From Gracilaria domingensis (lineage: Eukaryota > Rhodophyta > Florideophyceae > Gracilariales > Gracilariaceae): 64,000 nucleotides of DNA. Positions 1 to 64,000 of the stretch are shown in pieces; positions within the stretch are counted from its first letter, which is position 1; every line of letters begins with the position of its first letter. The position numbers and the translations under genes are program-made. Location of the stretch: positions 159,087 through 223,086 of the forward strand of contig VCMS01000055.1 in the NCBI GenBank assembly GCA_022539475.1, written 5' to 3'. The notes under the pieces are model-generated. The model was not told where the DNA came from. It saw nothing but the letters and a program-made list of their open reading frames with translations, and ran no database searches.

Positions 1-517
1 AACAGATACCCTTACTTGAGCGGTTGACTTCTGGACCGTGTAGCGCCACAAGGTAGATAGGTGTTCGCTCCAACAACCCGCTACATGTCTACCAGGGGTA
101 TCATATCTGCCGTTCCGCCAAATATTCTACTTCGATTTGATCCGCCCCGATGCACGCGCCTGTCGTATTTTCAGACGCCCGCCAGTGTGTTTCGCCGCTC
201 ATTTCATGACACCGCCCTTCTCCCCTCCCCGCCCTTGCTCCGCGCTCCGCACCGCGACGCCCTGTAACTCGTTATCACTCTCTCCTTTGCCCTCTTTCCC
301 CTTCTTTTGAGCCTGTTCTGAACACGTCTCCTGATCTCTTCTGTTTCTGGCGTCAGCGATCGCTACTTTTTGATCGCCCATTGCCAAACAGCAGTCGCAC
401 CACAACTCTGCTGCCGGCTGGCATACGAGTTAGTGAGCCGTTTGTGGCCAAAGTGCGCATCACATCCCCTTGGTTACAGCGTTCAATTCCTCGCTTGCTT
501 CTTGCCGCTTCCGTATC
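1..517. other. 5' flank of exportin-7 gene, no gene seen
   Basis: Only short overlapping reading frames without recognisable protein character. The pyrimidine-rich stretch around 180-330 and the sequence up to 517 probably hold the promoter and 5' leader of the exportin gene that starts at 518. No RNA gene or repeat was seen. Confidence 0.5.
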
Positions 518-3500
518 ATGTCTGTGGCGGTTGACACCCCGGGCAATGGCTATGCTGCTATCCCGAATGATTTGGCCGGCGTTGAACGCATGTGTGAACA
601 GCTTTACACAGCCCAAGATGCCACCATCCGTCAGCAAGCCGAATCAGCTTTGCTTTCACTTGCATCAAACCCAAGGCATTTGTCCCAGTGCACCATGATC
701 TTGGAAAACTCAGCAGTAAGTTTTCATCCTTCCGTATCTTATATTGTTCTTCTGCGACCATCACCGCTTGTCTTTCTCCAGCGGGAGTACGAATCTGCTG
801 CTAACCATTTTATCCTCTCTCGCCTTTGTCTGATCCTTAAATGATGTGATGACCATGCAGGCTCCATATGCACAAAAGTTTGCAGCATGGACACTTACCA
901 AACTTATAACTTCCTATTGGTCGCAGATTGGTGTACAGGAACGCGTTGAACTGCGAAACTACGTGCTTAATTACATGGCCAACAAGGGCCCACAACTTGA
1001 GCAGTACGTGAGATTAGAGCTAACAACCCTTCTTTGTCGTGTTACAAAGCTGGGGTGGAATGATGGAGACAGTCATCGCGGCACCGTTGATGATGTTTGT
1101 CGCTTTCTCGATGCCTCCGAAGAACATTGCATAATCGGGCTCCAAATTCTTGCGCGGCTAGTGTCTGATATGAACACCAGTGCTACCACGTTTCGCCGTA
1201 CTATAACTCACTCTCAAGCACGAAAGGTTTCCTTATCTTTCCGTGACTTGCAGCTGTTGAAGGTTTTCAACATTGCTATCAATACTTTCGCCAAATTGTC
1301 GCCTCCTCCTCAGCACGCAAAATTACGTTCGTGTGCATTGGAACTTTCTCGTGCGTGTCTATCGTACGATTTTATCGGAACCAGTCTAGACGAGAGCAGT
1401 GAAGATATTGGAACGCTTCATCCACCAACGACATGGCATGTCATTGTTGAGGATCCAAGCACTGTCAAGGTCTTCATGGATACCTACCGCGCCCTTTGTA
1501 ATTCTGACAGTACACAATCGTCCAAAGCTTTAGAGTGCCTTATACAGCTGGTGAGTATGCGACGTACTTTGTTTACCAAAGAAGAACTCCGTGTGTTGAA
1601 TATTCAAAGGCATATGGCTGCCACTTTAGAAATTCTTTCGAATCGTATGGGATTGGATGACCACAACAATTATCATCAATTTTGCAGATGGCTTGCGCGG
1701 TTAAAGGTGAACTATCAGCTCGACGAAATTGCGAACGTAGACATCTACCCACAATGGATTGAACTTGTATCAAGCTTTACCGTACAATCACTCGCAGCGG
1801 ATTGGAACTGGGTTGGCGATAGTTTGTATTACGTGCTCTCGTTATGGGCGAAGCTGATCGCTGCAAAGCCATATCTGAAAAGCGGTGTTGATACCCGGTT
1901 GGATGTGCATGTTGTCAAGATCATTGAGCAGTACATTTCGCGACGACTTGTGTCTATTCGACAAGCGGATGATGATGACGAAGATGACTTTTCGGAGCAT
2001 CTAGACGCCATTCCCATGATATTCAGACTGCAGTACGAAAAGTCCGCTGTGTTCCTGACATCGTTAATGGATCCTATGCTTGAAAACTACAAGGCATTTG
2101 CAGCAAGCGGAGGCGTTGGAGCGAATCCTCATGAAGTGTCCCGCTTGGAGCGTGAACTCGCCTGGCTCGTGCGCATCATCGGTGCTGTCGTTGGAGGCAA
2201 GGCGAATTCGCTTAGCTCTGAGCAACAGGAGCTTACGGAAGGCGAGCTTAGTGCGCGTGTTTTCCAGCTCATGATACATACGGTGAACGCCGATAATGTG
2301 GCTCGCAATCGACCAGGAGTAACACCGAGTGCGTTGGCGACTCCCTCTGGCAGAGCAAGGAACACGAAAGGAGCTATAGTGTTGGATGCGGCAATAGCAG
2401 ATTTCACACAAGCATTCCGGCGTTCCTACATCGGCGAAGAAGCGGTTGCAAACAGCAAAGTGTATGTGAAAATGGCCGAAAGGCTAGGCATGACCGATCA
2501 TATGCACGTACTCGACGTTGTGGCGTCAAAGATTGCTTGCAACCTTCGAAACTACGGGGTTGTCGACGGTCTTCAGATCATTGGCAAATCTTTGTCCCTT
2601 TTACAAGACTTGGCTTCTGGTTACAGCAGCGGCCGCGTTTTATGCAAGCTTCAGACAATCAGGGATATGATTCAGAGTCATGACGAAGAATCATTTCCAT
2701 TCATGAAAGGACCTGATGCACACATGGGTCGCCACCGAACCACGTTCTATCAAACTTTGCTTCGCATCTTATTCGCTAGTCCTTCCACAAGTGCCGACCC
2801 AGAACGTGAGTTCACCCAGTTTATGGAACCGCTACAAAGAAAGCTAGAAGTGTTGGCAACCCTGCCAAGCAAAGAAGCATTCTTGAACGACCAGTCAGTG
2901 AAAGCTGCAACAATTGGCGTTCTTCGCGACTTGCGTGGAGTCGCAGCAACTGTGGCTAATAGAAAGACTTACACATTGTTTTTCGACTGGCTTTATCCAA
3001 CGCACACACCGGTCTTGTTGAAGATTTGCAGTGTTTTTTCGGAAGCCGGAGTCCCGGAAGTAACCAATGTTGTTTTGAAGTTCTTCACCGAGCTTGTGTT
3101 CAACAAGTCTCAACGAATTGTGTTCGACAGTTCTTCTCCGAATGGAATTCTTCTCTTCCGAGAAGCATCCAAGGTTCTCGAGACATATGGAAAGTACACT
3201 CTAGCAAACTGGGAAAGAATTGGAGGAACTGCCATGGTGAAGAAGAATAACTCGGTAGATGCATATCGAGTACTCTACAAAGGTACATGGGTTTGCTTGC
3301 TCATGTTCCAAAGAGCTCTATCCGGCGGCTACGTTAACTTTGGCGTTTTTGCTCTCTACGGTGATCCTGCCTTGAAGAACGCAATGGCAATATGCTTCCA
3401 ACTGATACTCGCTGTTCCCATTGACCAGCTGCTCGCATATCCTAAAGTCGCTAGGGCGCACTTTGGACTATTGGAAATTTTGGCGGCCAGCCATCCCAAG

Positions 3501-4016
3501 GATATAGCACAATTAGACCATGTGACTTTCAGCCGTATCCTTGAGTCTCTCAGAGAGGGTCTTCAGTCATATGAGGTTTGGATGAGTTCCCAGTCGGCGT
3601 CAGCGATTGACGCACTGTCAGCGTTTAGATTTAAGCAGGCCATGAAAGGTAGCGACTACGGTCGGATGATGCAAGCGCATGTTGATCAATCTCCAGAGCT
3701 GTTCCCTTCCTGTCTTGAAATCATCTTTACGATGATTATTAACATTGACTGTACGAATCAATGGAGCTTGTCAAGACCATTACTGAGCCTGATCTTGACA
3801 AATCAAGACACCTATGTCAAGATCAAGAATAGAGTCATCCAATCTCAGCCTCCAGAGCGACAGAGTGGGGTAGCCTCAGCATTTGACAAACTGATGTTTG
3901 ACGTGCAGATGAACCTGGAAAGTAAGAATCGAGATCGATTCACACAGCAGGTTACGCAATTCCGTCTCGCGCTGAGAGAGGTAGGAGTCACAGACGGTTT
4001 GGTTTTGGGGAGCTAG
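518..4016 (+). CDS. XPO7: Exportin-7 / RanBP16-type nuclear transport receptor
   Basis: Two exons, 518-715 and 861-4016, predict about 1117 aa. The intron at 716-860 starts GTAAGT, ends CAG and keeps the frame. Family knowledge: exportin-7 is a Ran-GTP-dependent importin-beta-like HEAT-repeat receptor carrying cargo through nuclear pores. Seen here: the N-terminal block (CEQLYTAQDATIRQQAES) resembles the exportin-7 N-terminus, followed by LRNYVLNYMANKGP, RVTKLGWND, EEHCIIGLQIL, YDFIGTSLDESSED, ASSHRR-like SMRRTLF, and NNYHQFCRWLARLKVNYQL, all in exportin-7 order. Length fits the family (about 1,050-1,100 aa). The ATG at 518 puts the first helix at the expected place. It converges on the N6AMT1-like gene, with about 50 nt between the two stop codons. 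The family assignment is strong; cargo is unknown. Confidence 0.93.
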
Positions 4017-4069
4017 GTTGTGTACGCGTTTCGCATGGCGAGAGACTGCGGGTTGTTCAGGCGGTAGAA

Positions 4070-4875
4070 TCATGAGTCGTCGTTGACTCGCTTTTTAATT
4101 CGTAAGATGTACAACGTTTCTATACCAGCTCTTCGTTTCATTAATTGATACACACTTAAACCGAGACCTTCGGCCATTTGCATAACCTCTACTATCTTGT
4201 TGGCTTCGAGCAGTAAGAGATAAGCTACACCTGTTTCACTGAGGAAGAGATTTAAAGACTTGAGGAACCTGTCAATCACTTCTCGCCCGTCTTTTCCACC
4301 TGCCCATGACGCTGAAATATCGTGCTTGGTCAGCGCACGTTGCAACTCGTCGTCATCCGTCGGAACGTACGGTGGATTAAAAACTATAACGTCAAACTGA
4401 AACATGGGACGAAAGGCCGTGAAAAGGTCGCAGAGCACGGGATCCACATTGTGCAAACTGCTGTGACGCAGAAGTTGGTTTGTCTTTGCCGTGGCGAGAG
4501 CGTTTACGTCAGTAGAGAAGCAAAACGAAGTTGGAAGAAGAGTTGCAAGGGTTTCTGTGACCAATCCAGAGCCAGACCTGTACACGAAGGAAACATTTCG
4601 ATTTACTCATGAGGGCCAATATTAGCATCTACAATCAGAAGGAAGTTATGTGCTTTTCCAAAACGCGACCAAAGTTTGATGCATATACCCGCAGATTCTC
4701 GCCTGGGGGCGAACGAACCTGAAGACTAAACAAAAGTTAATATCACGTACCCAATTTCAAGACAAACACCAGCAGACCCGACGACATGGGTCAGTAGACT
4801 CTTCTCGTGATGCAACGCGTCTATGAGCAAAAACGTGTCTTCCGATGACGGATACACACCATCAGCCCCATCCAT
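4070..4875 (-). CDS. N6AMT1: HemK2/N6AMT1-type class I methyltransferase
   Basis: Two minus-strand exons, 4875-4751 and 4577-4070, joined across a 173-nt GT-AG intron (donor GTACGT, acceptor TGTACAG), predict about 210 aa. Exon 1 gives the opening motif VYPSSEDTFLLIDAL and the start of the SAM-binding loop LEIG; exon 2 completes it (GSGLVTETL) and carries the catalytic motif NPPYVP, then SWAGGKDGREVIDRF. The ATG at 4875 is preceded directly by an in-frame stop, so the start is firm. Family knowledge: with a Trm112 partner this enzyme methylates the glutamine of the GGQ motif of release factor eRF1; a DNA-adenine role has been claimed and disputed. The gene is divergent from UFD1. Confidence 0.9.
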
Positions 4876-5838
4876 TCAAGAGCACACGCAACGCAAAGCA
4901 AGATAAATGTTGAAGGCTATAGATATACATCGATCAAAGGAACATGAAACCAAACAAAAAACTATGGTCAGTCAATGGCGACTATGGAAATTGCTCTAAG
5001 ACGGAAAGTGTTCAGCTTCGGAAGTCAATTCAGAAAGTTGTTGCATTGTTTTGGATCCTCATAGTACTGAGACTAGGCTCACCTCTTTGAGGCATTGATT
5101 CATCATATCGAAACTGTACGGAGCCAAATGGATCCCGAACTGGGGCGCTTGGCGGCGATCAAGTAACTTACCGCACTGAATCTGCCTTGTCACTTGTTCC
5201 TACACCACGATGAAAGATGTATCTAACTTCGTATTTGACTTTGTTCCCGAGGTTGATACGCGAATGCTTCCAGGTTGATTGTACCTTCGGTACTTGCGAC
5301 TTGATCTAGCTCTCCCCGGGTGGGAGTCCCGGCTGTACGCAAATCTTGGCAACAACCAATGTGCAAACTTGAAATTTGGGTTGACCTTTCAGACTTTTCG
5401 AGAAAACTTTCTCTACTAAAAAATGCCAGTGTCGGCTTGGCCCCGCCCAACACGTCGACGCCCTCCACGCTGCGCGCTGGTTCGTCGGCGTCATCATGTT
5501 GGCTTGATGAACCGGACCATACACAGCACACCACGTATGCCTCCGGCATATCGCTGTGTTTTCTTTCGTTGTATGAAGTTAACCCGTTCATGCTTCTTTG
5601 TCTTAAAGACCTGACGCGCCTCCCCAGCTCGTTATCCTGTGCCGAACCCCAACAGTACAACACCATCCTTCTTTTGACGCTCCCACGACACTTGTTTCGG
5701 ACACGGCTCCCTAACCCGCAGTCATCATCCTCTCCGTGTCGCTAATCGCCTTTCCAACAAACGAACCACGCAGTTTCGCGCCTGATCTTTCGCTCTCAGT
5801 CGGGACATCCATCGCTTGCTCCTCCTTGCTCTTGCGAC
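4876..5838. promoter_or_regulatory. Divergent intergenic region between N6AMT1 and UFD1
   Basis: About 960 bp between two divergent genes. Open frames at 5223-5745 overlap on both strands, have no domain and look like chance frames. The last 100 bp before UFD1 are pyrimidine-rich. No clear TATA box, RNA gene or repeat was seen; the region presumably holds both promoters. Confidence 0.4.
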
Positions 5839-6795
5839 ATGTGGGGTGGAAATGGATTTCCGTTCGGAGGCAACTTTGGAGATGATTCTTATGAACAAGC
5901 TGCCGCAGCACCTGGTGTTTTCACTCGCCAGTTCCGGTGTTACCCGGTGTCGTTCATAGACAAATCCGAGCTGGAAAATGGTGACAAAATCGTTCTGCCT
6001 CCCTCAGCGCTCGACTTTCTAGCGCGACAAAACATTGCATTTCCTATGTTGTTCCAGCTAGAATCGCGCAATGGCAGGAAGACTCATTGTGGTGTACAGG
6101 AGTTCATAGCCGAAGAAGGCCACGCCAACGTGCCATACTGGCTCATGCAGAATTTATTGGTATCCGAAGGTGGTATGATAACTATCCGGAATGCAAATCT
6201 TCCGAAAGGAAACTTCGTCAAGTTCCAGCCGCAAACGTCAGACTTTCTAAAGATCTTTAATCCAAAAGCCGTCCTAGAGGCTACTCTTCGAAGTTTCACA
6301 TGCCTCACCAAGGGCGACTCAATTGCAATCAACTATAACAACAAAGTTTATTACATCGATGTGCTCGAAGTGGCGCCAGGAGAGGCCATATCGATTATCG
6401 AGACAGATGTAAATGTCGAATTTGCCGCTCCAAAAGACTATGTGGAGCCGGAAGCCACCAAGCCCAACAACGTGCCAGGAAGACCGAACGCTGGCATAAA
6501 GATCGGTCAATCGAACAGCGATCCATCTTCGCGACTTAAGGATCGATTAGAAATGCTCAAGAAGCGAATGCCGGTCGAAGAAGACAGTGACTCTAGCGAT
6601 GACGACACTGCCCCTCAACAGCCGTCATTTCCAGGTTCTGGACAGACACTGAAGACCAGCGCCAAGACCGGTGGTCTAGTGTTTGGTGGCCCTTCTTCAA
6701 ACCCCACTGCTGATGATGCAGCAAAGATCGAAGAAGATGACAACGAGAAGAAACCGTTTGTAGCGTTCGGTGGCCAAGGTAGATCACTAAGATAG
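5839..6795 (+). CDS. UFD1: UFD1, ubiquitin fusion degradation protein 1
   Basis: Intronless, 318 aa. Family knowledge: UFD1 binds ubiquitin and with NPL4 serves as adaptor of the Cdc48/p97 ATPase, extracting ubiquitinated proteins in ER-associated and nuclear degradation. Seen here: the N-terminal double-psi barrel begins FTRQFRCYPVSF, followed by GDKIVLPPSALDFLAR, FPMLFQL, WLMQNLLVSEGG, and FKPQT-like FVKFQPQTSDFLKI, the usual UFD1 blocks. The C-terminal third (from about residue 200) is low-complexity, acidic and Gly/Ser-rich, where the Cdc48- and NPL4-binding segments normally lie. The ATG at 5839 gives a short MWGGNGFPFGGNF leader. The last residues GGQGRSLR match the basic end seen in the family. 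Confidence 0.95.
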   Translation: MWGGNGFPFGGNFGDDSYEQAAAAPGVFTRQFRCYPVSFIDKSELENGDKIVLPPSALDFLARQNIAFPMLFQLESRNGRKTHCGVQEFIAEEGHANVPYWLMQNLLVSEGGMITIRNANLPKGNFVKFQPQTSDFLKIFNPKAVLEATLRSFTCLTKGDSIAINYNNKVYYIDVLEVAPGEAISIIETDVNVEFAAPKDYVEPEATKPNNVPGRPNAGIKIGQSNSDPSSRLKDRLEMLKKRMPVEEDSDSSDDDTAPQQPSFPGSGQTLKTSAKTGGLVFGGPSSNPTADDAAKIEEDDNEKKPFVAFGGQGRSLR

Positions 6796-8059
6796 ATTGG
6801 TCCGGTTAAACGTTTCGTAAATGCATAGGCTCAGATGTGTCGAACAAGCCCATGGCTCAATACTTCATGTAATCTATGAGACGAAATGCTCCCACTGTCA
6901 CCGCCGCCCTCGTTTTCATAGTCCATTATCCCGAAGTTCATGCTTTCGCTTATCCCCAGCGCGCCGCGGCCGTGCTTCGTCAATCCTGAATCCAGCTCGC
7001 GTTGCCTTTGCGAGCGGTTCAAGACGTTGCAGCTTACAACTTGCTAACTCTTGTTCAACCGCTGTCGCACCGCATCGTTCGGCGCTTCTGGGGCCCTGGA
7101 CGTCGTGGCGTATGAATCCGGTCGCCAGTGTTTCTCCAGTCACTCTGCATTGAATCCCACCGAATACGTCGCTGTTGGTGACCGCGCGTACGACACACAT
7201 TCGTGTTGCGCATACTCATTCTGTGTAGCACAGTTGATCTGTGCTACACAACGGATCATGTGTCCTGCACAGAATGTGTATATCCTGGAACGACACGCAG
7301 CTCCACCCCTCGGACCTAAACGTTACCGTCACGTCATCCGCCGCTCTCCTGCAAGCCAGCATTGTCGTACAGGAAACGATATACTATCGTAGATACTCAA
7401 TGCTGTATAAATCACTACTGTTTTCCGAGGATAGAACGTCTGTCAAGCGTTCTGCGCCGTTTCCAGCGGCAATTGCTATCAGTGGACCTGTGATATGAAC
7501 CCGTATAACTCACTGCATTGATAGTTCGGCTATATTACATATGATAATCACATGATGATCATGATGAGGAGCAGTACCTCTTCACATATGTAACGTATGC
7601 AAAGTACGTGTTGTTGGCGTGGCGGTCTCGTTACGGGTAATTCGTCCGATAACTCCTTTTTGGATGCCTGTTCGCCATCCCATGCGCCTCAACGAATCAT
7701 CCGAAACTCATCAAACTCGATACTTCTTCGTTCTTCTTCTGTGGTATGCGAGCTATGCAGCGAATTGTTGTCTCTACCTGCAGCACTCAGTGCTCCAAAC
7801 AAGCCCAATTTTAGAGGCTAGCATGCTCGCATGGGCTTCACGAATCCTTCTGGATCGCTCTTTACATCTCTTTGTGTTACACTTCGATTCTAAAATTGAG
7901 TTTCGCAAGAGGAATGTATTCTTGTTGTATACATACAAAAAGCGTTTTCTAAGAAACAAGGAGTTGATTCACAGAAAAGCGTATTTACGCAGACAATGCT
8001 ATTGTCACATTATAGAACAGGGAACAAGAGCAAGCATTCGGTGTGTGCGGAAAAGAGCG
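6796..8059. other. Convergent intergenic region with a perfect hairpin
   Basis: About 1.26 kb between the UFD1 stop and the GGPP synthase stop. Frames at 6821-7500 and 7619-8149 show no protein family. A perfect 12-bp hairpin lies at 7222-7250. AT-rich sequence around 7530-7600 has a weak inverted pair (ATTACATATG / CATATGTAAC). No RNA gene was recognised. Confidence 0.4.
7222..7250. repeat. Perfect 12-bp stem hairpin
   Basis: TGTGTAGCACAG at 7222-7233 and its exact reverse complement CTGTGCTACACA at 7239-7250 are separated by the 5-nt loop TTGAT. It lies in the 3' flank shared by UFD1 and the convergent GGPP synthase gene. It could be an RNA 3'-end structure or a relic of a small inverted-repeat element; no run of T follows it. 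Confidence 0.6.
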
Positions 8060-12308
<4,249 letters not shown>

Positions 12309-13267
12309 GGGAATAAGCCCGGAGGAAACTCTTTTCCTCTTCGCGCCTATCATGTTTGAATTGGTCTAAGGAGTATGTACTGGGACCTAAATGTTCACCC
12401 GCATCATTCGTTGCAACCACTGGACAGCACTGAGAATTCCCAGCAGATATCTTCAATTGCTTCACTAACAGCTTGTTATGCCCCGCCGTGGCAACATTAG
12501 AATGACATTGTTAACATTGTCATCAAACGAGTAGTAGTAAACTGATAATAGCAACTTATTCACGTTGTAAAGTTTATCTAGGAGAACGTATTTACCTGCA
12601 GAAGATGACCGAGACGGCGGTAGGGTCTCAGTGTAGAGCCTTCTTTGGGCAACTGGGTATGTATGCGCACAGCCAGACCGAGAACCCTTCTTGATGTACA
12701 GTACCAAACTGGATATAGGGTGTCACATGGACCCTATACCCAAAGCGAGTTGAAGACTGGTGCATAGGGAAGCAGGTCAGGAAGAAACTTTCTCTCTCTC
12801 TCTCTCTCTCATTTATGGGCACCCTAGCTTAACTAGAACTAGCTGCGGAACGTTTCTGAAAAAAAATGCTCTCTCACTGAAAAGGCCAACACTTAAACAA
12901 ACTTAGTCTTCCATACTTCGCGCTTGCAAAGTGTCTTGGAGACGAATGATCTTATATCATAGTTTCAGGGACATCTCGAAAGCGAGAACACTTGCTGAAG
13001 GTCCAAGGTTTTTGTCATACTAGCTCCTAGTTTTACAATTTCCGATTGCGACAAATATAGAAGCGTTATTGTTTAACCTTCCCCTAAGCGGTGTATATCT
13101 ACTTTTAAAGAAAGCGCCGTGAAATCAAACAGTGCGTGCCAGAAGTTGTGCACGCCGTTTCTTTAAGCGGCGACGGGATGTTGGTTTCGTCTGGATCAAA
13201 GGATGTCATGATTTACATCCAAAGACCGAAAGCGAAACCAACATCCTGAAACCTTTGGCCATCATTC
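12309..13267. other. Intergenic region with CT microsatellite and hairpin
   Basis: About 960 bp between AK-HSD and the WD40 gene. A CT dinucleotide tract lies near 12790-12810, and a nested inverted repeat at 13176-13246. Short frames on both strands have no recognisable domain. Confidence 0.4.
13176..13246. repeat. Nested inverted repeat, 14-bp perfect outer arms
   Basis: GGATGTTGGTTTCG at 13176-13189 is matched exactly in reverse complement at 13233-13246. Inside, GGATGT (13201-13206) pairs with ACATCC (13215-13220). The 71-bp unit can fold into one two-tier hairpin just upstream of the WD40 reading frame. It could be a 5'-leader structure or a small foldback element. Confidence 0.6.
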
Positions 13268-14545
13268 ATGAACAACCTTCTTCAAAACAGAGAACTCGGA
13301 AAAGAGGTCTCTATCACCAGGAAATGGAGAACACATAGATTAGACGCAACGCGTAAAGTAGATTTGGCAACAATGAAAGTATTCAGTATCGACCTGGATA
13401 AAACTGGAGAACATATTCTCACCGCAGGGTTTTTACCCGCTGGAGTCGACCCGGAGGGATTACATGGCGGAGCAGTGGCCATTTACAAATATCCAAGCCG
13501 TGGCATCGCAACTCAGGATATTGAACATGGTCCATTGGATTGGAATACATTTGGAATGGCCCCTATACGATGCTTCCGCTTTGCAGAAGACAGCAAAAGA
13601 TTCTTCACCGGACACCACAAAGAGTTTGGAGTTCCACATGATGATGGACTGTTAACTGAATGGGACTCGGAATGCTTCCAACCGATATCGGCTTACTACT
13701 TCGATGGAGCAAGCGCTCGGGGACTGGAAGTTTCTCATGCTCCGGGTGCATATCAGGGTTTCATGTGCGCTGTACTTGAAGAGTCGAAAGACTTAGTGTG
13801 TATTGACACGCGAAGCTGTAATGGTCAAACAGTACAGTCCTTTTTCGTGAAGGGCCATGACTTTCCAGTGAGAAGCGCGGAGTGGGCGCCTTCAAATCCA
13901 TTTCTTTTGGCTTCATGCGACGCAACTGGACAGGCTTGCCTCTTTGACATCCGACGCTCTGGTCTTGATGCTTGCTTACTTAAGTTCGATCCGTTACGAA
14001 GGCTAGGTATAGAAAACCGGCAAGCTATTATTCATCCTGGTGAGGGGTATCGGTTTTCTAAAAGACAATGTCAATCACCAAACTATCAACGAAACTTTAA
14101 GGCTCCACTACTTGGTTTAGGTCGTGCTTGGACGCCAGAGTATTCTGTGCCGGCACAATCACACGATACGGAGTGTGACTACCGATTTAGTTCAGCTCCA
14201 GAGATTCACTTTTCAGTAGATGGCACCGAGGTTGTTACCGCAGGCCCGGCTACGTCCTTTCGTGTTTGGGACGTGATTACTGGTAGACTTGTATCCGAGG
14301 GTTTTGATCTCTCGATTTATCGCCCGCCAGTAATGCCGCACATGCAAATGGCTCCGGATGGGGTCCACATGATATGGCATGTAGGAAGCGACAGTAATCT
14401 ACAATTAATGGACATAGAAAAAGGCAAAGTGGTGGACATAGCAGAAGGCAGGGACGGACGATTTTACGGCAACGTTAAGGTGCACCCGTTGGAGAACGAG
14501 GTAGTCAGTGCCCACAAACGCAATCTTAACATTTGGACGTTTTAA
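13268..14545 (+). CDS. WD40-repeat protein, function unknown
   Basis: 425 codons from the ATG at 13268. The recognisable fold begins after the ATG at 13373 (MKVFSIDLDKTGEHILTAG), so the later ATG may be the real start. WD-type blades are visible: ASCDATGQACLFDIRRSG near residue 220, FSVDGTEVVTAGPATSFRVW near residue 320, IWHVGSDSNLQLMDIEKGK near residue 375 and the terminal NEVVSAHKRNLNIWTF. Family knowledge: WD40 propellers are protein-binding scaffolds, so the fold does not give a function. The C-terminal LNIWTF closes the last blade, supporting the stop. No paralogue name is justified. An exon upstream of 13268 cannot be excluded. Confidence 0.75.
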   Translation: MNNLLQNRELGKEVSITRKWRTHRLDATRKVDLATMKVFSIDLDKTGEHILTAGFLPAGVDPEGLHGGAVAIYKYPSRGIATQDIEHGPLDWNTFGMAPIRCFRFAEDSKRFFTGHHKEFGVPHDDGLLTEWDSECFQPISAYYFDGASARGLEVSHAPGAYQGFMCAVLEESKDLVCIDTRSCNGQTVQSFFVKGHDFPVRSAEWAPSNPFLLASCDATGQACLFDIRRSGLDACLLKFDPLRRLGIENRQAIIHPGEGYRFSKRQCQSPNYQRNFKAPLLGLGRAWTPEYSVPAQSHDTECDYRFSSAPEIHFSVDGTEVVTAGPATSFRVWDVITGRLVSEGFDLSIYRPPVMPHMQMAPDGVHMIWHVGSDSNLQLMDIEKGKVVDIAEGRDGRFYGNVKVHPLENEVVSAHKRNLNIWTF

Positions 14546-15578
14546 CTTCACACGCCTGTTATCCTTAAAGGTATCCTCATAATTATCGTGCGAGTTGAAC
14601 GTGAAGACATAACATTATTATGAACGACAAATGTAAAGCGAAACGGATTGAGTGGGTTTGAAAGCCTTTGTTTCGTTTCTTGGCAGAAGAATTTTCCCAA
14701 TATATCCTATTTAGAAAACGGAAAGGACACGGTTACTGCTTGTTGTGTTGAGTCAACGCAAGTAGCAGTGCTTAATGAGCATACGTAGAAGTCTTTCTCA
14801 TTCGAAATTTGTCGGCACATGGATCTTTAAAGGAAGCCCAATTCCGATACGTGTGTCCATTTATATCTCATTTAGCGGAAGAACCCCTGTGAGTGATTGC
14901 ACACCAAGGTTCTTCAATGACGCTGAGCATTACGCCCTGACTCGTCCGAAAAGAACTCTATCGCGGAGTTTCTGCCATCTTTCCCTTCAAGAGGGTGAAG
15001 ACGTTATGCAGAGCGAATAATTAGAATGTGTACTGGAAATGTGTTGGCTTCTCTATTGAAAGCTAGCTTCCTCAATCGCACAGTTTGCTCCAAGTTGTAT
15101 TTGGGCTAGCCTCTAGTGATAAAGAAGAGAAATTGTATTTAAAGTGGGCTTAAGAAGACGTAGTGTGAGAACCGCGTTTTTGTCATGATTCTGGATTGCT
15201 GGGGCTTGCAGAGCACTCGTAAAGAAGGAAGTAAAGAAAGAACAAGTGACCCACACAGAGGAACATAATGGCACAAATACAAGCATCCTTTGAACAATCC
15301 GAATGCTTTGATTATATCAAATAACTTATATGATGAACTGCAGGTAACACTTTCACGTGTAATTAAGCATAGGTTTTTAGCAAGGTTTCATGACAAACTA
15401 ACACACACAGAAAGCAAAGTGTCGACGACCTTGATAGGGATACAACAAAGCTTAAGAGGAAAGGGTTTACTGTGTTTGTATTTACTGTACAAGTTATGGT
15501 CCAAAAAATGTTGTGTGTTGTCACACACCTTCTCAGGATGTACGACATGCAGAAGCGTTGACGTTTAAAATTTTATGG
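14546..15578. other. Convergent intergenic region, nothing recognised
   Basis: About 1 kb of AT-richer sequence between the stops of the WD40 gene and the CRAL-TRIO gene. Short frames (14775-15020, 15290-15568) have no domain or compositional signature. No RNA gene or clear repeat was seen. Confidence 0.4.
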
Positions 15579-16523
15579 TCACTGGCATTCAGTAGGGTCA
15601 GGCCAAGTAAGTGCTTCTCTACCAATACGTTCAACCCATTCAGAATGTTGAGCTGAATTCCATGCGGCAGTTCCACCCATATTGACGTCATCCATGATCT
15701 GATCAGACTCCAAGTATTCTTGAAGAATATGTTTGTCCCTCTCATCAATGGCTCTGATTCTGGCCTTAATCTTCTTTCCCATGATTGCTGTGACAAGGCC
15801 GATGATTCCTTTTAAGAAGAAGGGAGGATGGCATATGAGAATGGCTGCAACGCGAACAGGGAAGGTTTGAGAGAATGTGTTCTGTAATTCTCCGGGTAGT
15901 CTGAGGTCCAAGTTGTGAAACTTGAGATTGGCAAAATTGTGCACTATAATTACGCCATGAGTTTGAGCGGCGGGATATGTACGCATGGTCCATTCCATCA
16001 CGAGTGCTAGAGTTCGTACAGTGTCAAGAGCGGAAAAGGTTGAGGGGTCATGACGAGGTAATCTGACGTTAATGACAGGGCGTTGATCTCTATCTGTATG
16101 TCCACTGACGAAGACAACGCGTGATTGTAGCTGTTTCTGCGCGGCGCGCAAGCGTTCCGCGCGATCAGTGGAAGCAGCCAATCTTCGTTTCCATGCCAAA
16201 AAGTTTAACATGAGCTGTTCTGCACGCTTCACATCGCCCTTTCTGGCTCGGAGTGCAGCCAGTAGCCAAAAATGGTCCGCGTTTGCAACGGACTGGTTCC
16301 CAGATTGCGCTGCAGCTTGTCGGAGGCTTTGCACGAGTTTGTTTTCCTCTTCTGCCGAGCGTATGAACGGAGCGGACAAATCAGCGTGAGTGACGCGTGC
16401 GACGGTGTCGACGGTGTGGCTGGCGCCTATTGAACGAATCGTACTCAGCACGGAGGCCACGCCCGTCGGCGGTGCGGCGTTGTGCTGCAGGTGGGACAGG
16501 TCGTCCGTATGGCGGGAGCCCAT
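15579..16523 (-). CDS. CRAL-TRIO (Sec14-like) lipid-binding protein
   Basis: About 314 aa from the ATG at 16523; an upstream exon is possible because a good donor (CAC/GTGAGC) lies just before it in the same frame. Residues near 75-135 form the helical CRAL-TRIO N-terminal part (FWLLAALRARKGDVKRAEQLMLNFLAWKRR). The lipid-binding domain follows: PVINVRLPRHDP, TLALVMEWTMRTY, GVIIVHNFANLKFHNLD, FPVRVAAILICHPPFFLKGI, then a basic stretch IMGKKIKARI. Family knowledge: such proteins move hydrophobic ligands such as phosphoinositides or retinoid- and tocopherol-like lipids between membranes. The ligand cannot be read from sequence. It is divergent from the gene at 17294. Confidence 0.8.
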   Translation of the reverse strand: MGSRHTDDLSHLQHNAAPPTGVASVLSTIRSIGASHTVDTVARVTHADLSAPFIRSAEEENKLVQSLRQAAAQSGNQSVANADHFWLLAALRARKGDVKRAEQLMLNFLAWKRRLAASTDRAERLRAAQKQLQSRVVFVSGHTDRDQRPVINVRLPRHDPSTFSALDTVRTLALVMEWTMRTYPAAQTHGVIIVHNFANLKFHNLDLRLPGELQNTFSQTFPVRVAAILICHPPFFLKGIIGLVTAIMGKKIKARIRAIDERDKHILQEYLESDQIMDDVNMGGTAAWNSAQHSEWVERIGREALTWPDPTECQ

Positions 16524-17293
16524 GCCGGAAGAGAAGATGAGGCGTTCGCGCTCGCAGCTCACGTGCAGGCCGAGCGATGCCGCGCTTCTTCTGAGGCGAG
16601 GGAGAAGTCGTGGTTAGCAGCTGCCAGCTGCTGTTATCGCTGGTAGACTGGCGTGACGGCTTGGTGGCCAATCACAGTGGTCGACGTGGCGGCACAACAA
16701 TGCATACGATTGGCCGATTGCTCGATGACGCGGATCGCGTTCACGTCATGGGAGTACGTAAAAGCTGCAGTAGCATGACCTTTCAGCTTTGCCGTCAAGC
16801 TTCTCGCCGGAAAGCCTGCGCACAAACACTTCCCTGCATGGCGTCTGAATGTTGCTTCTTCGCCGCACCAAAATCAAGTCTGTTCGCCTGTTTGGGGCTG
16901 TGGCGTGAAACTACCATCCCTGATCTCGCAACTATGACGAGTGCCATGGCCCGAAAAGATGTAGTGTACTTGTAGTGGGAGTCCTGTCCCTTCTCAAGCA
17001 CCACATCATGTGCTGCGCTTCAAGCGAAGAGCATCACGATGATGTTCTGTTATTCACTGATTATCCGAATCTCGTACCTGAATAATATTCCTTTTCGACA
17101 ACGCCAGCACGCAAACTATAAACTGTTTGTAACAAATTCCCGTGATCTGTCATGCAACGCCCTGGCGTTACAGCATTTAACAGACTTGTTCTTGTTGTTG
17201 CGTTAAACTACCTGTACTGCTAAACATAGTTGGCTCACTCCAACAGTTGTGAACATAGTAACGAATCCAGCATCCAGTGCACACCTTCTTCCC
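16524..17293. promoter_or_regulatory. Divergent intergenic region
   Basis: About 770 bp between the CRAL-TRIO gene (minus) and the 290-aa gene (plus). A CCAAT element lies in GGTGGCCAATCACAG near 16660-16675. Part of 16524-16670 may be an upstream exon of the CRAL-TRIO gene. Nothing else was recognised. Confidence 0.4.
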
Positions 17294-18166
17294 ATGTCGC
17301 AGATTCCGCATTCAACGCCTGCGCAGAATGATGCTGCTCCGCCGACCGCTGAGCAAGGCATGTCTGAGCAAGGCATGTCTCTCGCAGCGTCTTTTGTAAA
17401 CACTCCTCTGCGCGTCTTGCAAGCAAAGGTGGATGCGCCGCTCATGTCGGGCGTTCTTCGTGATGGCAGTCGCCGGTCAGATAACCAAAGGCTTTCTGTC
17501 ACGTTTCCGATTCAAAGTTACATCATCAGAAACAATCGCACGCTATACGACCGTGGTGAGAATACTATTTACGTACCGCCTCCAAATCCTCGCCAAGACG
17601 TAGATTTCTTCAAACAATGTTTGCCATTATTCAAGGCAACAATTGTTAGAGATGGTTCTATTCTAGGTTATATCATTCATGATGTGCAGCAGGATCGCTC
17701 CCTGCTCAAGGTTCATTTTCACGGAGATACTACCAACCCGTTCTCCCGGGCGTTCAAGGCGTTTGTGCGAAGCCCCGTGCTCAAATGGGATGTTGAAAAC
17801 TGGGGGTTATTCCAAGATTTGCCTGTGGGAGCCAATCTTGGGCTCATTCAGGAGGTGTATCCTGATAACCGCGTGTTCTTCCCCACGGCGGACACCGGAA
17901 TGCCGCGTCTTGAGATGCAATACGCTGCCTCCTTGGGTCTCAAGTATTATTTTGCGGTAACCGACATCCCTGAACCAATTGGAGAAGTGGATTCGAGCCT
18001 TATAGCCAGGTTTGCTCCGAGAAGCGAAGCATACCTCATGAGCATTCGAAATTGCACGAGAGAGGAAGCAGTTCTGTGGTTTACCATGGTCATCGCCACG
18101 GACATGAAGCGAAGGAAGGTTCAGAATACCAAGTACGGACCCGGACTCCCGCTCTATGCGCTGTAG
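17294..18166 (+). CDS. Unrecognised 290-aa protein
   Basis: Intronless frame from the ATG at 17294. The first ~45 residues are polar and low-complexity, and contain a 15-bp tandem duplication coding for EQGMS twice. The rest looks globular, with alternating hydrophobic strands: VTFPIQSYIIRNNRTLYDRG, FKATIVRDGSILGYIIHDVQ, FSRAFKAFVRSPVLKWDVEN, LGLIQEVYPDNRVFFPTADT and a basic C-terminus (DMKRRKVQNTKYGPGLPLYAL region). No signal peptide or membrane segment is evident. I do not recognise the family. Coding reality is supported by length, codon regularity and compact placement between two divergent/convergent neighbours. Confidence 0.7.
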   Translation: MSQIPHSTPAQNDAAPPTAEQGMSEQGMSLAASFVNTPLRVLQAKVDAPLMSGVLRDGSRRSDNQRLSVTFPIQSYIIRNNRTLYDRGENTIYVPPPNPRQDVDFFKQCLPLFKATIVRDGSILGYIIHDVQQDRSLLKVHFHGDTTNPFSRAFKAFVRSPVLKWDVENWGLFQDLPVGANLGLIQEVYPDNRVFFPTADTGMPRLEMQYAASLGLKYYFAVTDIPEPIGEVDSSLIARFAPRSEAYLMSIRNCTREEAVLWFTMVIATDMKRRKVQNTKYGPGLPLYAL

Positions 18167-18234
18167 GCGTGCGTTTGTCATCCTGCGTATGATACAGCTC
18201 ACCGTGATACCTGACTTACAGCAGTGCAGCGCGC

Positions 18235-19797
18235 TCAGCCGGCGTCGGAGCGCGGCCGGCGTTTCTGGCGGCGCCACGCGCCGAACACCACGCCGCGCAT
18301 CACCGAGTGCACCCAGCGGAAGCGACGACTTCGTCGCCGCGAGCTATCGCGCCGCGCTGACGTCGAGTGTTCGCCGCGGCTGGTCGTGCGCCGCGGCCGC
18401 GCGCCCGACGCCGCCTCCGACCGCGACTCACTAAAGTCTCTTCTCGACCGCTCGTGCCCCATCATCATCATCCTCAGTCGCTCCATCACGAACAATTCGC
18501 TCAGCGTGCCGCCCCACGACCCGTACCCCCAGTCCGACCGCGTTCGCATGCGCTCACTTCCGTCGTCGTCCGTTGCTTCGATGCGCAGAGACGAGCACAC
18601 TTGTCGGTCGAAGATGTTGTACCATACCGATGATGGCGTGCTTCGGTTCACCAGCCGCAGCGCCCTTCGCAGTCGCGCAAACGATGAGCACTGAATATCT
18701 CTGCCGTGCGCGGCTCTTCTGTCGTCCCGATAGCTCGAAAACGAGCTGCTGTGCACGAACTGCGTGCTGGTGCATTGATCTTCGCCACTTACGATGCAGC
18801 TCTCCGGCGGGTAAATGACGTCAAAGTTGACGATTAGATCGCCGCGGAACGATGCGTCCTCGAAAGCGGGCATACCGGCGCCGCGAACCAACACGTTGAC
18901 ACCATGCTTCCATGAGAACTGTCTACTAAATACGGCCCAAACATCTACATTGACCGGCTTTCCATCGATACCCGTGATACTGACCACGGACCTCGTGAGC
19001 GCCTGCGCCAACGTGATGCTGTGTGAAACGCTCAGGTTATCGCCGTGTCTGACGAATTTAGGATGGGTCTTCTCCGCAATGGTGAACACGACGTCGCCAT
19101 CAATACAGCCAGCAATTCGGTTGCCACCGCCCTTGACTCGAATACGCATTCCAGCACGGCAGCCGGCCTTGACCGACACGCACCTCTCAAACATCTCTCT
19201 GACAATGACGCCATCGGACCTTGTAACGCAGCGAATAATCCTCACAAATCTGTCAACGCCACTAAAAAGTTGTTCTAACGTACACAGCACGGTGACTTGT
19301 AAATCCGGGGGTTTTGGTATTCTTCCCTCGCCATTGTCCCTTAGCAACGCCTCAGTGGGCTCATACTCGGCTCCCCACGCGCGTGGAAAGTACGGGCCGC
19401 AGTAAGCGGCTAGGCCCTCTACGCCGTCGTCGTACTCCACGGTGGAGATGCCGCCACAGGGCTGCATTCTGAAGCCGCTACGTAATCTGGCCGCGCCGTG
19501 AGTGCCAAAGAAGGTGCGCAAGAGATGCTCATGACTCTGCACGGGCTGGTCGTTGACGTACAGCACCTTTCGATCGTGGTCACGCGCGTGGTCGTCGTGC
19601 GCGTGGGCGGCATGCATGACGTCTCGCTTGCCAAAACGGATGAGAGGGGAGACGTAGGGAGGCCTAGAGGGGCGATTCGACGGGAGGGCGACGTGTGGAG
19701 CGCACGACTGGAGGCGACGGAGAGGGCTGTTCAAGCGCAGAAGTGCGGTCGCTTTAGAGATAGCGGCGGACAGTCTCGAGTGCACTTCGCGGCGCAT
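18235..19797 (-). CDS. DnaJ C-terminal (substrate-binding) domain protein without visible J domain
   Basis: Open from the ATG at 19797 to 18235. A type-II DnaJ substrate-binding region runs from about residue 150: PPDLQVTVLCTLEQLFSG, IRVKGGGNR, DGDVVFTIAEKTHPKFVRHG, DNLSVSHSITLAQAL, FRGDLIVNFDVIYPPE. Family knowledge: this double beta-barrel holds clients for Hsp70. The His-Pro-Asp J domain normally before it is absent; the N-terminal 130 residues are Arg/His-rich. After the YPPE end of the fold the frame runs on through unrelated Arg/Ser-rich sequence. A GT-AG candidate intron (18792-18749, donor GTAAGT, 44 nt) would replace that tail and end the protein near 18554. Divergent from the CnB-like gene, about 210 bp apart. 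Confidence 0.75.
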   Translation of the reverse strand: MRREVHSRLSAAISKATALLRLNSPLRRLQSCAPHVALPSNRPSRPPYVSPLIRFGKRDVMHAAHAHDDHARDHDRKVLYVNDQPVQSHEHLLRTFFGTHGAARLRSGFRMQPCGGISTVEYDDGVEGLAAYCGPYFPRAWGAEYEPTEALLRDNGEGRIPKPPDLQVTVLCTLEQLFSGVDRFVRIIRCVTRSDGVIVREMFERCVSVKAGCRAGMRIRVKGGGNRIAGCIDGDVVFTIAEKTHPKFVRHGDNLSVSHSITLAQALTRSVVSITGIDGKPVNVDVWAVFSRQFSWKHGVNVLVRGAGMPAFEDASFRGDLIVNFDVIYPPESCIVSGEDQCTSTQFVHSSSFSSYRDDRRAAHGRDIQCSSFARLRRALRLVNRSTPSSVWYNIFDRQVCSSLRIEATDDDGSERMRTRSDWGYGSWGGTLSELFVMERLRMMMMGHERSRRDFSESRSEAASGARPRRTTSRGEHSTSARRDSSRRRSRRFRWVHSVMRGVVFGAWRRQKRRPRSDAG

Positions 19798-20009
19798 CGC
19801 GCCCCTTTTTTCCGAAACGGCCGTGACAGCGAAGGTGCCAATTCAGAGCCGCTTCGATTTTTTGTGCCGTCGCTACAGCAAACGACGCGGTCACACACGC
19901 ACGTGCGCGCTGCCAGCTTGTCGCCGGCTCGAGCCGCCCGCGCGCCTTCAATCTCTTGTCGCCCGGTCTTCCACCCGTGCCACCGCGCTCCGCCGCGCCG
20001 ACGGCAAAC

Positions 20010-20528
20010 ATGGGCGCCAACACCTCCGCTTTGCTCTCGGAGGAAATTGAGGAGATCTCCCGCCAGACCAACCTGCAGCAGTCCGAGGTCAAGCGCCTGT
20101 ACAAGCGCTTTCAGAAGCTCGATCGCACCCAGTCCGGCACGCTGGACGCCACCAACTTGCTCATGGTGCCCGAGCTGGCCATGAACCCCCTCCACCCTCG
20201 TCTCATTTCCATCTTTGAAAACGTCAACTTTCAGCAGTTTGTCACCAATATTGGCGCTTTTACGTCCGGCGCCGATCCAGCGCGCAAGATTGACTTCACG
20301 TTTCGTGTGTACGATGTGGATGATGATGGCTACATTTCCACGCACGACTTGGAGCACATTCTCTCCCTGCTCGTTGGGAATCACATCGACGCGCACACCG
20401 TGGCGCAGCTGGCCGCAAAGGTGATCGCAGATGCTGACACTGATGGCGACGGCCGAATCTCCAGACAAGAGTTCACCGGCGCTATGGACGTTCCCGAGCT
20501 AGCGCGCAAGCTCACCGTATCATTCTAG
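20010..20528 (+). CDS. Calcineurin B / CHP-family EF-hand protein
   Basis: 172 aa from the ATG at 20010, intronless. MGANTS at the N-terminus puts Gly at position 2 with Ser/Thr nearby, a typical N-myristoylation signal. EF-hand 1 is DRTQSGTLDATN (near 37-48), EF-hand 3 DVDDDGYISTHD (near 105) and EF-hand 4 DADTDGDGRISRQE (near 145), the last two with full calcium ligands. The second loop is reduced to FENVNFQQF, so EF2 cannot bind calcium. VPELAMNPL and the short hydrophobic C-terminus (KLTVSF) resemble calcineurin-B homologous protein CHP as much as calcineurin B itself. Family knowledge: CnB regulates the phosphatase calcineurin A; CHP proteins are obligate cofactors of Na+/H+ exchangers. 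Confidence 0.88.
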   Translation: MGANTSALLSEEIEEISRQTNLQQSEVKRLYKRFQKLDRTQSGTLDATNLLMVPELAMNPLHPRLISIFENVNFQQFVTNIGAFTSGADPARKIDFTFRVYDVDDDGYISTHDLEHILSLLVGNHIDAHTVAQLAAKVIADADTDGDGRISRQEFTGAMDVPELARKLTVSF

Positions 20529-20613
20529 CTACATCACGTCCTGTACCATAATCACACTCACTTCCATTGTTTATTAGCCTACACAAAAACCCACAACCTT
20601 TTTGCTGCGGAAT

Positions 20614-21936
20614 CTACCCATCAATGTCTCTCGGTTTGGTACATCTCAACCATCCAAGCGGACAGTCATCATACAGCCTCGCTCTCCATACAGGCGTATA
20701 CACTCGAATTGGTAAAGGAACCTCCCGTTTATAATAACTCCATTGTATTCTCGACGCCTGTTTCTCCACGGCCTGATGGTAAACGCTAATCATAAACTTT
20801 GCAAGCGTGCTTCTCATTGAATATACCAACGTATATGTCAACCGCATTTGTTCCCTCTCCGAAAATCGATCCGCGATCAAGGGGTACAACACACTCGACT
20901 TTGTTTTCCTTAAGCTCTCACAATCGTGAATCAGTTTGCTTATTTCTACTGCTACCTGTCTCACCTCCTCTGCGTTGATTGCCCTCTGTGATGAAGTTAG
21001 AGTTAGTCCATCTTCAGGTTCGTATCCTTCTCGTATATTCAGTTCCGCTTTCTCGCTTCTTTGTTTTCCGTCTAGTTCACCTTTCACATGCTCGGTGTTA
21101 GTGGTTTTCTTCTTCCTTCTTCTCCTCGCACTCTTATTACGAATGGCTCTGAACGTGGACTTTGAAGAGCAAAGTCCTGCCGAAGTGTAAGCATATCCTG
21201 TAGCGCACACCAAACGCGCCAGTCGCTCATGCGCCACGTCCGAAGCATGCTCAATCCTCTGCCTCTCTTTTGAAAACAGATGTAGCGCTTTAGTGACGAC
21301 GGGCTCCGCCGTGCCTGCACGAACCCAGGGGAACAGCACATCGCGCTCTAAAACGTTGTACACCGCCCAGACGTTATCAACCAAGTAAGCAAAACTTCTT
21401 TCCAACGGCACAACGGCCCTTAGAGCGCGGGCGTCGCCCTCGCGAAGGCGATTCTCGACGTGTCTCAGAAACTGATGGATCCGTCGAAGATCCTGAACAA
21501 TATACAACTGATGCCATGTCAAACCATTCAATCGAAACTCATGCAGCGTCTTTCGAGTACCAACTGAACGACGGGCCTCTCTGGCAGCATTTCGAAGAGC
21601 CCGTTGAGAGCGCCAACGTGCAAGCGTCTGTCGTGGTGTGAAGATCGGCAATAACTTAAGCGCCGCCAACGCTGAGCGTGCTGCGCGGAGCAGCGGCAGC
21701 GGACGGAGACGAGCGAGTGGATGGTGACCTGAGCGCTGGCGTGAGGGACGATTGCTCGCCATGGCCGCCGACATGGCCGGCATTGGAACAGGAATCATGA
21801 GGGATGTCGAGTGCGGACTGCGCGGCATAGAGAGGGCAAAAGCGTCGACGCGTTTGAACATCGAAGCTGTACGTGTAGTTCGGGGATGTAAGATGCACGT
21901 TTGGCAGCATCGGGGGGAGCATCGATGACAGGGCAT
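20614..21936 (-). CDS. Uncharacterised, possibly hemerythrin-like helical protein
   Basis: 440 aa from the ATG at 21936; a later ATG is possible because the first ~90 residues are Arg/Ser/Pro-rich, perhaps a targeting leader. From about residue 135 the sequence is helical: WHQLYIVQDLRRIHQFLRHV, then NVWAVYNVLERDVLFPWVR, and after a Lys/Arg-rich linker (RRRRKKKTTN) a second unit KLIHDCESLRKTKSSVLYPL. The pattern His, Glu, then an acidic residue before LFPW or LYPL resembles hemerythrin-like (HHE) four-helix bundles, occurring twice. Hemerythrin identity is an inference; the metal ligands are not all obvious. It converges on the CnB-like gene, 85 bp apart. Confidence 0.6.
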   Translation of the reverse strand: MPCHRCSPRCCQTCILHPRTTRTASMFKRVDAFALSMPRSPHSTSLMIPVPMPAMSAAMASNRPSRQRSGHHPLARLRPLPLLRAARSALAALKLLPIFTPRQTLARWRSQRALRNAAREARRSVGTRKTLHEFRLNGLTWHQLYIVQDLRRIHQFLRHVENRLREGDARALRAVVPLERSFAYLVDNVWAVYNVLERDVLFPWVRAGTAEPVVTKALHLFSKERQRIEHASDVAHERLARLVCATGYAYTSAGLCSSKSTFRAIRNKSARRRRKKKTTNTEHVKGELDGKQRSEKAELNIREGYEPEDGLTLTSSQRAINAEEVRQVAVEISKLIHDCESLRKTKSSVLYPLIADRFSEREQMRLTYTLVYSMRSTLAKFMISVYHQAVEKQASRIQWSYYKREVPLPIRVYTPVWRARLYDDCPLGWLRCTKPRDIDG

Positions 21937-22283
21937 GCGCGTGATGTTCCATTAAGTGAAACCTGTACCCACCTTATAACCCTAATATGAAACAAAATCC
22001 CTACCCCTGCAAAAGCCCCTAAAATCAGGGTTCTTTTTCAAATCTGTACCCACCCAAAACCCCCTAAAATCGCACCCCGCTAAAAAAACCTCTAAAATCT
22101 GGGTACCTTGATGCCTTCCAGAGGCAACATTTGCTGACACGTGTATTTGGATTTTTAGGCAAAAATCTATGCGAAGGGTACAGATCACCGATTAATATAC
22201 CATTGGGGACAGTACTGAATATCCACAAAATAATATTTTGTTCATTCACTTCTGAAGTGTCTGCCTCCCTTATCCCTGTGTCC
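21937..22283. other. Boundary region with CCCTAAAATC-type short repeats
   Basis: Between the last host gene and the copia element. The motif C(C)CTAAAATC recurs near 22017, 22064 and 22092, with related AACCCTAA near 21979, separated by Leu-like TTCAAATCTGTACCCACC units (GTACCCACC at 21965 and 22047). It looks like a decayed short tandem array or an older element end. It is not a telomeric array. Confidence 0.45.
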
Positions 22284-22288
22284 GGAAT

Positions 22289-22632
22289 TGTTGGAATGAA
22301 AGCCGTGACGGGAGAGGGAGTGGTGGAATTATCAGCCTCCAGCAGGAGAGGCTGATAATTCGAACCGACAGTCTGCCACGCCACGCTTTGAAATGCTACG
22401 TGGCGAAAGCGGCGTGGCAGAAGTGCAGCCTCTATCTCCTCGAGAGCGCGTCTCAGTGCTCTATAAAAGCGGGAGGGAGCAGAGGAGTTCCTTTCTCTTC
22501 TGCTCTCCTCCCATCACCATCTTCCTACTCAAAGACTCTTTTCTACGCGCTGCGTCTTCATCCGCGCAAGGGAGCGAGCGCGAGCGCGTCAGCGAGCGCG
22601 TAAGCGAGCGTCAGCGAGCGTATGTTACGACA
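22289..22632 (+). repeat. Left LTR of copia element
   Basis: 344 bp. Contains a 14-bp perfect hairpin at 22326-22361, a TATAAA box at 22462-22467, pyrimidine-rich leader and a tail of GAGCG/CAGCGAGCG repeats before the terminal TTACGACA. Confidence 0.92.
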
Positions 22633-22641
22633 TTTGCAAAT

Positions 22642-22752
22642 CACAGTAATGGCGCAACGCAATACAGATACGCTTTTTGTAATATAGATAAAAAATAAAT
22701 ATAGATGTTACTTTATTAAAGCGTACCTGTAATGTGCTGCGCCATTAAAGTG
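22642..22752. repeat. 111-bp hairpin mini-element (MITE-like)
   Basis: The ends are inverted repeats of about 35 bp: the left arm opens CACAGTAATGGCGCAACGC and the right arm is its near-exact reverse complement (ends GCGCCATTAAAGTG). The AT-rich core contains repeated ATATAGAT. It starts 10 bp after the left LTR and immediately precedes an LTR-like sequence in inverse orientation, forming the tip of a larger foldback. Confidence 0.65.
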
Positions 22753-22759
22753 AGTGGCG

Positions 22760-23029
22760 AATGGCGTAAGGTAGGCTCGCTGACGCCCGTTTACGGGCTG
22801 GCTGAAGCGCTCTCGCTCGCTCGCTTGCGCAAATAAAGACCAAGCGCGTAGGCAAATTTGTTTGCGTACAAAGATGGTGATGGTAGGAGAGCCGCAGAGA
22901 AAGAAACTTCTCTGCTTTCTCTAGCTTTTATAGAGCACTGAAACGTGCTCTTGAAAAGAAAGGGGCTGCACTACTGCCGCGCTCGTTTTCGCCACGTCGC
23001 ATTTCAAAGCGTGGCGTGGCAGACTGTCG
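22760..23029 (-). repeat. Inverted, diverged copy of the copia LTR
   Basis: Reading the minus strand, the sequence follows the copia LTR from its middle (GACAGTCTGCCACGCCACGC, here as its reverse complement at the right end) through the CTATAAAAGC box to the GAGCG-rich tail, with more divergence than the two flanking LTRs show. The first ~75 bp of the LTR are missing. It is an older relic or the LTR of a nested related element. Confidence 0.7.
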
Positions 23030-23068
23030 TCAAATCCCTTCTGCCCCGCCCCGCCACCAACCCCTACG

Positions 23069-23743
23069 TTGTCATCTCTACAACGTTTTCTACGCCGATT
23101 GAATGCAGATCCCGTTGCTGGAAATTCAACCGGTACAGCCTTTTCTACTACCACTCTACCACGTGTGCTACGCCAACTTGTTGCACACACCGCTGCCGGT
23201 AATTCGTCCAGTACAGCCTCTAATAGCACTTCCAGGTTTAGCGGTGCTCTACCACGTGTCCCACTTCGGCCTGTCGCAAACCTCATAACCAAGCACTTAA
23301 CGTGTGCAGCATCTACTAGGGCATCTCAGCCTAGTAGAACACGTGCACAACCGGACACCTCTCACGACAACCACCAAGCAGGATCTTCTTCTGGCACGAC
23401 AGACCATGTCTTCACTTTTCATCTCAAACAAGGCCGTCTAAAGATCCTCTCTGTACAAAAAGACAAAGTGCTACGTGACAGAGTTGGCTGTGACGTGAAG
23501 CAGAAATCAAACCGGCACAGAACTTGCAGACTGTGCAACGTGCATTGCAACGGAAATCCAACGTAGCGCGTGCATTTGGATTCACGTGGACACCGTCACG
23601 GCTTGGCGAACAAGAAAATCCCTCAAAAGTGTGCAAATGACAACAAAACATTCGAGTCTTACACGCATTTGGAATCTCACCTTGCTGGTTGGGCGCACGA
23701 ACGCGATATGAACAAGACGAAGACCCAATTCATAATTCGTTAG
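23069..23743 (+). pseudogene. Fragment with two U1/matrin-type zinc fingers, one in-frame stop
   Basis: Open from 23069 to a TAG at 23564-23566, then open in the same frame to 23743. Just around the stop the sequence reads like a C2H2 finger of the U1 type (CRLCNVHCNGNPT, then VHLDSRGHRH). A second finger-like unit follows (KCANDNKTFESYTHLESHL, then H). The N-terminal part is Ser/Thr/Ala-rich. It does not resemble copia gag and sits beside the inverted LTR relic, so it may be cargo of a second, nested element. Confidence 0.45.
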
Positions 23744-24033
23744 TCATTTCTCGAGAACAGCCGCATAAAAGACCCCAGCAGCTAGTGATTTACTATTTTT
23801 TACTTTAGTTCTTTTTACCTATTGCTTCTAGTTTTCTACTTTTGGCTCCTAGTTTAAAAAAGTAATATTTTGAGCACCCCTGCAGGACAACCGCCTACCG
23901 TGAATCATCCGGCCGCCTCCCACGCCCCACAGGCTTCCACTCACCCACTCGTTAGAGAAGTCTTCGCGACTAACATCCGCCAACACTATTCCGCTCAAAA
24001 ATCTTTCGAGGACACCATACGTTTCTAAGATCC

Positions 24034-25176
24034 ATGCATGTAGACTCCTTTGGCCACGAGTTCCTGGAAATTTTCCGGGAACACTACCCACCCTCCCTTT
24101 TCTTCGAGATGAACCTTGCCACTAATTTTGCCCTCATGCGTTTGCTTCGGGAATACTTCCGCTTAGTCAGAAGGATACCCGCACAGAACCACGAAACGGG
24201 TTTCCTCCTAGCTAATCTTGCCGTGACTCTCTACCCAATCAATTTGATCGAGAACTGCATGTCCCGAATCGACTATATCCGAGAGCTCATCGAAAACCCG
24301 GGATCTGATTCTACCGCTCGACAGTCAACCCCGACTACGACTAGCATTCGTATCTTTCAGCAGGCCGGTAGATTCCCCGAGACCTCGCCATTCCGACAAC
24401 AGGATCAGCGGATCAAAGATTTTGACATGAATCGAGCTCTGAAGCAGATCTCGTATCGTTTTAAGTATGACTCGTCGAAGTCCTCGGGCGCATTTAGTCA
24501 ATGCTGGCACGAATACCAGGACGAATTTACTGCCACCGCACAGGAAAATGGAATCCCGGAATCTCACTGGTTACGACTCATGCGCCACCTCCTGAGTGGC
24601 AAGGAGAAGAGGTACTTCCTGTCGCACGTCCTGCCTCACTGTGAGACGTTCGCTGAAGCCTGCAACAAAATGAGTAATATATAGTACTCCGTCAGCAGGA
24701 AGAAGCGAGCCGAAAACCTCGTGCGCACACTCCGTCTAGAAGCATTCCTCAAGGACACAACCGACCTGTCCGAGGCTCTCTTCAAACTGGACGAGCAGAT
24801 TTCCACATTGACCCCCCAGTGCTCCAGCTACAGCCGATCAGATCATCCCAAAATTAAGTATCTCCGCCAAGGTGTAGTAGGACATGCGTTTGCCCGAGAG
24901 GCCATCCAGCGTTTGGACTCCGAGAACCTCCACTACCAGGAGTTCTTGACCCAACTCGACTCGGCCGCTCAGCTCCGAACAGAAGAAATGGACCACTCGG
25001 CTTCGGTCAGCACGTCCGCCAACGTGTTCTTGACCCAGTACGGCCCCCTTCCACAACATTTCGGACAGAATCGGACCCCTCGTCACAATTACTCCTGCTC
25101 TAATTGTGGCAAACCGGGTCACACAGTTCGGCACTGCCGTCTTACCCCGAAATATCAAATAAATTGGCGCCCGTAG
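24034..25176 (+). pseudogene. gag: Copia gag remnant with zinc knuckle
   Basis: A frame open 24034-24684, interrupted by a TAG and continuing in the same frame to 25176. Helical, Arg/Glu-rich sequence ends in a CCHC zinc knuckle (CSNCGKPGHTVRHC near 25098-25140), the RNA-binding signature of retroelement Gag. Gag-like sequence before 24034 (GQPPTVNHPAASHAPQ...) is in another frame, so the N-terminus is frameshifted away. An acidic Ser/Asp-rich frame at 25178-25465 follows and is probably the gag-protease linker. Confidence 0.75.
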
Positions 25177-25551
25177 AGTGCGCTTCCTGCAAAAGAAGAA
25201 GTATGGAAACAATGAAGTTCCCGCCTTTGAACGCGTCATCTACGAGTTAAGCGAGCAACTCGAAGCCCCCTCGGACTCGGATTCCGAAGACGTCGACGAT
25301 TTTTACAACTCTAGCTCAGAGAGCCCCACCAAGTACTCTGAAAAATCGGACCCCCCTCATTCAAAAGACGATTCGGATCATTCCCTCGAGGGATTCTATG
25401 AATCGGTCAACCTGCACGGGCTGGACAACACCCTGGATTTTTCCAACGGGACTCTCTCGTCTTAAATGAGATGGTTCCGAATAAAAACCCCAAGGTAGTT
25501 AGCAAGATAGCAGGTAGTGGTAGAAATCCCAAAAAACACCTCTTTATGTAG

Positions 25552-25930
25552 TAGATTTACTCTCATGTAACGTCTCCGAGGTCAAAATACATGACGAAAC
25601 CCACCACTTTCTTGGCGCTTGCCTTGAAACTGGCGTTCAGCGAACGGTTATTGGCCTACGCCAGGCCAAATTCTAGTGCAAATCAGTCGGTATCAAGTTC
25701 AAACCTCACCAATCCCGGCTCCGCTACCATCTTGACAAATCCATCTTTCGACCACTGGGACAAATCCCCATCAGAATCCATGCTCCCGAAGGCCGCATAA
25801 TCAAGTTCACAGTCAACGTCATCGACGTGACATTCCCCTCCTACTCGGCCTCGACTTCCTTGATCACAACCAGCTCTACGTCAAGAACATATCCAACAAA
25901 CTGGTCTGTACTAGAGGTTGGACGATGCCA
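25552..25930 (+). pseudogene. Copia protease remnant, active-site Asp replaced
   Basis: An aspartic-protease-like stretch is recoverable by switching frames: the active-site block reads CLETGVQRTVIGL, where the family has Asp-Thr/Ser-Gly. Later GRIIKFTVNVIDV and a hydrophobic LGLDFLDHNQL-like segment fit the retroviral-type protease fold. At least two frame changes occur. Glu for the catalytic Asp would abolish activity. Confidence 0.55.
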
Positions 25931-27064
25931 ATCGAGCGACAATTGGGCCACCTCTATCTGGACTGGACGGACTATATTGACATCAGCTTCATGATGACAG
26001 AACTACGCAAATTGCATTTGCATTTCTATCACCCCTCTTCAGGGAAGCTGTTCAACTTGATCAACAAGACTCTGCCGAACGAAGCCCCCCCGGAAACAAA
26101 GAAGCTCCTGGAAGAGGTAACGAAGGCCTGCGCAACCTGCCAGCACTTCTCACCACAACCCATGAGCTTTCAAGTGTCTTTCCATGACGGAATTGTCTTC
26201 AATCGTGACATATCCCCAGATCTCATGTTTATTGACAACCAGCCGATTTTGCATGTAGTGGATCTCCCTACTCAGTTCAGTGCAGCCGTGTTTGTTACAC
26301 GACAATCTCTGGACGACATCTGGGAAGCATTTCTCCAATGCTGGGCTACTGTTCACACCAGTTTCCCAGACATCATGACATGCGACCACGGATCAGTCTT
26401 CAATTCTCCAAGATGGCAAACCCTTATGAGAGAGGGCGGTATACAGTATAAACTCAGCGGCGTTGAGAGTCATAACTCCCTCGGCGCTGTTGAGCGTTAC
26501 TACGCCCCTCTCCGACCCATCTTCCGTAAGATTCGTCACCATCGACCATCAGTAACCCCCAGACTTGCCCTCTAACTTGCAATAAAGGCCATGAACGACA
26601 CGATGAACCCCGAGGGCGTGGTACGCTCGTTACTCGTCTTTGGCGTTCTTCCTCGCCTACCTGGAGTGGCATCTGAAACAGGTGACCACCACGCACGGAT
26701 GCAATCTCTTATGATAGCTAGGCACGAAATGGAACAAATCTCTAATGAATTAAGGCTTCGTAGAGCCTTAAAAACGAAATTACCCCCTACTGTCCACACC
26801 AATCTCTCCGTTGGACAGAAAATACTTGTCTTCCGTGAAGATTCCACCGCGCCTTGGACCGGTCCTTACGAGATCAAACGGATCGAGGACAAGCAAGTCT
26901 TCATTGACAGCAACGGCACCCTAGTTCAGCACAATATCTCCCAAGTCAAGCCCTATGTGCAGGACCAGGAGCCGCCAGAAGAACCCCCTACATCTTACCT
27001 TGACCTCCTTGACACGTTCCTCAATGACTTCTCGGACAAAAACGACGCCTCTGGGACCGAGTGA
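25925..27064 (+). pseudogene. Copia integrase remnant
   Basis: The zinc-binding pre-integrase part is seen (LHLHFYHPSSGKLFNLI, then CATCQHF, an H-H-C-C pattern), followed by the DDE core: DLMFIDNQPILHVVDL, DIMTCDHGSVFNS with the second Asp, and GAVERYYAPL with the Glu. A stop at 26573 and a frame change separate this from the C-terminal part 26591-27064 (SVGQKILVFRED, PWTGPYEIKRI), an integrase C-terminal barrel-like segment. Not functional as it stands. Confidence 0.75.
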
Positions 27065-28168
27065 CCCATCCATCTCACTGACATACTTAAACCAAACGAC
27101 CCACGCCGGTTTCTTCCACAGTTTGACGAAGCACGGCGCAAAGAAGTTGACAGTTTAACGAAGCGTGAAGTCTGGAAGGTCGTCAAAACCGAAACAATTC
27201 CTCCCGGGGCCAACATTCTTCGGGGGCGCTTTGCACTCTCCATCAAGAACGTCGGCACACCAGAGAAGTTGTACAAGGCTAGGTTCATTGCTCAAGCTCA
27301 CAGGGACAAAGACAAGAGTGTTCTTGTACACAACTCCACCACAGTCCGCAAAAGCTCCATCCGAACCATTCTAAGTCTTGCCGCCGCCTACGGATTCCGA
27401 ACCTGGAGCGACGATGTAAGTCAAGCTTACTTACAAAGTAGCGACAGCCTCCAACGAGATGTTTATTTGAAACCTTCCCCGGACTTCAAGCTACTTCCCG
27501 ACGTAGCCTTGAAACTACTCAAACCTCTCTATGGACTACCAGATTCCGGCGACTATTGGAACAAGACTATGTTCGATCACCTCCGAAACGACCTAGATAT
27601 GTGTCAAGCCAAGTCCGATATCCCATTCTTTTACAAGACAGACCACAACACCCTTTCAGGTATGACCGGAACTTATGTCGACGACTCTTTGCTCGCCGGC
27701 AACCCTCAGTTCTTGGAACTCATCGACAAATCCCTTGACCGCTTTGAATCCCGTGGCCGTGAATTCGATAATTTCCGATTCTCAGGGCTGAATATCAAAA
27801 CAATTGACAAGTCATTTACTATTGATCAGACGGATTATATTCAGAACCTTGAAATTTTATCAGACTCCAACTACGGCAACTTCCGCTCTATGAGAGCAAA
27901 ACTTGCATGGCTTTGCAACTCACGACCGGATATCTGTTTCATCGTGAACAGACTCACACAAATCACCGAGAATAAGTTTGCAACCGATCCTCAGAACTAC
28001 TCAAAAATCGTCAACAAGACAATCCATTTCTTGAAAAATCCCAACCATTGCATGTTGAAATTTCGAAAACTAGTTTTAGATAGTTTATGTTTACGGGTAT
28101 ATTCAGACTCTTCTTTTGCTAACAATGGCGACCTTACCTCTCAACTCGGTTATATTGTCCTCTTATAA
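27064..28168 (+). pseudogene. Copia reverse transcriptase remnant
   Basis: The longest intact frame is 27269-28168 (299 aa). It has the copia RT blocks: YKARFIAQAHRDKDK, TWSDDVSQAYLQS with the first catalytic Asp, LKPLYGLPDSGDYW, and GTYVDDSLLAG with the YVDD pair. RT sequence upstream (27064-27268) is in another frame. The element therefore lacks a continuous pol frame. Confidence 0.85.
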
Positions 28169-28597
28169 GACAAGTAAAACCATTGCAACGTCCTCCATTA
28201 CGCCAGTCACAAAAGTCGCAGAGTTATTCGCAGTGCTTTAGGAGGAAACCTGTATGCTTTTGCTGACGCATTCGACTATGCTTACTCTATGTAGAAGGAC
28301 CTGGACGAGATGCTTGGTCGACAAATTGACATACGCATGTTTACGGACTCTAAGAGCCTTTTTGATGTCATCACTAAGTCTTCTACCACCGCAGAGAAAC
28401 CAATTATGATTGACATTGCCGCTGTTCGACGAGGCTACGAATCGAACTGCATATGCGATATGGGTTTCCGTAAGTCCAAGTTCAACCCGGCCGACAGCTT
28501 CACAAAACTGGTTTCTAACGCCGTTTTGGAACGCATTTTAGATTCAAACCGCATCGAACACCCAACAGCGCAATGGATTGTTCGCAATAACAACTAG
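28169..28597 (+). pseudogene. Copia RNase H remnant
   Basis: Continues from RT after a stop and frame change. The open part 28310-28597 reads MFTDSKSLFDVITKSSTTAE, MIDIAAVRRGYES and NPADSFTKL, the characteristic end of copia RNase H. It stops 33 bp before the right LTR, with the purine tract in between. Confidence 0.8.
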
Positions 28598-28629
28598 GGA
28601 ATGTAGTACAATAGAAGAAAAATATCGAG

Positions 28630-28974
28630 CGTTGGAATGAAAGCCGTGACGGGAGAGGGAGTGGTGGAATTATCAGCCTTCAGCAGGAGAGGCTGATAAT
28701 TCGAACCGACAGTCTGCCAAGCCACGCTTTGATATGCTACGTGGCGAAAGCGGGCGTGGCAGAAGTGCAGCCTCTCTCTCTTAGAGTGCGCGTCTCAGTT
28801 CTCTATAAAAGCGAGAGAGAGCAGAGTAGTTCCTTTCTCCTCTGCTCTCCTCCCATCACCATCTTCCTACTCTAACAACCTTGCCTACACGCTGCGTCTT
28901 CATCCTCGCAAGCGAGCGAGCGCGAGCGCGTCAGCGAGCGCGTAAGCGAGCGTCAGCGAGCGTATGTTACGACA
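28630..28974 (+). repeat. Right LTR of copia element
   Basis: 345 bp, the direct repeat of 22289-22632 with scattered substitutions; TATAAA at 28804-28809 and the same GAGCG-rich tail. It ends TTACGACA and is followed by the target duplication GGAAT. Confidence 0.92.
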
Positions 28975-28979
28975 GGAAT

Positions 28980-30674
28980 GTAGCAGATTTCGGGGGGTTT
29001 GTACATGTACAGTCGACCCCTATGCTGTGGAGCAACGGCTTTCCGCTATCGGATGCATCACGGTTCTCATAATGAGATGGTACCGATGGCCGGTGACGTG
29101 GCTAAGTTATGAAAACTCCCTTTAATTTTGGGTATTGTTGGGATGGTTTGGTTGGACCCTTAATAGGTGGACCCTGCATGGGAAGTGCCTAGTGGGTGTG
29201 ATAGTAGGCCACGTGGTGGAGCTGTCTAGTTAGATATTTGTGCCACGCCCGTTGGGGAATACCCTGCACCCTGACAGTGGTTCGTCCACGTGTATGACCC
29301 TCGGGAGGTGTGCATTGTAGATACCGTAGTAGTAATAGTATATATGCTCGGGTGATCTCACCCTGGAGCCTCCAAGTAAATGGACAACTGAGTCGCGTCC
29401 TGTTGAGGATCGGGCTATAGTAGACAGCTGCCTACGTAGGTTTACCACTCCCCTCGGAGAGTAACCACGATTGGTTTCGGCGCTACTACCCCTCAGGGTC
29501 ACTTAGGAAGCTTGCATTTTTCCATCTCTGGAACCTTTGTTATATCTACCGTTGTATCGGCCTATTGTTGTTGTCATTGTATTTTGTTGTTTACTTTCGT
29601 GACTGTTGTTGTCACCCGTTCACCTGGTTCAGGTATTGCTTCCGCCCCAGTATTGGGTATATTTTCGGCACGCCTTTGTGCGTCGCTCCGCTATCGGACC
29701 TGTTCCCGCCGGTTGGCACGGTCCGTGGCTTCGCTCCGGTGGGTTGCACCGTGAGCTTTCCCCCCCGTTAACACGGTCCCCCTTTTCTCCATCTCTCCAG
29801 GTTCGGATCACACTTCACCTCTGGATCTACACCGTTCTTTGCACCTCACCTCTGTAGGTATATCCAGTCACCGTCTCCGGTCTTAACCCCGGCTTGTTTC
29901 GCGACTCGAGCACGGACAGAGGGTACTACCGCTGTTTCTATCCCATCCAGGGAGTAGGACTCGGACATCCTAGTGGAGATTCCCCATCGCGCCTAGCGCA
30001 GGGTTTTGCTCTACATATGCAGTGCACCTTCGTGTAATAGAGGATCTTAAGTGCACTCTAAGGGTAGTGCATTCTAAAGGGAAAACAAAGTCTAATTGAA
30101 TGTTTTCGATTCAGCGTCTGACGCCGATGCTTGCAAAATTTCTCGTGGTGGACGTTCAGCACACCACGTTCCGCGAGCTTCAAGAAACTACAGACAGCAT
30201 CCAGTCTTGATTTCTGCATGAAAATTTCAGCACGCCTGCTTATCCCGTACTTCAACATGCACTATTGAACGTTTGTTTCATTGAAACGTCCTGTACAATT
30301 TGAATGCGTTCACTCCGCGAGAGTGACACATTGTTTTGGATAGCATGTCTTAGTCCGTCTCCACCGCGGCGGTGGATATGAATTGCATTCATGATTCTTT
30401 CATTTTCGCCAGTACTTTAATCCCCACCGCGGATGAAAATGAAAACAATTGAAATCCATTCTATCCATTTTGACATGAAACTTTACCCCAAATAGAGAAA
30501 AAATGGAATGAAAAGGCTATTGAATAGATGCAAACTAATGCCCACACATTTTGGCGGCTGAAGAGCAGTGTGCTACCACTTTAACTTCCTTTCATGCGCT
30601 ACTGCCTCCTCTCGACAAACGAAACCTTGCATCAAGTTTCAAAACAGCTTCTCGACTCGAGAGCATTACATTAA
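28980..30674. other. Gene-free stretch right of the copia element
   Basis: About 1.7 kb. 29126-29466 starts TGTTGGGATGG, carries TATATATG near 29340 and ends near AGTAACCA, followed by TTGGTTTCGGCGC; this could be a solo LTR of another family but no second copy is in the window. 29510-30060 is pyrimidine-rich. A 15-bp perfect palindrome CCACCGCGGCGGTGG lies near 30361. No gene was recognised. Confidence 0.35.
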
Positions 30675-31741
30675 ATGGACGTTGGACGTACATGGCAAAA
30701 AGAAGAGCGTGCTGCACTTGCTTGGGCTTGGATCTATGCCTCTACAGATCCCATTGTTGGTAAAAACCAAACCGGCAAGGCATTCTATCAAACAGTTCAT
30801 AAACGCTTTTCCCAGTACGACACAGATCGAAAAGGCCCTGGTAGATACGGATTTTGCAGCGTCAAAAGCTGCAACCAGAAGTTTGGAGAATTTCAGCAGA
30901 CTGTCAGAATTTCAAGCCCTCATTGCGCAAAATATACAGCGCCAATCCTACAGATGTTTTAGAGGAGAATATTATTTCATTGGCGGTAGCGATTCATGTA
31001 AGTGTTGTTAACAAAATGGAGTACTATATGCGTAACTTTAATCAGGATGAGTGGATTAATCTGCAAGCGTGGAAGATTCTGAAGATTCATCCAAAATGGG
31101 AAGTCGTAATGTCCAGTTTTACTAAGAAAGAGGAGGATGTTCCCAGCGTTGAAGGATGCGACTCTCGGGACGAAAACCTCCAGATTGATGTAAATAGTGG
31201 CGGCACAATGGCCAAAGCCAAGCTTCTGTCTGACAAAACAATGCCGGTAGAACATAAAACCAGTCCTAATAAGTCTCGTGAGAGGGCCAACAGCTTGCCT
31301 GGTAGAGAAAAGGCGAAATATGCTCGAACGGAAGAGAACATGGCGCGAAGCATGAAGGACATGGCAGAGACGATGGCAAAGAAAGCAGAAATACTGGAGG
31401 ACAGGAATGGGATATCACTGTTCATGAGCACAGATGATCTCTTAACGAGTGCTGAGAACTTAAAAGAGAAGAGAGCATTTCTCAGAGCTACGAGAAAGCT
31501 ACACATGAAGCGCATATTGTCTTGCCCGGAGAAAGAAGACACAAAGAACCCAGTCACTTTCGAGAGGAAAGACAATTCTGTCGGAGACAAATTGCCACAG
31601 AACTCCAATGCTGGTGGTAGTGAAAAACAGCGGGGAACAATACCAATGCTGTTTGTACCAAACAGTCGCAGAACATATCGGACTCTGGTAAGCTCGCCGT
31701 TACTACTCTACTGCAGAGCACTGAAGCCTCAAATAATGTGA
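30675..31741 (+). pseudogene. Harbinger Myb/SANT-like accessory protein
   Basis: From the ATG at 30675: WQKEERAALAWAWIYAST, DPIVGKNQTGKAFYQTV, the trihelix/Myb-like DNA-binding part of PIF/Harbinger accessory (NAM-associated) proteins. After a frame change near 30860 the second half continues to 31741: VWRISADCQNFKPSL, the block INLQAWKILKIHPKWE that is typical of this family, then a Lys/Glu-rich coiled-coil-like tail with GMSLFM-type segments. Family knowledge: this protein binds element ends and brings the transposase into the nucleus. Confidence 0.72.
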
Positions 31742-31753
31742 CCAATTCAAGCG

Positions 31754-31851
31754 TCGCGCCTCGCTCCGCGGCTGCACTCTGGTCCGCTCCTCGCTTCGCT
31801 CTTCGCGAACCTCCGCTGCGGACTTTGCGCTCGCCGCGGAGCGAGGCGCGA
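31754..31851. repeat. 18-bp perfect inverted repeat between Harbinger genes
   Basis: TCGCGCCTCGCTCCGCGG at 31754-31771 is matched exactly in reverse complement at 31834-31851. The 62-bp interior is itself rich in CGCTTCGCTCTTCGCG-type self-complementary sequence. It sits between the 3' ends of the convergent accessory and transposase genes. Confidence 0.7.
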
Positions 31852-31970
31852 ACATATAAGAAGAGAGTAGTGGTTTATTGTTCCCACACGTGCTCAATGA
31901 GCGCCGCCTTTAAATCGAAGTGCTCATGATTGTCAGTAACAGAGTCCTCTCGTTGTGCAACATACCCAGC

Positions 31971-32770
31971 CTAACTTCCTTGTGCCAAGACTTGTGCGAC
32001 TGGGCTGGTGGTGTCATTAAACCAACGAAACTGTTTTCCGTTCATTAACTTCTTTGCCTTGCCAGAGTCTATTTCGCCACCAAATCCACACCCATAAGGC
32101 TCACGTCTGTTCTTCACAATCATATTGTGTAGGATTACATAGGTACGCATTATGATTGCTAAATCGTCTTTGTACCAGCCCCGTGCAGGCCTGTCAAGTA
32201 CTTGAAATCGTTTCACAAGTACACCAAATGCTCTTTCTCCGTCTTTGCGTAGCTTTTCCTGCCAGGAGGAGTACTTTTTTTTTCTTGTTACTAGGTTCTT
32301 GAATCATCTTCGGGAAAAGCGCCCAATTTGGATAGATACCATCTGATAGGTAGTATAGAAGATTAAAACCCCTCCCATTGATTTTGTATTCAAAGAGAGA
32401 AGGAAACTCGCCTTTCATAATTGAGGTAATAGTAGGGGATGTGTCTAGTATGTTGATATCATTATTACTACCAGGTGATCCGGAAAACATGTGCCATATC
32501 CATAGCTCAGAATCTGCTATTCCTTCCAGAACGATTGTAGGTTTCGATTCCTTTCCACTACACATGCCAGCCTAAGCCGTAGGACAGTTTAGCCATTTCC
32601 AGTGTTTGCAATCAAAGCATCCTATACCACCCGTCATTCCCCTGGAAGCATAGATTTACATAATTCGGCGTAGGTCTGCCTCATTAGGCTGTCGCAAGTA
32701 CTCCGTCCCAAACCGTTGGATGATTACCCTACAGAAATCCCTTAAAGATTGTAGGACGCACGTTTCGGAG
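31971..32770 (-). pseudogene. PIF/Harbinger DDE transposase remnant
   Basis: Read on minus, the pieces follow the DDE_Tnp_4 order: LRDFCRVIIQRFGTEYLRQP, then after a stop RGMTGGIGCFDCKHW with the first Asp, ELWIWHMFSGSPGSNNDI with the second Asp region, LLYYLSDGIYPNWALF, and YVILHNMIV near the end. In-frame stops lie between DLRRIM and IYASRG and at PTA, and the frame changes near 32200, so the gene is dead. Length (about 260 residues recovered) is short of the usual 350-400. Confidence 0.85.
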
Positions 32771-33413
32771 ACCCAGAGAAACACTTTGATATCCGCTTGA
32801 TATTCTTTAGATATGCTTTGGATATCCGAGTGATTTCTCGGATATCCATCTGATTTTCGAAGTTGGATATACGGCCGATGTACCTAGGATACACGACAAT
32901 GCTCAAAATATACATCTTCTGTCTCTTTCAGATGCTAGTTTTTGGCGAGGGTCGTCCAGAAAGTGGCAAGGGTCGTCCAGTAAATTTCTTGAAAAAATAT
33001 CGAGATCAATTATTTCAAAATTTGGAGATAATTGCTTGCGTCGTCCAGAATCGCTGTGCAGTAAATACTGGTGGGTTTTCCACTCGTGCTAGTTCTTTAG
33101 TCGAGGGTTACCTGAACGGTATTTCGCGAAGTCTAGGTTCAGTTTCCATTAAGGTGCACATTACACGATACCTTCTGCGGAATGATACCCTGCAACGCAT
33201 GGAATACTGGTGCTAGTACAGATGAAGCCCATTATGAGATCATACCGTTTTATTCGTATCTATTCTTCTATCGACCGCTTTTGCTAACCACTACTTTGCT
33301 ACATTACATGTACCATTTCCTCATGATGGAGCGGGTGTAGGCGCAATCTGTGGCAGATGCCGCAGACTGCACCTGCACCAAAGTGCGGTATCGGTAGAAC
33401 ACATACGCACTCC

Positions 33414-33490
33414 GAGAGGATGAGGCGCGAAGCGCCTCATCCTCTCCGTTCCTCATGTAGGGAACCATTCCCAGATGCATGGTTCCCTAC
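33414..33490. repeat. Two adjacent perfect hairpins in transposon copy A
   Basis: GAGAGGATGAGGCGC (33414-33428) and its exact complement (33432-33446) enclose GAA. Then GTAGGGAACCAT (33457-33468) pairs with 33479-33490. Copy B keeps both (49042-49074 and following), the first with two mismatches, so they belong to the element. Confidence 0.75.
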
Positions 33491-34156
33491 TTGATGAACC
33501 TGCACCTGCAACTCGTGAGCTACGTCCGCATCAAAAGTCATTTACCTGTATACGCAAGCAGAAAATATCCATAAGTTAGTCAATTCTCCGTTGGATACAT
33601 TTGAAATGCGATTGAACGTACCATTGATAAAGCAAATCAGAAACGTTGCGCTAGAAAAGTCGAGGAACCTAGTAACTCGCAAAAGGAAGAAGAACAAGGA
33701 AAGGGATCGGTTAGATTAGTAACAATCCATTCATTGTAACACGCGAAAGGTCTCGAAGCGAGAACTCACAAGCAACGACACCGAGAATGCCCATGCAGCA
33801 AAAATACCCCAAGATGCGATAAACGAGAATGCAGCCTATGTCCCAACCAAGTACCAGAATCGCCTATCTCGAACAGTCAGAGATCCAAGATCGCCAAGAC
33901 ACCAACTTGGACCAATAATTCGCGTACTTACAGTCGTCGCTTTGGGTTACCGGGTTCGCGTTTTCACCCTTCAACTCGTTCTATATCTTGAAGAAATAGA
34001 AGAAGTTGAGGGTGAAAAGCTTATTTCCTGCCGTTTACATGTCGCAGAGCGCGAAGAAACGCAGTGAGGATTGTTTAGTTTAGAGCAAAGATACGTGGAA
34101 GGATATGGAAGAACGTACGAAAAGACTGCACGGAATACATCCGTGAGATACGGATG

Positions 34157-34232
34157 ACTCCGTCCTACTTTTTTCCGCCCTCTACTTTATGGAGCCTCCA
34201 TAACGTAGAGGGAGGAAAAAAGAAGGACGGAG
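34157..34232. repeat. 38-bp-arm palindrome, copy A specific
   Basis: Arms 34157-34194 and 34195-34232 meet with no loop and match nearly throughout (ACTCCGTCCT ... AGGACGGAG). Copy B has a different palindrome at the equivalent place (49508-49589). Confidence 0.7.
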
Positions 34233-34601
34233 CGGAGTATAACGCGAGGATGTGGATGGCACGGATGACGACGGTAACGGAAGGTCGCACGTCGGAGGCG
34301 CGGCGGCGGAGGCAGATTGAAGAGATTTATTTTTCTGTGCGAGATTGGACAAGTGTACAGCGTACAACGTTGGGAAACCACAGGTTTATAACCAGTGGTA
34401 GATAATACGAGAATTACACCCTTGTGTTGAGGTCGACGTGTACCTACGTTCCTTTTTGAACGAAAGCACGTGATTTAAACTCAAAATATATTCTCCGTTC
34501 TCAGCTTGACGTCGATCTTGACTGTCGCACGACCCCCTTCTCCCCTCGGACGACCTTCTTTTGCCGTCTTTGTCGTCTTTTCTCCTTCATTTCTTCTTCC
34601 C

Positions 34602-37600
34602 ATGGTCTACTACTGTACACGTAAGAAGCGTGGGTGCCCCTTCGTTACTCGCCGAGGAGTCTTATCTCTTCAACAGCATGTCAACCATTGCCCGTTTTGT
34701 CTGAAAGCCGCGCTGGAAGACGACAATAGGCGGCTTATTCGAAGAAACAAGCGTCTCTAACATCCGGCGCTCGCGCCCGCATCTTCCAAAACGGTCACTG
34801 CCCCTTGTCGCCTTCCCGAGCCTCCGGTGTCCGAAGACATCGTTGACCCCACTCCGTGGCCCCCTCCTATTCCGGACACTTTGCATTGTGTTTCTCCTTC
34901 ACCGGATCCCACGGCATTAGAGCGAGAACACGGAAGCAGTTCCCGCCCAGTGCCTTCTGAGGAGGCCCTCGGTGATTTGCATATGGATTATCTCATGTTT
35001 TGTCTTGTTTCAGTAGCTTCCAACCTTGGTCATCGTGAAGCAGACGAGCTAATTGGGCTACTTCGGGACCCGCGATTCTCGCAAAAGCGATTCAACGGGA
35101 CCATAACAAGTTCAAAGCGCTGTACAGAACTGAAGATGCCATTTTCGAACGATACGCCTCAAACGACGGTTTCAATCGAAGAAATGTCTCGCCAGAAGGA
35201 TATAAGTTTAGCGCCACTCTCTACACCAGAGACCTTGTTCAGACACTTGTGAAACAGCTCCAGTTGGCTAACAACCATAACACCTTCTTCCGCCCTATAC
35301 CTCAGACCCACTCCACGAAAATATCTCACCCCATGTCCGGCTCTCTCGCAAGAGACGCCACCTCAAAACTTAAGGAAATGTTCATGGGCTCTTTGGATAG
35401 TAGAATAGTCTGGTACTCGCAAGAAATAAGTTACAGTGAATCTTTCGTAGGTCTTCTGCAGGTACACACCGATAAGTCTTCAACAACTCTAAAGCAAACA
35501 TCGGTTACCGCCCATCTCCTTCACCTCATATTTCTCAACTTCTCCGACAAGCTCCGCCGTAAGTGTATCCGTGATGACCTCACAGTAGTGGCATACTTCC
35601 CTACCACACTGATCGAGGTTTCCGCATCTGAAGCGGACGCAATGCCATTCGTTTCTAGCAAGTCTCTACGCGAGTCCAGGATGCAAATCCTTCAAGAATC
35701 TCTTCGTCAAGTCCTGGAGCCCATTCTAAATCTCACGCAGAAAGGTTTTCAGTTCATCGGGGAAGACAAACTAAGTCGAATGTGCCATCTTCTGCTTGCA
35801 AGTTATTGTGCGGATATTCCTGAGGCTAAGGACATTCTGTCCATTCTTCATGGGACCAAAACGGAAAGCCCGTGTCATAGATGCAAAGCCCCTCGCTCAT
35901 CTTTACGCAGTCCTGTTCCCACCTCATTCAACTAGTCAAAAGCACACGAAAGGCATTGGAAAGACATACATAGCTATCTTGCAACATACACAAAAAGACG
36001 AGGCGGAAAGACGTTCACGTCGTGCGAAGGAGAGGAGATCTCAGGCGGATACTCTGATGCGTTCAAATTAAATATTTCTCATTCCTTCGTTACTCGAAAC
36101 TTCCGTAAGCCTTGGAATGATCCCGGGATTGTCTCCATACAGTCTGTTCTCATTCGAACCGTTACAAAACTCGCATCTCGGCATCTCGAAGCTGATAAAA
36201 ACAGCAGCAATCGAGAGATTGCAGTCAGACACCCTGTGCACCACAATAGGAACATCTGCATCGCGGTCATTTCGAACGATACGCACCCAACTCCTAAACC
36301 ATGCAAACGAAATTCTAGCTGCCATAGAACGCCATTCTTCTGCAAAAGGTTTACCTATCGATTTCTCCACGCAGGAGAAAGGTAAATCTTTGAATGGTAT
36401 CTTCACGAACGACGGTTTCCGTTGAATGCTGGAGGCCAAAAACTACAAAGTACTTGACATGGTCTTCCCCTTCATAGGAGCATTCTTTGACATATGCTGT
36501 GGAGAACAGGAGGTTGCCCCAATCACAACCGTTTTCTCTCAGTACTCGGACTTGCTTTCGACCTTATTCAGATACAATCGTGACCCGTATTGGACTGAAA
36601 GCTCTCTCCTGTGTCTTAGTTTGGAGATTGAAGCCTTCAAGCGTTCCGCAACAAAGACTCTGGCAGATTTTCATGCCTCCAGACTCGGAACTCTGAAGTT
36701 TCATCTTCTCGATCATCTCGTGGACGATATTCGCCGTCTGGGAAGTATCAAGTACTACGACGCAGGCATATACGAACATGCACACCTGCTATTTAAGAGA
36801 CACTACAAAAAGACGTCCAGAAGAATACCAACGGCTGTGGAGGAGACTATTCGCTCCATTGAGCATGGACATGTTAGACAGCAATGGAATGGCAGTACTC
36901 CTTACCTGCGTAATCCAGGTTTACCAGGAACTTCCACACAGCTCCCTCGATTTGCAATGAGAGGGCGTTCTTTCACTTTACGAGCTCTTCAACATTGTGT
37001 TTCAAGTATGTCCAGTCAAAAACATGGACTGCTGTTAGAGAGATATTCTCAAGTACGGACACAAGGTCGATTCGTGACCAAATTGGTAAACAGGCCCTTC
37101 CTCCTTTCCTCAGTCTCGTGAAAGAAACACTGGATGAGCACTCTATTACATACTTCCCAGAAAAGACAAGGATAACTCTGGTGAATTCGGCCCTCGTGAA
37201 AGGCGGTTTCGTTCCGACTCTTGAACACTTCGATTCGTCTTCTAAGGCAATTAAGCTGGGACGACCCAAATACCCCATCATCCAACGAGTCTTCGCTTCT
37301 CCAGCATTTGGTCCCAGTAGAAAGCCAAAATTTTCCACTGTATTGGTAAGCAGAGAAGATTCAGAGACTTAGGTTATCCAGGTAGTCGCTCTGATTCGAA
37401 TATCTCTCCTTGATTCGGCACTCACCCCACCAGAGGTGGCATTCGTCCGGTATTTCGAGGTTTTACCCCCCGCAACAAACATCGATCACATATTGAAATT
37501 CATATCTTTACGGTGGGCTACAAACGATGAGAAGAACCACATTCTTCCGTTCCCTCGTCATTCCACAGCGGAGACTATCGTAGAGTTAACTCCTTGGTAC

Positions 37601-37774
37601 GGGATGGTTCCGGCTTCTGCACTACTGGGAACCGTCCATGTTGTTCGATCAAAGTACCCTGCTCCACCTTTTTGTCCTCTACTTCAATGTTTTCAACACC
37701 GATTCTACATCAATCGATTCTATCATGATTCAGATGAAGGACCAACTGAGCACGTTGCTTTTGCACAGCCTTAA
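34602..37774 (+). pseudogene. Transposase of copy A, frame-broken
   Basis: Homologous along its length to the transposase at 50000-53178. The ATG at 34602 opens the same Cys/His N-terminus (VYYCTRKKRGCPF), but a TAA follows at 34758-34760 and the frame changes at least at about 35250, 35930, 36425, 37120 and 37375. Open pieces: 34827-35252, 35249-35935, 36426-37121, 36995-37372 and 37436-37774. Conserved blocks include TLKFHLLDHLVDDIRRLGS and YYDAGIYEHAHLLFKRHY. It cannot make a full protein. Confidence 0.75.
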
Positions 37775-38094
37775 ACATTAAGGGCTCCATTCTCTACACG
37801 TTCACCTTGTGCTGCATTTTCTTGTGATCCTGTGCTACTTCCGAAATCGTTCATGTCCATTTCCTTGAACTCCATATCCCCTTTCTCGCATTCACCAACG
37901 AAACAATCGCTAATAGACCCCAATCTTCGGCTCACATTGTCAATAAAAAATTGTTCTTTCACAGTGAGGTGAAGTCTTCCGTTCGACGGCATTCGATATC
38001 CAAATGTAGCCTCTCTCATGTCATTACCAAGAACCTTAGCCCAAACTTCCGTTGTCGTTCCATAATTATGAAACTCGCTAAAATTGGTCCTCAA
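37771..38094 (-). pseudogene. Truncated accessory ORF of copy A
   Basis: Minus-strand frame matching the last ~100 residues of the 283-aa accessory protein of copy B (for example NDMREATFGYRMPSNGRLHL and EFKEMDMNDFGS). Its upstream part is missing because copy A breaks at about 38095. It shows that the convergent accessory gene belongs to the transposon. Confidence 0.7.
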
Positions 38095-38095
38095 T

Positions 38096-38942
38096 GTGGA
38101 GCAGTCCCAGAAAGGGAAAAGCCACCGAGGCAGTTTGAATCCCCACTCTCAAGAGAGGTTCGCACAGCGACAGCGCACCCCGTATCCTCCAGTGTGGGTG
38201 TAAATCCACGAAGACTTCAGGCTATACCACAGGGTTGTGAAAGAACGCCCGAACGGGAAAAAGGCCAGAAAAGACGGACACAGTAGTGTAGATCGTAGTT
38301 GACCAATGACGGTATTGGTAGCCAAATGTAGACATCCAAAGGTGGAACAACCAAATAGAAATAGGCGGTAATGAACCAAACCAATGGTAAAAACAAAAGA
38401 AAGAACAGAAACAAACCCAAGTATTGGGGCGGAGAGAAAGTACCAGTCGGTAAACAGATATGTTTGCAATACACGAGTCACAAGAAGAACAAAAAGAAAA
38501 AACAAGACCAATGATGGTATGCACTGCGTGCGCTCTCCTGGCTGGAGCCGGGGGGTAACTAGACCGTGCTGCGGTAACTCGCTCCGAGAGGGGTTGGAGT
38601 CGTCGCGCAGGGGAAATAGTTAGAGCCGCACACCGGGTTACCTTTACTAGGTTGGTGATGGCGGTGAGCCATCACCTAAGTAGTAGAATTAGCGGCCCTG
38701 TAGAGGGTTATCAAAAATATCTAAATAATAGATTAATCTAAGCACCTCATGTGCACCTCCCGTCCCGGGCAGTCCTGACAGTGTCGGACCAAAACCGATG
38801 GGGTATTTCTAAAACTTATGAAAAGATTCACTCCATCCAAACAACCAAATAATGGTACACATGTACACATTCCGGGTCCGGATCCACGTCATCGTGCTAT
38901 TCATAACCTCGAGTTACCCATCGATGGGCGTCTCATTGATTT
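38096..38942. other. Junction sequence right of copy A, no gene
   Basis: About 850 bp. A short hairpin GGTGATGGC-GCCATCACC lies near 38656-38679. Open minus-strand frames at 38149-38524 are Phe/Leu/Cys-rich and look non-coding. No family was recognised. Confidence 0.35.
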
Positions 38943-40904
38943 ATGATTGCCATTACCGAAACGGTATCCCTGAGGAGGTTTTGCTCTACACATCCCCCTT
39001 CTGAAGAGAAAACTACCCTGGTTGACGACGAGTTCCGTGACGGACATCGGTATAAATATCCGACCGCGATGGCGGGTTCCGAACGCTCGGCTTCCATATA
39101 TCCACACTCGGATATCACACTAGTCTCTCCAGACGTCTCGAATACGAGTGTAATCATACCTTTCCTACTTTCTCCTCCGAAATCTCCGATGTCGGAAAGC
39201 AATTCAAACCAACAGATTCCTCCGTCTTCCGGACAGCAGACTCCGTCCGCAGCGAGACTCTCCCAGAATGCTGGACCATCCCCTGGTGCGGGGCTTTCAA
39301 ATCCACTGATGTGTCAGATTCATACCGGTTTCCGTTCGCTTCCTCCGCCTCCAACAGTACCTCTTGGTCAAGCCCTGGACGTGGGCGCGTGGAACGCATC
39401 CGATTCCATGCCTACCGTGCCAGAAATTCCAACTTGGAGTCCGCGTAGCGTACTGATCCTCCGTGATCCCTTGCAAGACCCCTGACTGTATTCCCTGGCA
39501 GCTTGGTTCCATACCGTAGCGGTAAATGACGCCGCATTGTTGGACTCGTATGCCAAGAATGGTGTACTCCCTGGTGACCTTCCAGTTGCGGTTGCCCAGT
39601 GGTGGGATTGGCGCGTGCGCGTAGCGATACCTCTTGGTCATCTCCGCGTGAGATATGGTCAGAGTCGTGATGAGGCGAGAAGTAATATGGCGAGAATCGC
39701 ATACCAACGCTTGGTCTGTATCTCTGGTAATACCTTCATCCGTCCGAGTACGGGATCGATGTGGCCATCTTCCGAAATCGCGAAGAAGAATCTTACGGTG
39801 CCAACTGGGCTGCCCTTGCGGGGACTATCCAACAGTTTGATGGAATAGCGCGACCGGTTGTCCGTGAGGAATTGTTGTGCTGGGAGCGACCGTTGCTCCG
39901 TGCCGAGTTCCGGTATATACGAAGCAAGCCGCGAGGCGATTACTTGCATGACCGCGTCCGGTATGAGCGCAAGGCTCGTTCCGAATTCAGATTCTTGGTT
40001 CCTTATCAGAACGTGGAAGCTCGAGCGATCCGAGCACGATTTCTTCATGGACGTTATCCAGCCCTGCCCGATTGGTGGGGTATGGTGGAAGCCCCTCGTG
40101 GATGTCTTCCAGAGTTGCCTCCGTGCTTGACCTATCTAGGTTCGAAGCTCTTGGCCAACCCCAAAGCGGTTACTGGTCCGTGTTCCTAACCGAATGAATT
40201 GTCCGTTTGGGCGTGTTCCTCCTATGGGAAGCGCATGAATAGTGTCGAATCTGGTATCTTCCGATGGCACTACGTAACAATCCTCGTACGCTCGACCTGC
40301 GAGTTCCCCTTGGGGGTGAGTCCAATTTGGAAGAACTCAGATACCTGTTCGATGTCATTGACAGCGTGAATTGGGACACCATGCCTTTTAACCAGCGTGT
40401 TCGTGGTGAGCCTAGGGTCTTCGACCGTTCTCCAGGACGTAGAAGTTACCGAGCCGGTGATTTCGTGTATTACGATCCCTACGAGCGCGTGTTATGTTCG
40501 CCTGCTCACGCTGCGGCCATTCGAGACGCACCGCGTATCATTCCTCATAGAAACCAGAGGGAGTATGTCGATGCTGACGAGTTCGCACTGCCGGCCGACC
40601 TCGACGATCCAATGATGGACCACGACGCAGTGGGCGTTGACCAAGATGGTGGAATGGGCGCTCCGGGTGCCGCCTTTTGTTACAACCCAGCTATGGGCAA
40701 TCCCCCGTGGTGGCTGACCCAGAAGCGGTTACCATCCGCCAGTTCCTGACCTCAATAGGTGTGAACATTCCCGGGAACGTTTCCACGACTGACGAGTTAC
40801 GCGCATTCGTGGCGCAGTACTTCCGATCATGCGGAACTTTCTTTGTGGGATGCTCGGGAACGCTTGGCGTTGACCAACTACTTGACCTGAATGATAGGTA
40901 AACG
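38943..40904 (+). pseudogene. Unassigned ORF relic, possibly a retroelement gag
   Basis: Several plus-strand frames follow one another: 38943-39485 (Ser/Pro-rich, GQQTPSAARLSQN), 39537-39848 (WWDWRVRVAIPLGHLRV), 39761-40189 (WERPLLRAEFRYIRSKPRGD and RARFLHGRYPALPDWWG), 40264-40749 (SPGRRSYRAGDFVYYDPYER) and 40677-40901. The sequence quality is protein-like over about 1.9 kb, but frames shift repeatedly. No zinc knuckle, RT or DDE motif is visible. It may be a gag or coat-like gene of an undescribed element facing the gypsy copy; I do not recognise it. Confidence 0.45.
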
Positions 40905-40959
40905 AAATAAACAAACCAACAGCTAGCGGTAAAGTTCTGATAAGTCTTCTTTGCTTCTT

Positions 40960-41140
40960 CTTCGTAGATCTTCTTCTTCTTCTTCTTCTTCCCTGAATCT
41001 CTATAATGACCGTTATCGGTAAATCTTCATGACTATAACTGGTAAACCATTCCATGGTGACTATCCTTCAACTTCATTCGCAAGTTCATCTTCTTCTTCT
41101 CTTCATAGAGCTACTACTTCAAGTTCTTCTTCTTCTCATT
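40960..41140. repeat. TTC/CTT trinucleotide-rich tracts
   Basis: Runs of CTT/TTC occur at about 40970-40993 and again around 41085-41140. Simple sequence between the unassigned relic and the gypsy element. Confidence 0.6.
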
Positions 41141-41194
41141 CTGGAGCAACGAGAGTTCCCTTCGCCGGCTCCGCGCGTCATCGCCACGGTAGCG

Positions 41195-41527
41195 TCACCC
41201 AGTTTGGGCTTCGCCGATGTTGGGCGGTAGCGGTGTACCGGTGCGTCGGTGATAGCGAACGATGAAAGACCTAGGCAGGTGTCTCACAGGTTCGTGGGTG
41301 TCTTCCGATGACGGAAAACGATACCATCGCACTCGATAAAACCACTCTCCATTTGGAGCTTGTTTGTGATTCACAAGTTTCTCCATAACGTATTCACGTG
41401 AATACACCGCTTGGTCGGTCGTTGAATTCACCATACTGTCTCCTAACGGAGTTCCCAAGATGATGCGGGTATAAGAGTCCAGCCCTGACGGCGTATTGAC
41501 TCCTTCAACAACCAGTAGTGGTTCCAC
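41195..41527 (-). pseudogene. Chromodomain-like frame downstream of gypsy integrase
   Basis: 110 residues on the same strand as the gypsy pol. YVMEKLVNHKQAPNGEWFY followed by RVRWYRFPSSEDTHEP matches the chromodomain pattern (V-E-K-I...; Y-L-V-K-W...; W-E-P), with Trp changed at the last position. In chromoviral gypsy elements a chromodomain sits at the integrase C-terminus and guides insertion to modified histones. Here more than 1 kb of decayed sequence separates it from the integrase barrel. Confidence 0.55.
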
Positions 41528-41779
41528 AAGTAAGCATCGATGTATCGATTCGACCGTCGTGTTGTTCGGTTATCAAAAGTGATAATTAGCCAAACAAGAT
41601 ATTCCCTGAAAGAGGGCGACGAGCTGATTGTCACAAGCTAAGTTCCATACGAATTGGACGACGTAGTACGAAGTTATCGCATCTCGAATACGAGTATTTC
41701 TGTCGATATCACGGGATTTGACCGTTCCGACGGTGGAGCTCGATGGTTACGCGCCGTGTTGCCTACAAGTGCAAAGCAA

Positions 41780-42030
41780 TTCCATTGGTTGGAACACAAC
41801 ACACGTGGCCCTGTGCAACTGATTCTTATTGGGGGAACAACTGCCAAGTGGCCATGTGCACTTCCAAACATTTCTGCGGTGCAACACCATCTAATTGGTT
41901 CGTCCATCTGCCACGTGGAAGTGTGCAAACCATTTTCATTGGTAGTGCACTCAAGCCACATTGGACATGATTTCTGACACGTGGGTGTGTGCAAACAAAT
42001 CCCATTGGCTGTGCAACACACCAAGTGTCC
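41780..42030. repeat. Degenerate tandem units with CCAAT and CACGTGG cores
   Basis: About five units of 45-55 bp each repeat the theme TCCATTGG / GTGCAACAC / CACGTGG / TGTGCAAAC (for example near 41790, 41845, 41890, 41935, 41985). It is most like a decayed promoter or LTR enhancer array. Confidence 0.5.
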
Positions 42031-42642
42031 TTTTGCCACGCCGCTCATTGCGGTGGGCGACGGCGGCACCGTAATGCATCAAAAATATGCCAAATTGGCC
42101 GATTTCCATTGCGCAATGCGCCCGTTCCAAACGGACAAGACCGTTCAACAAGGGTCGGTTGAAAAACTTTTGTTAGGTACTGTAATCGTCGCCCAAGCGG
42201 AAGAACACGCCGTGTCGCAATTCCTGACGCTGAAGCGTAGTAAGCGAGTGGGCACGTGCGCTGCGCGTGTGCTGAGTCTCCCACGAGGGTGTGCTCCGTA
42301 GCATTATGCATGACCTGAACAAGGTAGACTTCGGTGAAGTCATCGCGGCAAGCGACAAGCCAGGGTCCGCGGACACAGTCTTCGTAGTCGACAAACGATT
42401 CCTAACGGAAGTAACCAACTGGTTTTGAGGATTTCCACGCTGTGGCAACTCACCGTCGCGAGGTGCGGAGCTCGGTATGGAGGACGAAACAAAGTCATGC
42501 GTCTCTTCTCCCTTCTCAGTCTGAGATACCTATGCGGTAACAATCTCGGGTGGTGGGGTTATACGGGCGTGTGGATCCACAGAATTCTCAGAATTTTCTT
42601 TTAGAGTAGATGAACAATGAGCCGACTTCTGCGGCAAATCAA

Positions 42643-43705
42643 TCAAGCCTCGATCCGGATGCGGAACTGTAGCGGGCCGTGACGGCGAAGTAGCTTCAGT
42701 TTCACTTGAATTACCCTGTGGGGTACTGTGATAGTTTCCCCAGTAGGATTGGGAGCAACAGCGACGCGATCGCGTGAAAGCCGTTCATGAAGGCCATTAA
42801 TATCCAGCACGACAGTGTCCGTTCCGATGGAAATTACCCTATAAGGTCCCTCAGCAATAGGAGAGAGTTTGTACTTTGGTTCCTTTTCAGGATTGTAGTA
42901 TTCTATACGGACATAAACAAGGTCGCCAGGACTAAGAACCGAAGGTAACGGTGTACGAATTCGCTTTTCAAAGTTAGCCTTGTAGGCAGTTTGTGCTTTA
43001 GACATAGCTTTCCGAGCGACCGGAATCATCTTTCCTAACCAAGCCTTCCAGGTCCACATATAACCGGTGTGAAGGGAAGGTTCCCAACTTGAGTTGAGAC
43101 TCGATAGCTACCGGAGGCGGTATCCTCGATAGTATGAGCTCAAATGGGGATAAAACGGTAACACGGTGGACCTGTGTGTTGTAGGCATACGTAATAGCGT
43201 CTGTGAATAAGTCCCAATTGTTAGGGTGATCCGATGCATAGGATCTTAATTCGTTAAGCATCGTACGGTTGAACCGTTCAACTTGACTGTTCCCTGGGGG
43301 ATGATAAGTAGTGGTAAACAGATTCCTGACATCAAGGATACGGCAGACGTCCTGAAAGAAATTCGAAGCGAATTGTCCTCCATTGTCGGATAGAACCTGA
43401 ATAGGCGGGCCGTAAACAAAAATCCAATGCTGGACGAACGCTTGCGCTATCGTCGTTGCAGTGATTGTCTTTAAAGGACCTGTACGAACCAATTTGGAAA
43501 ACCTGTCGGTAATAAACAAAAGAAAACGATGGCCACGAGTGGTACGGAGTAGCCGTCCCAGAATGTCAATCGCCAGGAACTCCAGTGGAGCCTTTGCAGG
43601 AAAAGCGTGAGCTTCTTCGAGTATTTCCGCAGACGGACATTGTTCTTCTAGCATTCCGTACAACCACGGCGAACTGTGTAGCAGTCTACCGCCATTGCGG
43701 GCCAT
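42643..43705 (-). pseudogene. Gypsy integrase remnant
   Basis: 43705-42998 carries the DDE core: EFLAIDILGRLL with the first Asp, VLSDNGGQFASNFFQ with the second, and NSQVERFNRTMLNEL with the Glu, all in one frame. 43059-42643, in another frame, holds the C-terminal barrel (FEKRIRTPLPSVLSPGDLVY, then YKLSPIAEGPYRVI). The zinc-binding part precedes it in the RNase H frame (HLGGRKLYLTLRSDF). Catalytic residues are intact but the frame is not continuous. Confidence 0.82.
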
Positions 43706-44814
43706 TAGAAATCACTGCGTAGAGTCAAATACAACTTCCTTCCACCAAGATGAGCACCCAGTTTCACGTAATGTGACAAATGTAAAACTCTCTGCTGTAG
43801 AGTATGAGGTACCACAATCTGTGGATGTTCCTTATTAACGAAATGAACCAAATAACCTTGGTCATTAATAGCGAACGGAATCTGAAGACCTCCATTGAGG
43901 CGAGAGCCTATCTGCGTACAGAATGGATCGGACAACTGATCTCTTATCATCTCCTCAGGAGTAATAGGCACAAAGGAACCGGACGGGGGTTCCGTGGATT
44001 CGGTAACGAATACATCGTCACACACGTTATCATCTATCGTCTCGATCAAACCATTTTTGGTCATAACCATAAAACACGGTATCTCCAGGTCTTCCGTGAC
44101 GGATGTATAAGCGTTAGTCTCTAGAAAAGAAAGGGCATCTGCTTGGCAGTTCAGAGAACATTTCTTGTAGTGAACTTCGAAGTCGAATTCCGCTAAACGG
44201 AAACGCCAGCGCATTAACCTGCCAGAGGGTTCCGATATTCCGAAGAGCCAACGGAGAGCCGAATGGTCGGTATGCACCACGAAATGAGTATCCGTTAAGT
44301 AGGGTCGCAGTATGTTCAATTCCCATACGGCTGCTAAACATTCTTTCTCAGATACTGAGTAGTTCTTCCCATGAACATTCAGTGTCCTTGACCAATAGCC
44401 AATCGGTCTACGGGTTCCGTCTTCCATGGTTTGGAACAAATTGCAACCAACTTGGTAGGCACTAGCGTCTGTGTCAACCGAATATGGTAAACCAGGAGTT
44501 TGTAAAGCCAAAACTAGTGGTGACGTTACAGCGTCCACAAGGGACTGAAATGCGGAAGCTTCCGCTTCCCTGAAGGCTTCCAGCTCAACTGGCCTGCCCG
44601 TCTTCAAAAGCTCGTTAAGGGGAGCCGATATCTCGGCAAAATTGGCAACGAATCTACGATACACGTTACAAAGTCCAAGAAAAGAACGGAGTTCCGTTTG
44701 ATTTGTCGGATGCTTGGCTTCCTTCAAGGACTTCACATGAACTTCGTCAATCGAAAGCTTTCTGGGACGGATCGTATGTCCAAGATACTGAACCGAATCG
44801 GTGAAAAATCGCAC
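43705..44814 (-). pseudogene. Gypsy RNase H and RT thumb remnant
   Basis: 369 open codons. The RT connection reads LGHTIRPRKLSIDEVHVKSL, and FLGLCNVYRRFVANFAEISA; RNase H follows with LPYSVDTDASAYQVGCNLFQ, then KNYSVSEKECLAAVWEL and FVVHTDHSALRWLF. These are standard Ty3/gypsy blocks. This is the longest intact piece of pol. Confidence 0.85.
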
Positions 44815-45749
44815 TTCTCTAAGTTCAGAGTTATTCCGGTATCGTGGAGAACACGCATGATATCTGGCACATGAGACAAATGATCATCCATGTTGTCGGA
44901 AAAGATGATGATGTCATCAAGGTATACCAAACAGGTCTTCCACTTGTATGGAGCCAGTAGAATATCCAATGCTCTTTGGAACGTAGCGGGTGCATTTGTA
45001 AGCCCAAAGGGATTTCGTTTGAAAAGATACAAGCTTTGATGGCATACGAAACCGGTTTTGTCACGGTCTTCCTTGCGGATGGGAACTTGCTAATATCCCC
45101 AATTCGCGCTGAGGGCCATGAAAACCTGAGCACTCCCTAGTGAGTCAATGCATTCGTCCATTCGTGGAGTCTAGTAGACGTTCTTAATTGTAACCGAATT
45201 GAGGCGACGGTAATCAATACAGAATCGCCACAATCCGTCCTTCTTACGAGCTAGTACTACCGGTGATGCCCACGGGGATTGGGGCGTTTCGATGACTCCA
45301 GCCTTTAGCATCTTCTGAACTTCAGATTCTTCCTCTTCCCTAGCCTTAGGGCAAGCCCTATAAGGGTGCTGCGCTATCGGCCGAGTGTTCGGAAGGAGAT
45401 CAGTTCTGTGCTGGGTAATCTAGATCTTCCCTAGGGAACCGTCCCACATCGGGGTAAACTCCCTCAACATATCACGTAATTTCTCACGATGAGTGTCTGG
45501 TACATGTTCCACATTAAATTCTTCCAATTTCTTAACAGGATCCTCCTGTTCTTGTCCAGGGAGACTAGCCTTTGCCTCAGGCTCTAATGGTGCGTTCGGC
45601 GTACTGACATCCGAAACGGTTGCAATTATCTCCTCTTTCCCCTTCTCAGGGTGTTGTACGCCGAGTACGTCTGCGAAGGTAACCTTTGTAGGTTTACAGC
45701 GGCCAGATGCGGCAATACTGAACCAATAACATGGTGTTTGGTTAATCAT
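44733..45749 (-). pseudogene. Gypsy reverse transcriptase remnant
   Basis: 45749-45420 gives the RT N-terminal lead (EEFNVEHVPDTHREKLRDML). Between 45420 and 45030 RT blocks ([26 protein letters not shown]) are readable only across stops. 45032-44733 holds NPFGLTNAPATFQRALD and CLVYLDDIIIFSDNM with the YLDD catalytic pair. The frame changes near 44790 into the RNase H piece. Confidence 0.82.
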
Positions 45750-46633
45750 TGAGGTTTAGGCCTCAAATTGGTTACCAAAAGCTTAAAAGGCTTCTGAGGT
45801 TCAATATGAACAACTCCATTAGCGAGAGCAAGACGACGAGAATCATACAACGATTGTATCGGTTGCACGACACGTAAACCATGTCGGTCCGAGCTCACAG
45901 TGAACCAGATTTGAGATTCCGCCGGAATCGAAATTGAACGGGCGCACCGTAAACGAGTAGAACTTCTATTCATGTTTGGATTATCCTGTGCAGCAGGGAG
46001 AAGAACTTGGCGCTTGAAAGCTTGCCGAAGCGGCTTCCGAACAATCGGTATGGTCGAACCATCTTCCATTTCCACACATTTGGAACGCGGACGAATCGCT
46101 TCGACGAGCCTGTCGCAAAAGTCGCATCCCAGAATAACGGGAGCAGCTAGTGATTCGCATACGAGAAATTTCTATTGGACTGTACATTGGCCGAGCCGAA
46201 CCATCAGGTCAATGAATCCTTCTGTCCGTAACGGATTGTTGTTTGCATCGGCAATATCCAGAGATGGACCTTGACGAATCAACGACCGTAACGAGCCAGG
46301 TAACAACGATTTAACCAAAAGGTTAGGACCAGCTCCTGCATCTAGAACAGATAACTGTCGAACCATAAACTGGTTAGACAAGCCAAGGTCAGCGTAAACC
46401 TTGTAGTTACGCTTGGCGATGACCATAACCCGATCCGGGACACGGCGATTTCTATAACGCACCCACGGTCGACGCAGGTCACCAAAGTGTCTCGAGTTCA
46501 CGTCGCATTCAGCCCATTTATTAGTAAGAATCTTGACTGGGGAGCAAGGCGATGACGCCTCGGGCGCCCCTCCGTTCGGAGAGACTCCCAAAATTAGTTT
46601 TTCGAAGGCGAATCCACCGAAGCGGTTTTGCAT
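45746..46633 (-). pseudogene. Gypsy protease remnant
   Basis: 46633-46172 contains SVLDAGAGPNLLVKSLLP, an aspartic-protease active-site block with Ala in place of Thr/Ser. After a stop, AAPVILGCDFCDRL in the next piece is the second protease motif. 46075-45746 is a linker rich in Arg and Pro leading to RT. Confidence 0.65.
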
Positions 46634-48601
46634 CCGTCTGAGAACTGAATGACCTCAGAGATTTGTGCTCCTTGAGATACCGGTGCCGGGTTGGAGACCG
46701 ATGCAACGGTATTTGGCAAGAACAACGAACGGACCTGTTGGTAAGACAAATTCGGAACGCGCGCACGTTCTTCTTCCCTAAGGGACTCATAAGCTTCGAT
46801 AATCTTCGACATATCTTTCAGATTGAACTGACAACGGGTCGAAACATGAACACGATAGTAGCAAACGTGGCAGATAAGCGTTAACCTATAGAAGGGTGGA
46901 CGGGTATCCGTACGGTTATCCATCCGATGTTGCGGAGTAGTGTTATCCCGGCAACCGGGTCTACTGAAACGTGCGGTGTTGTTGGCATATGGGACCTTCG
47001 GTGGTACAACCTGTGTTCCCGCGTACAGAGCCGGGTCTTCCTCAGAGGAAATTGAGGTTGACGGAAACTCCGTTCTAAGCAAGGACTGTCTTCCCTGGCT
47101 TTGAGCCAAATGAACATTATCCACACCTGAATTTTCCGTAGAACGGTGGACTATCGAGAGTGATGGTGAGTTCTCCGCATGGACTATCTTAGAAGACCGA
47201 TGTTTCGGGTGTTGGCGAGCACACAAAGCATCTCCCTCTGCCTGGGGGAACTGAGCCAGTTGCAGGTAGGTTGCCTTCCTGTCGGATTCCCGATACCGGG
47301 ACACAAGTGTCCTGATGGCAGGATCTAAACCATCGCAACGCAAAGCGCATCGCTCATGTTGAGAATACACATTTCCACAACGATGGAAAGCCTTATTGAG
47401 GCGAGTCGAATAAAGCGTTTCCGTTTCTCCGGATTTCTGTTTTGTATCGCGTAAAGCTAAGATGGCAGACTGGATCGCAGTACCAGTGGCGTATGATCTC
47501 AGAAGGTATTGAACAGCTTCCGGCCAACAAGTTACACCTCCCTCCGAGGCACTAGAAACTCCCATGACGGAGCGAAACTGATTTTTAGCCATTCCTTTAA
47601 GGAAATACGGTAGTGCTACGAAAGCCTGTGCTTCACTCATCATAAGTATGTCGGCTTTCGATACGAAACGGGCGAGAAAGTCCAGTACCAAAATTGGGTC
47701 TTCACCAATGAAAGCGTGATCCTTCAGCGTGAGGTCCATTCTCTTGATACAGTCCTTCACACGACCTGTCCCACGGGGAGTACGATCAAGTGATGAATCG
47801 TCTAAGCGATAAATATCGATACGATAGCAGTTTCCGAAACAGGATGTTAGAGGGCTTCAACTCTTTGAGTCCAATGTGCTTCCTACCCTTTTCGCGGGTC
47901 ATGATGGTGCCGTGCGCAGCATAGGTAACCTTGGACCTTGTCGGTCGTTCGTGGCGTTCACGATATCCATCATTGGACGAGTCAGATGACGAAGTAGTAG
48001 AACTGTCCGAGTCGGAGTCAAAACGAACCAAACGGTCTTCATACGTAGTCGGTCGGTCCTTTCGGAACTTCTTTGAAGAATGACGGATTGAAACCCGAGT
48101 GCGGGCATCTTCCCTTGCTTGGGCAGCAATGAACTCTTCATCAGCCCGGAAAGTAGCCTCGAGCGTATCGATGCGACTCCGGGCTCGCTTTATCATACTC
48201 TGGAGAGTCTCGAAACGAGTTTCGATATTCGATACGAATATGGTCGGGGCACCGAAACCTTCCAACATGGAATTAATGTCCTTACGCATGGTGCGTAGTT
48301 CTGCACTAACATCCCCAACTTGGGCTTCCTCAACACGAGCTCGGAGAGTCTGAATATCCTGCAGATGATCGGTATTCGATATACGGAGAACCTGCACATG
48401 GGTCTTCAACTCCTCAACCTCTTGTACGAGAGAACCAAATCCGGTAGATATCACAGCCAACCCAACAGCCTGGGTAGCCGGGACATCCGGGGTCTGTTTC
48501 ACTTGGGCCGATGTCTGCTTTTCCTGCGTAGGATTCCGCGACACCTGCGTCTGTCTCTTGCAGATGCTAGTTTTTGGCGAGGGTCGTCCAGAAATTGGCA
48601 A
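46594..48601 (-). pseudogene. gag: Gypsy gag remnant, truncated by transposon copy B
   Basis: 47760-46594 has a capsid-like helical domain (DPILVLDFLARFVSKADI, AVQYLLRSYATGT, TRLNKAFHRCGNVYSQHERC) and a possible incomplete zinc knuckle (CHVCYYRVHVSTRC). 48601-47786, in another frame, is Arg/Ser-rich with a coiled-coil segment. Its first ~15 codons are read from transposon copy B sequence, so the true gag start is lost. Confidence 0.7.
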
Positions 48602-49507
48602 GGGTCGTCCAGTAAATTTTTTGAAAAATTATCGAGATCAATTATTTCAAAATTTGGAGATAATTGCTTGCGTCGTCCAGAATCGCTGTGCAGTAAATAC
48701 TGGTGGGTTTTCCACTCATGCTAGTTCTTTAGTCGAGGGCTACCTGAACCATCGCGAAGTCTAGGTTCAGTTTCCATTAAGGTGCACATTACACGATACC
48801 TTCTGCGGAATGATACCCTGCAACGCATGGAATACTGGTGCTAGTACAGATGAAGCCCATTATGAGATCATACCGTTTTATTCGTATCTATTCTTCTATC
48901 GAACGCTTTTGCTAACCACTACTTCGCTATATTACATGTACCATTTCCCCATGATGGAGCGGGTGTAGGCGCAATCTGCGGCAGATGCCGCAGACTGCAC
49001 CTCCACCATAGTGCTGTATCGGTAGAACAAATACGCACTCCGAGAGGATGAGGCGCGAAGCGGCTCATTCTCTCCGTTCCTCATGTAGGGAACCATGCCC
49101 AGATGCATGGTTCCCTACTTGAGGAACCTGCACCTGCAACTCGTGGGCTACGTCCGCATCAAAATTCATTTACCTGTATACGCAAGCACGAAGTATCCAT
49201 AAGTTAGTCAATGCTCCGTTGGATACATTTGAAATGCGATGGAACGTACCATTGATAGAGCAAAACAGAAACGTTGCGCTAGAAAAGTCGAGGGACCTAG
49301 TAACTCGCAAAAGTAACCCAAAGCCTTTTTCCTGCCGTTTACATGTCGCAGAGCGCGAAGAGACGTGGTGAGGATTGGTTAGTTTAGAACAAAGATAAGT
49401 AGAAGGATATGGAAGCACGTACGAAAAGACTGCACGGAAAGACTGCACGGAATACATCCGTGAGATACGGATGCTGTCCGCTTTATGGAGGCGTCCGACG
49501 AGGGCGG

Positions 49508-49589
49508 AGAAAGAGAATGAGGTACGCTTCATGTCCGCTTAATGGAATCCATTAAGCAGAGATGAAGCATACTTCATTCTCTTTCTCAG
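49508..49589. repeat. Copy B palindrome replacing that of copy A
   Basis: GAGAAAGAGAATGA near 49508 pairs with the segment ending TTCTCTTTCTC near 49589; the tip is GCTTAATGGA-A-TCCATTAAGC (49537-49557). Position within the element equals that of the unrelated palindrome 34157-34232 in copy A. Confidence 0.7.
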
Positions 49590-49999
49590 CACGCTACTTC
49601 GTAGCGAGTGCGAGGGCGGAAAAAAGTACGACGGAGCGGAGTAGAACGCGAGGATGGCACGGATCACGACGGTAACAGAAGGTCGGACGTCGGACCGGCG
49701 GCGGCGGCGGCGGAGGGAAGAGATTTATTTTTCTGTGCGAGATTGGACAAGTGTACAGCGTACAACGTTGGGAAACCACAGGTTTATAACCAGTGGTAGA
49801 TAATACGAGAAGTACACCCTTGTGTTGAGGTCGACGTGTACCTACGTTCCTTTTTGAACGAAAGCACGTGATTTAAACTCAAAATATATTCTCCGTTCTC
49901 AGCTTGACGTCGATCTTGACTGTCGCACGACCACCTTCTCTCCTCGGACGACCTTCTTTTGCCGTCTTTGTCGTCTTTTCTCCTTCATTTCTTCTTCCC

Positions 50000-52900
50000 A
50001 TGGTCTACTACTGTACACGTAAGAAGCGTGGGTGCCCCTTCGTTACTCGCCGAGGAGTCTTATCTCTTCAACAGCATGTCAACCATTGCCCGTTTTGTCT
50101 GAAAGCCGCGCTGGAAGACGACAATAGCCGGCCCATTCGGAGAAGCAAGCGTCTCAAGCTTTCCGCGCCCGCGCCCGCATCTTCCGAAACGGTCACTGCC
50201 CCTTGTCGCCTTCCCGAGCCTCCGGTGTCCGAGGACATCGTCGACCCCACTCCGTGCGCCCCTCCCATTCCGGACACTTTGCATTGTGTTTCTCCTTCCC
50301 CGGGTTCCGCGTCATTAGAGCGAGAACACGGAAGCAGTTCCCGCCCAGTGCCTTCTGAGGAGGCCCTCGGTGATTTGCATATGGATTATCTCATGGTTTG
50401 TCTTGTTTCAGTAGCTTCCAACCTTGCTCATCGTGAGGCAGACGAGCTAATTGGGCTACTTCGAGACCCGCGATTCTCGCAAAAGCGATTCAACGAGACC
50501 ATAACAAGTTCCAAGCGCCGTACAGAACTGAAGAACGCCATTTTCGAACGATACGCCTCAAAGGACGGTTTCAATCGAAGAACTGTCTCGCCAGAAGGAT
50601 ATAAGTTCAGCGCCACCCTCTACACGAGAGACCCCGTTCAGACACTTGTGAAACAGCTCCAGTTGGCTAACAACGAAAACACATTCTTCCACCCTATACC
50701 TCAGACCCACTCGACGAAAATATCTCACACCATGTCCGGCTCTCTCGCAAGAGACGCCACCTCAAAACTTAAGGAAATGGTCATGGGCTCTTTGGATAGT
50801 AGAATAGTGTGGTACTCCCAAGAAATAAGTTACAGTGAATCTTTCGTAGGTCTTCTGCAGGTATACACCGATAAGTTTTCAACAACTCTAAAGCAAACAT
50901 CGGTTACCGCCTATCCTCTTCACCTCATATTTCTCAACTTCTCCGACGAGCTTCGCCGTAAGTGTATCCGTGATGACCTCACAGTAGTGGCATACTTCCC
51001 TACCACACTGATCGAGGTTTCCGCATCTGAAGCAGACGCAATGCCATTCGTTTCTAGCAAGTCTCTACGCGAGTCCAGGATGCAAATCCTTCAAGAATCT
51101 CTTCGTCAAGTCCTGGAGCCCATTCTAAATCTCACGCAGAAAGTTTTTCAGTTCATCGGGGAAGACAAACTAAGTCGAATGTGCCATCTTCTGCTTGCAA
51201 GTTATTGTGCGGATATTCCTGAGGCTAAGGACATTCTGTCCATTCTTCATGGGACCAAAACGGAAAGCCCGTGTCATAGATGCAAAGCCCCTCGCTCATC
51301 TTTATGCAGTCCTATTCCCACCTCATTCAACGGACGTTCTCAAAAGAAACGAAAAGCATCCGAAAGACATACACAGCTATCTTGCAACATACACAAAAAG
51401 ACGAGGCGGAAAGACGTCCACGTCGTGCGAGGGAGAGGAGATCTCAAGCGGATACTCTGATGCGTTCAAATTCCATATCTCTCATTCCTTCGTTCCTCGA
51501 AACTTCCGTAAGCCTTGGAATGATCCCGGGATTGTCTCTATACAGTCTGTTCTCATTCAAACCATTACACAACTTGCATCTCGGCATCTCAAAGCTGATA
51601 AAAACGGCCACAATCGAGAGACTGCAGTCAGACACCCTGTGCACCACAATAGGAACATCTGCATCGCGTTCATTTCGAACGATACGCACCCAACTCCTCA
51701 ACCATGCAAACGCAATTCTAGCTGCCATAGAACGCGATTCTCCTGCCAAAGGTTTACATATCGATTTCTCCACGCAGGAGAAAGGTAAATCTTTGAATGG
51801 TATCTTCACGAAAGACGGTCTCCGTGGAATGCTGGAGGCCAAAAAATACAAAGCATTTGACATGGTCTTCCCCTTCATAGGAGCATTCTTTGACATATGC
51901 TGTAGAGAACAGGAGGTTGCCCCAATCACAACCGTTTTCTCTCAGTACTCGGACTTGCTTTCGACCTTATTCAGATACAATCGTGACCCGTATTGGACTG
52001 AAAGCTCTCTCCTGTGTCTTAGTTTGGAGATTGAAGCCTTCAAGCGTTCCGCAACAAAGACTCTGGCAGATTTTCATGCCTCCAGACTGGGAACTCTGAA
52101 GTTTCATCTTCTCGATCATCTCGTGGACGATATTCGCCGTCTGGAAAGTATCAAGTACTACGACGCAGGCATATACGAACATGCACACCTGCTATTTAAA
52201 AGAAACTACAAAAGGAAGTCCAGAAGAACAGCAACGTCTGTGGAGGAGACTATTCGCTCCATTGAGCACGGACATGTTAGAAAGCAATGGAATGGCAATA
52301 CTCCTTACCAGCGTAATCCAGGTTTACCAGGAACTTCCACACAGCTTCCTCGGTTTGCAATGAGAGGCCGTTCTTTCACTTTACGAGCTCTTCAACATTG
52401 TGTTTCAAGTATGTCCAGTTCAAAAACATGGACTGCTGTTAGAGAGATGTTCTCAAGTACGGACACAAGGTCGATTCTTGATCAAATTGGTGAACAGACC
52501 CTTCCTCCTTTCCTCAGTCTCGTGAAAGAAACACTGGATGAGCACTCTATTACATACTTCCCAGAAAAGACAAGGATAACTCTGGTGAATTCGGCCGTCG
52601 TGAAAGGCGGTTTCGTTCCGACTCTTGAACACTTCGATTCGTCTTCTAAGGCACTTAAGCTGGGACGACCCAAATACCCCATCATCCAACGTGTCTTCGC
52701 TTCTCCAGCATTTGGTCCCAGTAGAAAGCCAAAGTTTTCCACTGTATTGGTAAGCGGAGAAGATTCAGAGACTTGTGTTGCCCAGGTAGTCGCTCTGATT
52801 CGAATATCTCTCCTTGATTCTGCACTTACCGCACCAGAGGTGGCATTTGTCCGGTATTTCGAGGTTTTACCCCCCGCAACAAACATCGACCACATATTGA

Positions 52901-53178
52901 AATGCATATCTTTACGGTGGGCTACAAACGATGAAAAGAACCACACTCTTCCGTTCCCTCGTCATTCCAAAGCGGAGACTATCGTAGAGTTAACTCCTTG
53001 GTACGGGATGGTTCCGGCTTCTGCATTACAGGGAACTGTCCATGTTGTTCGATCAAACTACCCTGCTCCACCTTTTTGTCCTCCACTTCAATGGTTTCAA
53101 CACCGATTCTACATCAATCGATTCTATCATGATTCAGATGAAAGACCAACTGAGCACGTTGATCTTGTACAGCCTTAA
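50000..53178 (+). CDS. Transposase of Tnp2/plavaka-like (CMC or KDZ) class, one frame change
   Basis: Starts at the ATG at 50000. Residues 1-40 form a Cys/His cluster (CTRKKRGCPF ... HVNHCPFC), probably a DNA-binding zinc finger. The mid part (YSESFVGLLQVYTDKFSTTL, YFPTTLIEVS, CHLLLASYCADIPEAKDIL, then CHRCKAP) and the C-terminal part (SFKPLHNLHLGISKLIK; TLKFHLLDHLVDDIRRLES; YEHAHLLFKRNYK) follow the layout of Tnp2-like RNase H-fold transposases. Family choice between CACTA/CMC and KDZ/plavaka is uncertain. The first half (to 51460) and second half (51280-53178) are in different frames; a one-base shift is needed between about 51330 and 51460. About 1,060 aa if joined. Whether this copy is active is unknown. 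Confidence 0.7.
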
Positions 53179-54026
53179 ACATTAAGAGCTCCATCCTCTA
53201 CATGTTCACCTTGTGGTGCCTTTTCTTGTGATCCTGTGTTACTTCCGAAATCGTTCATGTCCATTTCCTTGAACTCCATATCCCCTTCCTCGCATTCACC
53301 AATGAAACAATCGCTAATAGACCCCAATCTTCGGCTCACACTGTCAATAAAAAATTGTTCTTTCACAGTGAGGTGAAGTCTTCCGTTCGACGGCATTCGA
53401 TATCCAAATGTAGCCTCTCTCATGTCATTACCAAGAACCTTAGTCCAATCTTCCGTTGTCGTTCCAAAATTATGAAACTCGCTGGAATTGGTCCTCAAGA
53501 CACGTTGCCTAACATCCCCCAGAACATTCTTTAAACACAGAGGTAGCAGTTCGGCAAACTTCTTTGTAAACAGTTTCTGTCTCTGGCCACCCCTTGACAC
53601 ATCCGTACTTAGAAGGCTCACAACCGTCAACACCCAAGCGTCCAAACGTGCGAGCAACAGTATTGTGCCATCTAAAAAGGTGCCCGTATCCTTGTCTTCC
53701 ACATCATACCCAATAAACTCCTTCAGCACTTGTACCCCGACACGGTTTCGGAAGAACAAGTCTTGATCTTCCGTCGGCATATCCTCGACATTGTCCGCAT
53801 TGGAGTACTTTAGACGAACAAATGGGGCTTTTCTCCACCATGAAGTGTTCGGTACACCATTTTCGTGAAGACGCAGTATGTTCTCCTGCGCTTCCTTCAA
53901 CTGCATTGTGAGTTTGTCAGCATTCTCTTCTACCAGCTTTGTTCTTCTCCAAATCAGATCGTACCCCAGGAGCAGAAATAGTTTATCCCTCGTATTTCTC
54001 TTCCGAACGCCCACGACGTCACTCAT
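53175..54026 (-). CDS. Transposon accessory protein 2, 283 aa, unrecognised
   Basis: The ATG at 54026 overlaps the stop of the upstream ORF as ATGA, so the two ORFs are coupled or form one protein across a frame shift. N-terminal helix (KLVEENADKLTMQLKEAQEN) is coiled-coil-like; the middle has DGTILLLARLDAWVLTVVSL; the C-terminus is acidic (IGECEEGDMEFKEMDMNDFG). It ends overlapping the last codon of the convergent transposase (53175-53178). A truncated copy exists in copy A, so it is part of the element. No family recognised. Confidence 0.6.
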   Translation of the reverse strand: MSDVVGVRKRNTRDKLFLLLGYDLIWRRTKLVEENADKLTMQLKEAQENILRLHENGVPNTSWWRKAPFVRLKYSNADNVEDMPTEDQDLFFRNRVGVQVLKEFIGYDVEDKDTGTFLDGTILLLARLDAWVLTVVSLLSTDVSRGGQRQKLFTKKFAELLPLCLKNVLGDVRQRVLRTNSSEFHNFGTTTEDWTKVLGNDMREATFGYRMPSNGRLHLTVKEQFFIDSVSRRLGSISDCFIGECEEGDMEFKEMDMNDFGSNTGSQEKAPQGEHVEDGALNV

Positions 54027-55570
54027 GGTCTACCGCATTCTCTGCCTAAGGCACATATCTGCACAAAGTTCCAGTATACACCTGTCCGTAAGAGATGCTT
54101 TTCTAATACTTCCCAGCTCAACTCCTTCAACTCGCTTTCAACCATTTTCTTCAGCAAAGCATCTGGCCCCCCCTCTACCGACGGTGTGAACATGCCAAAA
54201 CTGCCCAAGAGCTCCACGGGGTTTTTAGGAACCATGTATGAACCACCTTCCTCCGGCTCAATAAGGCCTTCCCCACTCTCAGTTGCGTCTTCCACCTTCT
54301 CGGCACGGTTACCCCAATTTCGGGTGAGCGACTCACCTTCGAGCCATGGCTCACTTGTTTCTCTCCTTGCCCACGTCAGCATGTTGTGATACACTGCTCG
54401 AGCAACCCCTCGAAACTCGTCGCACAGCTCAATTTTATGCTTCTTTCGACCTGTCTGCCCAGGTTCACCAGCATGTGTACTCCTATCTCCCTCCTGTTTC
54501 AGTGCCCCTCTTAGCCTTTCAATGACTAGATCCTTCTCTTCAAGCCTCTTTTTCAAAGCCGTACTCTGCTCTTGGGCGACCTTCACTAGAATACCCCGAA
54601 CGATCAAGTCCTCTTGTAGCGTCTTAACCTTTTCTTTCAAGCAATTCAGTTCATTTAAAAGATCACGTCTGTTCATAGAGGTTGAATTCACACCAGTGTG
54701 GATATCTTCCGGTATTTCCCTAGCCTCTTCGGCGACAGGCCCCGGTAATGCCGCAGGATTCGGTGTTATTTCGTTATCGGAACTATCCTCATGTGCCATA
54801 CCCTTAGACACGAGATGCTGCAGGCGTTCTGTGTCCACCCTTGGCACTGCTCCGAGCTCCAACTCCCGTGTCTGTCCTCCTCCATGGCATCGTATATCAG
54901 ATGAATTGGGCCTCGTACGAGCTGCAACGGCCCCCGTTCTGGAAAGAGGGGAAGGTCGAAGAGTAACTCGCCTATCAGTCGTCTCTCGATTTTTTATTGT
55001 CTTTCTCCCTTGTCCGGACCCATTGCGAGGCATAATACGATTCATAGCGGCACCAGTTCTAGAAGAGAAGGAAGGACGTGACGATCTTAATATATTAGGG
55101 TTCTCACAAATTCTCGTCATTGTCCCTTGTGGTCCAGATCCACTGGGGAGCGTAACCAGCGCCCCAGTAGCTCCGGTCTTCGATATCGGCCGGGTACATG
55201 AAGGTTTTGGTGTCATACGAACCTCTTCAGTCCCAGTTGTCATTCTCTCCTGTCCAGACCGGGTGGGCCGAGTTACCTTATCTTCTTGGGGAGCAGAGAC
55301 AGATGCACGATTTGCATTATCGGCAGTTGACGGCACGACATCGCTCGCTGATGCACGAATTCTTGACGCAATCCCGGAAGACGCTCCGCTGCAAGATGGG
55401 CGAGAGAGTACTGTAGAAGGACGCCGACTGACTCTCTCCTTCGTCGAGGACGACTTCCGTTTAGGAAGTGCGGTGCTTGTAGCCTGATTCGTATCATCCG
55501 ATGCCCTTCTCTTCTTCTCTCCACTCTTGTTCCGCTGCGTACTATTTCGCTTTCTCGGCGTTATACCCAT
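54023..55570 (-). CDS. Transposon accessory protein 1, 515 aa, basic with coiled coil
   Basis: ATG at 55570 begins a strongly basic leader with a likely nuclear localisation signal (TPRKRNSTQRNKSGEKKRR). Residues 20-260 are low-complexity Ser/Thr/Arg/Pro with repeats of the type RPSxSxRTGA. A coiled coil follows (LNELNCLKEKVKTLQEDLIV to KKRLEEKDLVIERLRG, near 300-370), then a more globular end (FRGVARAVYHNMLTWARRET; GSFGMFTPSVEGGPDALLKK). It may be the DNA-binding second protein of the transposon, as TnpA is in CACTA elements; that is analogy only. Followed with ATGA overlap by the 283-aa ORF. Confidence 0.6.
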   Translation of the reverse strand: MGITPRKRNSTQRNKSGEKKRRASDDTNQATSTALPKRKSSSTKERVSRRPSTVLSRPSCSGASSGIASRIRASASDVVPSTADNANRASVSAPQEDKVTRPTRSGQERMTTGTEEVRMTPKPSCTRPISKTGATGALVTLPSGSGPQGTMTRICENPNILRSSRPSFSSRTGAAMNRIMPRNGSGQGRKTIKNRETTDRRVTLRPSPLSRTGAVAARTRPNSSDIRCHGGGQTRELELGAVPRVDTERLQHLVSKGMAHEDSSDNEITPNPAALPGPVAEEAREIPEDIHTGVNSTSMNRRDLLNELNCLKEKVKTLQEDLIVRGILVKVAQEQSTALKKRLEEKDLVIERLRGALKQEGDRSTHAGEPGQTGRKKHKIELCDEFRGVARAVYHNMLTWARRETSEPWLEGESLTRNWGNRAEKVEDATESGEGLIEPEEGGSYMVPKNPVELLGSFGMFTPSVEGGPDALLKKMVESELKELSWEVLEKHLLRTGVYWNFVQICALGRECGRP

Positions 55571-55615
55571 GTTGTGGAGATAAACAGGGCAATGAAACGA
55601 AATTGTTGGGAAGAC

Positions 55616-55640
55616 AGGGGGTGGGGGGGGGGGGGTGCAT
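55616..55640. repeat. G-run at possible right edge of copy B
   Basis: GGGGGTGGGGGGGGGGGGGT lies between the start of the 515-aa ORF and the stop of the methyltransferase-SET gene. It resembles the G-runs of the palindrome array at 59.3-59.9 kb. Confidence 0.5.
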
Positions 55641-55818
55641 GGTTCAGATATTCCGGGAGACTCCGCAGTTTCTGCTTTTTAGGAATTTGAGATGCCCAAT
55701 GGGTCGCAAATATCGCCGTTACAGATGAAGAGCTCCAGTGTACATGTGCAACAACGCGTATTGCAGGCAGCTGCAACACTCACAAGCATATTTACTTTCT
55801 ATTCGCTACTGAACTCAT

Positions 55819-58800
55819 CTATTGCTCCAATGTCAGAGCCCAGTCCCAGGCGTACTGCTCTCCGTAGTCGAAATACAACTCTTCGCCCCTCTCAATATCT
55901 CTTACTGCTCTACAACGAAGTAGAGCATAGTTAGAAAGGTCTGACTTGAACTGTATCACGGACTTCGCTCCAACCACCTGCACATTGGCACTTCGAGTCC
56001 TGTTTGACCGGGGCTCCGATGAATCGGGATCCCCGGCATGATATCCGGCGTCGTTAATGTAGCCCCCGATACAAAAACGCGCCGGGACAATGTAGACTTC
56101 GCTCTCCTTTCTATCCTGAGCCTGTCCTGGTCTGTTCCTCAGGTGCAGAAACTCCGTACCAGTCACAGTGACCATCATAGAAAACAACTTGTACCGCACA
56201 GGAGTTGCTCCGAGACAGCCACTTCCATACGTTAAATGTCTTTCCTTCCGGTTCGTCAGATCCGTGTATACCAAAGTTCCATAAAAATGACAGATAGTTT
56301 CCCCAGCCAATATCTTATGTTCCGTGAACACCCCCATACCAGCACGGGGATGTCGAATCTTAGAAGATGCTATATGTAAGCGATAGCGATTGGCTTCAAC
56401 AGTCAACAGCATATGCATATCCATTAGATTCAGAGCTCCTCGGTACTTCTCCTCCCAAAGATCTACAGTATGCTGTCCACACTTGTCGACAAAGTCCCAG
56501 TCCTTCCAGTATCTTCCTAGGAACTGAGTTATATGTGCAGGCATCACTTGGTACTGGGGGTATCCAAATGGAGCCTCCCATTCAAGCCGACCTCGGTCCC
56601 GATGTGGAACCCGTTCATAAGTCGTTGAAGCAGCATCCACCACCTCCTGTTCAACCAGGATGCCATTCTTCCCCCCGCGAATAACTTCGGCCATAAGAGT
56701 CGTTAGATGGTGCTTCGCATGGCTGAAACATGGCCTATTCTTCTCGCACCCCAAGAACTTCCTATGCCTTGTCAGCGATAGGCAGGCCATACCCGTAGAA
56801 AAAGTTCCCGCGAACATGTCCATGACAAGATCACCCGGTCTTGTGAAGCGACATATCAACTCTTTCATCAACTCCCTCGACTTCTGCTCCGGTCTTATGT
56901 ACTGCCCACCTGGTACTGAACTACCTGGCTCATGTACCTTCCATGTCAACCACTCCCCCGCTCTCGGTTTTGGCACCCGGTCAATTACATTCCTGTTAGC
57001 CGGGAAAGTAGAAGGAATGAAATTGTTCTCCTCAAATGGAGTAAGACTGGCTTCCTCCGATGGTCGCAATCCACGCTTCACCCCATGAACGGCGTACTCC
57101 GTTACGGGCTGTATCCCAAACTTTCATGGATTCCCTCCAACATTACTTCGATCCCGGATGAACACCAGTGCATTCCCATCCACTTTAAACGAAGGCATGA
57201 GTTCTGGCTTACCTTCGCTTCCAGCGCCATCTTTCGTACTCGCCGTTTCCGAAAGTATTCTGTGCCAAACATGAAACTGTGCCATGGCACAGAATATAAT
57301 GAAGTGCCCACCTGACCGAAGCGCGGAACTTATTAAGTCAGCCGTACCGATCATGTCATCCTCACTGAAGACATCGTGAGCACTATTCCGCTTGCTCCTC
57401 TTCCTTCGAGTGTTAAAGGGAGGGTCTGTTAGGACAAGCTGTGCCTCACCCCATAAAATCTCACTCTGATTCACAAACGTTTCGTGTGTGTGCCTCAGGT
57501 CCTTCATGTCACAGTTGTACGCTACAAAGTGTGACTTTCTCATCCCCTTCCACACCTTGTCCATATTCATTCGAAGGAGACTGGATATCCCCTTCATGGG
57601 CGGCTCAATACCAGTCTTTTGGATGTTGTAACCGGCAACCCGAGATTCATGCTCCGCAAGATTCACCGGCTTCTCGAAGTCGTCGCTATCGGAGCTCACG
57701 AGGTTCATATACTCTCGACGAGGTGAGGGTGGGGCAGACTTGGTCGAAGAAGGTTCGGCATTACCGGAAGTTTTAGGGGTTTTCGTTAGTTCAATATCAG
57801 GTTTCGCGTGAATGCCGACATGGAACCCTGCCGCATGACGCATATCCTGTATCGGTTTTCATAGCAACTCCGAAAACTTCAGAAATCGAGCAGGCAACTC
57901 ACCGGAGTGAGAACCAGATACGGTATCCATCCGTATCTCCGAAAACTCTATCCAGTTTCTCATCTGATCAGCCCGTAAGCTATAGAGGCTATCGTGGGTG
58001 CATACGGTTTCGAGGTCAGTCAAAATTTCCTTAGCCAGTATTCGGAGGTTTTTATCGCATTCATCACTCAAGGTCTCCACCGATCCACTAGTACTGCTCT
58101 GTGGCACATCCTGCGTGTTAAATCGAGTACTCTCGCTCGGCGGGGCATAACCAGACTCCCGTGTCTCTAGCGCCGTATACTTCAACGTCTGCATATTCAT
58201 GTATATGTATAGTTTCACCATATGCTGAAGGTTCGTGTATCCAAGATGAGCCGCAAAACAACTCCATGCCCATACGACCTCACTGATAGCGAATCCCAGT
58301 CAATCACAGTTGTTTTTGGAGAACGACGTAAAAGTGGGTATGTACACAGATGGTGCATGGTTCACTTTTCCTTTCTTTTTCGGTTGTTTCTTCTTCATCA
58401 TTCGGATGTTGTCGTTCTCTCCCATTATGTGGCCGAGGTATGATAAGTATATAACGACCTCAAATGGGTTCACAGCTGTTGGTGGGATGAACACTGTCGT
58501 CTTCAGAACCTGCTTTCTTCTGGTCATGAAATAACCAACCAGGCATCGCACCGGTAGGTATATACCCATATCCATAGAGAGAAGGAAAAAATCGCGCAGT
58601 CTCTGGTCCTCATTCGCGTCCTTCTTGTCAAGAAGCTTCGTTACAAGATATCGTTGTTCCACAGGTTTGTTATTCACAACACTCTTTCGCAGCTGTTGCA
58701 GTGTCAAGTTCTGCAGGTTCTTGGAGTTAGTGGCCTCCTCAAACATCTTCCTTGCCTCCGGAATATCCTTATAGTTCTCGGCGCAGAACTCTATTAACCC

Positions 58801-58956
58801 TCTAAACCCCACGTCCCGTGGCCGATCAGGGCCTCCATCGCTGTTTGCCAAAGCATCGCGAAGAACCAAGAAAAGTCTGACATATGCATGGAACGCCGGA
58901 GGCGGAGCACTCATGTCGATAGGATGTATCTCCTCTCCAACACCGGTGTAATCCAT
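55819..58956 (-). CDS. Beta-class DNA methyltransferase - SET domain fusion
   Basis: One minus-strand frame runs 58956-55819 (1,046 codons) broken only by three TGA codons (58300, 57859, 57124). The first two vanish in in-phase GT-AG introns: 58345-58283 (63 nt) and 57902-57828 (75 nt, GTGAGT/CAG). The third has only a weak in-phase candidate. Order: about 220 unrecognised residues; methyltransferase motif IV DPPF (57426-57415); then SAM motif X/I RPGDLVMDMFAGTFSTG (about 56830-56785). IV before I is the permuted beta class of N6-adenine/N4-cytosine DNA methyltransferases. SET domain from about 56350: AGMGVFTEHKILAGETICHF, GGYINDAG, and DIERGEELYFDYGEQY at the end. Oddities: Phe replaces Gly in motif I, and the SET Asn-His site reads Asn-Asp. 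Activity unproved. Divergent from the ParB-like gene. Confidence 0.8.
57828..57902 (-). other. Candidate intron 2 of the methyltransferase-SET gene
   Basis: 75 nt with consensus donor GTGAGT and acceptor GCGGCAG, removes the TGA at 57859 in phase; the junction reads His-Ser-Gly-Phe-His-Val. Confidence 0.6.
58283..58345 (-). other. Candidate intron 1 of the methyltransferase-SET gene
   Basis: 63 nt, GTACAT donor and TATCAG acceptor, removes the TGA at 58300 and keeps the reading frame (Ser-Val-Glu-Val-Val-Trp across the junction). Confidence 0.5.
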
Positions 58957-58979
58957 CGCTTCAGCGCAAACAACGGAGG

Positions 58980-59062
58980 CGAGCCTTTAAATGGCGACTT
59001 ACGCTGGGCACCCCCGCTTTCGGCAGCTCCTCCCAGCGCAGTCTCGTCTGTGTCCGTGTCCG
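58980..59062 (-). promoter_or_regulatory. Left mirror arm / promoter of methyltransferase-SET gene
   Basis: Reverse complement of 60222-60309, identical over its first ~61 bp. Contains TTTAAA and, on the minus strand, a consensus splice donor AGC/GTAAGT starting at 59002 and pointing at the gene start 46 nt away, suggesting a 5'-leader intron. Position is 24 nt from the ATG at 58956. Confidence 0.65.
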
Positions 59063-59199
59063 CTCGGTGCGATAGCGTCGCGTGTCGGCCACGTCGCGAT
59101 TCGGAGCTATTGCAACGGTCCCGTATTGTGCTAAAAGTCGCGGATCAAGTGGGTGTGAGGCGGTAGTTTTCTCTAGTTTGATATATGTGCACGGCGTGT

Positions 59200-60010
59200 G
59201 CAGCGAAATCACTGCCGGAAGTGCCAGGAGGAGTGTTTTGGGAGGTCTCCGGAAGGCGCCGGAATGTGGCCTAAACGTGCCCGCGGACGGGGGGGGGGGG
59301 GTCGGTCGTGTTAGGGTAGGTACCCTAACACGACCGGACCCCCCGCCCGCGGGCATAAAATCGCACATTTTTCAAAAAATCGTCCAAAACGTGCCCGCGG
59401 GCGGGGGCGTCCAGTCGTGTTAGTGTAGGTACCCAACACGACCGACCCCCCCCCCCCGCCCGCGGGCACATTTTGGACGAATTTTTGACACCCTCCGGAG
59501 ACCTCCCAAAACACTCCTCCCGGCACTTCCTGTACCCACTGCGTCACCTCAGTGCACCATCCCGGAAATTAGGGAGTGTCTGGAGGGTGGAGAAGACGGG
59601 ATGGTCACCTCAGTGCACTATCCCGGAAATTAGGGAGTGTCTGGAGGGTGAAGATGACGGGATGGTGCACTAAGGTGACGCAGTGGGTACAGGAAGTGCC
59701 GGGAGGAGTGTTTTGGGAGGTCTCCGGAGGGTGCCAGAATGTGGCCAGAACGTACCCGCGGGCGGGGGTGGGGGTCGGTCGTGTTAGGGTAGGTACCCTA
59801 ACACGACCGACCCCCCCCCCCCCCCCCGCCCGCGGGCACGTTTTGGGCGATTTTTTGAAAAATGTGCGATTTTATGCCCGCGGGCGGGGGGGTCCGGTCG
59901 TGTTAGGGTACCTACCCTAACACGACCGACCCCCCCCCCCCCGCCCGCGGGCACGTTCTGGCCACTTTCCGGCGCCTTCCCGGGACCTCCCAAAACACGC
60001 CGCCCCGCAG
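59200..60010. repeat. Nested G-run palindrome array
   Basis: Four palindromes of about 80-90 bp (59276-59355, 59390-59469, 59750-59842, 59873-59956) share one design: GTGCCCGCGG, a run of 7-14 G, GTCGGTCGTGTTAGGG, centre TAGGTACCCTA or TACCTACCCTA, then the complement. Each is nearly perfect. They are set symmetrically around a centre near 59606, so that flanks such as GAGGAGTGTTTTGGGAGGTC (59230 and 59705 side) recur inverted on the opposite side. G-runs of this length with short spacers can form G-quadruplex or cruciform structures. It lies midway between two divergent genes. Confidence 0.85.
59545..59667. repeat. 61-bp tandem repeat, two units, at palindrome centre
   Basis: CACCTCAGTGCACCATCCCG starts at 59545 and again (one change) at 59606; each unit includes CCCGGAAATTAGGGAGTGTC and ends near GACGGGATGGT. 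Flanked by inverted copies of GTGACGCAGTGGGTACAGGA. Confidence 0.8.
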
Positions 60011-60221
60011 TGATTTCGCTACACCCGGCTGCCGGTACGTTGGCGCCGCTGTCCACGTGTATTTGCGGGAGTAGGCTGTACATGGAAATGAATGAGTGTA
60101 CTCTTGACTACTATGCAAAGCATTTGAAGAGCATGATTAGAGAACGCGACCATTGCTCGCGTGAGTCATCATTGCGCGAACTCCACGACTCTAAAGCGTA
60201 CAATCAGTGTGCGAGCGGCCA

Positions 60222-60309
60222 CGGACAGGACACGGACGAGACTGGCAGTGCGCTGGGAGGAGCTGCCGAAAGCGGGGGTGCCCAGCGTAAGTCGCCATTT
60301 AAAGGCTCG
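60222..60309 (+). promoter_or_regulatory. Right mirror arm / promoter of ParB-like gene
   Basis: Inverted partner of 58980-59062, with a 6-bp insertion (TGGCAG-type) near its outer part. Carries the same TTTAAA and the splice donor GTAAGT at 60287, pointing at the ATG at 60380. A matching acceptor GCAATAG ends at 60370, ten bases before the ATG, so a ~84-nt leader intron is plausible. Confidence 0.6.
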
Positions 60310-60379
60310 CATCCGTTCTTGTATCGTCCAGAGCGAGCGTATTGTTGATATACACCTTTCACTGCAATAGCTGTTCAAC

Positions 60380-63300
60380 ATGAAGCCAACTCGTGTTCGA
60401 AAGCTTACCCAAAGCGTGACTCCTCGCACTCGGCGGAGCACTCGATTATTGCAAGGTGGAATGCGGGTTTCTCTGCAGATGGATATTGAGGATGAAGGAA
60501 AGGTGATAGTCGGGAAAGCGTTGTTGCATGGAATTGGAAGTGTTCTACGCCGCGAGTTGCACGGGAAGCAATTGGAGCCAGGTCTTGTGGTGGTTCATAA
60601 TATTCTCATCAGTCGAAGCGGTCAGACTTTCTACCCTTACCGGGCGGAGGGCCTGGATCTTCCCCAATATATCCAAGATCTCCGGACGGCCGCTCCTTGG
60701 GATGAGAAAATGATGGAACCGGTGGCAACCAGCATTCCGGCGTCCAAGCGAGGAACGGTGAGCGCTACGAGTGAGGTGATGACGCCGACAAGCCGCACGG
60801 AGCCAATTCGAAGTTCATCAACACCGAGAGGTAGCGCATCAGTAGCACCTCCGCGGGCAGGTCCGTCGTCTGTTACGAAGCGGTCTATGGAGACGAGAGC
60901 ATCCCCAGCTACGAAGCGGACAGGTCAAAAAAAGTCTACCTCCGCTACGAAGCCCACTGCGTCGAAAAGGGCTTCTCCTGCGATGAATCAGACCGTCGAC
61001 ACAAGGGGATCTTCTGCGTCGAAACAGACGGTTCAGCAGGGGACGGCTGTGCAAGAGGAGGAAGATGAGATCATGAAAGGTCCCCTTCCAGACGCGGATG
61101 CGCAATCCGCACAAGGAGCTGGTCTATCTGTACCCGAAACTGCACCAGAAACTGCGGAGCAGCAGGACGATGACGTTGTGCTTCTGTCCGCAAGAATGGC
61201 ACGTTCAAGTGTTTCTGGCGAGCGGTCTGGAACACAAGGGACACCTACTCGGAGCAAGACGTACAGACGAATTCGTCAGAAGGTACCAAAGGTGAACCTC
61301 AATCACTACCGGATGGTTGCTGTTACTGTTGACATCACTCTGGTGGACACTCCGCCCAATTTACTCCGTGGAGTAAGTAAACGCCACGTTGAAGCCCTTG
61401 TGAAGAGTATGGAGAAGCGGGGGATATTGCAGTCGATGGGTTCTCCAGTGGTGGCCTTACAAGATGCTACTACGGGAGATAGGGATACTGACAAGGGACG
61501 CCTAACGAAGAAGTGCTTCATTGTAGATGGTTTGCATCGTCTGAAAGCTATACAATATTTGGCAGCGACTGGTGCACCGAAGTGGAAGCGATTAGCCAAG
61601 TTTTGGCGTTGCAATCTGCTGATACGAAGAGATGGGAGGCCCATTGGAATGAAGGAATTGTTATGTGTTGCTTCGTACCTCAATGAGTCGACGAGTACCA
61701 TGCGAAGGATGATGTTTGCAGACAAGATACACTCTATAGTTAGTGTGGTCGCCATTCTAATTGAAGATGTTGAGGGGGTGACGCCGGCAGACGTAGATCC
61801 TGCAGAAGTGACAGAAGTGTTGAAGGAGAGCCAACTGATTGGGACTGTGCAAGAGCGTCAGTATCTGAGATATGCCAATGTCGCCCTGCAAATCATGTCT
61901 CGTGAGGGAATGCTGGCCCATTTTGAGGATATATGTGAGACTGTGAGTGACATAGGTCTCACTTATCTCTCCCATACTCCGTTATATGTTTTGGATGCCG
62001 AGGAGTTTTCCTTCATTCTTGATTGTCTTCGGATCTTTCTATTGAAGGGCAAGTCGACGAAGACAAAGCAATGGAAAAGATTTGAGCAGGTTCGAGGTTT
62101 CTTTTATGATAGAGCAGTGTCTCTGTTCCGCGCGGCTCGAGCAGTGAGGAATGAACTGAACGAGGAAGAGTCCATGGAAGTGTTCCTGAAACGCGAAGTC
62201 AGTCTTTCTGCTCCATCGAATGAAGATGACGTTGAAGACCCAGACAACAACGCAGCTGTGTATCAGTTCCTTTTGGGACAAGTTGTGAACTTCAACACAT
62301 TGCCGCGTGTTCGGAGCAGGACGAACTCAATTAGAACTGCCACGACTTCCGTTCAGAATCGATTGCGGACGATGCTCAAGGTAATTCCGCCCCCCGCACC
62401 AGTGAAGCAGTCCGTGACGAAGAGGAGGACTCCCGCTGCTGCTGCTGCAACATCTGCCAGTGAAGAAGGGGAGCCGCGAAGAAGTGCACGAGAACGGGCG
62501 CAGGTGAGTTATAGGGAAATTGAGCACGGCCGAAATCGAGGTGCCATAGAAGTTCTGGATAGCTCTGAAGAAGAACAGCGGGCTCCGCCGAGGAAGAAAC
62601 AGAGAAAGACTTTCACACAACAGATGAGATCTACTCTGAACAGCATGACACCGGATGACCTGATGTCTCAAGTAAATGAACATGTGCTGAGAGGAAGGTC
62701 GATGAAGGTTCAGTTCGTGGCATTGGGAGAGGGAGCGAATGCAGAGAACGCAGGCATTTCTGCATTTGTGGATGACGAAGAGCTTCTTCCTGTGACGGTT
62801 CCACGGGTTGTCACCCTCGAGAAAGATGCTGCGCCAGACGATCAGCAAGAGATAGGTGGGGGGTCATTTGATCACGAGTTACCTACAGCTCTTCCGGAAT
62901 CTGAGGAGCACGGACTTGTTCGAGGAGACCCATATGATGGCCCACCGAACCCATCATGGTGCGGGTATGTCAGGCTGAGACCGCAGGAATGGTAAGGGAA
63001 GAACGTAATTGAGCACAAGGACCCCTGGCTCAGAGTCATTCACTTGCCGAAGGGACATAGGTCGGAGCTGCTAAGTGTCTCGAATCTCAGAGATGTACAC
63101 CATCTAGTCTTTGGGCACGCTGCAAGGGCTGAACATCGCCTACGGGCGGAGACATTTGGTATGCAGTATCCTCGTACTCGACCGACAGGTATGGATGATG
63201 AAGAGGTGCTGTGGGTTGCTGCGAAGGAGCATGACGAATTTGGGCAAATGTTCTTCGCCCGAATGCAAGCTGAGCTAAGGCAGAATGGATATTGCGTGCT

Positions 63301-63559
63301 TGATGGCTTTGCGACGGATAATGGTGTCCCTAAATGGGAGGAGTTGGAAGAAGTTCGGGAGTTCGGAGATGTGTCGGGGAAGTTGGTGGACTTCTTCGAG
63401 AATGAGTATGGAGCGATGCCGGATATACGGAAAGGGGAGGAACAGAACTTGTTTGTTCAAATAATCAACGATGATGAAGGATGGAAGGACGGGAGCGATG
63501 GACCATTTGAGGGGAGAGTGATGTCGACACGTGGGGTACGGTGGAGAGCCGGAGGATAA
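60380..63559 (+). CDS. Large ParB/sulfiredoxin-fold-like protein
   Basis: Exon 60380-62964, then a proposed 69-nt in-phase intron (62965-63033, donor GTATGT, acceptor CTCAG) that removes the TAA at 62995, then 63034-63559; about 1,036 aa, though the 3' end may be spliced further. The N-terminus is basic (MKPTRVRKLTQSVTPRTRRS). Residues ~110-230 are low-complexity with repeated Ser-Pro-Ala-x-Lys units. A ParB-like N-terminal domain spans about 305-450: NLLRGVSKRHVEALVKSMEK and FIVDGLHRLKAIQYL (near 380-394), matching the DG-HR core of ParB/Srx folds. A Ser/Glu/Arg-rich nuclear-type segment lies near 700-750 (PRKKQRKT). Family knowledge: ParB proteins bind palindromic parS sites and hydrolyse CTP; phage ParB-like domains often accompany DNA methyltransferases. 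DNA binding is inferred. Confidence 0.72.
62965..63033 (+). other. Candidate intron of the ParB-like gene
   Basis: 69 nt, donor GTATGT, acceptor GGCTCAG; it removes the only stop (TAA, 62993-62995) between two long parts in the same frame, joining Trp-Cys-Gly to Val-Ile-His. Confidence 0.6.
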
Positions 63560-64000
63560 TGAGGAGCTCAGGTGGGTTGTAAGGTCGCGTGCTTTACTTG
63601 AATGTTTCGAAATGGGTAATTGCTTGCGGCTTGTTGGGACTAATGGACAATGAAAGGGAAATGCTGTGAAGAATGTACACTCCGAACAACTGGTGGATAC
63701 GATTTTCTTTGGGACGACGAGAAAGTCAAGGGCGCCCAGACGCTGCACAGCCGACTTTCAGTGAATCTGGTTACGAAGAAACAATGAGTAAATGGTAACC
63801 CCGGATACTTTGTAATGGCCTCTTGCGCGGAAAGGAGGGCTTTCTCTCTGGGTAGGCACGCTGGAAGCCATCAACTGTGGGGATGAACAACCACGGCAAG
63901 TTGCGAGTGATGTCGGAGGGTGTATCCGTCGCAACGAAGATACCATCATCGTCACCGTAGCTCTTGTTATTCGTGGGCCGTTGGTGATGTGACACATTCT
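63560..64000 (-). other. Window end with possible partial minus-strand gene
   Basis: A minus-strand frame from the window edge to a stop at 63771 reads protein-like (GIFVATDTPSDITRNLPWLF, TVDGFQRAYPERKPSF) and may be the 3' end of another gene cut by the edge. 63560-63770 may hold the 3' end of the ParB-like gene. No family recognised. Confidence 0.3.

Follow-up and report, generated by a model that had tools for sequence, protein, structure and literature searches.

A high-copy Plavaka-type transposon of the red alga Gracilaria domingensis carries a DNA methyltransferase-SET gene and a likely ParB-type gene

Fungal Plavaka elements (PlavakaB) and other DNA transposons encode TET/JBP dioxygenases, and the fungal Plavaka elements end in TGT..ACA (group A) or CATCA..TGATG (group B) with a target duplication of 2-3 bp, as described in the sections of PMC12730594 drawn on here. 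The same sections report SET genes in oomycete HarbingerS and MuDR elements and mention no fusion of a DNA methylase to SET for them (PMC12730594). The bdelloid rotifer N4CMT is presented, in the sections of PMC8885841 used here, as a captured bacterial beta-class enzyme that is a host gene. We analyzed a window of 64,000 nucleotides of Gracilaria domingensis DNA (C55:159087-223086, reaching the contig end; C-numbers denote contigs of an assembly of 77,892,253 bases in 680 contigs). Like the fungal TET/JBP-Plavaka elements, the transposon in this window has a Plavaka-type transposase, an element-borne gene for modifying DNA or chromatin and, in its short elements, a 2-bp target duplication, and by analogy its likely role would be anti-silencing. 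By contrast, it carries a methyltransferase-SET writer together with a likely ParB-type protein, no TET/JBP profile match was obtained, its termini are CGTCTG..CAGACG and its host is a red alga instead of a fungus. Given that these termini are those of neither fungal group, the element can at most be called a Plavaka-like lineage separate from both. It shares a transposon-borne SET domain with HarbingerS and MuDR, although these belong to other transposase superfamilies. Similar to N4CMT, the methylase is a eukaryotic, permuted, bacterial-type DNA amino-methyltransferase of the beta class, with 8s9m-8s9o among its structure matches, but the host-encoded N4CMT combines SPPY with a chromodomain while the Gracilaria protein combines DPPF with SET. 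The element is thus of a known kind, as exemplified by fungal TET/JBP-Plavaka and SET-bearing HarbingerS, and its novelty lies in the different cargo; a literature search of incomplete coverage found no report of a methylase-SET/ParB module, and we claim no priority for the methylase-SET family. Whether bacterial-type adenine methylation plays any real part in multicellular eukaryotes is disputed. In the high-copy seaweed element described here, a DNA methylase of bacterial type, joined to a histone-type methylase, is apparently maintained by selection, and a candidate targeting protein and candidate sites adjoin the methylase-SET gene; if the reading proposed below is true, a transposon in a eukaryote supplies its own DNA mark.

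The left terminal repeat of the transposon, CGTCTGTCTCTTGCAGATGCTA, lies at 48548-48569 on the plus strand and has 475 exact copies genome-wide, while the right end, CGTCTGTGTTCTGCAAAGTGGAATA read inwards, has 489 and falls past the contig end in the window copy; the control count was 0. The left boundary at 48548 was repeated at eight further places, and one repeated unit emerged when ten loci were set against the window. Pairing 93 left ends (contigs up to C64) with 100 right ends, out of the 475 and 489, gave at least 47 facing pairs spanning 6.4-24.3 kb, 12 of them in the 10.1-10.8 kb range and 5 in the 22.3-22.9 kb range. At least 7 of the 47 (a lower bound) enclose a match to the methylase, to ParB or to the ParB C-terminal part, and none of the 12 pairs of 10.1-10.8 kb encloses any of these three among the matches listed. 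The distance from the ParB C-terminal match to the right end was 7178, 7176 and 7155 bp at three independent loci, and this constancy fits the expectation for a single unit. The preliminary description had placed the genes beside a transposon; instead, its terminal repeats enclose both the methylase-SET and the ParB-type gene, and the unit is repeated at many loci. This recurrence between identical ends rules out host genes adjoining a transposon by chance. A prokaryotic or viral contig was also rejected, as the open reading frames in the left part of the window appear nuclear on visual inspection and Gracilaria domingensis proteins give matches. A 2-bp target duplication was found in all six short pairs and in none of five longer pairs (two in C41, and one each in C34, C5 and C164), with one more pair left out because its ends were wrongly oriented; the ends of the longer elements may have changed, which would account for the missing duplications in part at best.

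In the window and in C171, C164 and C5, the left-to-right order is a Plavaka transposase (plus strand), an accessory ORF (minus), the methylase-SET gene (minus), the palindrome and the ParB-type gene (plus), followed rightward by two HAD-like ORFs (one on each strand, plus then minus; Pfam Hydrolase_3, 5.1e-5 and 7.2e-13), a Rossmann-looking ORF (minus) for which a family search gave no match, a coiled-coil-looking ORF (plus) and the right end. The accessory ORF stretch is missing from C164, and a run of N covers most of the methylase-SET gene and palindrome in C5. In the short element C2:399366-409872, about 1.6 kb separates the last palindrome from the Rossmann-looking ORF, leaving no room for a ParB gene of about 4 kb. 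The transposase (49877-53178, plus strand) is frame-broken in the window, with frames at 49877-51460 and 51280-53178, and forms one 999-codon frame in C171; Pfam Plavaka matched the first of the window frames at 6.8e-17 and PF18759 matched the C171 frame at 66.5 bits against a cut-off of 26.3 (E 3e-18). The accessory ORF (53175-55678, minus strand) is likewise broken into 284 and 551 codons in the window and forms one 832-codon frame in C171, and family searches with it gave no significant match.

The two large divergent frames of the preliminary description, at 55819-58986 (minus) and 60371-63559 (plus), were recovered. The DNA methyltransferase-SET gene occupies 55819-58956 on the minus strand, with an ATG at 58956-58954 in a frame open from 58986, and is interrupted in the window by in-frame TGA codons at 58302-58300, 57861-57859 and 57126-57124, indicating that this copy is dead. 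Compared with an intact reference copy, the window differs at these three TGA codons and has zero gap columns, and at least nine other copies keep an uninterrupted 1055-codon frame. The short introns proposed earlier are thereby discarded for the methylase-SET gene, and likewise for the ParB-type gene with its 1308-codon frame, because other copies hold single open frames. Recoding of TGA was dismissed as well, given that this frame is stop-free in at least nine copies and that broken copies show TGA, TAG and TAA alike. Neither methylase nor ParB copies carry a CpG-specific signature of cytosine deamination (C>T/G>A per site-copy at CpG versus other sites: 0.0060 versus 0.0069 in methylase and 0.0097 versus 0.0077 in ParB copies), although C:G>T:A changes are about twice as frequent as A:T>G:C in ParB copies (0.0082 versus 0.0037), an excess not seen in methylase copies.

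Pfam profiles match both N6_N4_Mtase and SET within one protein in intact copies, as the preliminary description had it. Mapped from the intact 1055-residue frame, the beta-class N6_N4_Mtase domain (residues 516-753, 3.9e-15) lies at 56728-57441 and the SET domain (residues 883-1042, 1.4e-7; 32.3 bits versus a cut-off of 22.4) at 55861-56340, both on the minus strand. The DPPF motif precedes the FAGTFSTG motif within the methylase domain, whose predicted fold is CcrM-like with mostly N6-adenine enzymes among the nearest structures; these structure alignments spanned the methylase part and barely entered the N-terminal region or SET. In the model-based search, the best viral match was a phage protein named 'ParB/Sulfiredoxin' (BFVD A0A6J5MMM5, E 1.1e-11), a putative likeness with an rmsd of 26 over 495 columns; neither a SET domain nor a transposon is known for this phage protein. 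SET lysine methyltransferases carry GxG, an NHxxxPN-like motif and ELxFDY; the aligned family conserves GxG and a GEE...Y stretch, has ND where NH is expected and reads YFNYG or YFDYG in the Gracilaria copies examined. Methylase followed by SET, with a partly alignable N-terminal region, is also found in a Chondrus crispus protein annotated as 'adenine specific DNA methyltransferase' (P0007; 34% identity across 96% of the query region) and 63 further relatives, some of which have no SET listed by precomputed Pfam. These 64 clusters from other sources form a diverse family.

The ParB-type gene runs from 60380 to 63559 on the plus strand within the large frame 60371-63559, has a TAA at 62993-62995 and is frame-broken after 63559 in the window; at C296 and C81, one 1308-codon frame spans the ParB part and a C-terminal part. 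Two annotated Gracilaria domingensis proteins match it, at 92% and 89%. ParB proteins carry a DGxHR box and then an NE..R helix motif. The ParB-like core (61280-62150, plus strand) contains VDGLHRLKAI near 61523-61552 and an NEST...MMFADK stretch that resembles the second motif, while the P0002 variant of the box is VDDLHGLKAI. The preliminary description's ParB core gained weak PHROG matches over about 40 residues (0.0014 for P0001 and 0.0025 for the C171 copy); it drew no ParB match in Pfam or NCBIfam, nor did P0002 in PHROGs, and the AF2 model, with a mean pLDDT of 36, is too low in confidence to judge the fold. Based on motifs and profiles, the Gracilaria protein is likely ParB-type; this direct evidence is weak, and indirect support from ParB-type modules fused to methylase-SET relatives, described below, is slightly stronger.

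The ParB frame also carries a C-terminal part that the preliminary description did not mention. Its start lies at 63240-63559 (plus strand, with GYCVLDGF), and the window copy has a degenerate HTD...H...R part. Intact, the C-terminal 300 residues read GYCVLDGF ... HTD ... GSH ... DVTHAG ... RYHMY, so far a likeness at the motif level. Dioxygenases that depend on 2-oxoglutarate and Fe(II) have the motif HxD...H...R; HTD, DVTHA and VRY occur here in the dioxygenase order, which we take to be dioxygenase-like. Searches of this region in Pfam, NCBIfam, PHROGs and PDB sequences gave no match to a dioxygenase, TET/JBP included, and the motif order is a hint of a dioxygenase. Part of the region is missing from P0001 and P0002 as publicly annotated; that the frame is open at C296 and C81 argues for coding sequence.

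The nested palindrome between the divergent genes, another feature noted earlier, was confirmed, with outer arms at 97% enclosing inner inverted pairs as long as 123 nt (59222-59344/59887-60009, 92%). Its GC-rich stretch (59217-60009) holds the 26-bp palindrome CGTGTTAGGGTANNTACCCTAACACG at 59307, 59780 and 59899, with a fourth, degenerate one near 59416, and 211 nt of it fold at z = -14.9, matched by 0 of 200 shuffles. A 72-bp cassette lies just upstream of both genes in all nine copies with both arms (82-99% identity within a copy); in the window it occupies 58969-59040 (minus) on the methylase-SET side and 60249-60320 (plus) on the ParB side, an inverted match of 97%, and contains CATTTAAAGG, possibly a TATA-like box. 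The palindromic region is probably a bidirectional promoter. Between the arms, one to five copies of CGTGTTAGGGTANNTACCCTAACACG with up to four mismatches were seen in the copies examined; C419 has a second cluster farther along, and the palindrome was not found in C597 or C5, whose sequence at this place is cut off by the contig end or given as N. Genome-wide, exact CGTGTTAGGGTANNTACCCTAACACG sites number 1046 and the reversed pattern 0. Among the sites listed, 32 of 50 fall within one of the 14 paired elements on those contigs, 12 of which hold at least one, and the clusters are internal in short and long elements. The palindrome is thus a feature of the element, short class included. Because it also occurs in short elements without a scored copy of either gene, it is not special to the gene pair; it may serve transcription or transposition, and CGTGTTAGGGTANNTACCCTAACACG is a possible ParB site.

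We tentatively propose, at slightly under even chances, that the methylase-SET and likely ParB-type genes of this high-copy Plavaka-type element yield products that would mark the DNA and chromatin of the element itself against silencing. The methylase would write N6-methyladenine, as suggested by DPPF and the mostly N6-adenine nearest structures, and SET would methylate nearby histones. The ParB-type protein would bind the 26-bp palindromes and thereby bring the writer to element copies, while its C-terminal part, if a dioxygenase, would remove or oxidize a silencing mark. In this way the element would escape silencing, following the model proposed for fungal transposons with TET/JBP.

Three other readings compete with self-marking against silencing. 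Dam methylation gates Tn10 excision or couples it to replication. The module could similarly serve transposition, with methylation of ends or palindromes gating excision or coupling it to replication and ParB holding ends or sisters. The position of the genes between the terminal repeats and the internal palindrome clusters of short and long elements fit such a role; however, short elements, lacking scored genes among the matches listed, are common (12 of the 47 pairs, with lengths of 10.1-10.8 kb) and show 2-bp duplications in all six cases examined, so transposition seems independent of the module in cis, with supply in trans possible, and we regard this role as unlikely. To the same low degree we credit a repressive module, whose silent mark would keep down the number of copies of the element itself or suppress competing elements. 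SET and DNA methylation can be repressive, and N4CMT places its mark on transposons and is linked to marks of silent chromatin, according to the sections of PMC8885841 used; but self-silencing gains an element little, and the fungal parallel is read as anti-silencing in the sections of PMC12730594 used, neither point being decisive.

Passenger cargo, that is, captured genes with no function in the element's life, seems the least probable to us. The HAD-like and Rossmann-looking ORFs are also aboard, many copies are broken, and constraint on the ParB gene beyond its core is weak (pN/pS 0.84-0.86; 0.73 for the C-terminal segment, from five copies with few changes). By contrast, pN/pS is 0.30-0.38 for the methylase-SET gene, which supports selection on it, and the diverse 64-cluster family in other sources and the joint promoter cassette also speak against mere cargo.

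A more far-reaching version of self-marking, which we consider doubtful, invokes phage-type ParB-methylase descent: a ParB protein with a fused dioxygenase that demethylates DNA, sitting on about 1000 centromere-like palindromes, would direct a DNA-adenine/histone methyltransferase to the element's own copies, writing their chromatin state. As to phages and prokaryotes, none of the nearest prokaryotic/viral methylase frames examined (15 of 115 loci) had a ParB box by pattern, and tblastn of P0062, a methylase-SET relative, against phages gave 15 records in which the methylase part alone matched. 

The ParB assignment of the Gracilaria protein draws indirectly on fused proteins. Among the 64 relatives, three (P0055, P0059 and P0062) carry, by motif, a DGxHR box in an N-terminal module; they match phage ParB in PHROGs at 0.014, 0.093 and 2.1e-5, respectively, and a profile of these fused N-termini also matches P0051, P0057 and P0026. 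Against Gracilaria, the fused-module profile gave 7.5e-4 for P0001 and 0.56 for P0002, with 1.9 for the best shuffled sequence, and hhalign aligned the Gracilaria ParB part with the fused modules over 120 columns (P 5.8e-4, probability 29%; eight column shuffles, P 0.12-0.52). Searches in reverse, from Gracilaria to the three fused proteins, were not significant (2.1-4.8), nor were these proteins among the matches listed in the reverse profile search, and the apparent profile link is one-sided. In a tree of the methylase-SET family (62 rows, three relatives without an anchor left out), five of the six module-bearing proteins form one group away from Gracilaria, so that ParB and methylase-SET are separate genes in the Gracilaria lineage. 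By these sequence comparisons, the relatives with a fused ParB module are not closely related to the Gracilaria protein, and three of 64 is a small number.

Linkage was scored for 97 of 735 methylase and 52 of 935 ParB candidates. No methylase-SET neighbor was present within 10 kb of 30 of the 52 scored ParB copies among the matches listed, while 21 had a scored methylase-SET gene within that distance in divergent orientation and one in non-divergent orientation. The check by profiles and co-occurrence, set beforehand, thus left methylase, SET and linkage unrefuted, and with this divergent recurrence and the three fused relatives, a mobile-element module of beta-class DNA methyltransferase, SET and a likely ParB-type protein, as first described, is upheld. 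Judging by the few ParB-methylase-SET fusions from other sources, the pairing seems to predate the Gracilaria genome and to extend beyond it.

One of the element's ORFs, of Rossmann-like appearance and without a match in family searches, was found in a short element on contig C2 of the assembly and also in long elements. Genome-wide matches to it (for example, C2:406254-407336, C34:187477-188559 and C164:40622-41704) were stop-free in 106 of the 113 that were scored out of 566 candidates, and the frames holding it were mostly 415 codons in length. Family matching identified two HAD-IIB phosphatase-like ORFs within the element, represented in the copy at locus L053 by L053:6977-7759 and L053:7818-8885, which are diverged neighbours in opposite orientations.

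The SET motif near the C-terminus of the methylase-SET protein varies between copies, reading YFDYG in the window and on contigs C164 and C597, and YFNYG in eight other element copies that were compared. A 2-bp target duplication was present in six short elements and absent from the five longer ones examined (on C34, C41, C5 and C164). The ParB-type protein of the transposon is listed in public annotation (P0001 and P0002) under the names 'mediator of RNA polymerase II transcription subunit 15-like' and 'cell-wall-anchored protein SasA', which appear to be mistaken. In the 26-bp palindrome (window 59307, 59780 and 59899), each arm contains one TTAGGG hexamer, a common telomere repeat whose occurrence here may be due to chance.

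Comparison with the fetched element copies revealed a second copy of this Plavaka-type element, covering its left part and truncated (window 32914-38094), mostly with 93-95% similarity to them and with an end slightly different from that of the main element. Judged by eye, integrase- and reverse-transcriptase-like frames and gag/pol-like frames (window 25736-28168 and 43705-48628) look like Copia- and Gypsy-type retroelements.
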